NCBI GenBank assembly: GCA_030549175.1
Contig: JAUKUA010000008.1
Span: 682,001-746,000, forward strand
Source of the DNA: Lasiosphaeris hirsuta
Taxonomy: Eukaryota; Ascomycota; Sordariomycetes; Sordariales; Lasiosphaeriaceae
Reading direction: 5' to 3'
Length of the DNA: 64,000 bases
Under the pieces are notes generated by a model that made no database searches, was not told the origin of the DNA, and saw nothing but the letters and a program-made list of their open reading frames with translations. The stretch's first letter is position 1, and each line of letters opens with the position of its first letter. A program made the position numbers and the translations under genes. Positions 1 through 64,000 of this stretch are shown piece by piece.

Positions 1-140
1 AGCAGCCCGTACATAAGCCATACCACTGCAAGGCCCACACGCTAATTACCCACCACTTGCAAGGCCGGCCCATATGCCAATTGCCTTACCGCTTGCAGGG
101 CCGGCCTGCGATTCAATTGCCAACTATTTGCAAGGCCGGC
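1..140. repeat. Imperfect tandem minisatellite (about 38-bp period)
   Basis: Four degenerate copies of a unit carrying CTTGCAAGGCCGGCC, separated by an AATTGCC-like spacer, run to about position 140. The copies differ at several bases, so the array is old. It may extend beyond the left edge of the window. No function is visible. Confidence 0.6.
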
Positions 141-547
141 AGGGGTGCTAGAGGTGCCAGATGAGGATAGTTATCGTGTTAATAGGCCTTTGATTATGTA
201 TTGGATCAGTTTGAGCGATTTAAATCGCTGCGATGGTGTTGAACTGACTGTTCAATTGAATGCAATTGACTGCGATGGAGTGCGACCGCTACGAGGCGTG
301 CGACCGTGTGTGTGCAGCCAATGGCAGCCCTGCAGTGGTGTGGCTCAAAGGCGGTATGTGAAAAAAGCGGGTACGGAGGATGTATACAGTAGGTTGTAAC
401 ATTCTCTACGGTACGGCGTTACGTGCACATTTAATAAGGGCGGCTTCCCCCACACTGAATGTAGCTGGTTACCTACCTACCTATCATTTTCTGCAATCTT
501 GAAGAGCTGCTCTCCTCGCAGAATTGAATCATTTCGCGTTTTGATGC
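141..547. other. Intergenic, nothing recognised
   Basis: I see no convincing coding pattern. A short ACCTACCTACCTA microsatellite lies near 471-483. Confidence 0.5.
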
Positions 548-1069
548 ATGCTGAACCAGTTGCCTCAGCATAATCTCCAGCTTGGAAAGTATTGTCCTCA
601 AAATGCGAAAAGACGGCCTTCAACTGGGACCTCTGGAATCTCCGGGCGGCCCAGATACAGCGGTTCTACCACGCCAAGTCGGGAAACCCTCATCGGAACA
701 TTATCAAGCCCCTTTGACTTGGATCGCGCCGCCGCGCTTCCGCCCGAATTCAAGTACAAGGCAAAGCCAAATGAAGATGCTTGGCCCAAGGTGTGGGGCA
801 CTAAGGGCAGTAGTCTTCAGGGTGTTCTCAGCCGCCCAGAGTGGCGAAAAGGGCGCTCCCCGCCTGACTCCGGTACCGCATTGGCAACGGGGGCATCGAC
901 TTCTGGCAACAAAAGACCCAGGGGAACACAGGCACCAAGTTCGGCCCCCGCCCAACACGGCCGTGTTGCCAAAGTTGAGGATGCGATTTACAACGAGGAT
1001 GGATTTTTGATTTGTTCTGACAGCGAGGAGCAGAGTCATCGCAATGACAAGGGGAAAGCCGTTATATAA
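548..1069 (+). CDS. Hypothetical protein, 173 aa
   Basis: An uninterrupted frame with fungal-like composition. It has a Ser/Thr/Pro-rich N-terminal half, a central block containing PEFKYKAKPNEDAWPKVWG, a basic segment (NKRPRG), and an acidic tail (YNEDGFLICSDSEE). The ordered C-terminal part suggests a real gene. The ATG is arbitrary: the true start could be upstream through an intron. I recognise no family, catalytic motif, signal peptide or membrane segment. The basic patch followed by an acidic tail would fit a nuclear protein, but that is only a guess. Confidence 0.3.
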   Translation: MLNQLPQHNLQLGKYCPQNAKRRPSTGTSGISGRPRYSGSTTPSRETLIGTLSSPFDLDRAAALPPEFKYKAKPNEDAWPKVWGTKGSSLQGVLSRPEWRKGRSPPDSGTALATGASTSGNKRPRGTQAPSSAPAQHGRVAKVEDAIYNEDGFLICSDSEEQSHRNDKGKAVI

Positions 1070-1897
1070 AGAGGGGCTTTGCTTTGAGGTATGGAAACTC
1101 GACACACGCGAATGAGCAGGTTATGTGGGGAAATCCCTTGAAAACTTTATAAGATGTTGACTACCTACCTACCTACCTACCGAGGTACGGAACCTACCTA
1201 GGCCCACCAATTTCAAGGTAGTATCCACATGACTGAGTGAAATACTCTCCCAGCAAAAGAATCCAAGGCCAGGACCAATAATTTTATCTTGGTAAGATCA
1301 TACATGCCTTACTTGGTGCTTATGTTTTGACAACTTGAAGCCTAACCCTGCCGCTCTTCCGCTCCCCTGCTTGCAGACATTGAGACCTCACAGGACCCAG
1401 TGTACTGCGATCTGGACCGCATATACTTCGACTAACTTCTGCCGACTCAACGGCTATCATGCAATTCAAGCCAAATTGGTCATTGGAGTCGCACGCAGTC
1501 AGTTGCACGCTGGTGAACCCCAGCCTGAGGGTCAAAGTGGTGAGCTTTGAAAGGATCTATAAGGTTTTGGGCTTGGAGATATGGCGATTGTTAGGATGCA
1601 GAGCATGCGGGAGAGAGAGGGAGAAAGTTGTGCACATAGATGCATTCGGAATAGCAAAATCATGGCGTTGGATCAATTCCAAACTGAGTAAAGCTCCCTT
1701 AGGTTGTGATCTGTAGATTGTATGTACACATGTACCTATCCCCAATGGAAATCACCCTTTGGAAACGCCCTCAAGCTCGCACCTTTGACGCTCCCGCCGC
1801 TCTTTCAAAATTGGTGACTACTGTGCACTACCCCAGCATGGGGCGCCCAGCATGGGGTGCACCACAATGAGCTGGACAAGGGCCAGTGTTGAGGAAT
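1070..1897. other. Intergenic with CTAC microsatellite
   Basis: A (CTAC)n tract with a degenerate echo lies at about 1159-1200. Frames in this stretch are short and overlap on both strands without a coding signature. No RNA gene was recognised. Confidence 0.4.
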
Positions 1898-2512
1898 TCA
1901 GCGACCAGTGGTGGAGGAGGCATTTTGTTGGAGATCATACTCTAGGCGCAAACGCCGGTCCAGCTCATCATCGATGGCACACAATTGCTCGAGGAGGATA
2001 TGTCGTTTTGCCTCCATGACGGCTTCTCTCTGCCTCAAGATGGGACCTTGTTCCGCAGATGAGACAAGACCTCCATCCCGAGTCCAAGCAAGAAAATTTT
2101 GGTATCAATTAATGCCGGTGAGGGAGCTGGCTGTTGGCCCTTGGATCTGGAAGGCGGGAGTCGCACTGATTGCGGTGGAGTTGGTGGTCTGGGGGGGGTG
2201 AGGAGAGACGTGAGGCCCTGCGTGCAGTGCGCTGATCTGGGGCGACGGTGGGGGAGGAGGGGACTCGGATTTGCTGAAAATAGTGCCAAAGGAGGGCAGA
2301 TCAGAGGATGGGGGTGTATGAGAGGGGTTAGCCGAATGAGACGATAGGTCAAGGTTGGAAGCCGCCGAGGGGGGGGCACGGTAGAGAGAAGAAGCCAGTT
2401 GGGATACTGCGGAAGGTGCAGGAGGTTGAGAAGGCGGTGGGCCAGCCTCAGGCTTGGTCATGGCCGCTAGGAGCTCATGCCCGTACTTCCTCAGTAAATG
2501 TCTCTCCGTCAC
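1898..2512 (-). CDS. Hypothetical Pro/Ser-rich protein with C-terminal helix, partial model
   Basis: On the minus strand, a Pro/Ser-rich stretch beginning TERHLLRKYGHELLAAMTKPEAG is followed, after an in-frame TGA near 2106 that an intron probably removes, by a charged helical segment. The helix (AVMEAKRHILLEQLCAIDDELDRRL) is described here by its pattern: regularly spaced Leu/Ile with Glu/Arg, as in a coiled coil. It ends in a stop at 1898. Upstream, TTTCACCAG just before 2512 looks like a 3' splice site, so the first exon is missing from this model. It is transcribed away from the gene starting at 2716. Family unknown. Confidence 0.35.
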
Positions 2513-2715
2513 AGTCGGGGCTGGTGAAACCCTGAGCCCAACGACCAGAGACCGTCTTCAAGGGGTGATACAGAAACAAAGAAAACCTCAGGATCCGTGC
2601 GTCCGCGCCCCGTGTAGCAAACTGTGTGCATATAAGGAGGCCTATTCTTCTCATTTCGATGCAATATTTCTTCCCCAACAAAAAACAACACTCTCAAAGG
2701 TTTCTGTCACCCAAA

Positions 2716-4201
2716 ATGTCGTCTCCAGCGCCGGACACACCACCTTCACAAGGCCAATCTCCGGCTCGGCAAGCTGGTACGTATCACGGCGGGGCCGGCA
2801 ACGGCGGCGACGAACCTAACGGCCTACCAAGTTCAGCAGCTACGACCATGTACTCTGCGCAGGCAGTCATCAAGGCACTGGCAACTGTCTGGCAGCTTTT
2901 CTGTTGGCTGCTAGGAGTCGCGTGGCGCCTAGGACGCAGCGGGGTACTGTGGCACCTTGTTGGCAAGATGAAGGATGGGGTGCAGTGGGCAGGCAGCACC
3001 TCGGCGGGTTGGGGGTTTGCCGGCATGCTGTTTCGGAAGATTCCCATTTCGGGTCTGGCGTCTGTCTTGTCCACGGTGCTGGCCGTGTCTCCAAATGCAA
3101 TGGCTGGTGCCCTCTTGCTTACCGCTGCTGTGCCATCAGCACATTGGGCCGCGGGAGCAGCAGGCACGGCAGTCCCGGCAGCCCGCTGGGGGTTTTGCAC
3201 GTACGCCCCCCGGGTTGGCGCCGGATGGGTGACGGACTGGGCCGACTGCACCGGCATGCACAGTGCCAGCAACGCCAGCATCAGCGGCACTGCAAACACG
3301 GGCCGAACTCTGCCCTCGGAGCGCTTTCCCATCGTCACGCTGGACCTGATGGTCCTTGGTTTCGACACAGCAATGCGCATGGCTGCCGATGCGGCCGAAG
3401 TCATCGTCAGGGATATGAAAAAGCGCAGGACTCACCCCCTTGAGGACCAGATCAGAGCCGACTTTTCAGCGGCGAGGGCCAGGATCAGCACGCTTGATAA
3501 AGCAACGCGGAACCTAACCACCAGGCTGAAACATGACCAGCTTGCTCTTGTTGAGCTGCTGGACGAGATGGCGCTGTTTCCGGCGGAGGCGACGCATCCT
3601 AGCCAGACTCCCGGGCGGGATGTGCGGGACCTGTCTGATAATATCGAATCGAATCCTCCTAGCCTCGCGTGTTTTATCGGACGCCGAAGCTAACAGGAAG
3701 CATCTCCTCTCTGGGGCGCTCAGCCACAAAATTATTAAAGAGGCGCTTCGATTTGGCTTCAATTTCCTTCAGAAGCCGGTTATCACTGGAAAATGGTAAC
3801 AATCACGCGACAAAAAGGTAAGGAGCGCGAGGCAGAGGAGGAAGACGCTGCGGGATGAGGCCAAAGAGGACCAGACCAATATCGCCCAGTATCTGGAGGT
3901 CATCGTGAAGGCCGAGAATACTAGTATGGCCGGGGAGCAGAGCCTCGTGCTGGCCAAGTTGTCCGTAATTCAAGCGACCCTACTTACTATCTACGGCCAG
4001 GCTGTGGGGCTGAACAGGAAGCTCGATGCCGACGAGAAGGCCCTCGCCAATCTCAATGAACGCCTGGTTGTGTTGAAGGGCGAGGTCGTGGCCTGGCCTA
4101 CCACCGTCTCGCACGATATGATTAAAATTGCCGAGAGGAAGTTGGTTACCATTGTCGAGGTTTATTTGCAGTCAGTTGCCGACAGATACGCCTCAAAGTG
4201 A
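2716..4201 (+). CDS. Hypothetical membrane protein with coiled coils, at least two introns
   Basis: ATG at 2716 (context CCAAAATG) opens a frame with a Pro/Ser-rich start and hydrophobic segments around residues 55-80 and 110-150 (Ala/Val/Leu-rich). A helical region with heptad-like spacing follows (DKATRNLTTRLKHDQLALVELLDEM). The frame must then change. A good 3' splice site (GCTAACAG) ends at 3696, and the frame after it continues as NRKHLLSGALSHKIIKEALRFG. A TAA at 3797 needs a second short intron or marks damage. The last part (to 4201) is again a helix containing LDADEKALANLNERLVVLKGE. I recognise no family. The neighbour at 4860-6782 has the same plan (membrane segment, then helices), so they may be distant relatives. 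Confidence 0.45.
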
Positions 4202-4859
4202 GGTAGGTATCTTGGGTAACCTTACCTGCAGGTACCAAAAACTCAATGGCGGTGATGGCAGGGTAGCTCCAACTCGTTTTTGCTTGGCGGGGAGGCGGGG
4301 AGGCAGGGCTGGGCCGAGTTGGAGAAGTTGGCGGGATTGGGCAAGGTGGAGTTGGAGAAGCTTGGCAGGAAGAGGAACCCAGGAAAGCCGGCCGTGGGCT
4401 CAATACCAACCATATCTCAGCGAGTTGCTTTGAGATGGCAGGCAGCACCACGGGCAGCACCATCTCCCATTCCTGGCGCTAAGTGCAGCAACATGGCAAC
4501 ATGGCGAAGAATCTCCATCTAGATCAATAAAATCGAGTTCCCATCTGCCAAGGAAGGGGGGTCCGCCGCGCATTCATGGAGGGCCACAGCCAGTATCACC
4601 GGCCTCGTCCGCACTATCTTGGTCGTAAGAATGCCCCAGCGTGGGCCGCACGCACACCATGGAGCATGGCGTCGCGATTTTCTTTGTTTGCATTCCGGAC
4701 CACAACCTGAAGGGACTCTGCAAAACAAACACGCGAAACGTGTCTACCACATCTCATTTTCCCTCCTTCTCTTCTCTCTTTCTCTCTCGTTCCATCGCCC
4801 TCGCACGCCCTCGCACCGCCGCACACACCACCGCACACGCAAGCAGAACCACAACCATA
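4202..4859. promoter_or_regulatory. Intergenic region and likely promoter of the 4860 gene
   Basis: A pyrimidine-rich tract (CTCCTTCTCTTCTCTCTTTC and neighbours, about 4760-4800) lies directly upstream of the proposed start ACAACCATAATG at 4860. CT-rich tracts of this kind often precede transcription starts in filamentous fungi. No TATA box stands out. Confidence 0.4.
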
Positions 4860-6782
4860 ATGCCTGCGTAGCTTCGACCTCGCGGGTATCGCTCCGTCGC
4901 GCCGGCAAGCGCGCCAACGAGCGCGACAACGGGCGCAACAACAGGCGCAACATCCCCAAACCGCCCTCGACACCGCCTCGGGCGCTACGCCATCCCTCGC
5001 GCCATCCCCCACGCTTCGCTATCTCCTCCCCCGTTTCCCCGGCCGCCGTCACATTCACCTGACCCAACAACGCCCAGCTCTGCACTGTCGACTCCATCCC
5101 CTCTTCCTCGCCCGACCGCCGTCGACTCGCAATCGCCGAGCGCATCCGAGCCCAACTCAGACCCGCCCTCGACACCCACCAACCCCGCCCACAATGCCAC
5201 GGCCATGAGATGCTTTCTGGGACTGAGCGTGCTTCTGCCCGGTCAGGCTAGGCCTCAGGATATTGAGCTCTGCTTCGATCCGACTTGGCTTGCCTCTGTT
5301 GATCTTGTGGCTGTGAGCTTCATCGAGCAAGGGCAGATTGTCGTCGGCCCGTCTCGCGCCCAGGAAATGGAGCCTGGCCATGATACCGACAGTGCCGTTC
5401 CGATCCTTGGTGCAAGATTCCATCCCATCGATACCACCAGCATGATACAACTCACCCAGACCAGGGCGGTACCGAGACATGGACCTACGCTCTGGCCATG
5501 GCCTGGGTGGAAGATTGCCGGTGCTGCCATGGCTATTATTCAGGTGGCCATTATCACCTGCACAGCAGCCTTGGTCCTGCGACTCTATGCTGCATCGCCC
5601 GGCGACACGGTTGCCCCCCAGTCTTGCGACATCAGCATCAGTTCTCCTATCAGCGCCGCTGCAGCCAGCTACGTCGACGCTTTACTTCCATTTCGCGAGC
5701 CGCTGTTCGCGTCCAGCCCCGAAGGGAAACCTCTCGATCCGTCCTATAGCTACTCTGCCATCTCCGAAATGGGCTACGCATGACTCGTTTATGCGCCTCC
5801 TCCATACATGTTGGTGACCGTCCCGATCTCGAAGATTCATGCACCAAGTTTCGAGACGCCGAAACAAAGGCACGAGAAGTGAGTTGGCCCGGGATCTCTC
5901 ACGGAGAAGTCGAGAAATTCATCACCACCCTCCGTGAGGTCTCTGCCAGCCTCGATGAACTCGACGACTTCCGCACCGACCATGATATTACGCTGCATCC
6001 GAGCCCCGAAAGAGGCGTAACGCCTGATCACAACCAGCTGGTGGTTTGGAACATTGCGACCGCAGGCGTCCTCTTGAGGCCTGTTGACAGGTTGCTCCGG
6101 CTCTACCAGGAAACCCTGCTCCTCTTCCGACAGCTCGAATTCTGTTTGCGGGAGATGACAACTCATTCTAGACACATTATCGACGTTTTTGAGTACGAGA
6201 TGAGCAAGAAAGCATTCAAGAAAGAGTTAGTACAGTCGTCCCATTCTCCACAAAAAGGCCTAGTACCTGACTAATCCTATCAGGCCCATCGCCAACATCA
6301 AAGCTACCATTCATTTCCTCACATCTAATCTCCTCCCCTTTGCTAACCAAGTCCTGAAGCTTCTTGAGAGCAGCATAACAGGACTTGAAGGTACGGTTCT
6401 GGAGCTGCGGGGCTTCAATGTTACAATAAACAACATTCACAATGCTGAGCTACGAGGTATGGCTAGAGTTCGAGACGAGTACGGCCAGGTGTATGGATTC
6501 AGAGTATTGCGTCCTTCGCTGGCCCAGTCTCTCGTCGCTTCCCTCCGCCAGTTCTCAGCGGCAATTGGGCTTCAGGCGATGCCACAACCTCTTCAAGTTT
6601 GCACGTTCGAGGATGTTTTTGAGGCCCGCCTTGACATTGAAAAGGCCCTTGACGCACTCGATAGAAGACTTGCGGATGCAGAAAGAAAATATCGTGAGCA
6701 CGTGGCTAAGAAGCATGAACAGACGCTGACTTCTGAGGAGTTCAGTCCACAGCGCCCGACTCGGCGAGTTTGGTTGGCATAG
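4860..6782 (+). CDS. Hypothetical single-pass membrane protein with C-terminal coiled coils
   Basis: Proposed ATG at 4860, then a 42-nt intron (4868-4909) that restores a Ser/Thr/Pro/Ala-rich frame (AAPTSATTGATTGATS) running into the frame opened by the internal ATG at 5205. If that small intron is wrong, 5205 is the fallback start. One transmembrane helix is encoded near 5515-5600 (IAGAAMAIIQVAIITCTAAL). After a frame change near 5780 (intron not resolved), helical sequence follows. A clear intron (GTTAGT...CTATCAG) lies at about 6226-6283, and the protein ends with LDALDRRLADAERKYREHV near 6650-6710, a strong coiled coil. No catalytic motif seen; function unknown. Confidence 0.5.
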
Positions 6783-7302
6783 AATTGACAAGTATCTTAG
6801 GCCTTGGCAACTACCTTTCGTAACCACCCATGTACCCTATTGTTAGCCTAGGTAGTTTAGTGATTTTCTTGGTGTGTTTCCACTGTAAGACTTTAAGAAG
6901 GCTTTTTGATGATTCCGCTTACACCTCCGTTCTCGTGACTTCCAGGTGTTTTTTCGAAGACTAGGTACATATGGCCGTTGGGGGGTTTTTCCACACGCAT
7001 CACAGATTGTAGAAGTTTGCAGAATCCAGGAATTTGAGTGCTTAAATTCTATTTTGTGAGTTCAAGACTAAGATTCAATGGATTATATCTCACCCGCATT
7101 AAGAATCCAAGCTATGAGACATGGTTTAAGTCAAGGGACAGGAAAGGTTTTGTAGACATCTTTTAAACCGCTGGGACGGGCACAGATTTTAGTTGACGGG
7201 GTCTAGGTATCAAAAGGGAACCGCCCCCAAGAAGCATCCTAAGATGTAGGTTTCTCTGCGTCCTGCTGAATAAATAGACTAAGACGACCGAGATAGTATT
7301 CC
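6783..7302. other. Intergenic, nothing recognised
   Basis: No coding pattern. This is the start of a stretch running to about 9504 without any open frame of 60 codons or more on either strand. Confidence 0.5.
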
Positions 7303-7515
7303 TGTCACATACCTGCCGTGGATGTAGCACAGGGCTTTAGCGCAGCCATAGCTGTGACTAGGAGCTCCCGCTCTCACAAAAGAACCCACGCTCTTTGTAA
7401 AGAGCTTAGCTCTTAAGTAGAGCCCTCTCTCTTTTATGTATATTTAGTATTTACACACCTACTTTCTTATTTAAAGTATACTTAATATAATATAGTATTC
7501 TTTCTATTACTCTAC
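7303..7515 (+). mobile_element. Mutated Ty1/copia-type LTR (copy A)
   Basis: Starts TGTCACATACC and aligns over its whole length with the reverse complement of 34563-34778 (copy B). Shared blocks include GATGTAGCACAG versus GGTGTAGCACAG, and the GGAGCTCC core. Toward the 3' end copy A is very AT-rich and most differences are C-to-T or G-to-A: CTGGAGCATACTCAATTC in B reads as TTTAAAGTATACTTAATA in A. Just beyond the end, TTAGAAGTGATAGAG corresponds to TTGGTGTCAGATG in B, the expected place of a primer-binding site. This looks like repeat-induced point mutation of an LTR. Confidence 0.75.
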
Positions 7516-7599
7516 GTTAGAAGTGATAGAGTTATAAATCTAGTATTTTAAATATTACCCTTTTGAGAAAAAGAAAACCTTCTACCAAAAATAAGATGA

Positions 7600-7834
7600 T
7601 TCTGACACTTTTAGAGTGGAGTAATCAAAGGAGGTGGTGGAAGCAATGGTGGTGAAGTGGAGTCATAATAATAGGTGGAAGAAAGAGTGCTGTGAAGTAC
7701 ATGATTCATTTTAATCTATCTGGGGAGCACAGAAGTATATATAGAGCTTTTGAGCTTTTGCAGTATGCCTTGCGTGGAGCTAGTGCTTATGCACAGCCTT
7801 GATGTAGTTTACAGTGGTTGTTACATCCCCCCTT
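7600..7834 (-). mobile_element. Probable second LTR with polypurine tract, minus orientation
   Basis: Read on the minus strand, AAGGGGGG (7834-7827) is followed by A and then TGTAACAACCACTG. This is the arrangement of a polypurine tract immediately before a 3' LTR that begins with TG. The stretch down to about 7600 has LTR-like composition, including CTCTATATATAC. The far boundary is not clear and no partner LTR was identified. Confidence 0.45.
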
Positions 7835-9504
7835 AAGGTAGGTAGTAGTTACTTAGAGTATTATCTAGCTTACTCAAACCACTGCTATATAGTTATAAAG
7901 CTCTATATAAATTATGATTTTCAACCTGTTGTTTAGCTTATAGCCTTTATAGGAGTTTCAACCCATTAGGAATTTCAACCCATTAGGAATTTCAACCTTT
8001 TGTTAGTATCACACTGGTGGACTCACCTAAGGTCAACAGGATGGATCACCTCCTTGACCTGGGTCTACCGTGATAGCTACAACGGTGGCCACATCGTAGC
8101 TTAACCTGTTGGACACGCACATACACCACAATCAGGGCGTGCCCAGGAACCCCCCGGCCTACACGTAGGTCGATGGGTCCTCGGCCTAGGCCGGGATCCC
8201 AAACACTACTCACAAGTCGAGCCGGCCTACCACAAAGGCCTAGCTCACAAGCGGTAGCGTTACCAGACCCTAGGGCTGGCTTATGTAGCTACACAACCTC
8301 AGCATCGTGGTCGGGGGCTATACTAGCCAGCTAAGAGACCTACACGATGTTTCAGTAGGATTTCCAATGACAAGCCTGCTAGTTAATGTAGTGGTTCCAA
8401 GTAGACAACCTAAACCCCGATGTTCTCTAGAGTCTAGCCTCAGTAGTAACAAGTGGCTATAGCCAAGCCTAACTAAGTCCTAAAGAGTTATAAAGGGAAC
8501 CGTCGTCATTCGTCGTAAGTACTAAGGACGTAAAGAATCCTCCGAGGTTGTAGGTACCATACCATCGGAGTTAGTACTAATACCGGCCGTGGACTACCAA
8601 AGGAAAGGCTAGTAATACTTGGTAGGAACATTGATTAGTAGGATGTGAGAGACGGGTAGCTAAGGCCCTAGGCCGGTAAAGCGGCTAAGGAAGGATCTGT
8701 ATATATCTCGGTATTTTCGTATATTATATATAGCCTCCATAAAAGAGACGAGGGCCCTACAACGGATCCTTGAAAGAAAGAAGCACCCCAGTCCTTTTAG
8801 AAACAACCTAGAAAGATTATTAGTTAAATTTTCGTGAAGCTGAGGGGTAATATAACCTTTTAAACCCTTCTGTTTCTCATTGACTTACAACTACGAAGTA
8901 TCGTCTGTTACCTTTCTTATGATCGTTCCATCTCCCTACATCTACGTTCTCCCTCATAACTACTAGGACTTTGGGTTGCGAAGATCACCTCCCTCACTCT
9001 GTGTGAAAGCTCTGAGTCAGACCAACACCATTGCCGGCCTGGAGTAGACGGTTGAGTTGATCTAGATCATACCTCTATAGTTCGGTCATACCGAAGGTGA
9101 CACACCTTGTGATTGCCACACCCCAGCCTCGGCGACTGGCCTGTGTCACAGAAAGATATCTTTTACTTCAATTACAAAAGAGAATACCTAAGGGAGGTTT
9201 GCCGGAGTTAGCCTTCTACCGTATAACCCAGAGAGGGTAATATCTAAGCTGGATATATACATTTGGACTCTAACATCCCTAGCCTCAAGCCCAACCACAA
9301 TCCTACCTTAAGTCTCCCAAACGCTACATAACCCTCGACAGGCTACCTCACAGTCAACGTTTATTAAAACTCGGATCTCTAACCATCAGGGCAGCTCTCC
9401 AACCCCAATACTAACTACTGTGGATCGATTTGCCAAAAGTACGATAGCTATAATACACGAGGTGGCTCTTTTACGTTCGGAGGTTTCAGCACTATGAAAC
9501 GCCA
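7835..9504. mobile_element. Degenerate repetitive DNA, probably retrotransposon interior
   Basis: About 1.7 kb with stops in every frame on both strands. Short direct repeats occur (GGAATTTCAACC, twice near 7970-7997). Given the flanking LTR-like ends this is most likely the ruined interior of one or more elements, but I could not read a gag, integrase or reverse transcriptase motif in it. Confidence 0.4.
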
Positions 9505-9857
9505 ATGAGGGGCTTAGTAAGCGACGGAGAGCCAAAAAAACACGTGTGCGGCTTGGAGGGTCACTTACTGTACGAGAGGCACAGGATCTACTGGATCAGA
9601 GGGCTGTGGGCAAGCAGTTGGCCTAGGAAACACGACAAAATGGTGTTGGTACAAGGGGGGTCTCGGACGAAGATTCGGTGCTGTGGTATGTGCGGCAAGC
9701 CTGGCTATAATGCACGTACGTGCAAGGAGGCTGTAGAATCGTCTGATTCATCTGTTTCTGATTCAGTTATTATTATTTCCTAATGTTGTGGTCGTGTAAT
9801 TGAGGATAGCTGTGGTAGGTTGTGAAACGTGCGACACTCGCTTATCACGCACGTTAC
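9505..9857 (+). pseudogene. 3' fragment of a pogo-like DNA transposon
   Basis: A 92-codon frame ends with a degenerate zinc knuckle (CGMCGKPGYNARTC, with Tyr-Asn where His-Asn is usual) and an acidic Ser/Asp tail. That is the C-terminal signature of many fungal pogo/Fot-type transposases. The DDE catalytic part is missing, so this is a truncated remnant. Downstream of the stop, 9829-9857 carries GTGCGACACTCGCTTATCA plus flank, which also occurs in inverse orientation at 34158-34190 and probably represents an element end. Confidence 0.5.
9829..9857 (+). repeat. Dispersed repeat end, matches 34158-34190
   Basis: GTGCGACACTCGCTTATCA followed by CGCACGTTAC here; the reverse complement of 34158-34190 gives the same 19 bases followed by TGTATGTACGTTAC. 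The match marks two copies of one transposon family, probably a terminal inverted repeat. Confidence 0.6.
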
Positions 9858-9897
9858 ATGGTAATAAGAATTTAATCAGACAAGTCCAGCACTCCTT

Positions 9898-10746
9898 CTA
9901 TTGATCACAATGCCATTCAACTCCCATGTCAGAGGACACGTCATTCTCCATTATCATTAGCCACGCTTTGACTCCCTCTCCTGACTTTTTCATAGTACCT
10001 TGCCCATTCACCGTGCCCACCCCAACAGTGATCTCTTCTAGCAACCGGAAACCAAAGTGCTGGTATAATGTCACTACATCGAGTGATGTAGCTTCCAGCC
10101 AAACGCTCAACCTATCCTGCTTCGCCCTTGTGAGGTATGGGCGCACCACCGCTGTAATGGCACCTGGGACTTTGATTCCAGCTGGATTTCGCGCAAGAAA
10201 GTCAAGGTGGAAGTGCGGTAGGATGGCAAGGCCGTTGGTCTCGCTATTCTTCTTCGTGCCGATATACTTCATCTTTGCACGCTGGACGACCTCCTTCCAT
10301 TCACTTTTGATGGGTCCGTTTGAGTTAGCTTTGTCGTTTGAGACATTGCGATAGGCGTCTGACGTTGGAATTGTGTCGACTTCTTGAACGAATGGAAGTT
10401 CCCAGAGTGCAACCGCCGAAGCATCTGCGGCCTTGACTAGAATTCCATTTTTGGTGATGGACGACCGAATTGTTTTATCCACGTAGTTGAAGACTGTTTG
10501 GCCAGCCTCAGCGCTAAAGGCATTGGTACATGGCACTCTGTCGAATGCTGATGCTATCGTCAAAACGCATTTTGAAATGGCTACCTCGTCTGTCAACCGC
10601 ACAATCTGTGCCGTAGGGAAAGCCACTCTAGTATAGAACCGGGTAGTATTCATACTGAAAATAGGTGAGTTCAAAGATTTGGTATTGTAAATTTCCAAGG
10701 CACCACAGCTTAGAGAGGCCAAAATTGATGTAGATCGACGGGACAA
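9898..10746 (-). CDS. GNAT-family N-acetyltransferase, possible tailoring enzyme
   Basis: Predicted acyl-CoA-dependent acyltransferase of the GNAT fold. The likely start is the internal ATG at 10653 (MNTTRFYTRVAFPTAQIVRLT), since typical fungal members start with such an 'LT' strand, but the 31 upstream codons are open too. The C-terminal third shows the usual landmark WLEATSLDVVTLYQHFGFRLLEE, in which a substrate/CoA-proximal helix is followed by YxxxGF and a terminal strand. Preceding it, LDFLARNP and PGAITAVVRPYLTRAKQDRL fit the CoA-binding strand and loop in a diverged form. No introns are needed. It is the leftmost plausible member of the terpenoid cluster, convergent with the transposon remnant on its 3' side. 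It could acetylate a hydroxyl or amine on the product, or be an unrelated neighbour. Confidence 0.65.
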   Translation of the reverse strand: MSRRSTSILASLSCGALEIYNTKSLNSPIFSMNTTRFYTRVAFPTAQIVRLTDEVAISKCVLTIASAFDRVPCTNAFSAEAGQTVFNYVDKTIRSSITKNGILVKAADASAVALWELPFVQEVDTIPTSDAYRNVSNDKANSNGPIKSEWKEVVQRAKMKYIGTKKNSETNGLAILPHFHLDFLARNPAGIKVPGAITAVVRPYLTRAKQDRLSVWLEATSLDVVTLYQHFGFRLLEEITVGVGTVNGQGTMKKSGEGVKAWLMIMENDVSSDMGVEWHCDQ

Positions 10747-11870
10747 AGGGGCCTTCTATACTTGGCTACATAGACTTCAGTTGAGGATTACTAATGATCT
10801 CCTCCAACATGTCGCGTAGACCCAGGAGCTTGTCCAAAAACTGCCCCCACCTGATTGATTACCTACCCTTCCCTTGATGCAATCTGTCAACTGCGCCTCT
10901 TTACGACATTATTTACGAGATAGAAAAGTACTCCGTCAGCGTAGCATTGCGCTGACTAGTAGCCTCTAGCAGTCAATGCAAATACCATTGTTGATCATTC
11001 TAGACGAAGTGGATTCCTTGGGTGCAACGTAAGACGGTTGTTAGGGAAGGATACATTCCAGCTGCCTATAAAGGCAAAACTTCCGGTTTCATAGCGTTTT
11101 CCCGTCAATGCGGCCCACTCACTAACGAATTTCTTGGTGATAATCTCGGATCTATACGGCTTACTGAGACGCTGAGAGCTTTTCGGTATATCGTAGGTGC
11201 TGACTGCATAAGCAAGCGCGGCGCGGAACGCCTTGGTTACATTCCGTGTCATTGTTGCTTCTGAATCAATATTTACCAGTGCAGTTCATAGAATTTCTAC
11301 CTTCATGGTTGATCCCTAAGACCCATATACATCTGGAAGAATGAGTAATGGTGGGATTTTAACCATACGCCATTCTAGGCGTTAATTTCTCCCAACTTAC
11401 CATTTTAGCTTCTCATGAATATGTAATAAGTAGACTCAAGCTCATATTCTACAACCTGGGTTACATATCATCGCTACAGTAATAAACTAAACAATAACAA
11501 TAAAATGCTCGATTTACATGAGGTCTTGGTAAGTAACATGGTTACTTAAAAGGAAATATGGTCATATACCTTCTAAAAGGGGATAATACTCAAGTTTCAG
11601 CCAAGGACAGCGCCGCAACTTAGCTCAAGGATGCAAAATTAGGCTTCAGTAAGTTGTCACAGGGATAGGAATGAATAATCAAAATATTCAAGTACAGTTG
11701 TACTTTGAGTCACTGGGAACACAGGTTGGGTCTATAGACAAGAGAATGAGGCAAAGAGATAAGTCCCTCGTTGTGTCCACTGACTTGTATGGGTGCGTCT
11801 CACCAACTATCGGACCCAAAACCAACACTTCAAAAACAACGAATCGCAATTACTTATTGTTGAGCCCAAC
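10747..11870. other. Intergenic, with a doubtful small minus-strand frame
   Basis: The minus-strand frame 10995-11252 (85 codons, containing FRAALAYAVSTYDIP) could be a gene fragment but matches nothing I know. The rest is AT-rich and featureless. The last few hundred bases should contain the promoter of the MFS gene. Confidence 0.35.
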
Positions 11871-13292
11871 ATGAATAGCTCAACGAGAAAAAAAACCTCC
11901 TCTGTACCTAACGGCGGCTGGTTTGGTTGGAGCCAAGTCATAGCATGCTTCTTCATGTCCATCTGTTCACTGTCAGTTTTTTTCTTTCACACCTCAGATA
12001 AAGCCAACAGAGGACAATATTAACGGTGTGATTAAATGAACAGCGGTTTTGCAAACTCATTTGGCGTCTTTCAAGCTCACTACCAAGCTTCATTACTCGC
12101 CTCCTACCCGCCCTCGTCCATTGCCTGGATAGGGACAACTCAAGGCTTCCTCGTCAACGTCGTTGGCCTGGTCAGCGGGCGTCTCTATGACGCAGGATAT
12201 ACAAAGTCCCTCGTCTATGTCGGCTCTACGTTGAACGTCGTTGGCCTCGTGGCTACAAGCTTTTCTGTCACCTATGTCGAACTCTTTTTTTCACTTGGCG
12301 TCTGTGTTGGTCTTGGAAGTGGGATATTCTACGTCCCTAGTCTGGCCATTGTGGCGACGTACTTTGACAACCGCAAGAGACCTTTAGCAACGGGGGTAGC
12401 AGCCACCGGTGCCGGAGTTGGGGGAGTGGTGTACCCCATCCTGTTCAGGGAGCTCGTGAACAGGGCTGGGCTGTCATGGGCATTGCGGTCATTTGCCTGT
12501 TTTAATGCTGGCTTGCTAATCGTGTCGTGCCTTTTGGTCCGGCCACTGAAGATTGAAACGGAGGTAACAAATGCCAATCCTGTCGAAAATAATCCACATA
12601 GCCCAATAACAGAGACGGCAATAACTATCTACCCGAAAGATCAACACATGAGAAGATGCAAGAAGAAAACAGGAGGGAAAAGGAAGCAGGCACTATTTGA
12701 CAAAACCGCCTTCCGGGATCGCCCGTTTATCCTCTTCTCCATGTCGCTCTTACTCCTCTGGCTAGGCGTCGACGTGCCATTTTTCTTCCTCCCGTCCTTT
12801 GCCCAAGACAAGCTCAATCTCTCCAACGACTGGGGTGACTACCTTTTGGCAATAATGAACGCATCTGCCATTATCGGACGCCTAATCCTCGGCCTGGCCG
12901 CCGTGTACGTGGGCGGCGCCTTCGCTATCTGGCAATTCGCAATTGGGGCTTCGTGCATCTTGCTTGCCTGCTGGGCAGCTGTGCAGAATCTCCCTGGCAT
13001 CATCGTGTTTGTCATTTTATACGGGGGGCTTACGGGAGGTGTCATCTCACTGGTGTCGGCGGCGCTGCTCGTCATCTCGCCTAATCTCACGCTCGTTGGG
13101 ACAAGGCTAGGGATGAGCGGCGTGCTGGCTGGGTTCGGCTTCTTGATTGGACCCCCGGTAGCGGGAGCGATGAAAAGTACGTCTGCGGGATACATAGGAC
13201 AGAGTATTTTTGCTGCTGCGACGTACTTTGCTGCATTTGGGGTGCTGTGGATGGCAAGGGCGTTGCATGAGCGGGGAAGCGTCGAGGCTTAG
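11871..13292 (+). CDS. MFS transporter, monocarboxylate-porter-like, 449 aa
   Basis: Two exons, 11871-11971 and 12044-13292. The 72-nt intron keeps phase 2 and yields the family-typical N-terminus NGGWFGWSQVIACFFMSICS joined to LGFANSFGVFQAHY, as in fungal MCT-like (SLC16-type) permeases. About 12 hydrophobic helices are visible, with a basic cytoplasmic loop (MRRCKKKTGGKRKQ, about residues 210-225) between helices 6 and 7. The GSGIFYVPSLAIVATYF and RPLATGVAATGAGVGG segments match MFS motifs in helices 4-5. Proteins of this group are often found in secondary-metabolite clusters, where they are inferred to export the product or move a precursor. Here it is next to two P450s and a terpene synthase, which supports export of the terpenoid. 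Substrate unknown. Confidence 0.9.
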
Positions 13293-13437
13293 CCGCTATA
13301 AAGGAAAGAAGATTCACATTTGTGACTCCCTACCACTTCATTCGTAGGCAGAGTGTTGCGGCACATCCAAATATGCCATTTCTTGTATTATCTCGCAAAC
13401 GAATAGATATAAATATGCGACAACAACAAACAAACCA

Positions 13438-15222
13438 TCAGTTTACCCTCTTTGTAAAAGTTATCCAAAAATCAGTCGACAGAAATGTGACGGGATCTCT
13501 CAACTTCAAAGGCTGTGCATTGTTAAGAATTGCAATATCGTACCGTCTGAGTACCTATTCCTTGGTTAGTAGCGAGTAACATGGATGTAGGTGGAATCTG
13601 ACACACCTCAACGAAGAACTTCATCAACTCCATCCATGCAACATGCTTCCCCAGACAGATATATTTACCTGAACTGAAAACAAGGTCTACGGCTGCCTGC
13701 ATCTCCTCAAGCTTCTCGGGGCTTGCTTCTAGCCACCGCTCCGGCCGAAAGACATCATGGTCTGTGCCCCAAATACGTGGCAGCCTTCCAATACTATAGA
13801 CACACTGGCCTACTTCGGTCCGCGGCGGGAGGTAGTAACCGTGTATGGTATCCCCGCTCCTAGGGACTTCCTTTGTAAAGAGTCCTGCTGACGGTGGCCA
13901 AAGGCGCAGGGCCTCGCGGATGACAGCTTGTAAATATGGCAGGTTTCTTGTGTCGGTATAGCTGATGATACTTGTGTCTGCCGCCTCTTTGTTTGTGTAG
14001 AATTTATCAATCTCAGACTGCAGTTTATTGTATGCTGACGGCGTAGTAAGGATAGCAAGTAGCGCCATGCGAAGGGCGACAGAGGTAGTTTCAGAGCCCG
14101 CGACTCTTTATCCCAGTTAGCTCAAGCCTACTAGTATGGTGACAGAGACAAGGGAGGGGCTTACGCAAGTGTGATGCATTCTTGCACGACATCCTCGGGC
14201 TCAACGCCATTCCTCATGTAGTCACTGATAATATCGTGCGCCAAGCCGGGGTTGCTTGACTCGATTCTGTCTTGTACCTGATCGCTAGCAAATCTTTATT
14301 GTTGAGTGTCAGCTGTCGGTAAAACGTCTTGGGGAGGGTGAGGTCATTCACTTCATCAAACGCCCAAACCCAACCTTATCACCTTCCCCAGGCATCATCT
14401 TATTCAGTGGCCAGGCATGTATGACGTAGACAAGCCATGGGAGCGTACCGAGAACGCCAAACATTGGTGTCATGGCTTCGGTGGTCTCGAGATACTTCTC
14501 CACGTCACCGTCTTTGTGAAGAAAACCAAAGGGCCTGCCAAATGTGACACTTGTAACAACGTCCAGTGTATAAAACTGTGCGCGGTGGCCAAATTCCATG
14601 GGGCGGAGAATCCCTGCTGATGATACGTATTTCTTTTCCGTTAGTTCAAGGAATGATTGGACTTGACTGTCAACCCGGCTTTCCATCACAGCTAACCCCT
14701 GGCCGGCCCACTGGAGGTGTTGGTAAGTCAGCCGAAAGGGCAAGTCTTCAGGGAGTGAGAGACACTTGCTGCAGGTAGTAGCTTTGTCTTGCGGTCCTTC
14801 CGGCTCTCGTTGTCTCTCATTGCGATGCAGGAGTACCGATCCAAATCCCACCGAGAGAACTCAAACCACAGTCCCTTGGTGTAGTTTGCTTTGAGTGAAC
14901 AGATCCGACGGAATGTCTCTGGGTCATTATATACCACAACATTTGGTTGTACACGAACAAGTTGGCCGTACTTGACGGTAAGGTTGTGTGTATAGTTCGT
15001 GATGTCCCCCTTGAAGCAGTGGTAGGTCATTACGAGAGGCGTAATGGAGTTGAGGAAGGGTCCTGGGACATGTCGCAGCCGCCACCAGGCGCGGAAGGTT
15101 TGGATAGCAGTGATCAAAGCAAAGGCGGCTATCGCAGATAAAAAAGCGTTCGCCATGGAAGGTGGTGCGCCGTTGGCGCGAATTGCCTCGGTCATTGGGT
15201 TCAAAATGTCTGTCGTGGTCAC
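13438..15222 (-). CDS. Cytochrome P450 (first), 520 aa, five exons
   Basis: Exons 15222-14764, 14710-14352, 14293-14165, 14105-13607 and 13554-13438; phases agree throughout. An N-terminal membrane anchor (about residues 25-45) is followed by the hinge RHVPGP. The I-helix oxygen-binding motif is AGSETTS, the K-helix ExxR is EALR (IREALRLWPPSA), and the heme loop is FSSGKYICLG with the Cys ligand. The last exon restores the typical C-terminus VEVLRRYDIAILN; without it the frame would run into an unnatural tail. The first 5' splice site (GTCTCT) is weak, so that junction may be a few codons off. A class II microsomal P450 should use CPR and hydroxylate or otherwise oxidise a hydrophobic scaffold, presumably the terpene made by 18856-21280. 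Confidence 0.9.
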
Positions 15223-15929
15223 TGCTCTTATCGGGACAAACCTTTGGTCCTATTTGTGACGCGGGGAAAGGGAGTTTAAAGGTGATTTCTTCTGTGCTTC
15301 TTGTTGAATAGGGCATGGTGCGTTTCCACCATCAAAACCATGTGATTGTGCCGACCTCATCCGACTTGCATATCTCTGGCACATGCTGTGAAGGTCCCAC
15401 CCAATCCAGAACTTCCGGTGTGGTAGGACTGCCTTGGGGAAACGTTCTTGGCAGTGCCGGATCGGGAGGTGGTGTGGAGGGGCTTTTGGGAACCCATTCT
15501 GCTAAGCTCTTTGAAGTTTAGCGCAACACTTTTTTCTCGTCTAATTGGCCTAAGCACGCATATCGTAAGGAATATTCCTAGTCAACAATATGCGGGCTGC
15601 CGATATGTGGTATGCTTCTTTTGGAAAGAAATGAATAGTTACTCTAACCCTGGAGTCAAGGCGGACCGAAAGGATTGTTGTATATGGTACATCTATACCT
15701 CTCCTCTGTCAGCCACATGCCAAACCAACCTTGCATGCATGCAAATATGGATTCCGGGTATAGGGTGAGTCTCAGCGTCAGCTTCTGGACTAGAAAAATG
15801 ATGTGGACATGGTGCAAGTATAGCTGAGCTTTGCGTTGAGACTAAAAACCCGAGTCCAGTCTGGGTTCATTGATATACCAGTAACTGATTGGCTTCTTCA
15901 ATCCACCGGCCTTGTTCTCGAGCGAAACC
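15223..15929. other. Intergenic region between the two P450 genes
   Basis: Holds the promoter of the P450 starting at 15222 and the 3' flank of the P450 ending at 15930. No further gene or RNA recognised. Confidence 0.45.
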
Positions 15930-17661
15930 TTACAAAGTGTTATCCCTCTCCACCGGCCGCACGTTTACCCACAGCGGCGCTTTCTCTCGGAAGAGGGTGC
16001 ACTTAGCCTCTTCATGGGATACCCACTTCTGCGATTCGGGGCGAAGCTCAACGTCAAAATTCCAGAATAACTTCACCATCATCAGTCGCAGCTGGGTCAA
16101 GGCAAGTCTGGGGGATCCAGGATTATAGTTAGCCTCAGCTTATATTCAGTCGAGGAGAATGGTGAAGTTGGAAACCTACGTCCGACCAATACAGTCCATA
16201 GCACCTTTCCCAAAGGGCTGTGACGCACCCTTGCTGTCATGGGCAAACCTAGGGTCATTCTCCGCACCGGACAGCCACCGCTCAGGTAGATAGCTGTCGT
16301 ATTGGCCAAAATTACGAGCAAGGTGACCGCTAGCCCAGTGTGGGACGCCACATATTGTCTAGACACATTTATCACGCCTGTTAGTGGACTGAATCATTGG
16401 TAATGGGTAAAATATCAAGGCACAACTCACACCCTCGGGAAGAAAGTACCCCTCAACCCAATCACCCCCCTTGGGCGAGACGCGGGGGATAGGGCCTGAG
16501 AGAAAAGTGTGTTTGCGGAGGCCTTCCTGGATACAGGCCTTGAGATATGGCAGCTGCGCAATGCTCCGCATGGTAATATCCTCCTCTCGGGCAAAGGACC
16601 CTCGGATCTCGTCAACAAGACGCTTTTGAGCGTGTGGGGTGCACAGCAGCCAATAGCTAAGACCCGCGAGCGTGGTGGAGGCGGTTTCGGCGCCTGTTAG
16701 ACACAGCAAATTGGCCAATTGTGCGGCTTGATGGTGTGAGATGGGAGCACTGTCGGCCTGGGCGTCGCGCCAGATCAGCGACATGACGTCTTTGCGCAGA
16801 TGCGGGTCGGTCTTGATCCTCTCGAAGCGCGCAGTCACCTTGTCAAAGCTGATGACCTGCGTTTCGAACCACCGGCGCAAGAAGGGAAGCGAGACGGTAA
16901 TGCGTTCGATGAGCTTGCCAACTTCAAAGCGATGGAGGGCTTGGAGGAGCGCCAGGGGCTGAGCGCTTGTCTCCATCAGACGGATGAATCTGTGGGTGCT
17001 GTCGGTTTTCAGGCAGCCGAAGCCTTCGCCGAACGCTAGCTCGCCCATCATGTCGAATGTGGTCCACACAAAGGTCCGCTCCAAGTCGATGGGCCCAGTA
17101 GCGCACCGGCGGCGGAGCGAAGCGACGAAGTGGTCGCCGTACTCAAGGATAACAGGCTCCTGGGCCGTCAATGCTGACTCGGAGAAGCCTGGCTGGATTA
17201 AGCGCCGGAACATACGGTGCTCCTCCTTAACCGGCGAGATGATTGAACCTCGCGTGTCCATCTGCTGCAGCTCGAGAAAGTTGAGGTCACGGGGGAAGTC
17301 GCGCTTCCCTCCTGTCTTGTGGCCCGCGATGTCGTTCCACCCCTGGGCTGATGAGCACGACACTTCGTCTGGGCCGACACGGACTACATTGCCGTACTTT
17401 TCATGGAGATACTTGAGGTCAACCCAGTGTTTGCCGCGGACATTATTATTCCACACTTTTGGGATCCACGAGGCCGCGTACAGCTTAGGTCCTGGCACTT
17501 TGCTCAGAGGGTGGAACCACACGTTGCGGACAATAATGTATATGCGATAAAGAATGAACTGTGATCAAGGATCAGTGCTCAGCCATGGTTTGATATCGAC
17601 CGGTCAAAGTTCCTACCGTAGCAAGAAGCAACAAACTCAGCGTCGACTGAAAGGTGCTCAT
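15930..17661 (-). CDS. Cytochrome P450 (second), 509 aa, four exons
   Basis: Exons 17661-17617, 17558-16431, 16358-16180 and 16107-15930, all in phase. The first exon gives the membrane anchor (STLSLLLLATFILYRIYIIV) before FHPLSKVPGPKLYAAS. The I-helix motif is TGAETAS, the K-helix ExxR is EGLR, the PERW-type segment is YLPERWL, and the heme loop is FGKGAMDCIG. The intron at 16359-16430 contains two possible acceptors: only the distal CTAG gives TICGVPHWASGHLARNFGQYD and an open frame, while the proximal one would suggest a false frameshift. Same strand as the first P450 and divergent from the terpene synthase across a 1.2-kb shared promoter, so probably co-regulated. Likely oxidises the cyclised terpene. 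Confidence 0.9.
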
Positions 17662-18855
17662 GTTGCTCTTTGGCTTGTTTCAGAGATGAGTAGATCAATA
17701 TAAAGCAGCTTGAATGTTTCGATATACTGGATACACGCAGGAACTGAGTGGAGGGCGAGGAAGATGAGCGTGGCGAAGTTGGGGATCTAGTTTACCCCGA
17801 GGACTTACAAGAAGGGACGGGTAGGGCGCTGCATTTCTCCGTCCCCGCCTAACATGGTAATTCGTATCTCGGCTATGGGCAGCTGCAACTCCACCACCCC
17901 TTATCTTTGCTTCGAGCACACTCCCACATAAAATTGAAGAGCATAAATAATTGAAGGACCAGAATGCCCTTTCTGTCGCTGCCGTAGGGCGTTGTATGCT
18001 GGATCAGCCGACACTTGCATGGCGGATTACTTCCCCGACTTGGCGCAACACGGCGCTTCACCATAATTTGGCGACGGCTGAGCTTAGCTTTCAAACCAGG
18101 GGAACGCCGTGTGGCTGATTGATTGGGTAACCAGCCAGATATCCCGTAAGCCTCTCCCGCGCTTTGTCAGATCGCTACTCACAAGTGACCGAGGCTCGTT
18201 CACAGTGAGCGGCTCCTCGAGTATCTGTGCGCATCCTTACCGTTTACACAGTCGATAAGCATTATATGCATTGTGTTGCTGAATCAGGACCATATAGAAC
18301 GAGAGGGTAATGCTTCTTGAAACGTGTGCCCACTGGGGACCATTATAGTTGCTGCGTTATCGGGCAGAGAAGTGAGTCTATAGACAAGGCATTGTATGTT
18401 GCTGCAGACTAACGGCGTTTAATGCAACAGTGATATCGCCCCATCACCCGTGTCCGTACCACTTTGAAACGCAAGATTACGCGACCAGAGTGACGCCTCC
18501 TTATCTATGCTTCCTCAACACCCCCTCACGCCTAGCCCGCGGCATATCGCTACACACCGTCTCAACTCAAATGTTGTCTAGATCTAGGTATAATTTCCGT
18601 GAGGTGGTTACTCGTTCGGTCTTTATTTGCTTATCGCTATGAAGGTTGTGCTGATGAAGCGAAGTAAGTCCATCGGCGGTTGAGGGGTGCTTTGGCCCTG
18701 GTAATTTGCGATCATACGCGAGGCAGGGCAAGTCGAAATACACTTTTTGGGGCCCATATTCTCGAGGTTGTCCATCGACCCGCTGTAAATCCTCCATCTG
18801 CCAGCATTCTTCTCTCTTCGGCTCCCTGCCCCATTCGAACTGATATTTGATTACA
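17662..18855. promoter_or_regulatory. Bidirectional promoter between P450 and terpene synthase
   Basis: A 1.2-kb divergent intergenic region with no coding signal. It must carry the control elements of both genes. I found no repeated motif strong enough to name an operator. Confidence 0.5.
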
Positions 18856-21280
18856 ATGGATAACGACATCTTTGGACATTGCAAGGAGGTGGATCGGGAT
18901 CAACTCAACAAGAGCAAGTCGTTCACGATCCTGCCTGTTCGGATTCATACGCGCAATGATATTGCCGATGCCGCCTGCTTGGCCCTGAGCCGGGACTGGG
19001 GCTCGGTGGTGGGCGATGGGAGAGAGAAAATCTTTCACGGCGCAATCTCTCCCACGGGGAACTGGAACGCCTTCATCTTCCCGGAATGTCTGCCTGATCG
19101 TCTGGGTTTGATCTCTTATATTGGCGAGGTCGGGATGCTTCATGACGGTGAGTGCCCTCTGGCATTTGCTTACCTTGACTACCAGGTATGCAAGACTTAC
19201 ATGATGTCCTGTGATAGATGCCTGTGAGGAAATGAGTGTAGAAGAAGCCCGGACCGAACACGAGGCTCTTGCTACTGCTCTTGACCCCCAAGGAGCTACT
19301 AGTGCTTCAACGACAAAGGACACAAGGAACAACAAGCTCAAAACCCTTGTGTCGCAGGCCATACTCGAGTCCTTCCGGCTTGGCCACGGAGAAGCTATGG
19401 AGATGCTCAACATCTACCGTAATGAGTGGCTCCGGGTGATGGAGCATGACAACACGGATGATATCAAGACCTTGGATGAATACTTTTACCATCGAGCACG
19501 AAATGGCGGCATGGGGTAAGTTCTAAATAACTGGCCAAGAGACTCCAACCGTATTGACACATCTCATAGATCATACTGGAACTTGTTCAGCTTTGGTATG
19601 AACATTCGGCTGTCGGCCGACGACGAAGCCATGATTGCCGACCTCAAACAGATTTCCGAGCAATGTTTTTTATTGACAAATGACTACTTCAGCTGGGAGC
19701 GGGAGTTTGAACAGTCAGCCAGCCAAGACCAGGGCAAGGTCTTCAACGCTGTCTGGTTCCTGATGAGTAAGAATGGATTGACCGAAGAAGGGGCCCGCGA
19801 GCGTGTTAGATCCATGATCTCAGATCTTGAGGCCGAGTACCTCTCAGGCAGATCTAAACTATTGGCAGCTGGGGATGTGCCATCTCACGTGCGGAAGTGG
19901 CTGGGCGCATGCGCCGTGGCGATGGGAGGCAATCATTATTGGTGTTCCACCTGTCCAAGACAGAATGATTGGCACTCTGCTCCAAGACTTCCTCCCACAG
20001 ACCAGGTCTCCGTTGCAGAGCTCATCGGGTTGGCATCCCGGGACTCAGGGGCCAACTCCGGGGGACAGCAGAGACGCGGATACCCATCACCGGAATCAGA
20101 TCAGCCCACGCATCAAGGAGGTGATTCAGCGCCCACGATATCCCCAGTCGAACCCCCGAAGCAGCCCTCAAAGCGTCAACTTCCCGAATCCATGGCCGAC
20201 AACCCCGAACGCCTTCCGTCATCCAAGCGGCCAAGGAAGGGGGCCTTAGATGCTCCGGGCATGATCATTTCCCGCACAAACGCGGAAGACACTAGCGCTT
20301 TGGGCCCTGGTAGCGATGAAGGCCATCTTTCCGACACGGTCGTCATGGCTCCAACAGCCTACATCTCGTCTCTCCCCTCCAAAGGAGTACGAACGCTCCT
20401 CATCGAGGCCGTCAACACCTGGCTTGACGTACCTGCCGACGCCCTGTCCACTATTTCCTCCGTAATCGACTCGCTTCACAATTCGTCTCTAATGCTCGAT
20501 GATATTGAGGACAGCTCGCCCCTCCGTCGAGGCCACCCCTCCACACACGCCGTCTTCGGCTCGGCCCAGACCATCAACAGCGCAACCTATCTCTACGTCA
20601 GGGCGGTCACACGCATCATGACTCTCCACAACTCCACCACGGCGGTAAGCATTGTCCTCGAGGAGCTGGAGCATCTCTTCATCGGCCAAAGCTGGGACTT
20701 GTATTGGACCTTCCACTCCACCGTGCCGTCCCGTAAAGATTACCTGGCCATGATCGGCGCAAAGACTGGCGGTTTGTTCCGTATGCTACTGCGCCTCATG
20801 GCGTGCGCGTCGCCGTTGCTATCCGTGTCTGAAGCGGGCAGCTCATGGGCCGCCCGCCTCGACACACTTGCGCGCGCCGTGGGCCGCTTCTTCCAGATCC
20901 GTGACGACTACATGAACCTCGTCTCGGCTGACTACACAACCCAAAAGGGGTTTGCCGAGGATCTCGATGAAGGTAAATTCTCGTATCCTCTGATTGTGGC
21001 ACTGAGTGCATCAGGACGTGCTCGCGACCATGTACTGGGGATCTTGAGATCCAAGATGCCGGGGCAAACCCTTGCGATAGAAGCAAAAAGATATGTACTT
21101 GGCCTGATGGAGGAGACGGGCTCCCTACGAGAGACGGGAGAATTGTTGGCGAGCCTCGAGCATCAGATTGAGAGCGAGATTGTGGGGCTGGAAGGGCTTC
21201 TCGGACGACCGAATCCGATGTTGAGGCTATTGTTGAAGACGTTGAGTGTGAAGAGTACTTTAACTAGAACAGAGCGCTGA
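18856..21280 (+). CDS. Chimeric terpene cyclase-prenyltransferase, 766 aa
   Basis: Three exons (18856-19147, 19218-19515, 19570-21280) encode a bifunctional enzyme of the fusicoccadiene/ophiobolin F synthase type. Residues about 1-330 are a class I cyclase. The aspartate-rich motif DDACEE starts at residue 97 and is split by intron 1; the Mg-binding NDYFSWERE is at about 234. A long polar linker, rich in Pro/Ser/Gln, spans about 331-455. The C-terminal prenyltransferase carries DDIEDSSPLRRG (first Asp-rich motif, about 507), GHPSTHAVFG, and RDDYMNL (second, about 642), followed by GFAEDLDEGKFSYPLI. The PT domain should build GGPP or GFPP from IPP and DMAPP, and the cyclase should convert it to a polycyclic di- or sesterterpene. 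All metal-binding residues are present, so I expect an active enzyme. The ring skeleton cannot be read from sequence. Confidence 0.95.
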
Positions 21281-21629
21281 TGTGGCTTTTTGTAGTGCCC
21301 CCTTTTTACTAGTTTCCATTTTCAAGGAATGACGGCTGACTTGTCCATCTCCCATTTCTCTCTGCTGCAAAATCGGTTCCCCTCCACATTAGTGAAGAAG
21401 TGACATCATAACGCCCTCTCAACCAAATGAACAAGTTCCATTTGCCGCCTCTGACGCCCTAGAGTTTCCTTACCAGTCTCACCCCCTATCTTCAGCCACT
21501 TCCGACAATCCTCTTCCCACTATGGGTTGACTTGCAAACTCGCAGCTCACCGCTAGGACACTGAGAAGCTCCTTGAGGCAATTATAGTCACTTTACAAAA
21601 TTACCTCTGCGGGCGTTTCTTTGGTGCAG
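21281..21629. other. Short convergent intergenic region
   Basis: 3' flanks of the terpene synthase (plus strand) and the regulator (minus strand). Nothing else recognised. Confidence 0.5.
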
Positions 21630-22855
21630 CTAGGTACTACCCCATTCTGGCCATGCCTTGTCCCCGCCATCTTTCTCATTCTTACTGCTGTTGCTGCTGG
21701 TGACACCAATACCTGCATTTAGGTCGACACCAACGCGCCGCAATAGCTCTATAATAGGCTCACATTCAACATAAGCTGCGGCATGCAACGGACTAATTCC
21801 CTCGTGGTTACGCACTTCGGGATCCGCACCCGCGGCCAATAACCTTGCCACTACCTCGACGTGCGCCCCGCCCGCGGCGTAGTGCAGTGCCGTTCTCCCG
21901 CAGCCGTCCGCCCCGTCAACATCTACTCCGTGGTCCAGCATCATCTCTACCAGGCGCACATTCCCGCGTTCGGCGCTCATGTGCAGGACGGTTTTTCCAC
22001 GGTTACTGTCATTCAAGCTGCAGCCACGGGCACCGACGACGTAGTTCAAATTCATGTTGAAATTATCTGTCGTTAGTGCCGTCGCGTTGGGCGAAAGTCC
22101 GTGTTGGGGTTTTGTTGTTGCTGGTAGTTGTGAGGGATGGGGGTCGAGGTCTGGAAGCGGGGAGACACATGATCCATTCTGTAGGAGGGTTTACTTGTTA
22201 GTTCATCTTTTGACATGTAATAAAGACACATATGTATTATGTGGGCGGGGAATAAACCATTGACGCCCGTGTTTCAGTGATGAAACGTTCCGTTGTTAAC
22301 TTAAGCTCGCATTGGCTAAGTATGGTATCCAAACTTGAGGTCTGGTTAGCTAGGGGGTTGATGGTGTTGATGCGCTCGTCATCTAGGTTAAGAAATGTGT
22401 TGATGTCCGCGAGGCATTCGTCGTCGCCGAACGGCGTGGGTGTCTGTGGGGTAGCTATCTGCGGGGTTTTGTCGCTAGGTGTCGTTTCTGATTGGGGCGA
22501 AATGAGATCAACTATTTGGTATTGTGGACTACTGATGCAAGTCTTGGTGATGCTAACAGCCCCACAAGTAGGGCAAGTGTTATTGTTACTCAAGTCGTTG
22601 CTGTTGTTTAGGATGCTAGCTGGCTTTGGTTCCGTTGCTGTAGGAGATTGGCGGCTTGACTTGTTATTTGTCTGCTGTGTTCCATGAAGAGCTGCGAATC
22701 GTTGTCCTTGACGATTTGATACTTTTGTTAATAACAATGGCTTTTAGAAATGAGTTCAGATGTAACTTGCTTCTTCTCCTCTGGGCGATGCGATTCTGGG
22801 CTCTTCTGCGCTCAATGGCCTCAATTGCGGCCTGGCCGTCCTTGGTCACCTCCAT
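21630..22855 (-). CDS. Basic-region/ankyrin (TOXE-like) transcription regulator, 365 aa
   Basis: Exons 22855-22771, 22721-22258 and 22178-21630; lengths and phases add up to 366 codons including stop. The N-terminus has a bZIP-type basic region, EAIERRRAQNRIAQRRR, continued after the first intron by ISNRQGQRFAALHG. No leucine zipper follows. The middle is Gln/Ser/Pro-rich, and the last exon encodes ankyrin repeats (GKTVLHMSAERGNVRLVEMML, GRTALHYAAGGAHVEVVARLL, GISPLHAAAYVECEPIIELL). A bZIP basic region plus ankyrin repeats without a zipper is the architecture described for TOXE of the HC-toxin cluster and for the apicidin regulator. Intron 1 (22722-22770) begins with GCAAGT, a canonical GC-AG donor; no GT donor gives an open frame. 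It sits between the terpenoid and RiPP blocks, so it is a likely pathway-specific activator of one or both. Confidence 0.85.
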
Positions 22856-24056
22856 GTATGCCGTGCAGTCTACTTCCAAAGTCCTGCAAACTTGATTGCC
22901 CCGATTCGCTTGCGTACGGAGTGAGTCGGGACAAAGCGCCTTATAAGATGTAAGCAGTTGGGCTGAGGTGTTTTTCGGCTAGGTCTACACATGGTCGAGA
23001 TTGCTGGACGATAGAATGAGGCGCATAATCACATGGAATATAGTTGACTTTAGCCGTATATATTTTATCCAGCCAGTCTTTGCTTGTTGCTGATTTCGCT
23101 TTGATTTGTCTTTCGCCATAGTGCCGCTGACACATGTGGCACAGACTCTGCGGAATAACTCCCATATTAAGCTCTACTCCTGTTGCTTATGTCTATCCCG
23201 TAAAAGTAAGGCAGGCAAGCGAGCTACGAGTATTACTCCATGATGACACCGATATGCACCGTGATTGATGCATGTTGTCGGTCATTTTAATCGAGGTCCT
23301 TCCTACAGTACTCGTCTCCTTCCAAGTCTAAACCCCAAAGGACTCAAAGCTCTGATCTCACCATCCATGTGAAACTGCGCCCTGTTTATATCAGCATTTG
23401 TTTACCTATTAGGTAAGTACCAACATAGTATGGACGGCGACAAGTATCTCCGTTTAAACACCACATCACTGTTTGGTGAGAGTTGTCCCAGACTTAATCT
23501 TTCCACCACTTCCAATTACCCACTACTGTGTACCCTGTATGTATGTTCCGTTCGTGTCATGCATGCCCACCAAATACTTCACAGTGCCCAGATAAGCAAC
23601 TATTAATTTACAGTAGCCGACACAAGCATCGTTCTCACAGAACAAGCAGGAGATGCCGGAGGCACAGAAGATGCACAAAGCACACAGGGCGGTGAGTGCA
23701 ATGCTTTGACTTGTCTGTGAATAGCGTGGGTGGCGTGAGTGATGTGCATGGGTGGCGTGGGCGGCGTGGGCGGCGTGGGTGCTATGGGTTTCAGGCCATT
23801 CTCGAGTTTGACAGCCAGTCAGTAACACCCTATCGATTGCATGGAAAGTACACACTATAGTTGTTGCAACGAGTTCTTCGCTGCCCCGGGCAGTATGCCA
23901 AAGTATTGGCGCGGTATCTGAGATTGGATTTGTACCATTGCAAGGAAATTTGTGTTGTTGTATGCCTCCTAGTTTGACAAGACTTATTTTTCCCACCAAA
24001 CTTGCCCCCCCCCCCCCCCCCCACAAGTTTCAGCTCGTTCCCAGCCTCAGTACAAA
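22856..24056. other. Intergenic region with GTGGCG repeats and a C18 run
   Basis: Contains short direct repeats of GTGGCGTGGGCG (about 23748-23782) and a run of 18 C (24005-24022) just downstream of the UstYa stop at 24057. The right end of this stretch is the 3' flank of that gene and the left end is the promoter of the regulator. Minus-strand frames here look like by-products of the GC-rich repeats. Confidence 0.45.
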
Positions 24057-25094
24057 CTAGCCAATCTCCCCAGCGCCAGAATCGCCTTCATCAGGGTGAT
24101 TCTCAAACCAGCCGTGTACCTCCTTGAACTTGTGCGACATGGCATGGAATGGATACCCTTCAGGCCTCCGCAGCTTTACAAACGCTTCCTCATCAAGCGC
24201 CTTTTCACGCTGCCAAGCAGTTATGGCATCAAAGTTCTTACATTGGTGCTCAATACTAAAGTCGGGAAATGGGTGATCCAGTGTGTCTGTCCAGATGTGA
24301 GTATACACATCCGTGTTAGCAGCACACATGATCTTCTGCGCAAGCAACCATACGCAGTGCGATAAATGGAGCTGGTGGATCTGTGTGGTGGTATTGAACC
24401 CGCCGGGGTACCCATGGGCATAGTAGTGATCCCAGCGTGCCTCGCGCCGGAGGGCATCCAGACAGTGGAGCTGGTGAAACACATCGATCCGCCCGAAATA
24501 GCTGTCGTTTCCGTGGCCCCATTCAGACGGGATCTTCACGGATAAATCCGGGTCCTTGCCAATTGCCATTACCTGCTCTCTTGTAAGGGGCACTGGTCGG
24601 GTATCGTAAAGCGACATCCATGCCTTGTCGACCTCAGGACTTGGCTCGCGACGGTAGATAATGGGTGGTTCTCTATTGAGGAGAGTTGCGTCCATGCGTT
24701 GGGGCGACATGCGGACATCTATGTCGTCAAGCAGGGGAGCTATGGTTGCTTTGATCAGACAGGCCTGGGTCAAACATAAAACATAAAACGGCTCACATGG
24801 CATCGATACAGATTTGAGGTGATAGTTTCTCAACTGCTCCTGAATGTGTTCGGTGTAGCGAAGAGGTCGTGGCTGTAGAGACATGAGAAACATCGTGCTC
24901 GATGTTATGAAAAAGACCATATTTAGCCAAATAAGGCACAACAGTGACGATCGAGATCTCGAGACATGGTGATATGGCTTCTGAGGCGTGACTAGCTGCG
25001 CAGACTCTTCGCTGGCTAGCCGTTCATTACTGGATCCGCTGATAAAGAGGTATTGCTCGTTATTGCGGGCAAAATTGAATAAAGATTTCATCAT
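24057..25094 (-). CDS. UstYa-family (DUF3328) oxidase, RiPP protein 1
   Basis: Start chosen at MMKSLFNFARNNEQYLF (25094); the 21 codons upstream are open but unlike the family. A cytosolic N-terminus precedes one membrane helix (LLCLIWLNMVFFITSSTMFL). The lumenal part carries both family motifs, HQLHC (in DVFHQLHCLDALR) and HLSHC (in LHLSHCVWLLAQKIMCAANTD). A 45-nt in-frame intron (GTATCG...CCCAG) may remove the odd segment beginning VSMPCEPFYVL. UstYa proteins are membrane-anchored oxidases that form ether or carbon cross-links in ribosomal peptides such as ustiloxin; the HxxHC motifs are the proposed metal ligands. All key residues are present. Probably acts on the precursor at 28278-28625. 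Confidence 0.88.
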   Translation of the reverse strand: MMKSLFNFARNNEQYLFISGSSNERLASEESAQLVTPQKPYHHVSRSRSSLLCLIWLNMVFFITSSTMFLMSLQPRPLRYTEHIQEQLRNYHLKSVSMPCEPFYVLCLTQACLIKATIAPLLDDIDVRMSPQRMDATLLNREPPIIYRREPSPEVDKAWMSLYDTRPVPLTREQVMAIGKDPDLSVKIPSEWGHGNDSYFGRIDVFHQLHCLDALRREARWDHYYAHGYPGGFNTTTQIHQLHLSHCVWLLAQKIMCAANTDVYTHIWTDTLDHPFPDFSIEHQCKNFDAITAWQREKALDEEAFVKLRRPEGYPFHAMSHKFKEVHGWFENHPDEGDSGAGEIG

Positions 25095-25409
25095 GGACTT
25101 GCAATGAACAATGTTTGTGGTATTTGTCCAAAAATGTAGCGACCGCAGCGACCGCAATGGGGACGCTTAATGCCGTGGCGCTTGATTTAGTGTTCTTATT
25201 GCGGCGATGATGTTGGGTCTTTACAACAATATTCCCCGCGGCATCGTCAGCTGACATTACCCATGTAAGCACACACGGCATGAATCAAGCAATAATCTTG
25301 TTTTCTTTCTTGTCAACAAGTTGCCGTATATGTGATCGTACTGCTGCTGTATTGTCTAATCGAATTCCCAGTTCGACCTTGATTTTTCCTTTACTTGCCA
25401 GGGACTAGG

Positions 25410-26187
25410 ATGGAGCACCAAAATCTTCACATATGCGTTACCCGCTTCGTACTTAGGCTGCTTCTCGTAACCGTGTGCGCTGCCTTGCTGGTGTCCTTGG
25501 TTTTCGTCAACGCTCCACACTTCGAGTTCCTGGCACGTTTCCAGGCTCCCAGCTCAGTACAATGTGAGGCACACACGACATGTCGCTGCAATCCTAACAT
25601 TCTCGGACCACAGGCCAGCACATTTCTATTGGAACTGGATCATGATACGACCAACAGCTCGCTCCTCCATCAACTTGGGAGGTACCAGGGAAATATATTC
25701 CTGCAGATGCAACAGAAAGGCGACGAGAAGCCGCTGCCCTACGGCATCTCCATGTTTCACCAGCTGCACTGCTTAGAGATGCTAAAAGCTGCTCTCCAGG
25801 GCAGCACGCCACATCCCTCGCGTAGCCGCCTTGGGGAGAGGGGAGGGTTCGAGCACGAAGAACACGTCAGCCATTGCCTGAAATACATTGCTCAGGTATG
25901 TCCGCCCACTGCTGACACCCGAGGTAGGGAGCTGCTGATTGTTGTATGATCAGGGGATCCTGTGCGCGGCCGATGATACCATCGAGTCATCATTCGCTTT
26001 CGAGACACGCCCTGGAAAGCACGTCCAGGTCATAAATGGCGACAGCATTGTCCACCAATGCAGACAGTCAGCCTTTATCTACGAAGCCGCAGTCGGTAGT
26101 CTAACACGGCCTCTTGTACTCCAGCGGGAGCTGAGAGATGGCGATACTGTGCGGGGAATTTTGGGCGATAAAAGTCTAGAGAATTGA
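25410..26187 (+). CDS. UstYa-family (DUF3328) oxidase, RiPP protein 2, 239 aa
   Basis: Exons 25410-25895 and 25954-26187, intron in phase 0. The N-terminal membrane helix is RFVLRLLLVTVCAALLVSLV. The motifs are HQLHC (GISMFHQLHCLEMLK) and HVSHC (EEHVSHCLKYIAQGILCAADD), both complete. The region between helix and first motif is shorter than in its neighbours. Divergent from RiPP protein 1 with about 315 bp between starts, so the pair probably shares a promoter. Expected to oxidise the RiPP precursor in the secretory pathway; the exact bond cannot be inferred. Confidence 0.88.
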
Positions 26188-26577
26188 AGATAGGGGATGA
26201 GCCGTTAGGGTTAGCGCTTTGTAGGTCACACCGCGTAATTTAACTTGCCTCGGCGCTCACTCGCAACTGTCCTTTCCTTCACATCCATTGATAGACATAC
26301 AATAAGGGTGGTACGAAGTTATTCAATAAGCTAAACATCACAATGAATGAAAAGTTTCTGGCATAGCCAATACTTGTCGAGACCTGGCATGTGAATTGTT
26401 TACTGATGGAATGCCACGAGAAAATTGTGATTCAATCTCAAAATACATTTCACAGCTAGCTGTATGCTTTACTTTGTACAAAACACATTGGCATAATGTA
26501 GGAGACGCCTATACATACCAAGACATCCAATTGTTATTTCTAGTAAATGGCTCGCTAAAAGCTGACTTACCCATTGA
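26188..26577. other. Convergent intergenic region
   Basis: 3' flanks of two UstYa-family genes. Nothing else seen. Confidence 0.5.
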
Positions 26578-27761
26578 TCAAGCTCCCCCAGCAGACTTCT
26601 GTCTTGCCTCCTCGGCCTCCTCAGGGTGATCCCTCCAGTACTGGAAGAAGGGATCACCGGGAAAGAACTTGTACTGATCCTCTATGCTCTCCCATGGGCT
26701 ATTATCGAAGCCAGATTGCTTGATGATCTCTTTGGCTTGCTCTGGCGTGACGTTGAAGTCCCAATTGGGTGCCTGATGCGACTTAGCCCACTCCTGAATC
26801 TTGGTGAAGTTGCGGCAGGTATGCGTTGTCGATAGGCGAGGCACAATGACCTTGTTAGACGGGACGTTGACTCGGAATGGAACAGGCGAGACATCGGCGT
26901 TGCACATGATAGCCTCGCGGATTGAGTCGATGCAGTGATCTGGCCATTTTTAGAATCATGACATGAGGGAGAATAAGAATGACAGAATGGATGACGGTGG
27001 GATCATGATACATACCCCAATGCCGAAATTCAAACGTGTCTCGGTCGATGGTCCCATTCACATCCGTCACTCCCGCTAGCCCAGGGAATCTCTCGGGGTA
27101 GAGCAGCATGCGAAGGTCGTTTAGGCAATGCAGCTGGTGCCACACATCAAGTTCGACCAGGTATTCCTTTGTGCCCGGGATTGCAAGAGTGGGGTGTGGT
27201 AGCAACTTTGCTTCTTCTTCCGTGATAGTAGTGATTCCAACTATGAGTCAAAATCTAGCATTAGTGCAAGTACACGTTGCATTTGGTGCCAATTTGTCCG
27301 TGCTTACAATTGTATAAGTCTTGCCAGAGCTTGTCGGTTTCAGCAGTCGGGTACCCCATATATGGCGTTTTCTCAAATAGAGCGGGGCGAAATTTCTTCT
27401 CCTTGATATACTCGATGGCTTTGTTGGCAGGTGCTGATTGTAATCCGTCAGCAAAAAATCAGATAATAGTAAATAAGTAGATTGGAAAAAAATGGAGAAC
27501 GTTGGAGAGTGCAGATATATACTTACAATACACCCCAATCGTTGGATCTATGTAACGTCGCTGTACTAGCTTTATCGCCAGGACGATAATGACAATCAAA
27601 AGGACGGAGTTGGACAAGTACAAAGTTAGAACGTGCGTGCTGGTACGGAACCAACGGCGACCCCGTTTTGGGAGGCTTAGGTTGCCGTAGATCAAACCTT
27701 CCTTCTCCGTCCAGGTAAGAGCATCGTCGGATAGGTCTGCGGATGAGCGTTGGGATGACAT
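26578..27761 (-). CDS. UstYa-family (DUF3328) oxidase, RiPP protein 3, 315 aa
   Basis: Four exons: 27761-27527, 27433-27308, 27240-27016 and 26939-26578, in consistent phase. One membrane helix (LSNSVLLIVIIVLAIKLV) follows a 45-residue polar N-terminus. The segment FEKTPYMGYPTAETDKLWQDLY is the usual pre-catalytic region. Motifs are HQLHC (DVWHQLHCLNDLR) and HWDHC (created across the last intron: FRHW/DHCIDSIREAIMCNADVSP). The C-terminus continues to PFFQYWRDHPEEAEEA. All family residues are kept, so it should be catalytically competent. Its start faces the precursor gene across a 0.5-kb divergent promoter. Confidence 0.9.
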
Positions 27762-28277
27762 GACTGATAATCAACTCTCTTGTGAGAGATGATACGGAAA
27801 AAGGAAGGAAAGCAAGGGACCACTGAATGAATCAAAGGAAGGATGCGGATTTTCAGCGCCGAGATACCGTGGTTCTCATCCGAGCTCCTCAAACAATGAG
27901 GAACATTCATCTACTGAACCCATCTCCTTACTTTCCAAATCTCGAGCCATCAGGGTAATTGGTGTCATCGGCGTCATCACACAAAGTGTGCACCTGTCAG
28001 CTGACTTGAATGTAATAACAATGCACATGGGTCACAGCGTACCTGGTTTTGCTTGACCCTTAATGTCATAGTGAGTGACAACATCACTAATCTACCCAAT
28101 GGTCAGCAGAAGAGATGATAATAGATATATGGCACCAACAATTGGCACTCGGTGAGAAAGAGGGCAGAGGTAAAGAATCCAAAAGCCCATCAGCCGCTTG
28201 ATCATCACCAAACCAGCAATACAAGTCATAATACCTCTTACACAATTCCTCTAAGTAGCTCGCCGCCAATATTCAAA
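27762..28277. promoter_or_regulatory. Divergent promoter of the RiPP precursor and UstYa protein 3
   Basis: No coding signal. A TATATGG stretch (about 28125-28132) and the leader before ATG (TTCAAAATG) belong to the precursor side. No repeated element recognised. Confidence 0.45.
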
Positions 28278-28625
28278 ATGAAGTTCGCCTACGCTCTCAG
28301 TTACCTCTTCGCCACGGTCTTGGCTAGCCCTCTTCGTGAGTCCAAACCCTCCAATATCAATACCCTAGGGTCCACTGCGTCTCTTGATTGCTAACCAGCA
28401 CGTCCGAAAGCCACTTCCCACACGGAGCATGGGAACGAGGCTCGCTCCGAGGATATCTCGGACACTACCGTCGACGTGCTTTCCGCGGCTCTCTACAGTG
28501 CGTGGACAGACCGAAAGGGTGATAAGTTGAAGGTTCGCTCTGAGGATATCTCGGACACCACCGTCGACGTGCTGTCCGCGGCTCTCTACAGTGCGTGGAC
28601 AGACCGAAAGGGCGATAAGAAGTAG
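28278..28625 (+). CDS. RiPP precursor peptide, secreted, two identical repeat units, 94 aa
   Basis: Exons 28278-28335 and 28399-28625; the 63-nt intron (GTGAGT...CTAACCAG) lies just after the signal peptide. Residues 1-17 (MKFAYALSYLFATVLAS) are a clear signal peptide. After a short leader, two 31-residue-period units start at R35 and R66 (RSEDISDTTVDV...). Each holds one Tyr and one Trp spaced as LYSAW (Y52/W55, Y83/W86), then TDRKGDK. The 28 shared residues are identical, while the DNA differs at four third-codon positions, all silent. This is the design of dikaritin precursors (signal peptide plus repeated cores) and it lies among six UstYa genes. Unlike known ones it lacks Lys-Arg sites; only Arg-Lys and single Arg occur at unit borders. 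The core is probably around the YSAW segment, but its limits are unknown. Confidence 0.85.
28443..28622 (+). repeat. Two coding repeats, 93-bp period, in the precursor
   Basis: Unit 1 begins at 28443 and unit 2 at 28536. Over 84 aligned coding bases they differ at TCC/TCT, ACT/ACC, CTT/CTG and GGT/GGC only, all synonymous. Constraint on the peptide, rather than recent copying alone, explains this pattern. Confidence 0.95.
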
Positions 28626-29001
28626 AGAATCTACTAGAATGGCAACCTCGAACGGCGTGGACACTCAGTGGGTGGGTATCTCACTTGAGTAGTCTTATTG
28701 GGCTTTTATGTAGGGTTAGTCTCATATGGAGCTGCCACTTTCCCCACCAACTATTGTCTGTCATTTCCGTTATTTTTAAGTAGCTCTATAGCTGGCTTTC
28801 TCGTACAATCAATCATTTGCTAGGGCGTAACAATTTGGTGATTGACTCCATGATTTACTGATGGACCGAACGGCTAACGAACTAACTGCTTTGATGATGG
28901 AATGAAGCAGACACCTTAGGTAAATTGTTCGAGTAATTAATTTCTTCTAATAAACTTTAACAAAAAACTTCAGATTCAAGAAAACTTAAGTAGGTACCTC
29001 T
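28626..29001. other. 3' flank of precursor, nothing recognised
   Basis: AT-rich region between the precursor stop and the stop of UstYa protein 4. No further repeat unit or second precursor was found. Confidence 0.5.
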
Positions 29002-29771
29002 TTAGTCATGACATCCTAAACCCTCACCTGCACAGTGCATCTGCCTCCAAGTATCAAGCCCTTCCGGTCCGTTCCACAATCGACATGTGTGTCTCGCTCC
29101 GTATCCTTGCAGAAGTCCCGGCGTACCCGGATCTACCCCCTCTAGTGTTGAGTCACCAGCACATAGGATTGCCTGCCGAAGGTAGTCGAAACAGTGTTCA
29201 GCGTGTTCCTTGGCCATGGTGTAGTTCGAATCACCCATAACGGCTGCTACGTGACCTAGTTGAAGTTTCTTGAGGCAGTGTAGCTGATGGTGCGCGCTGA
29301 TCATGTAGACGTTTTCGGTTCCGGCTATGACGCCCTTGTTTGGGCGGAGCGAATATTCTTGTGGGTTGGGGATGTAGACGAACGCGGTAGTCTCTGTTCC
29401 GGCGTGTTAGCAGATGTTGGTCGAAACCAACTTCAAAAGTCCTCACCATAGTTCCGCCATGCGTTCTCGACATCCTTGATATGGCGCAGGCCGTGCATAA
29501 GACCGTCTCGGGTAAATTCTACTGTTTTCCATGGAATCGAGGGCACTGGTGTTGCCACAGGCAACAGTTTTGTGCTTCCGAGGGCGAACCATAGGAGATG
29601 GATGATTGCCGTGCTTTGCAGTAGGCAGAGAAAAAGCAAGATTAAGGATGACAAGTAGTAAAATTTTGCGTATTTGACACTATGGGGTGTCTTGGTTTTG
29701 GTCGATGTGCCCTCTGGGATGATGGGCTGGTACATAACGGGTGACGGTTTCCCGAGAAACTTGAACCACAT
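29002..29771 (-). CDS. UstYa-family (DUF3328) oxidase, RiPP protein 4, 238 aa
   Basis: Exons 29771-29447 and 29393-29002 (phase 1 junction). The membrane helix is YYLSSLILLFLCLLQSTAII. Motifs are HQLHC (ISAHHQLHCLKKLQ) and HAEHC (AKEHAEHCFDYLRQAILCAGDSTLEG), both intact; the sequence around the second motif is very close to the classical UstYa form. The C-terminus contains TCRLWNGPEGLDTWRQMH, where family members usually have a Cys-rich 'CRD' tail. The last few codons (GEGLGCHD) may be read-through of an unused splice donor. Confidence 0.9.
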
Positions 29772-30269
29772 TGTAGTTGCCTAGTGAACCGGAAAATCTT
29801 GGCTACAAAGGTGCTTAGTAAAGATATTAAAGGCGTATTGAAGGTTGCAATGAAAAATTGGCGGGGTATCTATGTGTACTACCTCTTTCTCTCATGACAG
29901 ACGGGTGCAGGTCAGCACACTGTCATCACGCTGTGCTCAGGCAGTTGTTTTCAACATGTTTCACTGCCAACAGGCAGCCAAAAAGCACCCCCCACCTTAT
30001 TAGCCTAAGGTGCACCACATCGGTAACCGATCCAATGAGGAACATGGCAGCCTGGACAGCCACCAAGGCATCAAGGTTTCCAGGCACCTAGGAATCCGGA
30101 CATTCAGGCGTCACGGGGCAAAGGTCAACAAACTTGAAGGAAAATACAATATAAAGATGGCAAAGGTCTGGTTATTTGCTCTTTCCACCACCAATATCCC
30201 CACACTCTTATAAACTATTTGCCTCGCATCAAACTTGTTATCCCAAAACTTTCTCGCCAAACCATCAAC
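29772..30269. promoter_or_regulatory. Divergent promoter, UstYa protein 4 and 30270 gene
   Basis: No coding signal; contains the starts of two divergent genes. The leader before 30270 (CCATCAACATGGCC) is a good fungal start context. Confidence 0.45.
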
Positions 30270-31001
30270 ATGGCCGCCGCCGCTGCAACTCCCGTCCGGT
30301 TCTCAAATGCGAATATCAACAGGTCCGCTTCGGCCCAGCAGTTCTCCTGGGAAAGAGGTGTGCCCGTGAATGCCTTCTGGGACGGCATTGATTGGGTCTC
30401 CAGTATCCATTTCCTCGGCAACTTCTCCGACGAAGAACGTTTGGAGCTTCCCATTGACCCCGACAGCACTGCTAGCACCAACGACAAAGTCAAGCTCCTC
30501 ATATCTCTCCTAGGTGCCAAACTGGCTAAGGATGAAGCCACTGCCGCTCCGAACTCGCTGGCGGAGACTCAGCCAAAGGCTTGGCGCAGTCTCGTCCACG
30601 CCAAGTACGTCCTGCAGTCAAGGCTGGGCTTGGTTGCCGACGCCGGACAAAGCATTCGTAGGCTTGTCGAGCATTTTGGGGACACAGACGATGTGCTGCA
30701 GCAATCCTTGGCCGATCAGCTTGTCAAGGAGGGTGACTATGCCCAAGCTGAGAAGATTATGGGTCCCGTTGTCGCAATCTTGGATTCCGAGATGACCAAG
30801 GCTTCCCCTCAGGCCATCGGCAGCCGGAGGTCCTTATTGAGCGCCATCTGGAAGCAGGGTCCGTCAAGGCGGGCGGACGCCGAAGAAGTTGTGGCTGAGA
30901 TCAAGCAATCAATCCAGGGAATGGTGGGAACCAAGTACGACGTTTACGTGAAAGCCGAGGAGGAGGAGCTCGACAAGGTTCTTGCAAGGCTAGCCGAGTG
31001 A
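30270..31001 (+). CDS. Unknown intronless cytosolic protein inside the RiPP cluster, 243 aa
   Basis: Start at MAAAAATPVRFSNANINRS because the context is far better than the in-frame codon at 30219. No signal peptide or membrane helix. The first 60 residues contain an aromatic-rich stretch (FSWERGVPVNAFWDGIDWVSSIHFLG); the rest is helical with paired-helix spacing (AKYVLQSRLGLVADAGQSIRRL, LADQLVKEGDYAQAEKIMGPVV) resembling TPR-like repeats. I do not recognise a catalytic motif. It is flanked on both sides by UstYa genes and is clearly intact, so it may be a cluster protein, for example a scaffold or precursor-handling factor, but this is inference from position only. Confidence 0.7.
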   Translation: MAAAAATPVRFSNANINRSASAQQFSWERGVPVNAFWDGIDWVSSIHFLGNFSDEERLELPIDPDSTASTNDKVKLLISLLGAKLAKDEATAAPNSLAETQPKAWRSLVHAKYVLQSRLGLVADAGQSIRRLVEHFGDTDDVLQQSLADQLVKEGDYAQAEKIMGPVVAILDSEMTKASPQAIGSRRSLLSAIWKQGPSRRADAEEVVAEIKQSIQGMVGTKYDVYVKAEEEELDKVLARLAE

Positions 31002-31078
31002 GATTTGCTTTGCCTTTGATTAGTCTCCATAGCTAGTAAGGTATCTATCTAGTGTTGCGCAGGTTTTCAATAAAGTGG

Positions 31079-32013
31079 TCATAATGGACCCGATTTTACA
31101 AAAGGAACACTGCCACTACCTCCCCACCATAGGTTATCCATCGCGACGTGCTTGATGCCGTTTTGCTGTGTCCACTCTTGTATCCGCTCAAAGTCGCGGC
31201 AACGTTGAAAAGTCCCAAAGTCAAACACCAGTCCGCGATTGGTCTTCATTGGGTCCTCCATCGGGGTTGTGTAATATCGGCCGACTGGGGTCACGTCGGA
31301 CCAGCACTAGTTGACACGTTAATGTCAGCTTGGGCATCAAAATAAACAAATCTTAAACTGACCATGAAAGCCTGGCGCAGCCGCTCTGCGCACTGATATG
31401 TCCGTTCCCAGACGAGGGATTCGTTGCCCTTGAAGGCAGCGAGGTTACTGTAGTCACGATCTAGTCGGTACGCCGTTTGTCGCATAAGATTGAGGCAGCC
31501 CAGCTGGACGGCGTATTCGGGCAGTGCCAACACAGAGTCGGGATTCCGCGGATCTCGAACCCACGCCGGATCGTCAACGGCCAAGCTCTGGCCAAGGTCC
31601 TTGAGACGGGAAGACGGGATTGAGATGGGATGTTCTAATTATGTAAGGCATCACCATCAGCTTGCTTTTTTCCCTCTCTTCTCTCATCTTCTCATCTTCT
31701 TCAAATATTGACAAATCCTGGTCTTGAAGCACGTACGGGGAAGCAAATCAATCCAAGCTTGCTCGATCTTGTCTGTTGGTACGAAGCCAAAATAAGGCGT
31801 CTTCACAGCAAATTGCACATTTTCGAATGTCTCCCAGTGATATTGGATACTGTCGACAGCGGGCGACCACGGGTAGGTATGGAAGTCGCATTGCCTATCG
31901 GTAGGCACAAGGAAAATGGCAGAGAGGAAAACGGCGCAAGAGCAGAGAAAGAGCAGAATCGACAACACCAACCCCAGGTCCATTCTATGCTTGGGGCTGT
32001 TCAGCTGCATCAT
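31079..32013 (-). CDS. Degenerate UstYa-like protein without HxxHC histidines, RiPP protein 5, 258 aa
   Basis: Exons 32013-31737, 31634-31363 and 31306-31079 are open and in phase. The membrane helix is LVLSILLFLCSCAVFLSAIFLV. The fold is recognisable: TPYFGFVPTDKIEQAWIDLLP, then YAVQLGCLNLMRQTAYRLDRDY where HQLHCLNxLR is expected, then RTYQCAERLRQAFMCWSDVTPV where HxxHCxxxLRQxIMCxxDVTP is expected. All four motif histidines are replaced (V-QLGC and R-TYQC), while the cysteines and surroundings are kept. The absence of stops argues for selection for a non-catalytic role, such as partner subunit or peptide binder, rather than decay. Divergent from UstYa protein 6. Confidence 0.85.
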
Positions 32014-32445
32014 CTCCTAAAAATTGCTTGCCTTGTAGTGCTTTCAGTTGAGGAGGTGGGTAGGGCAACCAGCAGACTTCAATCATCTTTGGACACGAAT
32101 GTAGAACTTCCGCGTGGCAGTTATGTCAAAACCTAAACTAAATCGAATAAGGATGGAAAATTGCTGTCATTCACCCAACCCGTCTACGAGGGAAGCAGCT
32201 GGAAAGAACAGCTTCTCGGTTGCTGCCTAGAAACTGTGTACTGACAGTGGAATGACTCGTGTGCTGACAGTGGAATGACTCGTGCTGACAGTGAAATGAC
32301 TCGGGCTGACAGAAGACACGAGCGCCTGTCTGCAGCGGAAAGATCAGATCGTAAAAGAACCGCAAACTGCGATTTTAGACCCAGTACAGTAATTACAAAC
32401 TGAAGACTCACTGGCAAGATAACATTTTTTCCCTTTCCCAACCAA
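32014..32445. promoter_or_regulatory. Divergent promoter of UstYa proteins 5 and 6
   Basis: A 430-bp intergenic region with tandem repeats (see next entry) and a pyrimidine-rich stretch (TTTTTTCCCTTTCCC) just before the start at 32446. Confidence 0.6.
32241..32312. repeat. Promoter tandem repeat containing TGACTC
   Basis: Units beginning CTGACAGTGGAATGACTCG start at 32241, 32264 and 32285, with a partial unit at 32306 (periods 23, 21, 21). Each full unit carries TGACTC, the half-palindromic core recognised by Gcn4/CPC1-type bZIP proteins. Position in a divergent UstYa promoter makes it a candidate regulatory array. Confidence 0.7.
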
Positions 32446-33495
32446 ATGGAGTGGTTTAAGAAATTGTGGCCAGGGAAACAGGGGGTTGTTCACAGTGCCT
32501 TACCCGAGACCCCGAGCGAGGTCGAGGCTGCACTCCCGCTACTTGATGAGAAAGACGGGGACTATGGAGGACAGCTAAGTGCTGGAAGAGATAAAGCACT
32601 CAAGTGTGTGAGATTACCGCTTCTCAACCTCGCCATATTTGTCGTCTGCCTGCTCTTCTACTCATTCCGCTCTTACACGGCAGCGACAGACGCAGCATGC
32701 GAAAAGAAGATGTGGCCCTCTAGTATGCAGACCGTTTGAGAATATCTGAATGTGGCTAACACGACCCCAAAGGCCCAGAGCGTGGCATTATAGGATTTGA
32801 AAAACGTCAGTACGACTCCGATGTGATTCCTCGGGAGTATTTTGGACTACCTACTGCCGAGCGCCGCGTCGCTTGGGATCGTCTGTGGCAAAGTAGGTCC
32901 AAGCTTCAATTCTCCCCGACATAGTCACAAATCTAATGCAAGAGAAAATGATAGCGGGCTACTTCCCCTTCCCCATCTCTAACTTCGCCCTGGTCAACAA
33001 AACAACAAACCCACTCAACTGGTGGCGTTTGCCGCCTCCACGACAAGACGAGGCCTTAGTAACGTCTGATGGTACGTCGCCCCATACCAGGTACCTGGGA
33101 AGTGACTTAGCATCTGACCACCACCCCTGGGGAACCCTTTCATAGCAATGCACCAAATCCACTGTGTCCAGGGTCTCTGGAAGTTCATGCACCGCAACGA
33201 ATGGGATAACGCCAAGACAAAGGAGAGGAAGACTTTCCACGCAATGCACAACCGTCATTGCAGTGCCTACCTGCTGTCTATTTTGAAATGCCGCGCCGAC
33301 GTCACGCCCGTTTTGTTCCAGCATGATGATTCCGGGTTTGGTGTGTGGAAAACACGAGATGCACCGCGTCGTTGTCGCAAGTTCGACACCATGTACGAGT
33401 GGGAAAACCGGCATAGAATCTGTCCCGAAGTTTGCACCGAGACGAATAGGGGCAAATCATCGATATGTTGTTCGAATTTTCATAGCGCTACTTGA
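32446..33495 (+). CDS. UstYa-family (DUF3328) oxidase, RiPP protein 6, 291 aa
   Basis: Four exons: 32446-32722, 32773-32892, 32943-33071 and 33146-33495, with every junction in phase 1. The membrane helix is LPLLNLAIFVVCLLFYSF after a 55-residue polar N-terminus. The region PERGIIGFEKRQYDSDVIPREYFGLPTAERRVAWDRLW is typical. Motifs are HQIHC (SDAMHQIHCVQGLWKFMH) and HNRHC (HAMHNRHCSAYLLSILKCRADVTPV), both complete. The C-terminus has CRKFDTMYEWENRHR. Probably the rightmost RiPP-cluster gene, followed by repetitive DNA. Confidence 0.9.
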
Positions 33496-34562
33496 TTCTT
33501 AGGTATCTACTTTCAATGTCCATCGGCTGTGTACTAGTTTTGCGTTGAGGCCTGAAAAGGATTGGCCACCAAGTCTTGAGGTCTGAAGAGGACCGTCGCG
33601 CCTACACAGCATTGTGGGGCTAGAGGTTGTTTCTCTTTTGCTTGTTTCATGAGCCTACAGCACGTCTTTGGCTTTAGGGGTCTCACCTTGCAACTTGGAA
33701 TGTAAGATACACTTTAATATATTAATAGCAGCCGATGGCGTCGGGAGCCATTTGTGGTCCGCTGAGTCCCCACAGACAATCCCACCTCATGTAGCGTACA
33801 GGTAATGCTAGGCTGTCGGTCTTACTCCTACTAGTTAGCAGTTTGGTAAGCTGTGCCATGATACAATGGGTGCGCAATATAAGCCGCGCCGCCTCTATAG
33901 TATATAATATTTCTTCTTACCTATAGTAATTCTAGAATAGAGACACTGTCCCCACAAGTAGCTAATTGAATCAATGATTTTATCACTTCTTTATCCACTT
34001 ATTGCTTACAGTTGTTACCACACTTGGGCCACAACTGTGCTATACCTGTGGCTCTCTTATCTCCATGTTTTACATTGCCCTTATAAGCCTCAACACAACT
34101 AACCGGTGAGTTCCTGATAAGGCAACAGGTATAACTTAAAGTTGGACATGGAATATGGTAACGTACATACATGATAAGCGAGTGTCGCACTCTAGCAAAA
34201 GCTCAGTCCCCTCAAAGAGGGAAACCCTCATATATAGTTATATAGTTCTCAGATAATTACTCTGACGGCATGAGTTAAAATGTCATATTTTCAGAGTGTG
34301 CTAACCAATATGGCTACTGAAATATTGATTAATATAATGTTAAGCACATATGTTCATACTTCTAAAACCTTTACACCGGCACATTCTCAACCATATACTC
34401 ACCGTTGACTGTACTAAAATCTAACATATTTCTATGAGAAACTAGGCACTTTCAATGTTAGACTGATTGATGTACGCGTATTAAACCTTTTCACCTGAGT
34501 ACCTATTTAGTCTGCGTATACAACTGGTACTCACTGGCACATTTCCCTTCATCTGACACCAA
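33496..34562. mobile_element. Degenerate repetitive DNA, retrotransposon interior and element end
   Basis: AT-rich, no convincing frame. Next to LTR B, the minus strand reads TTGGTGTCAGATG, a plausible primer-binding site, so the region left of 34562 should be the retrotransposon interior. Positions 34158-34190 carry the repeat end shared with 9829-9857. No protein motif could be read. Confidence 0.45.
34158..34190 (-). repeat. Dispersed repeat end, matches 9829-9857
   Basis: Reverse complement contains GTGCGACACTCGCTTATCA followed by a stretch ending TACGTTAC, as in the pogo-like remnant at 9.8 kb. Confidence 0.6.
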
Positions 34563-34778
34563 TGGAGCGGAGCAATGGAAAAGATTTGTGTATTGAATTG
34601 AGTATGCTCCAGATAAGAGAGCAAGGCGCGTGAGCGCCGAATATATACAAAAGAGAGCGCTAGGCCAAGGACCTAGGCTCCTGCAAGAGGTGTGAGCTCC
34701 TTGCAAGAGCCGGAGCTCCCAGACACAACTGTGGCTGCACGCGGAGCGCTGTGCTACACCCACCGCCGTTATGTGACA
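34563..34778 (-). mobile_element. Ty1/copia-type LTR (copy B), less mutated
   Basis: On the minus strand it begins TGTCACATAACGG and ends CTCCGCTCCA, followed by the primer-site-like TTGGTGTCAGATG. It aligns with LTR A at 7303-7515, keeps many C and G bases lost in A, and serves as the reference for the mutation pattern there. No partner LTR for this copy was seen. Confidence 0.7.
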
Positions 34779-34993
34779 CTTCATTAAAGCATATCCACTT
34801 TAGTACACCCATTTTTTGAATGATTCAGTTTAAGAGTAGAAGATATCATATGTACCTATAGGAGCATATGTTGTCAGGTGTAGGAGGCTCAACCGGACCT
34901 AATATATGAACCAGCTGCAAGGTTAACTAGACCGTGGTTATTACTTTCCAGGGCTATACTAGCACATCCTTTAGATAATAATTCAGAGGTTAT

Positions 34994-36345
34994 TTACAAG
35001 GAGAAAACAGCCTTGGGGTACTCTAGCAACTCTAACATCTCTGGCTTGGTAGAAAACTCTTTGGCTAAAAAGTCACACATTGCCGGTCCTTCGAGATGAG
35101 CACGTCGCCATATCCACCACTGATCTAATGACAACGCTTTGGCATACCAATACAACAACAAAAGCATAGCCGACGGGTCACGGTCAGCCAGCAAACGTAC
35201 GTATCTCGGATCAGGAAATCCGACAAAGGAAAGAAACTTTGAGACCGTGTTCCTGTTGATCTCAAGAGGAATGATCTGAGCTAGAAGGGTAGCCGCGGTG
35301 TGATAGGGATTGCTTGTTGGTGTGGAAAACTCATCCAAACCATACAGCTCGATGAAGATAGGGGGCAAATTAAAAACTTCATCGCCTACATTTGCCGTTG
35401 GCTGGATGAACTGAGCCAAAGTACTCGTTATGGGGACCCTGCCCGATGTACCTTGCTTCCTGATAGGATTGGAGAGCTCAATGATAGCCTGCTTTCCGCT
35501 AGTGAGTTTGAGCCAGCTCAGATCGTCGGCCGAGGGAGGAGTGAGGGGCCAAGATTCGTCCATTCTTGTGGCCGTGATGTCGGCAAAGGCGGACGTCGCT
35601 GTTAAGGCGGCGGCAGGCCACAGTGCATCCCTTTCGTGTGGATCGATAGGTCGGGACAGTTTCTTATTGAAGAGTGTGGTGCCATGGAAGTAGTGGTAGG
35701 CCAAAGCAACAGTCTTCCTTCTATCTGACGCACTGGCGCTGTGAATATCGTGAATAAGTGTTAATGCGAGGACCATGTGCATCAGGAAAGGATTCTACTC
35801 GTTGGTCAGTAAGCCACTGGGGAGATGTCCATTTTGGGACTAACTAACAGCAATTGCTTCCTTTATTATTTCTTGTTGGAAAAGCAGGGATAAATCCTTG
35901 GGCCCAACAGTGAGAATGTTGGTGTGTTGAAACCTGCTCAGGAGAGCCATATCATGACGCTTCATTTCATACATTGCGATACCTTTCTCCTTGGCCAATG
36001 GCAGCCATATCGGGACTGGCTGTACGGCTCTTGGTATTGGAATCGCCCGAGCACCTGGACCGGGACTAGGACCGAGGTCGACTTTGAAGGCACCAGCAAA
36101 CGCAAGCTGCATTTGGGTTCCTGCTTCAAAGCTGCACTTCAAGCCATGTGATACGCATTTCCCGCACTCTGGTTTCGTCTCATCACACTAGGTACTATTA
36201 GTGCCATTGGGCGTCGATTGAAGCGGATGTTAAGCAGGAATTATACCTTGACTCTGCGGACTTTACAGTTGGCGCAGCCGTATCTCGACTTGCGGTGTTC
36301 CTTGCGAACTCGTGTTTGGTGGTTGGGCCGTTCCAACAAAGACAT
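34994..36345 (-). CDS. Zn2Cys6 transcription factor, 412 aa
   Basis: Exons 36345-36247, 36187-35849 and 35794-34994 in phase 0. The binuclear zinc cluster spans intron 1: GCANCKVRRVK joined to CDETKPECGKCVSHGLKC, giving C-x2-C-x6-C-x6-C-x2-C-x6-C. The rest is the fungal-specific regulatory domain of the UPC2/sterol-uptake type (LLSRFQHTNILTV, then NPFLMHMVLALTLIHDIHSA and AYHYFHGTTLFNKKL). Start chosen because MSLLERPN precedes the basic segment RVRKEHRKSRYG. It lies between the retrotransposon and an MDR oxidoreductase in divergent orientation; it may regulate that enzyme or the RiPP cluster. Confidence 0.88.
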
Positions 36346-36956
36346 TGCACTGAATATGCAACCAATAGAAGCAGCTGGAATACGACATGAGTCGAGGGAT
36401 AGATGTTCTCGACTGTGATGTGTTTGGTAGTGCAATGCACGGTTGAAGGTGGGAAGTTATTTGCTGAATTAGTCCTCCGGACGCTGAGGGGAGACGTCCC
36501 GCATTGCGGAGAAAGGCGGGCCACAAACAGGGGATGCGGAGTGCTTTTGCAGGAAGAAACGATGTCGATCCTATTCTTTGGTTGGCTCTTCAGACCTAGC
36601 GCGGCTAGATTGAACGCCGCCACCGTGACGCTAACCTCATTTCGTATTTGCTATCCTCCGTATGGGACGAGCTCCGTCAGGGCCGTAATCCTTATCCCAC
36701 AATTTCGCAACTTGATGTTTGACAACGTTCGCGAATCAAGGAGCAAGCGCTGAGCCGCACCGACCACCGAGCTAATTAATGAAAGGAAAATCGAAAGACA
36801 CGCAGCTGACATTCCTAAGCAGATTCTAGCAATGCAAAAAAATATCAGGCTATATAACTGACAAGATGTCTGCCCCCAACGCCATCTGAACGCACAGCAT
36901 TGTCCAACACGAGCCATACCGAACATAGCGGATCATTTTGTCAATACACAATCAAC
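36346..36956. promoter_or_regulatory. Divergent promoter of the Zn2Cys6 regulator and MDR oxidoreductase
   Basis: No coding signal beyond antisense frames. The MDR leader ends TCAACATGG at 36957. Confidence 0.45.
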
Positions 36957-38105
36957 ATGGAGAATCCCACACCCGAAATTCCTCCAACTATGAAAGCCCT
37001 GGTCTACGAAAGCAAAGACACAGGTATAACCCTCAACACAGTCCCAACGCCTAAGGTTCACCCTGGTGCTGTTCTGTGTAAAGTCCTAGCAAGTTACATC
37101 AGTGCCGGCATCGGCGAGAGACTCGGACCAAGCGCCGGCCCGGTCTTTTTAACGCATCCGATTCCCATGATTCCGGGAGTCTATTCAATCGGCCGAGTGG
37201 TTGCCATTGGCCCTGACACAACCAAGCTCACGGTGGGCCAACTTGTTCTCATCGACCCTTTTGTCCGTGGCCGTGACGACAGCGACGTTCAGATACTCTT
37301 GGCCGCTTTTGACGGCCCTACTCCGGCCTCCAAGAAGCTCGCCGCAGAGTATTGGCGAAACGGAACCTACGCCGAGTACGTCCGATCACCTTTGGAAAAC
37401 ACCTGGGCTCTAGACGAAGCTCGGCTCTGCGGCAGTCCATCTGACGGCGGTCTCGGGTACACAATCCCAGAACTCATTGCCATTCCCATCTTCACTTGCT
37501 GCTATGGTGGTCTGCGCGGTATTGACCTCAAGGCCGGAGAGACCATCATTATCTCTCCCGCAACGGGCCATTTCAGCATGTCAGCTGTGGCAATTGCCAA
37601 CGCCATTGGTGCCAACGTTACCGCTGTGAGCCGGAACGCTGAGCGGCTGAAGAAGCTTCAAGAGATGTTTCCATTAATTAGGACGGTGATTCCTACTGGC
37701 GACGTTGCAAAAGACACCGAGGCGATTGTTGCTGGGGGTGGCCTTGCAGATGTCGTCATGGACGTCTCTCCCCCCGCCGCCACCGGATCAACCTACATCG
37801 AAAGCTGTATTGGCGCTCTGAAGCAATATGGACGCATCTCTTTGATGGGAGGCCGGATGGACCCAAAGCTGCCCATTGGCTTCTTCCAGCTTATGTTCAA
37901 GAATCTGACCGTGCGAGGCCAGTACGCATATGAGCGAGAGGACGTCAAGGGACTTATCAAACTGGTCGAGTCGGGCAGGTTGCCCATTGGAAAGAAGGCT
38001 GGGCTCCCGACTGTTGCTGAGGTTTCACTGGAGCAGTTTAAAGACGCGTTGGCGGCAGCTGCACGGGATCCCGGGCTGACTGGATTTGTCACATTTGTCC
38101 CATGA
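36957..38105 (+). CDS. MDR-superfamily alcohol dehydrogenase/quinone reductase-like, 382 aa
   Basis: Intronless. Start at MENPTPEIPPTMKALVYESKD, where TMKALVY is the usual first strand. The catalytic domain shows PMIPGVYSIGRVVAIGPDTTKLTVGQLVLIDPFVRGRD. The Rossmann half carries an unusual dinucleotide-binding turn (ETIIISPATGHFSMSAVAIANAIGANVTAVSRNAERL), aligning with the canonical GxGxxG position as ATGHFS. The paired Cys ligands of the structural zinc are not evident, so it is probably a zinc-independent or single-zinc member. Expected NAD(P)H-dependent reduction or oxidation of a carbonyl/alcohol; substrate unknown. Possibly part of either cluster. Confidence 0.85.
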   Translation: MENPTPEIPPTMKALVYESKDTGITLNTVPTPKVHPGAVLCKVLASYISAGIGERLGPSAGPVFLTHPIPMIPGVYSIGRVVAIGPDTTKLTVGQLVLIDPFVRGRDDSDVQILLAAFDGPTPASKKLAAEYWRNGTYAEYVRSPLENTWALDEARLCGSPSDGGLGYTIPELIAIPIFTCCYGGLRGIDLKAGETIIISPATGHFSMSAVAIANAIGANVTAVSRNAERLKKLQEMFPLIRTVIPTGDVAKDTEAIVAGGGLADVVMDVSPPAATGSTYIESCIGALKQYGRISLMGGRMDPKLPIGFFQLMFKNLTVRGQYAYEREDVKGLIKLVESGRLPIGKKAGLPTVAEVSLEQFKDALAAAARDPGLTGFVTFVP

Positions 38106-40784
38106 GCAACCGTGGTCAGTGACATATCGTCGGGACTGAGGAACAAAGCGCTGTACCTAAATACCACTCACATTATGACTCACTTCCCGAGACCCAACTA
38201 ACTTTCTTCTGTTTATAATCTCCCTATGAGGCGAAACACATGCTGCGCACCCGCAACGCTCAGCGCTTAGCCCTCCCACGATTTCAAGCATCACTAAAAT
38301 GCATCTGACATGTTCATCCCACCCCAAAAGACCCCGCCTCCCCTTCCCAAGCCGGAAGCCATCACAGATGTCAGGAGCACTGTATGCAGAGCCCACGCTT
38401 CAATTCCAAGCCTGTATTCATTCGATGCATCTCCGCTCCCGCCCCCACAGGAACATGTTCACGGCGATGATCTGGGTGGTAGGTGGAGATATACATCTGG
38501 CTGGCCTATAGAAGAAACACTTCCTATATGAAATACCTTTGGTCGGTAAAGCCTCACCTTGCTGCCCCCTACCCAACACAATATCGCGCACCCTCCTAGC
38601 CATGGGCGGCGGTTGAGGGGGTTATAAAAAAAGAGGCAGAAGAAGGCAGCGGACGGGGCTACGAGGTCAATAGTGCTATCAAGGATAGTTAGTGATGCTA
38701 CCTCATCCTATCTTTGGCGTTGGACAGAAGTATTGCCCGAACCGTGACAAATATATCCCGGGACTTACTAAGAATGTATTTGGCGGATTTTAGGATCAGT
38801 GATGCATCTTCTGACATAAGACCGACTGCACAACCTCACTATTAATCTCATTGCTTTCGTAGAAGGAGGTGATATTGCCGTTGGATCTTCTGGGAAGGGA
38901 GCAGCTTCTATATAGTTAGCCTCTTGGAGAGCTTGAAGAGTTTTGAAAAGTGGATGGGTCTTGTCGAAGCCCGCTAAAATTTTTGGCCGCGTATAAACAA
39001 GACTACTGTGCGTTGCAAGCACTACGCTCCTTTTGGAATTCGGCGCTAGTGCGCGTCTTCGCCACACGCGTTATTTGCAACACCGAACAACTGCAACAAT
39101 ACAATCAAATTCTCAATTTACCGACTTTTACAGCCATTTGAACCGTATCCACCACGAATATCTTCATATTGCGACCGCTTGCAAGTTATTTATAGCCATG
39201 GTTTGGTACGTCAACAAGTATTAAAAGGCCGTTATTTACCTCATGATGGTAGAGGGCTTACCTGTCAAGGCGATTACCTCTATAGTTACCCCCCACAACA
39301 TTTTCTGACCAAGTCTGGATTAGTCCCAAAGCCTGAGCAGGGGGTGAGGCACAGCGATCACCTCCCTGAGCCAAGGTGAGTTTAGGTTTTGGCCCGGCTA
39401 TAGTTACCGTGATTTAAAATCGGGTGTATGTGAGTCACAAAGATCCGCTCCTGGGCCCAGTTTTAGGACACCAGTCCACCACCAAGTACTACCGTTTTCC
39501 TTTGCCCATACAAGTAACCACCGTTAATAGACCCACTGAAACTGCCGCTCGTTCTCGGAGCGTATCTCCAACGTACCCGGGTCAAATTTCAAATTCTCTA
39601 AACTACAGATAAAACGTTTACCGATATATGTAGACTAACTGTGTTGTAGAAAGGGAGCATCGGAGAGTGTGACCACTATCCACAGCAGGTGAGAGGTCAA
39701 GAACGAACTTGCCAGGTTGTGCTTGTTTCAATCACACACTGAAGACGGGTTCAACTGGTAGGTCGGATGACTGAGGGAGGTCAAATGGTTGATGGAACAA
39801 TAAGGGGGTTATGCAGATCAATTCTCGCCCCTCAGCTTCATCCAGAGATTCCGCTGAAAATATTTTAAGGGTCTGCGTATAAACAACAAGCTTAACAGAG
39901 GATAGGAGGAATCTTGTCAAGCTGTTGTCGAAGGAGTCATGAGGAACATCTTTTCTTACGGTCAGCGCTCGACTCACGCTCCTCCTTTTATGTATTAGAT
40001 ACAAAGTGCTTGGGACATGCCCAGCGGTCCACTGAGAGTATCAGATGGAATCATCGGTCCTGGCTTCCTCCCTGGCGCCCGCCTCGCGTGTCTTGCTTGC
40101 TAGGGTTCTGTCCAGTGAATTCCACCACGCCTCTGTCATCCTGCGGTCGGGGATCAGCGTCAGCCAGGGATAGCGAACTATCGTCGATATGCTCCCTCAC
40201 GGTGACCATCCCTTCGTGACTCACCAGGAGAGGTCGCGTCCACTTGGCCCTAGTGATCCTAGACTCTGGAGAACTTCGGTCTTCGGGGAGCTCAGCAGTG
40301 TGACATAAGGAGGGCGAACTATTTTCCTCGCGTCATTTCCCTGTGCGAAGATCTGGACACAGCTGTGGCCACCTGTTACCACTGAAGCTAGACTCCGGAG
40401 AGCATCAGCTCTGGGTCTTCCAACTGCGACCGTGCGATAACTAGTAGATCTATCATTCGAAAGACCAAAGCAACTGACTCATCTTAATCGTCAGCAGTCT
40501 TACTGACTTAACCATAATGCTAAGGTCGATTGGCATGTCTACGATAAATCTTTAGTCTGATGACGTCCTCATCGAATCATCTTATATAATCTTGTCGCGG
40601 CGGTGGTAACGAACTCCTCCCCTGGGTTACTATCCATTTCATCCTCCGGGGGGACGCCGGCGCACAATCACGGCGAAGGAACGGGCCGGAAGCCGCAACA
40701 CCAGAAAAATACCAGGCCCAACACCCACCGGAGCGGTTCTACATACAGAATAGTTTCAGTAAATAGACCCTTCTGAGTAGTCGG
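38106..40784. other. Gene-poor stretch, no supported gene
   Basis: Minus-strand frames near 38768-39067 (containing HPLFKTLQALQEANY) and 39732-40004 (containing GRELICITPLLFHQPFDLP) may be fragments of old genes or transposons, but neither has a recognisable domain. The GC profile changes abruptly several times, as in degraded repeats. Confidence 0.4.
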
Positions 40785-41050
40785 ATGTACCATCTCAAAT
40801 TCCTAGCTAAGATACCAGGTACCATACCGAAATCCGAGCTGGAATATTATGTACCATCCCAGAGTATATATTGGTATGCTCCGAGACATCCCGTTATGTA
40901 CTGATCTGCTGTAGGACGTCCCATCATGCACTGGGTTTCTCATGTACCATCCTAAATTCTGGGCTGGGATACCGTGTACCATCCCAAATTCTGAGCTAGG
41001 ATATCGTATACCGTCCCAAGGTATATACTGGTATATTCCGGAAGGGAGGG
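40785..41050. repeat. Degenerate minisatellite, GTACCATCCCAAATTC family
   Basis: At least five imperfect copies of a roughly 32-40-bp unit, GTACCATCCCAAATTCTGAG followed by CTGGGATACCGT-like sequence, with variants such as GTACCATACCGAAATCCGAG. Confidence 0.7.
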
Positions 41051-41065
41051 ATCAGTGGCCTAGGA

Positions 41066-41175
41066 ATAGGCGTCACTAGCCCAGAAGTGGGTTTATTAGC
41101 TCAAAATTGGGATCAGTGGCCCGAGGTGGGCTCAGTGGCCAAGAAGTGGGTTCAGGGCCCAGAAGCGGCCCAAAG
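41066..41175. repeat. Minisatellite, CAGTGGCCCAGAAGTGGG family
   Basis: About six imperfect copies of an 18-20-bp unit (CAGTGGCCCGAGGTGGG, CAGTGGCCAAGAAGTGGG, CAGGGCCCAGAAGCGG). The period and composition are unrelated to the preceding array. Confidence 0.7.
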
Positions 41176-42187
41176 CCTAAGTTGGTGATAAAAAGAGAGA
41201 CTGTCACTGCCCTAGGGGTCGGAATAGATGGGTGGCTAGGTAACGGCACAGGAGTGGCCCAAAATAAGGCACACAATCGCTCAGGCTGGCTGAGGTTAAG
41301 GAGGCAACTGCTCAGTTCCGAAGAAAAGGGAAATTCGTGGTGTCGATTTTAGGGTTATATACCGCCTGTATCCTCGGCCTAGACCCATAATATTGCGATA
41401 AACTTATCCCTGCGGCTATACATATACTCGGCCGTAGTCTCAGTCTTCCCAATCCCACCCATACCGCACAATAGTTCGACGTAGATCCGGTCGGGCTACG
41501 TGTAACGCTATGGGGCGTCAAGATAACAAGGATAGGGGTTGGCACTGCAAGGTGGTGGAACAGATTGTTGGTGTTAGGGGGTTGCAAGAAGATCAATTGA
41601 AGCCTGGCCATTCCTCTGAACAGAGGAGAACTAGTCACTCTTTTTTATGTGCGAGGACCTTCTTGGATTTGGGAGGGTGTATTGCGGGTTCTTTGTGGTC
41701 TGCCTCTCAAATCCTCCCGGGCCCCGCGCGCGACACGGGAAGGTGTTTTATTTATCTAGTGTTCTGCACGCTCCCGGGGGAGTCCACGATGCCTACACTC
41801 ACAGGTATGTGTTACAGCTATATTCAATCGCTCTCATGCTCGCCGCCTATCTCTTCCCAGACAGATCTAATTATTGTACCCGCTTTCAGTCCTCTCAGCT
41901 CCTTTACCAGCAGGCGCAAGTGGCTTCTCGTGCTGATCTTGAACGGGCCAAACTCCTGAATCTCCAGCATGTGGGTTACATCGGCGATCGGTGGTAGGAC
42001 TGCAGCCGGTGTAGGCTTAAACAAGTCATTAATATAAGCATCAGTGTAGGAGCTTATGCTAATGAAGACCTCGTCTACGTCCTAGGCGATCATAAGTGTA
42101 TGGTGGAAGGGGTCTGTCTCTCGGTGCTGCAGATGCCATATGAGTATATCTTGCGTGTTGATCCGGTTGCCGGTGAGAGTTACTCAC
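41176..42187. other. No supported gene
   Basis: Several overlapping short frames without family signal. Possible distal exons of the minus-strand gene ending near 42188 may lie here, but I could not join them. Confidence 0.35.
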
Positions 42188-42250
42188 CTCGCGCTCCTCT
42201 ATCTCCCAGATAAATGCTGCATGTTCCACAGTTTGTTGAGCTCGGACGGA

Positions 42251-42334
<84 letters not shown>

Positions 42335-43391
42335 GCCGTCGCGTTTGGCGCTTTTGCCTTCGAAGATGATCGCTGGTAATATTCTCCTATGCTGGCCCAG
42401 GGGGGATACCACCGTCGGTACGCGCACGAAACGCCGCGGGCTTATCGGCACCGGACACCGGGCCGAACTGAAAGGTCTGCTCAAACACATTGGCTACACA
42501 TACCGGAATCCTCGTAGGAGGCTGGATTTGGGTTGCGATAGCCGCAATAAAGGTAACGAGGAAATCGATAACAAGGGTCTCGGTCGGGCTACGCGGTGCA
42601 GGCAGGGGCAGGTCGGTAGCCGCCGCGCTATCGTTGGCGTCTGCGGCGATGAGCAATCCCAAGCCACCTTGGCCGTCGCTGTTATCGTCGGCGTTTGAGG
42701 AAATGGTCGAGTTCCTGGGGTGAGCGGCTGTGGGTGTGTCGTCGTCAGTCCGCCGATCAGCCCGGCGGTGAACTAGATCCACCAGAGGACTTGTCTGAGC
42801 ACCTGCATATTCTCTTCGGACTCTGGGGGCTCTTGGTGCGTCAAGTACCCGGGGTGGGGCTTCGTACTGTGGCGAGGATGGGAGACGCCGGTCCAATAGG
42901 TTGTGCAAACTGACAAGTTGTGCATAGGGGCCCAGCTGATCTCCTCGGCTCCCAATCGTCTGCGTAGGAGTAATTGGCCGGCTTTGGACGCAGATCAAAT
43001 CCATTAGAATTTCCAGCTTGCCCAGTCCCAGCGCACCGACGTCCAAAAGGTGGCGAGCGCAGTCGGCATCCTCCTGGAGAAGGGCATCCTTGGTGACGAG
43101 GGCTTGGAGAGTATGATCTGCCGGTTCTCGCTTGGGCCAGATAACGCGTACGGTTAGGAACGATCCGGCGGGGACATTCGAAGCCGAGAAAGGTCCTGTT
43201 AAGAGCAGTTAGAAACATGGTCGAATTGGGTACGACGAAAGCGTACCTTGGTAGCAAATGTCGGACAGATAACACGAACTGAGGCCGAGCCTCTCCGCGT
43301 CGTCTCGCCACTCACCAACATTTTTGGGAATCCGTTGCAGTCCGCAGCCCGCCTTTCTCGGTATCGAAGCCGGCCCTAGGGCCTGCTCCAT
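42188..43391 (-). CDS. Hypothetical protein with poly-Asn tract, uncertain model
   Basis: Minus strand. ATG at 43391 (MEQALGPASIPRKAGCGLQRIP), a good intron (GTACGC...TTAACAG, 43246-43195), then ordered sequence (ASNVPAGSFLTVRVIWPKREPADHTLQ..., KLEILMDLICVQSRPITPTQ) and a Ser/Asp-rich stretch. A hydrophobic segment (LVIDFLVTFIAAIATQI) follows, and, after a probable further intron near 42400, a run of about 28 Asn encoded by the TTG/CAA microsatellite. The Asn run is followed by SVRAQQTVEHAAFIWEIEERE and a GTGAGT donor at 42187. The 3' end is not found. No family recognised. Confidence 0.35.
42252..42335 (+). repeat. (TTG)28 microsatellite
   Basis: An uninterrupted run of 28 TTG units, 84 bp. 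If coding on the minus strand it gives poly-Asn; on the plus strand poly-Leu or poly-Val. Perfect purity implies recent expansion and likely length variation between strains. Confidence 0.97.
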
Positions 43392-43632
43392 GGTAGGTCA
43401 GATGATGGGGAGGGGGGGCGGTGCGAAGCTAAGGTCAAAGCATATTGTTTGCGTTGCCAAGTGCGTGACAAGAAAAGAGGTCCTCAAAGAAAATGCGTTA
43501 AGCGATCTGGACGCAGCGGGCCGGGGTGTGGGGTTGATCAATCCCGCACCGCTGCGTTATGTCACAGACACGTGCATACACGCATTTTTCTGGAAAGCGA
43601 GATTACGCGTCGTCCCAAAGCAACATCATCAC

Positions 43633-44770
43633 AATGGCAAACATGGCGGACCCGGCGGCATTCGAGCACGAATTACGATCCATCTTCGGCCGTATCCAGT
43701 ACGATACTGCTGTGGGAGCAGACGACGGCTTTTCCTTCCACGAGATCGAGAAGATGGGTCCTTTTCAATGCTCCAGCGAGCCATGGCAACGCCCATGCTC
43801 CCGCTTCCCGGCCTCGACGATGCGCTTCGCAAATGCCGCTCTCTCAAGCGCCCTACGTACCGTTGCGGAATACGAGATAATAATATGTGGTGTGGTCGGG
43901 TGTGGACTCAGGCATTCATAAGGATGTGGGTGGATGCAATGATGAAGGTGGAGGAACAGTATCGGTCGCTTCTCGGTGACTTCCGACAGTTAGTTGCTTC
44001 TTTCTGTTTGCGGGAGCTTATGCTGATTACTTCTTAGCTTTGCCTGGAACCCGTTAGAAGATTACCTCAGCCAATATCAACGCAGACCTCATGGCAACAT
44101 GAAGGGCGAGTGGGTTGTTGAACGATCGACGATTCCTGAAAAATGGGAAAGACGATATACTACGCCTGCCCGACCTGGCCATTGGACTGCCATTATTACG
44201 GCAATCAGGCATGCGTTACGCTCCCATGTGTCCTACGGAGCGAGATGCTGGCTTACCTCGCCCTCCTGTGTCGTCAGATGAACAAGCAATATGCCTGGAA
44301 CGCTGCGGAACGGTTTGATGGATGGGAGCTGGATGTGCAGGATGGGCCTATTAAGGTTAATAATAGTCTTTCTCTCAGGTGTGTGAGTATACTGACCTTA
44401 TTAGGTTACTGTCATTACTTTTACTGGCATATATGCACGTGTTGTCCAAGCCGCCTGCATCCCCAAAGCCTCGTCACCAATAGTGCGCTTGACCTATCGA
44501 GGGTCCTTCTTTGTCGGGACGGGATTGGCAAGCTGGGATGCCGGGGTTGCGCGCGACATTCTCCGGTGGATGATGTGGCCCGAGGAACCGCTGCTGCCGC
44601 CTACCGAGGAAGAAGACGGACGGCGTCAGGAAGCTCCGAAGCGGGCCGCCGACGGCCAGCGCGTCCCGAGCGGGGGCTCCAGCATCTCCAACAAAACCAC
44701 ATCGTCGACTAACTTCAGTCAATCGTCCGAGGGCAGCGCTGACGGTGAAGCTACAGCTGGGAGTGCGTAA
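43633..44770 (+). CDS. Hypothetical multi-exon gene, uncertain model
   Basis: ATG at 43633 (ACAATGGCAAACATGG) opens MANMADPAAFEHELRSIFGRIQYD. Downstream, IRMWVDAMMKVEEQYRSLLGDFR is joined by an intron (GTTAGT...TTCTTAG) to FAWNPLEDYLSQYQRRPHGNMKGEW. Later segments (RSEMLAYLALLCRQMNKQYAWNAAERFDGWELDVQD, and VRLTYRGSFFVGTGLASWDAG) change frame, so at least two more introns or damage are present. The end is a Ser/Gly-rich tail stopping at 44770. Divergent from the gene at 43391. No family recognised. Confidence 0.4.
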
Positions 44771-45271
44771 TGCAGCTTTTATGGGGTAGTCTCGGCTTGT
44801 ACTGCGTATTCTTTCATACTACTTTAGCTTTATCCATGGTTGAGGCTAGAATCAGAATCGAAAGACTAACACTTCCTCCTCCTCCTTCTCCCATCACACC
44901 TGCTCCTCCACGCTGTTCTCCTCGTACCACGCCTCCTCCCACAACTGTCTCAGCTCATTCACCTCATTAAGCACTAAAATACAGTCAAGTGTTGGCGTTG
45001 ATACTAAACTCCAACTTGTCCAGTAAGGCAGGGAAGGGCATCTTGATGCTCCTGCAAAGTTAACCCTCTCCAGCATCAGGATCCAAACGTGGCGCTCAAC
45101 CTCTCTAAACTCAACCTTTTCAGCCTGTTCCTGTGCTGACTGCTGCCTGGCTTGTGGGTTAGCTTAACAGCGATAGGCTGGGCGCTGGCTGGAACCCTCG
45201 AGCCAACTCTGACATTCGGCCTGCCTAAATGGGCTCTCAGTGCCAACATTGACCCAGCATGACGCCTTCCA
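44771..45271. other. No supported gene
   Basis: Likely 3' part of the decayed acyltransferase gene below plus intergenic DNA; frames here do not match the family. Confidence 0.35.
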
Positions 45272-46173
45272 CTACGGTATTCGGCCAATGTCGCAAGGTT
45301 CCTCAGAACGAGAATGGCCGAGTGTGAGGCGCCCACGACACCGACGACGAAGGGGATCTCGCCAATGGTGGAATCCGCGTTGGTTGGCGGAAAAGAGAGC
45401 GTTTCTTGGAGCTGAGGTGGGGATAGTGCGGTCGAGAGAGAAATAGGGGTGGTTTCTCGAGGAGGGGGTATCGTTCTCGGCGTCGAGCCGGTGCAATAAA
45501 CGACCATTGGCGAGGCGACCGCTCCGGGCCTTGATGGCGTTCTGCGTCACGCCGACGCCGCCCAACGAGTTCAGGCCGAGCTTCCCGACGATGCCAGCTT
45601 CGGTTATCATGTGGATTCGTGGCAGGTCAGACGACGGGGAGGGTACAATGTGTATACTGATGAGGTTTGGAGATTGCTCGATCTCCCACGATATGTACCG
45701 GTTCAGTTGTGTGTTATACGAGTCTCTTTGGGCCAAGTCGAATTACTTACGTCCCAGTTCTGGGCGAGGAAACTCTCCCCTTACACTTTCCACGCGACTG
45801 ATGTACAGCCGTCGTTGAACATGCCGTATGCAATCTCGGTTCTGACGTTCAGCGCAAGGATGTCTTCAAAGTCGACTCCTGTGCCGGTAGCGATGCCTTG
45901 CATCTCCTCCAGGAGAGGTGTCCAAGTCAGCTGCTGGATAAATGGGAGAAATTCAACGGCTTCGCCCCGGACTTCGCTCCAGTCCAACTGGGCAGAGGTT
46001 AGGAACATGCCCTGGTAGAAAGCGATGCTGCCGTGGACTTGGTCTCGGGCTGCGGACCCATGTTGTCGCCCGACCTAGAAGACAAAAATTTTAGCTGCTG
46101 AGAGAGCACAGGTTCTAGGGAAAGAAGATTACCGCACTCCGCTTGGGCTGCCTTTACATTTGATTTGGAGCAT
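45272..46173 (-). pseudogene. Isopenicillin-N acyltransferase-like (peptidase C45) gene, disrupted
   Basis: Minus strand. Exon 1 (46173-46138) MLQIKCKGSPSG joins exon 2 (from 46074) VGRQHGSAARDQVHGSIAFY, then TWTPLLEEMQGIATGTGVDFEDILALNVRTEIAYG and the autoproteolysis/nucleophile site MFNDGCTSVAWK, where Cys follows the cleaved Gly. The frame is broken by TAA at 45783-45781, between WKV and GESFLAQNWD. The conserved FLAQNWD beyond it shows the stop is internal. A further exon holds IEQSPNLISIHIV and IHMITEAGIVGKLGLNSLGGVGVTQNAIKAR. After that the family match is lost. CAA-to-TAA (C-to-T at CpA) would explain the stop. Family members hydrolyse or form amide bonds; many non-penicillin fungi carry homologues of unknown substrate. 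Confidence 0.75.
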
Positions 46174-47573
46174 TCTGAAGGTTACGGAGCTGTCTATGTC
46201 GGCCGTTGCTCTTCCCAGGTCCGTTTTTTTTCCCCCAAGGAGGGACCGGAAATAGGCCGGTGCTATCTGGCCCAAAACCTGTCCCTCGTCGTGTAAAGTT
46301 GACAGTTTTGTGGTATGGTGAGTTAGGGGTGAGTAATAGTGAGCTGAAGGTGAGTCGAGGGTGAAGCGAGCCTGATTTTGGCCTAACCGTCTTCGAATGA
46401 GGCTCTTTTCTTTTTAGCGACCGACTACCGAAGAAGTAGGCATTGGATTCTACCAAGTACGCCGATACAGGGCTAAATACAAGCTCACTAACTCTCCTTT
46501 TACAAAACCAAACACTCCATAGAATAGTCTAGGACTGACGCCATAGGTTATAGAGGTATGCAAGGCTATTTCTAATATCCTACGTTAGTTAATAGCTATA
46601 TAGGAGGTATTTAACGTACTGAAGAGCAAGTGTTACAACCTGTACACTCAGTGGCTGAGTACCTCGTGGTAATAGACATTTCGTAAAGCAGAATGCCTGG
46701 TTCGATTATGGTACAAGAGAGGTTAATTGTAAGAAGGCAAGTCCCTTTAGGCGTGTGCGAGAGAAAGAGGTTTACATCTTGCTAAGGCTTGATAATGAAT
46801 CCGGTGCTAGTTAACCGACATATGCAGTATAGGTAGTTTCGACAGGCCGAATAAGCTCGTTAAAAGCAGCCCGCAAGCAGGAGTTTGTGGTATGTTAAAA
46901 GTGACTTCGCCGACGCAGCAATACATACACCCCAACTACTCTGTGACACACCTACCTACAAAAAATAAGTGGATAACAAAGGCCTCCCAATTCAGCAAAA
47001 TGAACAAACGGCTCCATTTTGCTAATAGTGGTAAATACAGGGTGCTTGCGTTAAGTCTGCCAACATGCCATATGTAGCGTGTTAGCTGACGTACTATTGC
47101 TTTTATTAACTGGGATTTACCCCATTTTACTCGGCTAGATAGGTTGGGGCATTAACGCTGAGCGGGTGTAGCGATAACAGGTTGGTAAATAGTAGCCTTG
47201 ATATGCAACGCTGTTACCCGATTAGTTTTAACACCGATAAACTACACAACGGGAACTCTGAAAAAATAGTCGCATCTGCAACGGGTCCAGAACGTTGGGA
47301 ACCAGACTTTGCAACTCTCGGATAAGTTCATCCTCAGCACGCTCAAAGTGCGACTGATCCAACTCGCGCGTGGACGGCCACGGATCGGGGGAGATCGTTG
47401 TAGTCGCAATGTTCATGGTGCGACCTGACAGGGGTGGTGCAATCTGCGATCTCGGCAAGACGGAGAAAGACTCAAGAGGTGGTTTCCGTTGTTTGTCTTT
47501 ATGAAAAGGGGCGATGAGACTGTAACTCCCAAAGCATAGATCGCTAATCTCAGCGCTTGGATACGTTCGCAAA
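46174..47573. other. Intergenic, probably degraded repeats
   Basis: AT-rich and without a supported gene. A minus-strand frame from about 47440 to 47228 (NIATTTISPDPWPSTRELDQSHFERAEDELIRELQSL, here only described by position) looks like a single real exon, but I could not extend it. Confidence 0.4.
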
Positions 47574-48380
47574 ATGAGGACCACGTCACTCCTCCCACTG
47601 ACGCTTGCCCTCGCGGGTGTCCACGCATTCTCCATCATCGCCCCACGCGCATCGCAGGTGCAAGGCTTCGACATTTCCAACTGGCAGCCCACCTTCGACT
47701 TCGACGCAGCTTACCAATCAGGAGCGCGTTTTTGCATGATCAAGGCAAGCTCAACAGCATCCTGTCCACCGAGGCAAGCCAAAATCTAACATGTTGTAGG
47801 CGACCGAAGGCGACGACTACATCAACAAGTACTTCTCGTCGCACTACACAGGCGCCACCAAGGCAGGCATCATCCGCGGCGGCTACCACTTCGCCTGGCC
47901 AATATCCTCGGCATCTGAGCAGGCCGACTTCTTCCTGGCGCACGGCGGCGGATGGACCAGCGACGGGCGCACGCTTCCGGGGATGCTGGATCTCGAGAGC
48001 ACGTCCGGTAAACCCAAATGCTGGGGCCTTACGACCAACCAGATGGTGGCTTGGATCATGGAGGTATGTATACGCGCTACAATACGTCCCAATCGCCAAG
48101 GTTGACCGAAAGCCAGTTTAGCGATCGATACCATAGCAAGACGAAACGATACCTGATGCTCTACTTCAACCCCTCCTGGTGGAAGGAATGTACCGGTGAC
48201 TCGACAGCATTCAAGGACACCAACCCGCTGGTGTTGGCGCGCTGGGCAAGCTCGGTCGGGTCGATCCCGGGTGGCTGGAAGACGCACACCATTTGACAAA
48301 ACTCGGACTCCTATGAGTACGGCGGAGACTCGGATATCTTTAACGGGAGTGAGGAACTCAAGAAGTTTGCCGCTAGTTGA
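47574..48380 (+). pseudogene. GH25 (Chalaropsis-type) lysozyme with premature stop
   Basis: Exons 47574-47744, 47800-48063 and 48117-48380. Signal peptide MRTTSLLPLTLALAGVHA. GH25 landmarks: VQGFDISNWQPTFDF (catalytic region Asp), ARFCMIKATEGDDYIN (joined across intron 1), GGYHFAWP, and GMLDLES with the catalytic Asp/Glu pair. The last exon ends GGWKTHTI, then TGA at 48294-48296, then in-frame QNSDSYEYGGDSDIFNGS to a natural stop at 48378. The family has Trp-Gln here (WQ-S), so TGA most likely replaced TGG. The missing piece is only 28 residues, so partial function is conceivable. Intron 1 starts GCAAGC (GC-AG type). The enzyme would cleave bacterial peptidoglycan outside the cell. Confidence 0.85.
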
Positions 48381-49043
48381 CAACTTTCCGACAAAGATAT
48401 GATTGAAAGCGGAGCGATGGCACAATAGCTAGGTGATCTCTCCCATTCTATCGAGGAGCATGATAACTCCGAGTTGTCTCATGGCATTTTGCTTCCTCAA
48501 AACGCAGCTGCGCCAAGAAGGACGGGGAATGTCTATCTGCAAGGCTTCGGCACTGTGCCTCCCAATTAATTAAGCAGTCACGTTCCCCTCCTATCGCCCA
48601 CCCAGGCTGCATCCTTCGCCGGCGACCGCTCTGCAATTCCCTCGGTTAATTGAAACCCCAATACGTTGATTGACCTGCCCTGCCGGGCTGATGGTCCGAG
48701 ATACCCACGAGAGTCTGGTGCTGGCCATGGCGTGTGTAAATCGCAACGCCCTAAAACTTGCATTTGCTCCCTCTGCCGTTATCAGTGGCTTGGGGTTCTC
48801 ATTTGTCTTTAGTGATGGCGAATCGGGAGGTGTCTGGCAATTGGAGCGTCTTGGGAGATGTGGTCGGGACCGGCTGGCAGTAATGAGGCTCTGCACCCGA
48901 TTGACTGGGCTAGGAGGAGGATGCTATGGGCCCGCTAGGGACTGAGGGTGTCCGGTATATCTACCGATGGCCAGCCCGGGTTGAACGAGTAATCTGGCCC
49001 CTCCACATCTTCGCTATTTGGCGGTTGGCTGAGAGATTTTGCA
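48381..49043. other. Intergenic, nothing recognised
   Basis: Contains only short frames on both strands; the right part should be the promoter of the DUF3176 gene. Confidence 0.45.
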
Positions 49044-50846
49044 ATGCCCGCTGACCACAAAGAAGACCGCCGTCCCCGTGCGCCCGTCTTGAGGACGGCT
49101 CCATGGGTAGGGTTAGGCTCCCTGGCTGGTTTGATACTGTGCGCGCTGGCGTCTGCCATTGTTGTTGCCGCCTCCCACGACGACGTTGTCGATACCTGGG
49201 CGATCTCACCTTCTGTTCTCCTCGCCATCATCTCTGCGGCTTCCAACGTCGCTTTTGGGTCGGCCCTATCCACAGGAATCACGGTGCGGTTCTAAGATCA
49301 TGCTTCCCGCGGCACTACCTTGTCGCAGCTCCATCACATATGGGACCATGGGCGCGGGCTTGGTCTCTTCTCGGCCCTCCGCGCTGGTTCCGAAGCGAGA
49401 GCGGTTGCACTGATGGCGACGATGGCCTACGTCGCGCAGTTTGCGAGTGGACCCCTCCTCCAGCGCTCGACAGATCAGATCATTCAACCGCGCGAAACAC
49501 TTGAATTGCTTTTCATGGACCTAGCCTCTCACATCCCCGATGGTTGGCTAGGCAGTATGGAAGGTGGAGTATCTATCAGGTTTCGTCATGGAATAACTCA
49601 AGTCCAGCAGAACTTCCGCAATGACACCATCTTGACACGGAATGATGATGGATATGTCTGCCCCAGCTCCTGCCAGGGTGTCGTCAAAGGTGCCGGTCTA
49701 AGCCATCGCTGCTCCTCTAGCACGCGCTTCATCAATCTTGCCACCAACGCAACCGACGGCCAGACCGTCTTCGCCATCAACACCACGACGCTCATCAATG
49801 GTATTCCGTTCCAGTTTGATCCGAACGACCCTGCTCCGTTCAACCCCAGTGATAGAATGACCTTCCGCCTCCTAGTCCTTCACATCAGCGACGTCACAAA
49901 TGATTGCAACTCCACCATCACCGTCGACGTCTGCGACATCGACACGGCCGTCGTCGAGTACCCCATCATGATCCAAAACAACACGGTATCCCTCCAACAG
50001 GAGAAGCTCACCAACATGAACGTCATCTCAAACTCGTGGTCATCTAGCGACCTACCCACAGCGCCCGACGGCAGCAAAGCCGGGATGCTCATCAGCCTCC
50101 TCAACACGATCAACAATACCTATAGCACCAACACAACCAAACTCTTCAAGCCCGGTTCCAACACAACCGTATATGGTGGCGACGGCGGCGACCTCGCCGA
50201 CAAGTTCTTCCTGCCCGAGAGCCGCCACTACGTCGAAGGCAGCCCAACAGGGCGGTGCGCCCTAACGTGGGACAGTCCGACCGAGTACCTCCTGCGACAG
50301 ATGCACATGTTTGTCTTCCGCTCGGCGCTGCGCGTCGGTAATGGCACCGAGACACAGCACTTTGTCGCCCACCGCGCTACCGTCGTGTCCGCCTTTAAGA
50401 AGGATAGGCGGTATCTTGGTGCTGCGATGGGTACCACATTTTGCAGCGTCGCTTTCGCGGCAGCGCTAATGCGCGGGTGGTGGCGGCTGCCGCGACCTGT
50501 GACGCTGAGCCCGGTTGAGACGGCGGGAATGCTGCAGGGCGCTGTGAGCGGGATGGACATTGCGGAGGATATGCCCATCAAGAAGATCTTGGCGATATTG
50601 GAGCGGACTGAGACAGGCGGGTCAGAGAGGGGACAGTCGAGTGGGTTGAGAAGGGTCGAGATAGGTGGATTGTTGATGAGGACTGGGACAGGCGGACTTC
50701 AGAGGGTTCAGACACGCACGAGTGCAGAAGGGAAGATGCATGTTGATGCCAATGAGAAACCGGGTGAAGCGGGCGAAGAATCGAGACAGCCACGAAGCGA
50801 TAGGAAGGAGCCAGTCGAGGTTCTAACGGTGAAAATGCAGCGTTAA
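49044..50846 (+). pseudogene. DUF3176-family membrane protein, interrupted by one in-frame stop
   Basis: The frame from 49044 encodes a membrane helix (GLGSLAGLILCALASAIVV), a second helix (VLLAIISAASNVAFGSALSTG), and ITVRF, then TAA at 49293-49295. The same frame resumes DHASRGTTLSQLHHIWDHGRGL, a strongly conserved block of fungal DUF3176 proteins (where Trp-Arg usually precedes the RGTTL segment). It continues open to 50846 with a large extracellular part rich in Asn glycosylation sites (NNT, NST, NTT), a third helix (GTTFCSVAFAAALMRGWW), and a charged cytosolic tail. The stop replaces a probable Trp codon. No intron can remove it without deleting conserved residues. Function of the family is unknown. 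Confidence 0.75.
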
Positions 50847-51361
50847 GCAGTAATGGAAGGTAGGAGTTGAGGCAAGCGTGGATCTGGTCGGAGCCCCGTA
50901 ACTCTGCGTCAGCGACATCCAGGGACAGATTTTCCCAGAGTAGCGAGACTTTAATTCTTAAAGCGTCTCGTTCACATCGTAAGAGAGATAAAATAAACCT
51001 ATCAAGACCTCTTACAAAACCTCTTTTGACTGTGGAACCTCAGCAATAACTGCCTCGCTCTAATGGTGGCCCTCCCAAAAAGACGAAGCTAAAGGATAGA
51101 ATAGTACCGAGAACTAAAGTCTAAAAACCGGACCTTACCTCGCCGGTGCCAAGTACACGGGCAAAACCTCTTTCTCTCAGAAGTTATCGGTACTCTGTTT
51201 TTTTATCCAGTCTGAACTGCCCTCAGCGAGTCGCGTATCGAAGTTCCATAACACTCGTGTGAGAATATCAGTGTCCCGCTGTACACCCATCTCTGGTACC
51301 ACACCGCTACACCAGGTAGAAAAGCTCACTTTCACCTAAAGTGGCAAGAAAAGACCGTCCC
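50847..51361. other. Convergent intergenic region
   Basis: 3' flanks of the DUF3176 gene and the NB-ARC gene. Nothing else recognised. Confidence 0.5.
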
Positions 51362-54262
51362 TTATCGAGACCATCGGCTAACAAGGTCGTCATAGGCCGC
51401 ATCCCAATTCTCTCCGAGCTCGTTGTTTGTTGCAACACCTTCGGAAAGCTGCTCCCGTAGCTCCCTCGCCTCAGCTAGATGCTTCCGTGCTTCTGCCTCT
51501 CGCCCAAGCGCCGCCAGCGCCTGGCTAAGCTTGTACAATGTCCGAGCAATATCTGCCCTCCTGTAAAACTGGTCGGTGCCTGATCTGTAAACTTCTAGTG
51601 CGAGATTGAGATGGTCCCTACAAACTACCTGTCAGCGGAGAAAACTTTCAGGAAATTGTCAGAATAACACCGGGCTGACATAGGAAGCTTTTTTAAGGTC
51701 TGCCGCGTTGGTTTGCCCGCTCCGGTAGTAGTGCCATGCTACCTTGTAGTTGGCGGTGCCGAACTTGTGATGGCTTCTCCCATAGGTGTGCTCGAAGCAC
51801 TGTAGGGCTCGGAGGTGAACCCTGAAGGCCTCATCGGACTGATTCTGCTGTATCAAGATGTTCCCGAGCCAGTACAGCGCATGCCCAGCCAGAAACTCCT
51901 CAGTGTCGTCCACGCCGAAGACGGCAGCCCGGCGGCGAAGAAAGTCTTCCAAGCGAGCCTTGGCATCATCCAGCTTCTCAAGGGCGATCATGCACCTCGA
52001 CAAGTTCACTTCATATGCCGACCACGCCTTGGACGGGGGTTTAAGTGCCAGCGCCTTGCGTAGATAGGCTCCGCCTCTTCGTCCCGGCCCTGCCCATTGA
52101 GAGAGTTCGCGATGCCGCCCCACAATACGTACTCGTACCCATTCAGCACAAACCCAGACACCGTGATCACATCGTAGTACCGCTTGGCCCTTTCAAAGTG
52201 TTTGAGGGACATGTCGAAATCGGGAAGCTCCGTTGCGATGCAGCCGTGGGTGTAGTGCATCTCTACTGCCTCAAATCGCACATCCCGCTCATCCCCGATG
52301 ATGGCGGCGTTGGGATCCGCGAGGATGCCCTCGCCCGTTATGAGCAGCTCTAGCCCTGGTTGGAAAAAGCTTCTTTTGTAAGATAGCCTGGTTGACGGTG
52401 GTCAGCCACTTCAAAGGCACTGCGCGCGAGTCCACACAAGGGGCAGGTAAGTACTCACTCCTCCGCCTTTCTCAATAATGTCAGAAAGTCAACCGGAATC
52501 TGCAACGTGGCACCGTCCTTTTCGAGGACCGTCTTATAAAACTGATGAATTGTCTGCACGTGGGGAAAGTAGTCCTTGTACTCCCTAGAACGTCGGGGCC
52601 AATTGACCCCCTTTTCGCCCCGAGAGAGTATCATGTTCGACACCAAAACTGTCGCATAGTTGGAAGCCCGCTGCCTGGTCTCGGCGGTCATTTTCAGCTG
52701 CGTGTAAGCTTGTAGGAGGCGGTGGACATGGTATGTCTGATACTTTGAACCTTCCACGCCTGTGCTGGGGAGCATGAGCCGTTTCAGCGTTCGGAGGCAC
52801 CTCGGTCGGTTCCGGATGAAACCTGTATTTTTCAGCTGGCTTTGCGAGGAGCCGAAAACAAACAACTCCTCCTGGATCGTATCAAGATCGAGAAGGGAGA
52901 CTGTCTCCACCAGCTGGCTCGCATCCGAGTCTGTTTCCTGGCGCAACTCTTCAAACCATACATCTGCAAGGGCTTTTTCGTAGGGTGCGAAGTTGCGATA
53001 TGTGTGCTCGTCCGTCGTATCGCTAAGAATTTCATGCGGCGATCCCCACTGCTCGATGAAGGCAGTCATGTGAACCCCGGCGTCATTCATGAGGCCGGCA
53101 ATGGCTTGGATCCCGAGTGGGAGACAACCCAAGTTGGTCACAGCCTTGCGAGCCTCGTCATCGTCAAAGAGATGGCTTGGAACATTTTGTTTCAGCATCT
53201 CGACGGCTGAAGCCTCGGGGAGTGGTGGTAATTCTGATCCATAGCCCGCAACGAACGCAGTGGAGAACGCTCTGTCCCGCGTGGTTATCAGAATAGCGCC
53301 CCTTTTTGATCGTAGAGGCCAGTTCTGGCTAAGGAGCTTCTTAGTTTCTGCGTTGTCAAACACCAGAAGCCACTGTTCATCTGCATTCAGTTAGTTGCCT
53401 GAGTAGTGGGGGTTTCTAGACGGGGAGGCGGGCAGGCAGGTATCCTATGATGCAACACACTCAAAGTAGACACATACCTGTTGTCTGAAACCACCCAACC
53501 AGGGCTCTGACATTAGTTACCAAATCTTTGGATTTCTCGTCGACGATGCAGAGTGCGTGAGCAAAGTCGGACATGCCGCCCAAAAGCTTGTTCTCCCTGT
53601 CGGCCGATACCCACAGAATTAATGGAATGACGCCCCGGAATTGATAGGTGAAACGGAGCGCTGTTTGTGTCTTTCCCTGCCCTGGGTTTCCCCAAATAGC
53701 GTATGATGGTGTGTTCTGCGGCTGGGACGAAGATCCAGGGTTCCTGATGGGCTCGTCGAGGACTTTAGACTCGATATCGCGTATGTACTCGGGCCTCTCC
53801 ATGAATTGATCGTTCTCCGGAAATGTTATGGTATGTTGGCTTTGGGTTTTTCTCGGCCTAGGTGCTCTGTTCAAGCTCCCGTGTTCAGAAATAGGCAACA
53901 CGGCAGAGCCCGAGGTTGAGGTGGTCTGGCGGCTCACTGAGGCGGAGTCACCATCAGACTGAGGAGTTCCTCGGGCTGAGAGGGTGGATCGTGCCTGAAG
54001 ACTGAGCCGGTAGTGTTTCCTGACCACCTCCTAAGGTATGAAGGATTGAAGCTGCTGGCGTTCGTTGAGGTATTCCTCTAATGGGGATCGTGGCATAGCT
54101 CCCCTGCGGCCGGCAGGTTTGGAGCTTGTCAATCAGGGGCGCTATGTATTGATTATAAGTGGCTTCTAATATGCGGGCAACTGCGCGGAAAAAAACCCAG
54201 TCAGCAATGCCTTTTGATGTGACATGCTGGGATGCGGGGTGGGGTAAAACATGGAAGCACAT
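51362..54262 (-). pseudogene. NB-ARC/TPR NLR-like receptor, with apparent 1-nt frameshift
   Basis: Minus strand, several exons. The N-terminal region (ERPEYIRDIESKVLD) leads to Walker A WGNPGQGKTQTALRF; after an intron, Walker B WLLVFDNAE, the sensor GAILITTRDRAF, and GCLPLGIQAIAGLM (GLPL motif), the nucleotide-binding core of fungal STAND/NLR receptors. Tetratricopeptide-like repeats follow (MHYTHGCIATELPDFDMSLKHFERAKRYYD, LWGGIANSLNGQGRDEEAE / YLRKALALKPPSKAWSAYEV, ALYWLGNILIQQNQSDEAFRVHLRAL), ending at 51362. Between EEAE and YLRKAL (about 52072) the frame shifts by one base, as if one G were lost from GAGGCC. A sequencing error is possible. I found no clear N-terminal effector domain, and the start codon is uncertain. 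NLRs of this type act in allorecognition and immunity. Confidence 0.75.
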
Positions 54263-54736
54263 ACCTGCTGTTAGTGCAACGGGAAGAAAGAACCTAGCAA
54301 CGTATGCCAGCGCAGCGTGCGACAGCAGATGTGATGGTTGTCCAACCCAGCCAGATTCTGCATGGACCTTTCATCCCGCTGGAAATGAGGCCTCGGGGTC
54401 CCGCAGGCCTTGGAATTAGTTTGAAATAATTAAAACTATTATTAAACCAAAAGCGAGGTAGCATTGGCAACCTAAACTAGAACAAGAACTTAGAACTTGT
54501 GTGAACTAATTCCAACACCTGCTTCGGGCTGCGTCTGATGCGCAACGCTGTCAACCAGCCAGGTAACTACCAGATAAGACGCTCCCCCTTGTTTGGGCTT
54601 ATTTGTCAAAGCCATTTTCCCTTAAAATCTTCACCCCCTGCAGCCATGCACCTTATTTAGGATTTTCTGTGCTTCAGTTGCTGATTCAACTTTGTCCCGC
54701 AGCATGTACGCTTCTTGACGTGCACAGCTGCTAAGA
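54263..54736. promoter_or_regulatory. Divergent intergenic region
   Basis: Likely shared promoter of the NLR-like gene and the AsaB/CmcJ-like gene. No motif identified. Confidence 0.4.
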
Positions 54737-55926
54737 ATGTCGCCTACCGGTGAAGTCAGCGAGGCTCAGAGCCTAGTATCAGCGACGTGTTGGTATCTGG
54801 AGCGTTGCGAGACCTTCGAAGCCGAAAAACCTTACATTTTCACTTTTGATGTCTCAGGTTCGGGTATTGAGACCACAAATCACCGCTATTCTGAACACAA
54901 TTTGGCAATGTGCGATGTGAGAGGTGTGGAAGGGAACCTTAAGTTGGACAGCCATGGTTTCGCGTTCGCATCACATGCCACAGCTTTGTCAAGCCCCGAT
55001 TTCGACAGCAACGAGACAGTGCGACAAAAATACTACCCCGAGATTGACGCCATGATGCGCGAATTGTTCCCAGATGCGGTGAAAATACACATCTTCACGC
55101 ATCTGGTAGGTTCTACTCACCCTTGGATTGGATGAGAGCCTGTCCCCTTGCATCTCCTAATTATTGTGGAAACGCGAGCTAAGTGCAGAAAATTGTCACT
55201 TCCCAGCGGCGCAGGAGACCCAATGGCTTCCTCGGTGAGGCCAAAGATCAGGTAATTGCGGCCCCCATCCCCTTCGCACATGCTGGTAGGTCTGGTTACC
55301 CAACCCTCATTCAGAAGTAACGCGGCCAGCATGCTAACCGGGCAACCCTGCCCCTACGCCATGCCCAGACTTCACCCCACATGGCGCCAGAGTGCGTCTG
55401 TCATCGCTACTCGAGGAGGAGACAGCGCTACAATGCTGTCGATTCGAGATTATCAAGTACGGAAAGCGCCCCTCGCAGCGTAGAGCTACATCCCGAATAT
55501 AAACTGATGAAAGCTAGCGTTTGGCGGGTGACAGATGGGCCGAATAATGACTGGCCATTGGCAGTCTGTGGCCACCAAACAGTGAACCCGAGTGATATTG
55601 AAACGACGGATGTGATCCACGACACATATGTCGGTGAAAGTGTTCGAGCCTACTACAACCCCAACCATCGCTGGTATTATCTTAGCAATCAGCAGGTGGA
55701 TGAGGTCGTCATATTCTGCAACACTGATTCCCGAGGGATGGAGTTTCCTTGTGAGTCCATATTAGCAGCGTGCCCTGTCTAGCCATGAAGTTTTGAGGCT
55801 AATTTGAGGTCCCCTACTGCAGTTGCCCTTCATTCTGCCTTCCGAACTTCGGCCGGTAACGCATCGACCCGAGGAAGAGAAAGCATTGAAGTTCGAGTTG
55901 CATGTTTCTTTAGCACGGAAGGTTGA
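54737..55926 (+). CDS. AsaB/CmcJ-like hydroxylase/desaturase-family protein 1
   Basis: Five exons inferred. Exon 1 gives MSPTGEVSEAQSLVSATCWYLERCETFEAEKPY. The conserved blocks then appear across introns: RRRRPNGFLGEAKDQVIAAPIPFAHA, joined by an intron to DFTPHGARVRLSSLLEEE (the family H-x-D, a probable Fe ligand pair), then FEIINVWRVTDGPNNDWPLAVCGHQTV, YYNPNHRWYYLSNQQVDEVVIFCNTDS, and C-terminal RESIEVRVACFF. The IINVWR/GP..DWPLAVC signature is that of fungal AsaB-like and bacterial CmcJ-like enzymes, which are thought to be non-heme iron oxygenases acting in secondary metabolism. All motif residues are present, so it appears intact. A paralogue lies at 62078-63232 in opposite orientation. 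Confidence 0.8.
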
Positions 55927-56076
55927 ATAATAGATTTGGGCTCATCCCACATACAATCAGTCGATAGAAACTGGCGTCTGGCATCAAATCTCTACCAGAT
56001 AACTATGCTAGCTTCCTGGCCCAAGATACCGTCAAATAGAACAAAGTTCGAGCCCAAATAGATTGGTTTTCTCCCC

Positions 56077-56565
56077 CTAATTAGTCATTCTCAGCAGCAT
56101 ACTGCAGCATCGCCGAATCGCCCACGGAGCGAACTCAGCAGAGTTCGGGTCGCAGACTTTCTTCCAGGGTTGGGCACGAGCCGTGGTTCTCAGAGTCGGG
56201 GCCGACGGAGCCGAGCTGGGAGCCGAGCTGGAAGCCAGAGCCTCGGGCTGCGCCTGAGTAGACGACAGGGCGTGGGGTGGTTGAACGTGGTCCATGCCGG
56301 TTGTTTTTGGGAGCAGTCCAGTCGCTGTGATACATTCAGCTTCCATAGCACCGGAATCAGGATGGGTCTTGAACACACCAGTGGTTTTCTGCGCGTAGGT
56401 AGCTGAGAAGTCTGATGGATTCTTGAAGGTGTTGCTGGGTTGGAAGGTCAAGGAATCTATCTTTGCTCCAGAGTAGATACGAGGCTGCTTTATCGTGGTT
56501 CGTGCTGTCGCACCCTCCATTTCGACGCCGGTCTGTGATGCAAGTTGCCTCGTGATAAGTAGCAA
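56077..56565 (-). CDS. Hypothetical small protein
   Basis: A single open frame with Ser/Ala/Pro-rich middle and TGVEMEGATARTTIKQPRIYSG near its start, preceded by a plausible 3' splice site (ATCACAG, about 56539). A short first exon from an ATG near 56600 would complete it. Ends at 56077 with AIRRCCSMLLRMTN. No domain recognised. Confidence 0.3.
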   Translation of the reverse strand: MLLITRQLASQTGVEMEGATARTTIKQPRIYSGAKIDSLTFQPSNTFKNPSDFSATYAQKTTGVFKTHPDSGAMEAECITATGLLPKTTGMDHVQPPHALSSTQAQPEALASSSAPSSAPSAPTLRTTARAQPWKKVCDPNSAEFAPWAIRRCCSMLLRMTN

Positions 56566-56883
56566 CGCGCTTGCGCTTACTCATTCGGGTGGTATGCACC
56601 ATGCAGGAATTTCATACTCCAGGGTGTGTGTCTTGAAAATGACGCTGGATTTCTCGATGCCAAAACCCCCACCTCAATTTTCGCGACCGCGTGCAATCAG
56701 ACCGCCACACCTCCACAACCCAATGCATCTCTTGCGACGCTTTCCCCGCCTCCTTTCCTATGCTGGACCGGCGTCCACGTGGTTAATATTAATAAAAAAA
56801 AACCTTGATCACAGCAAACATCTGGGCCGTCACAGTGGTTTCAGTCCCACCGGCGTTGCAACTTTCTTTTCCAGGCTTTCAGT

Positions 56884-59331
56884 ATGATCATCGCCCGGGA
56901 ACATACTGTTGTCACGCTTGGCGATGTTGCGTACTATGTCCGTGACAGGCAAGAGGTATGAAACGTGCCTACCACAACGAAGGTTCATTGACGCGTATAC
57001 CGTATAATAGAAGTCCGCGATTGTCTTCAGCCCAAACCATGGCAATTCGGTGAAACCTGCTGTTGTTGTCCACCTCAGCTGTCCCAGCGCCACCCGGAAG
57101 TCGCTCGAAGACGCGCTTGACCGCTTCGAGTCCGAGGATGATGTTTTCCAAAGGGTCTTTTTCGAGGGCGGTACCATCATCGCCCAACTCTCTGATGGCA
57201 GTACCGAATGCAGTAGTCCCGACGACGTGACGGATTTTCTGTGGTCTCATTCCAGCGAGCTGATCCTTTCTCCATCTGCCACGCCAATACCCGAAGGGCC
57301 ATACCTCATCAAGGGCGCTTCCCTGCATCAGGGGTGGCGCCTGTATGAAGATGAGCTGTTCGCGTTCGTCAGTGCCGTCGTCCCTGAGGATGGGCCTGAT
57401 GAGTTCCGGTACGATGGGCTGGTTTGCTTTCCAAATCGAGACGGCGCAGCCTGGCTAATAATGGAGAACAGATTTCAGCCACTCCCCATAAAGCGCATAC
57501 AGCGGCGTCCACCCTGTTGTCGCTGTGCCTTCAAGGTTATACTTTCCAAAGGACAAGAGCAAGCCGCTGAACGGACTTCGAATCACGGTTAAGGACAATT
57601 TTCATCTTGCTGGGGCAGTGACAACCATAGGAAGTTGATCCTTTGCTGCTTACTACGGCGTACAGAATGAAACATCTGCTTATGCCAAAGACCTCATCTC
57701 CCAGGGTGCCGTAGTTATTGGGGGAAAAAAAAGATGGTTGCCTTTACAGGTTCCGAGGCCCCACCCGAGAAGTCTATCGACTACTTTCCCCCGTTTAATA
57801 CCCGCGGAGATGGCTACCAGGGGCCTTCGGGAAGCTCCATGGGTGCTGCAGCGTCCGTCTCCGGCTACGAATGGGTAGATGTTTCGCTGGGAACGGATAG
57901 TAGGTGGCTTACCCTGGTTACCGTTGTTAGTATACTTACACCATCGTGCCAGCGACCGGCAGCATCCGAATGCCGGCTGCCTCTTACGGGCTGTGGAGGG
58001 TGAGGACCACTCCTGGGTCTTTCTCGCTCGAGGCTGTCATGCCAAGCGTCCCGTAAGAACAGCTGCTGAGCTTGATGTCCCTGAGGAGCTGACCACTGAC
58101 ATCTGCAACATAGTCCCTTTGATACGCTAGGCATCCTCGCAAGGACACCAGCGCAGATCGGTCGCATTTACTCTGCAGCTGGAAAATCCCTGGAGGGGCA
58201 AACACAGGTGAGACGGTAGATGGTCCTTCAGAAGATAAGTCTCTCACCACTGCAGAAACCTACCCGGATTCTATACCCCACAGACTTCTTCCCAATGCAG
58301 AACGGGCCCCAGCAGGCGATGCAGGAAGAGTTTCTCACCGCGCTTGAGAGCTCTTTGGGTATTGAACACACCAAAATCAACCTTGCCGAGACATGGGCCA
58401 TGAGCGGTCCCGCGGAGAGAGTCACTCCGCTGAAGGATTTCTTGAGGAAGGTATGTTTTATCTCACAACCTCCTAGTGAGACCTCTGACTCTACCTTACT
58501 GTTGTTGACAAATCGCAGTCGGGATACTGGCCGAATTTTTACGACGGATTTCACGCTCACGACGACCTCAACGAGGGTTATCCAAAGAAAGTTGGCAAGA
58601 AGGTCTACACAAGTCCTTTTATGACGACGCGGTGGTGAGAAACCTTTTGCTTTTTTTTTTTCCCCCTCGGACATGGTTGTGAAAGTATCGAATCACAGGC
58701 AGCGAGGCATAGACACCACCAAGGAGCAGCGCGATCAAGGCCGCCAAGAGTGCGATGTGGTGTCGAAGTGGTTGTTCTCGGAGCACCTTACACCGGATAC
58801 TATAATGCTCATACCTGCTGGACGGCCCGCAGCCAACTATCGCGACATGATCCCAGAGCCTGGTAGAGGGGCACCCCCTGACACAGCCTTCAGCCCTATG
58901 TATCTGGCGACTGTCCTCGGGGTGCCTCACCTCATAGTCCCGAGTAAGTCAGGAAATTATATCTCAAGGACCTGCGAGCTCACCCAGCTAACCCTTAGCC
59001 AAGTTGGCCAAAATCCTTTCCAGTCAAGAGTATCGGGAAACATCGAGTATGCCCCAATCGTTGGATCGTTGGTGGGGGCAAGAGGTCAGTTTTCTGTTAC
59101 ACCTTTCCTGGAACTCAACTTCTCCTGGCACATAATATGAGTCTCACCAGCGCATTATTCTCCTTAATAGGAACGGATTTGATGCTGCCCTCTACGGTAG
59201 TGGGAGCACTGACGCATGCTAGATGGCCAACCACGGTGTTGGTGGGCAGGAACACATTCCACCTTGGCGACAACAAACGAAACTCGGCCATTCACGACTC
59301 AAAGGAGTCTCAAGAAAAGACTAAACTGTAA
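56884..59331 (+). pseudogene. Amidase-signature family gene, disrupted at two or more sites
   Basis: ATG at 56884 (MIIAREHTVVTLGDVAYYV), an intron, then KSAIVFSPNHGNSVKPAVVVHL and a scytalone-dehydratase-like N-terminal region. The amidase domain starts KPLNGLRITVKDNFHLAGAV (catalytic Lys in VKDN). Then TGA at 57636-57638 interrupts TTIGS/SFAAYYG. Past it, GAVVIG is followed by a G5A8 run where the frame slips before KMVAFTGSEAPPEK. PSGSSMGAAASVSGYEWVDVSLGTD holds the cis-Ser and nucleophile Ser motif. An intron then leads to TGSIRMPAASYGLW, and later exons give SGYWPNFYDGF, SPMYLATVLGVPHLIVP, YAPIVGSLVGARG and TTVLVGRNTFHLGDNKR. A TGA stop (CGA-to-TGA fits) plus slippage in a homopolymer mark it as decayed, although the catalytic residues remain. 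Confidence 0.8.
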
Positions 59332-60067
59332 TGAGTTCCGAGTCCCGAACAAAATTCCGCATCCGTCGAAAACAGGTGGGCTGGAAGGCATAGCGTGTTA
59401 ATTCTAGGAAGCTAATCCAAGATTGCAGCGAGCTTCAGCAAATATTTTCCGGTGGAAACCCAACTGCAGGTGGTTTGTGGGATGATGTACTCTCCTGGCC
59501 TACGACGATTTTCGCAACCGTAGCCATGGCGACTGATATTCACAGTCTTCAGCAGTGGTGGTGGAGACCGTCAGTGATGAGTTGGCTCAGGGAGCACTGG
59601 ACCTACCTGTATACCAGTAGCTCTTACAGCGAATGGTTGCCCAGGATTGGTAATTCAAGCTGGGGCGCCCGCTTCTCTTTCTATTTGATAGTTAATCCTC
59701 TCTAAGAACGCGGAAACCTTAATAGACGATATTCTCTGATGCCGCCCCTCTACTAGAAATCTATTTCTCCCATCATCTTCTTTACCTATATAAGAACCAA
59801 AAGATAGGGGGGGGTTGGGGGGGGGGGGTGGGGGGGGTGGGAACCCGCCCTGCAGAAAATCAACAATTCCCACAAGCAATATGATTACATACGTGCATCC
59901 TCATCCGTTTCACATGAGTCTAGGTGTGCGCTGTATCCTCCAAAACCACCCACCGAAGTCTATCCTTCGGGCCGCCCTGCGCTAAGAGCAACACGGTATT
60001 CTAGTCAGAGTCAAGACTGTGTCATCATCCGAAGCTCCAGGCAGATGTCTCTCAACAAATTCCAGGA
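59332..60067. other. Intergenic region with G-runs
   Basis: Four runs of three or more G, of lengths 8, 12, 8 and 3 separated by T or TT, lie at about 59807-59841, a strong G-quadruplex-forming candidate. No gene recognised. Confidence 0.5.
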
Positions 60068-61624
60068 TCAGCCCCACGTCTTGAAGATCCAAGGCCATAG
60101 GGGGACGGCAACGCACACTGCAGTGATAGGGACGGCAACCTGGAAAAAGCGCATCAGCGGCTGGCCAGGTTCCTCGAAGACGTCGACGTTCATGCCGAAG
60201 AAAGACAAGACAAACGAGAGTGGTACAAAAATAAAGGTCAGAACGGTGAGGATTTCGGTCCGCCTCGACTGTGTGAGGCGTTTGCGCGCCTCAGCAATCG
60301 TGACGGCATTCATTTCGGCGGCGATTGTGTCGCTGCACCTCTCAGACAAGGCGGAGGCGCGGAGGTCCAGGAACGCCATGTCGTCAGCAACTGACTCAGC
60401 CATCTTGTTGACTCGGACCTGCGCCTCGGCGGCACGACATTAGGGCCAACCGAGGGCGGAGCGGTTCTTCAGGAGGCTCATGATACCACCGAAATAGGCC
60501 TTGGCGCGCTGGAGAACCTCGCGATCCTGCCGTAGGTATGCGACCCTTTCCTCGACATCTCCTCGGCCGCTTCCGTCATGGAGAGTGTCAAGCACGTCGA
60601 AGCAGCGACTCCACGACAAAGCTGACGTGGCGAGCAGGTCGCAGACGAGAACAAACGGGTCTTGATGGCCAAGAGCAAGATCCGCGGCATCTATCAATGC
60701 CACATCGCATTGGGCCCTGGACTGGCACGGGTCCGGCGATTGGTAGTTGCGCGTGTCTCGCCCGTCGCGGAGGACGGGCTCGGGAGACTCGGAGGCGCTC
60801 ACCGCACAGTGGCCGAAGCGTGTCAGTGGAAAAAACTCGGCGGCGTACCGCCCACCCAGCCCGGCCGACTGAGCCCATGGGACAGATGTGTTATAGGCAC
60901 CGCTGTCGTTGAACAGTATATCGCTCCACGCGCCACCGAGATGGCTCCCTGGTTGTTGGTTCGCCGTCGTGTTTGCGTGCCGTGCATACACGTAAAGGAA
61001 GACGTCTTGCTCGACGGTGAAGTACCTGGCAGCGTGGATGCTGACCCGTCGACATTGCTCGCTGCCTTCTGTTCCAAGCCGAAGCAGCCGCATCTTGGAG
61101 GCCTCGACTGCGCGGTCGAGCTCTTGCTGACTGATGGTGCAATGGCTCGGCCCCCAGCGGCCCACCGTTATCATACGGGCTGTAAACACCGGGTTGGGGC
61201 GGCTGGGAACCCCGCTGATGCGAAGTGTTCCTGGGAGCTTCAGGTGATCTAGGGCGTGAGCTAGCTCCAGTCCAAGTTCCCATCCCAGTCGACCGAGAAG
61301 GGACAACGGTGGCGAGCCACGGATGGATATCAGAATTGCTCCTGACCGCGAGGCTTGCGACCCGTCGTTGGCGTAGCTTCCTGGGGCATGGGAGGGATGC
61401 GCTTGTCCAACTACCGTTGCGTTATCCAAGTATGAGGCAAGAGAGGAGATGGCAACGTTTGCGTCCTTCGCACGGATTGAGTCCGGATTTTCGTCTACCA
61501 GATAGTTGATGATCCGATCAACAGCTCGTGCTGGGAAACGCTGGGTCAAGAAGCCCGCTTGTTCGAAAAGCCGGTACTTTTCCTCCCACGATGCCCGTCC
61601 GCCAGAGGTGTCGTACGGATCCAT
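60068..61624 (-). pseudogene. CorA-like membrane protein, interrupted by one in-frame TAA
   Basis: Start taken at MDPYDTSGGRASWEEKYRLF (61624); the upstream codons have no ATG. The long N-terminal domain is open to LLKNRSALGWP, then TAA at 60442-60440, then in the same frame CRAAEAQVRVNKMAESVADDM. The C-terminal two-helix module follows: EILTVLTFIFVPLSFVLSFFGMNVDVF, with the GMN motif of CorA-type Mg channels, and FFQVAVPITAVCVAVPLW. A CAA-to-TAA change explains the stop. Truncation would remove both membrane helices, so function as a channel would be lost. Fungal CorA-like proteins with large N-terminal domains are common and poorly characterised. Confidence 0.8.
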
Positions 61625-62077
61625 CCACTGATCAACAGCTTTATCCAATGTTCATCAGACGATGGTGTTGTCGAGTGTTGAATGTGAGGATTTCACCCCT
61701 CTGTACCTACCAGGAATGGAGATCTTTGCACAAGTTGCGGTTACTAGGCGTCTGCCTGGCCAAGGCTAAGAGATTGTCCTGGATCTCCAGGAAGGGAGGC
61801 GCAGGCAATGGTCCGCCATGGGTCGCCCCGAAATCTTGATGCGGGGCACCAAGCTATGAAGCTACCTGCAGTGGTGCGGTGCACAACCACCGTGGTCGAC
61901 TACATCTACGGGGAGGGTAGCACTAACTGATGAGGGTTCTCCGAGCGAGAACACAGCATGTATTTGGTCACGCAAAGTGCTCCATCAAATTGCAGGTTAG
62001 CTACCTAATTGTGCAGTGCGTGACGCTGAGCGAGGCAAATCCTTGGTGTTCCCCGGTCTGGTGCTCCCTGGTGCGAG
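61625..62077. other. Intergenic, nothing recognised
   Basis: Between the CorA-like start and the AsaB/CmcJ-like stop; likely promoter of the former. Confidence 0.4.
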
Positions 62078-63232
62078 TCAGAAGAAGCACACCACCCGAA
62101 TCTCGACACTCTCCCTCGGCAGTTTGGGAAGCGAGTCAGTCTTGAAGTCGAATGAAATATGGATTCCAACTTTACGATTCTCGTCAGTCCATGGATCCAT
62201 TTCCAAATGCCGTTCAACGAGTAGTTAGTGAGGCCATGCACAAAACTTACAAGGGACGTGGTACCCTCGAGAGTCGCAATTTCGGAAGACGGCCACTTCG
62301 TGCTTCGCCAGACCTTCAAAGAAGTACCACCGATGTGCGGGGTTGTGGTACAGAAGGATACTCTCGGTGGTCCGGTCAGAAGCGACCCTGTCGCATTCCT
62401 CAATGTCCTTGTCCAGATCAAGCGACTGGTAGCCACAGACCGCTAGCGGCCAGTCACTGGTAGGACCGTTGATCATTCTCCAGACACTGCGATCGGGTGT
62501 CAGCAGATGGGTGACGCTAGAGAGGAGGTCCCAACAGATGGCTGGGTGGAACATCCACGCGCTTGATGATCTGGAAGGGCCAGTTCTCGAGATGGGGGTT
62601 CCGTGCAATCATTTCGTCTAGGGCTGGTCGTGCCCCATTGGGGGAGAAGTCTAGCACAGCATGAAGATAGGTGTCAGCATTCCCTCGCCACAATCCAGTG
62701 CTGTGCATCAGAAATACTTGAGTAAAGATCGGAGGGTTTTTTCATACCACAATGCGCGGATAGGATAGGCTGTAGGAAACCCGTCCTCTCCATAGCCACG
62801 GCCGGGAAATCGGAGTTGCGTTTGCGGATCGGAGGGTCCGTTAGTTGACAGCTCTGAATGAGGAGCGATGGTATATACCTTGTGATTCAATACGTGCATT
62901 TCTGCCGGTTGTTGTTCCCCGAGTGCTTTTGCAACGCATTCTTTGGCAAGCGGCAAATAGATGTTAGAGACGTGTCCTTCGTCTTCGAAATAAGCAGCCT
63001 GCAGCACACATGGGGAGGATACAAGCTGGAAGCCATTTTTCTTTAGTGTCGGCAGCGGCGGTGCTAATCGGGCATTGGTAAAGGTTACGGGCGTCGGCTC
63101 AAGCACGCAGTTGGCCTGCTGCGCCCCTTTATCGAATGCGTCCAGTTTGAACATCACCTCGTACGGTTTGGTCGTCCTGTACTCTTCTAGTCGCTTGAGG
63201 TAAAGTACCTCCGTTTCGAATACGCTCGTCAT
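62078..63232 (-). CDS. AsaB/CmcJ-like hydroxylase/desaturase-family protein 2
   Basis: Minus strand. MTSVFETEVLYLKRLEEYRTTKPYEV starts at 63232. Conserved blocks in order: GFQLVSSPCVLQAAYF, EMHVLNHKVYTIAPHS, FPGRGYGEDGFPTAYPIRAL, DFSPNGARPALDEMIARNP, IINVWRMINGPTSDWPLAVCGYQSL, YHNPAHRWYFFEGLAKHEVAVFRNCDSRG, and PRESVEIRVVCFF with TGA at 62078. Frame changes between blocks fit introns. The junction before NVWRM needs a donor reading GCGCGT (GC instead of GT), and the junction before DFSPNGAR has no clean phase, so the His of H-x-D is not confirmed. It may be slightly damaged. Oriented toward, and paralogous to, the gene at 54737. Confidence 0.7.
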
Positions 63233-63746
63233 TGTGATTCTGATCGGGCATGCGGGGGAGTGGAGTCGTTAGAGGAGTTTCCATTCTGCTAGAAACAGTT
63301 CAAGAAAAGCACCAATAAGGCCCCTTTGTGGGCAAGACAGAGCAAAGGGAAACGGTGATCGATTCTGTGGTGTTACGGGCCAGGATTTCCCTGGCCTACA
63401 ACAGCTATCTTGGTATGGCCCAAAGGGCACTAGCTAGGCGAGGTGGCATATGCACCCTACACCCTCGAGGTGGGGCACCACCTCCAACACACCCCCTCAG
63501 ACGGCACTAAAGCCTGGATCTACATACCTATCTAGGAAGTTGTGATAGTTGTGATAGTGTTTTGCATCGCCAAGCGCCTTTTTCCTCCTTTAACTGCCCC
63601 TGAATCCACATCAATTTTCTCCTTTTATAGCTTTTCTGCCACTATATTGCTACAATACCTCGATATTCTCCTTTATCCAGGGTATCTAGATGTCAACAAG
63701 GCCCAACAAGGTAACGAATTGTACATGCTTTTCCTTCTACAGTAGT
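63233..63746. other. Intergenic, nothing recognised
   Basis: A pyrimidine-rich stretch is present, but I see no gene or RNA. Confidence 0.4.
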
Positions 63747-64000
63747 TTTGTAAGCCCATCTGCAGTCATGTCGGTTCCTAGGAGATGCCTCAGATCTATC
63801 ATCTTCTTCCTGACGCGATCTATTACCCACTTATAGCGGATATCAATACAACGAGTACGTGCCGCGTTAAGTGGATTCAACACGTTGGTCCTTACGTTGG
63901 CACTGTCAGTATATAGGATCAGTGGAATTAGCTACGTAGTACCATATTCCTTAAGGATCTCCCACACCCATCTAGCGGCCTGTGCCGCGGGTGTCAAATT
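63747..64000 (-). pseudogene. Ty1/copia polyprotein fragment (RNase H C-terminus)
   Basis: Minus strand from the window edge: AAQAARWVWEILKEYG, a TAG, then ILYTDSANVRTNVLNPLNA, ARTRCIDIRYKWVIDRV and LLGTDMTADGLTK. The order A..A.WVWEIL, YTDSANV, the (K)xIDIRY block and ADGLTK is the C-terminal RNase H region of Ty1/copia polyproteins. The internal TAG (CAG-to-TAG fits) shows decay. Truncated by the window end. Confidence 0.85.

Follow-up and report, generated by a model that had tools for sequence, protein, structure and literature searches.

Dikaritins have been described as peptides derived from Kex2-processed repeat proteins (KEPs) and cyclised by UstYa homologues (PMC10512285), whereas in another definition, quoted in PMC12048977, it is the UstYa protein itself that defines the class. 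In ustiloxins, phomopsins and asperipin-2a the linkage is reported at Tyr (PMC7329392) and, in the same survey of 7,878 repeat precursors, the UstYa gene count across fungi peaks at the position adjoining the precursor, and repeats that have a UstYa neighbour are enriched in Tyr (65.6% vs 38.2%) and not in Trp (20.5% vs 24.5%). Proteins with the DUF3328 domain have been implicated in hydroxylation, halogenation and macrocyclisation; one of them, the cyclochlorotine hydroxylase CctR, is a copper enzyme of Golgi, endosome and vacuole membranes, in which the two HxxHC motifs together build a binuclear copper site (PMC12435403). As for the precursors, a KEP has been required to have at least three tandem repeats of at least 8 residues between KR/KK/RK/RR sites (PMC7329392) or, alternatively, to give at least four fragments after cuts at KR/RR or KK (PMC6339444).

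The locus described here lies in a 64 kb stretch of DNA of Lasiosphaeris hirsuta, a member of the Sordariales (C13:682001-746000; hereafter the window, meaning the whole stretch that was analysed), which belongs to a genome of 44.4 Mb on 14 contigs, also searched. We consider it a credible orphan RiPP locus, in which two UstYa genes, U3 and U4, directly flank a repeat gene whose start resembles a signal peptide, inside a run of six (PF11807 matches and gene models). The features, in positions of the window, are the following:

24057..25094 (-): U1, UstYa gene, HQLHC and HLSHC motifs
25410..26187 (+): U2, UstYa gene, HQLHC and HVSHC motifs
26578..27761 (-): U3, UstYa/DUF3328 gene, modelled with four exons; motifs HQLHC and HWDHC, of which HWDHC is split by an intron
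27762..28277 (no strand): upstream stretch of 516 bases common to U3 (-) and the precursor (+), which lie head-to-head
28278..28335 (+): precursor exon 1, with the start codon and a signal-peptide-like stretch, MKFAYALSYLFATVLA followed by S (sequence, identity with the NCBI record, hydropathy)
28336..28410 (+): precursor intron, 75 nt, running from a GTGAGT donor through a CTAAC branch site (28391-28395) to an AAG acceptor (splice/codon model and NCBI protein)
28411..28625 (+): precursor exon 2, with the remainder of the leader (TSHTEHGNEA), two units and the stop (splice/codon model and NCBI protein)
28443..28526 (+): unit 1, 28 residues, RSEDISDTTVDVLSAALYSAWTDRKGDK, with YSAW at 28494-28505 and RK at 28512-28517
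28536..28619 (+): unit 2, 28 residues identical to unit 1, with YSAW at 28587-28598 and RK at 28605-28610
29024..29771 (-): U4, UstYa gene, HQLHC and HAEHC motifs
31291..32013 (-): U5, UstYa homologue, VQLGC and RTYQC in the motif places, 62.9 bits against a cut-off of 25
32446..33548 (+): U6, UstYa gene, modelled with five exons and an uncertain 3' end; motifs HQIHC and HNRHC
34997..36187 (-): probable Zn2Cys6 regulator, Zn_clus at 23.4 bits against a cut-off of 21, second frame without Pfam match

The splice/codon model resolves the precursor gene (28278-28625, plus strand) into two exons encoding a protein of 90 residues, identical to the NCBI hypothetical protein B0H67DRAFT_650144 of L. 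hirsuta, with the acceptor at 28410; start, splice sites and stop are all intact. An alternative acceptor at 28398 is less likely, because it lies only 4 nt beyond the branch-point A. The hydropathy of the N-terminus peaks at 1.91 over 11 residues and a VLA-S pattern would fit cleavage, and the protein is probably secreted. The signal-peptide-like start, the intron and the two units are thus found where the first-pass annotation had placed them. The Pfam profile scan gave no match to the precursor.

The repeat has a period of 31 residues, and RSEDISDTTVDVLSAALYSAWTDRKGDK is present twice. Each copy contains one Tyr and one Trp, three residues apart (YSAW), and no other aromatics, so that the core of the peptide is both repeated and aromatic. 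It had been claimed that the units are identical in residues and differ by four silent third positions only, under purifying selection. The two units do differ at 4 of 84 bases, every difference being a silent third position, an outcome which random change would give with P 0.0034-0.0068 (transition weight 1-5), while the codon directly 5' of the unit, GCT in one case and GTT in the other, changes the residue from A to V. Since all four unit differences are silent, selection acting on the unit residues is supported, within one gene only. On one side the units are bordered by EAR or KVR, ahead of SED, and on the other by RK, which follows the aromatic part; the dibasic pairs of the precursor are the RK of each unit and a KK at the C-terminus only, and KR and RR are absent from the whole 90-residue sequence. 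When all 941 open frames of at least 40 residues in the 64 kb were scanned for repeats, three frames outside low complexity scored at or above the cut-off of 14, all of them over the precursor repeat (one sense, two antisense), and no other repeat qualified. A simple trinucleotide-type repeat, giving homopolymers in six frames, was observed at 42062-42695.

The gene has also been called new, and the searches agree with this. In a database of 5.8 billion proteins, one of 120 candidates reached E ≤ 1, and it was the precursor's own NCBI record; a query made of six unit copies, with scoring restricted to the 7,998 candidates that had most words in common with it, found no relatives, longer ones included, at E ≤ 10, and no second copy was seen in the L. 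hirsuta genome. The precursor is therefore an orphan at the sensitivity of the protein searches used. No mention of a peptide with LYSAW, YSAWT or AALYSAW was found in the open literature by word-start search, and of the 20 papers with match-anywhere hits for LYSAW or YSAWT, the 10 listed have only the letters 'ysawt', apparently from the bacterial gene name cysAWT.

The six UstYa proteins share 20-29% pairwise identity, hence U1-U6 are not recent tandem copies. Both HxxHC motifs are found in five of them (U1-U4 and U6), which look catalytic by these motifs and share with CctR the family and the motif pair. By contrast, the substrate of CctR is a non-ribosomal peptide. In U5 all four histidines of the pair are replaced (V/G and R/Q), while both motif cysteines are kept. 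Since the paired HxxHC forms the copper centre in CctR and is absent from U5, the latter is probably non-catalytic, a candidate pseudoenzyme, which may act as a non-catalytic partner of the other UstYa proteins; a six-UstYa cluster of this kind would be a test case for catalytic/non-catalytic DUF3328 pairs. For U3, 97 of 1,566 candidates were relatives at E ≤ 1e-20, the best four, from the distant Ascomycota Penicillium, Aspergillus, Podospora and Parachaetomium, having 64-67% identity over 96-100% of U3. In an alignment of 16 sequences (U3 and 15 of the 97 relatives), H158, C159, H194, H197 and C198 were invariant and H155 nearly so. U3 is, thus, a member of a widespread enzyme group, while the precursor beside it is an orphan. 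No solved structure matched U3 in sequence at E ≤ 0.1, and none of its relatives was on a viral contig. The probable Zn2Cys6 regulator, which borders the run on the right, presumably belongs to the cluster. Between U4 and U5 there is a coding-looking frame (30138-30998, plus strand), with no Pfam match.

As in the ustiloxin, phomopsin and asperipin-2a systems, UstYa genes adjoin a precursor that has repeats and a signal-peptide-like start, each unit contains a Tyr, and there are UstYa proteins with paired HxxHC motifs. Ustiloxin clusters contain an S41 peptidase gene. A tyrosinase is required in clusters of the ustiloxin/phomopsin type, according to PMC7329392; neither a tyrosinase (PF00264) nor an S41 peptidase (PF03572) was matched at E ≤ 0.001 in C13:682001-746000 and, for this reason, the L. 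hirsuta locus is not of the ustiloxin/phomopsin layout. No Pfam match to a peptidase was seen in the 43 distinct open frames scanned in the window, a scan that may miss short exons. Moreover, the L. hirsuta precursor has two long units, whereas 16 repeats are given for the ustiloxin precursor (PMC10512285), it has no KR/RR spacers, its aromatic motif YSAW is different, and its UstYa genes are six, against two, five and one for ustiloxin, phomopsin and asperipin-2a, respectively (PMC7329392). The sole Tyr of the unit stands in LYSAW and not in a core of the YxI type, as the ustiloxin/phomopsin-type cores are given in PMC7329392, in line with what had been said of the core at first reading.

With the KEPs the precursor shares the signal-peptide-like start and internal repeats edged by basic residues. 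On the other hand, it has two repeats where PMC7329392 asks for three, and it has no KR/RR and a single KK, at the C-terminus, where PMC6339444 asks for four fragments; it is not, then, a textbook Kex2-processed repeat protein. The enzyme-based definition, for which we found six UstYa genes, five of them with both HxxHC motifs, fits the precursor as far as tested, and the KEP-based definition does not, which is why we call it a variant. Of the dikaritin-type precursor proposed in the first-pass annotation, what stands is a repeat gene with a signal-peptide-like start among UstYa genes; the lack of KR/RR and the presence of only two repeats do not fit the proposal.

We estimate at about 0.78 the probability that the gene encodes a RiPP precursor modified by UstYa enzymes, the enzyme context being what makes it dikaritin-like, and the peptide derived from it is probably undescribed and modified. 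In favour of this reading are the repeat gene with a signal-peptide-like start, the six UstYa genes, the HxxHC pairs and the silent-only differences between the units, as well as the NCBI listing of the protein and the repeat precursors found elsewhere in the genome near UstYa genes. Against it are the absence of KR/RR, the presence of only two repeats, the failure to find an orthologue in other species, the use of DUF3328 enzymes in non-RiPP pathways too, the lack of significance of the repeat-frame excess near UstYa genes (see below) and the nearby terpene synthase and P450, so that some of the UstYa genes might serve another product.

According to the mechanism that we propose, the precursor would enter the secretory pathway, where UstYa enzymes, anchored in the membrane and with their binuclear copper centres in the lumen, would act as oxidases on both units; the likeliest site is the Tyr of YSAW, and its Trp may be another. 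A processing protease would then cut at the basic residues bounding the units, namely EAR/KVR before and RK after, and exopeptidases would trim the pieces, so that small oxidised or cyclic peptides would be released. The weakest step of this scheme is cleavage at RK; a Kex2-type P domain is found at one locus of the L. hirsuta genome, and one survey (PMC7329392) includes RK among the Kex2 sites.

The chemistry within the unit is more doubtful. Because the linkage of ustiloxins, phomopsins and asperipin-2a is at Tyr, YSAW would be the natural place for a ring; since repeats with a UstYa neighbour show no enrichment in Trp, a general role for this residue is disfavoured, and the same survey counts lower the odds of a Tyr-Trp cross-link in each unit, which by analogy we regard as possible and rather doubtful. 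That UstYa copper enzymes could join Tyr and Trp in two long units free of KR/RR, with an enzyme set including the candidate pseudoenzyme U5, is likewise a tentative proposal at no better odds. In the open literature we found no precedent for a Tyr-Trp link made by UstYa, and we do not claim its absence from print. Epichloecyclins (GigA) and victorin are similar in having a multi-copy repeat precursor and side-chain cyclisation, and different in that the links are Tyr-Ile and Phe-based, respectively, with no Tyr/Trp pair mentioned in the available part of PMC9233826. If the Tyr-Trp reading were true, the chemistry would be similar to that of the plant copper-dependent burpitide cyclases (PMC12435403, PMC12186524), and the product would be a fungal RiPP variant outside the published repeat-precursor filters. 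The Tyr/Trp-containing cyclic peptide of the first-pass annotation is, in this way, narrowed to a credible RiPP locus, with the Tyr-Trp ring as a guess.

Alternatively, the gene could code for a small secreted protein or a linear repeat peptide, of effector, pheromone or surface type, left unmodified by UstYa neighbours that are there incidentally. The long units of 28 residues, the lack of KR/RR sites for Kex2 and the lack of a Pfam match would all suit such a product, and 6120 of 7878 repeat precursors (78%) have no UstYa neighbour in PMC7329392. We judge it unlikely, in view of the 516-base upstream stretch common to U3 and the precursor, of the place of the latter between U3 and U4, of the Tyr and Trp in both units and of a divergence that is silent only across the whole unit.

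A very improbable explanation, in our opinion, is that the UstYa genes act in a mixed cluster together with a chimeric terpene synthase and a P450, or some other non-RiPP product, the repeat gene being minor or unrelated. An ankyrin-repeat frame (21633-22190) separates the terpene synthase from U1 and the run extends to both sides of the precursor, which argues against it, even if the terpene synthase frame (19520-21277) and the P450 frame (16362-17564) are nearby and DUF3328 enzymes are known to act also in non-RiPP pathways, in polyketide and non-ribosomal peptide clusters (PMC12048977). Finally, the failure to find an orthologue would fit a decaying or chance repeat, born by recent tandem duplication in a non-functional frame; with four of four unit differences silent (P about 0.003-0.007), with start, splice sites and stop intact and with the precursor listed by NCBI as a protein, this is scarcely believable.

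Other genes were observed in the window to the left of the run. The chimeric terpene synthase (19520-21277), composed of a polyprenyl synthetase and a terpene synthase C-terminal domain, and the P450 (16362-17564) are 2.8 and 6.5 kb from U1, respectively, and an MFS transporter frame is at 12036-13289 (all by Pfam); the region 12036-21277 is perhaps a separate terpene cluster. At 21633-22978, on the minus strand, the ankyrin-repeat frame is preceded by another frame, unmatched in Pfam, where visual inspection shows a bZIP-like basic stretch; the pair is reminiscent of the bANK regulators of fungal metabolite clusters. Farther to the right, NB-ARC/DUF7779 and TPR frames of NLR-like type are found at 51662-53390 (minus strand).

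In the whole genome 41 UstYa matches were counted, 8 in the window, 30 in 18 other stretches and 3 (on C1, C11 and C14) outside the scan. A qualifying repeat frame was present in 9 of the 19 UstYa-bearing stretches, the window included, vs 1 of 5 controls, an excess that is not significant (Fisher P 0.36; 8/18 without the window, P 0.61) and that is to be read knowing that both the score cut-off and the low-complexity filter postdate the first scan, that the control stretches were chosen at round coordinates and that the window is longer than the other stretches. On visual inspection, the L022 frame is of low complexity and rich in Gly and Tyr, and the control match is a long coiled-coil-like frame. 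The repeat frames of interest near UstYa matches are the following:

L012:3082-3765 (-): repeat frame with two UstYa matches nearby; its units (WLGIGGQTCTKAACY, period 83) contain Cys
L016:1880-2782 (-): repeat frame with dibasic sites, near a UstYa match
L017:3199-3726 (-): repeat frame with dibasic sites, near a UstYa match
L018:8068-8436 (+): repeat frame with dibasic sites, near a UstYa match
L019:2361-2852 (+): repeat frame with dibasic sites, near a UstYa match
C9:647938-648348 (-): L020 repeat gene, frame at L020:2938-3204 (C9:647938-648204), units AEVAPPPTEELWKFTNWDFSWD and AEVAPPADEELWKFTAWDFSWD
L028:2522-3328 (-): repeat frame with dibasic sites, near a UstYa match

By eye, a signal-peptide-like start was recognised at L017, L018, L019, L020 and L028, seemingly with an intron just after it at L018, L019 and L020. 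The L020 gene is similar to the window precursor in its signal-peptide-like start, its intron and its two units (period 30, Trp-rich), with a UstYa match about 1.6 kb off; unlike the window precursor, it has RR sites. The precursor, and L020 by its repeat count, fall short of the three-repeat filter and yet sit near UstYa genes; mining that starts from UstYa could therefore add precursors that are now missed.

Homology of the window unit to the two L020 units was rejected (shuffle P 0.97 and 0.17). Nor do we claim a leader shared with the L028 precursor (PTSHTEHGNEAR vs PMVHTGHAGVEAR), for which P was 0.026 after the signal peptide and 0.006 over the whole stretch, both uncorrected and from the best of five comparisons. 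The leaders of L017 and L019 gave P 0.015 and 0.013 over the whole stretch, a similarity probably coming from the common hydrophobic start. EAR was seen before each L028 unit and before most L016 units, as before unit 1 of the window. Finally, at C11:3845137-3859710, with no qualifying repeat frame in L013 or L014, several UstYa matches were observed together with a tyrosinase match (3856711-3857442) and a borderline S41 peptidase match (3854439-3854645; 24.0 bits, equal to the cut-off), a layout like that of ustiloxin/phomopsin-type clusters.
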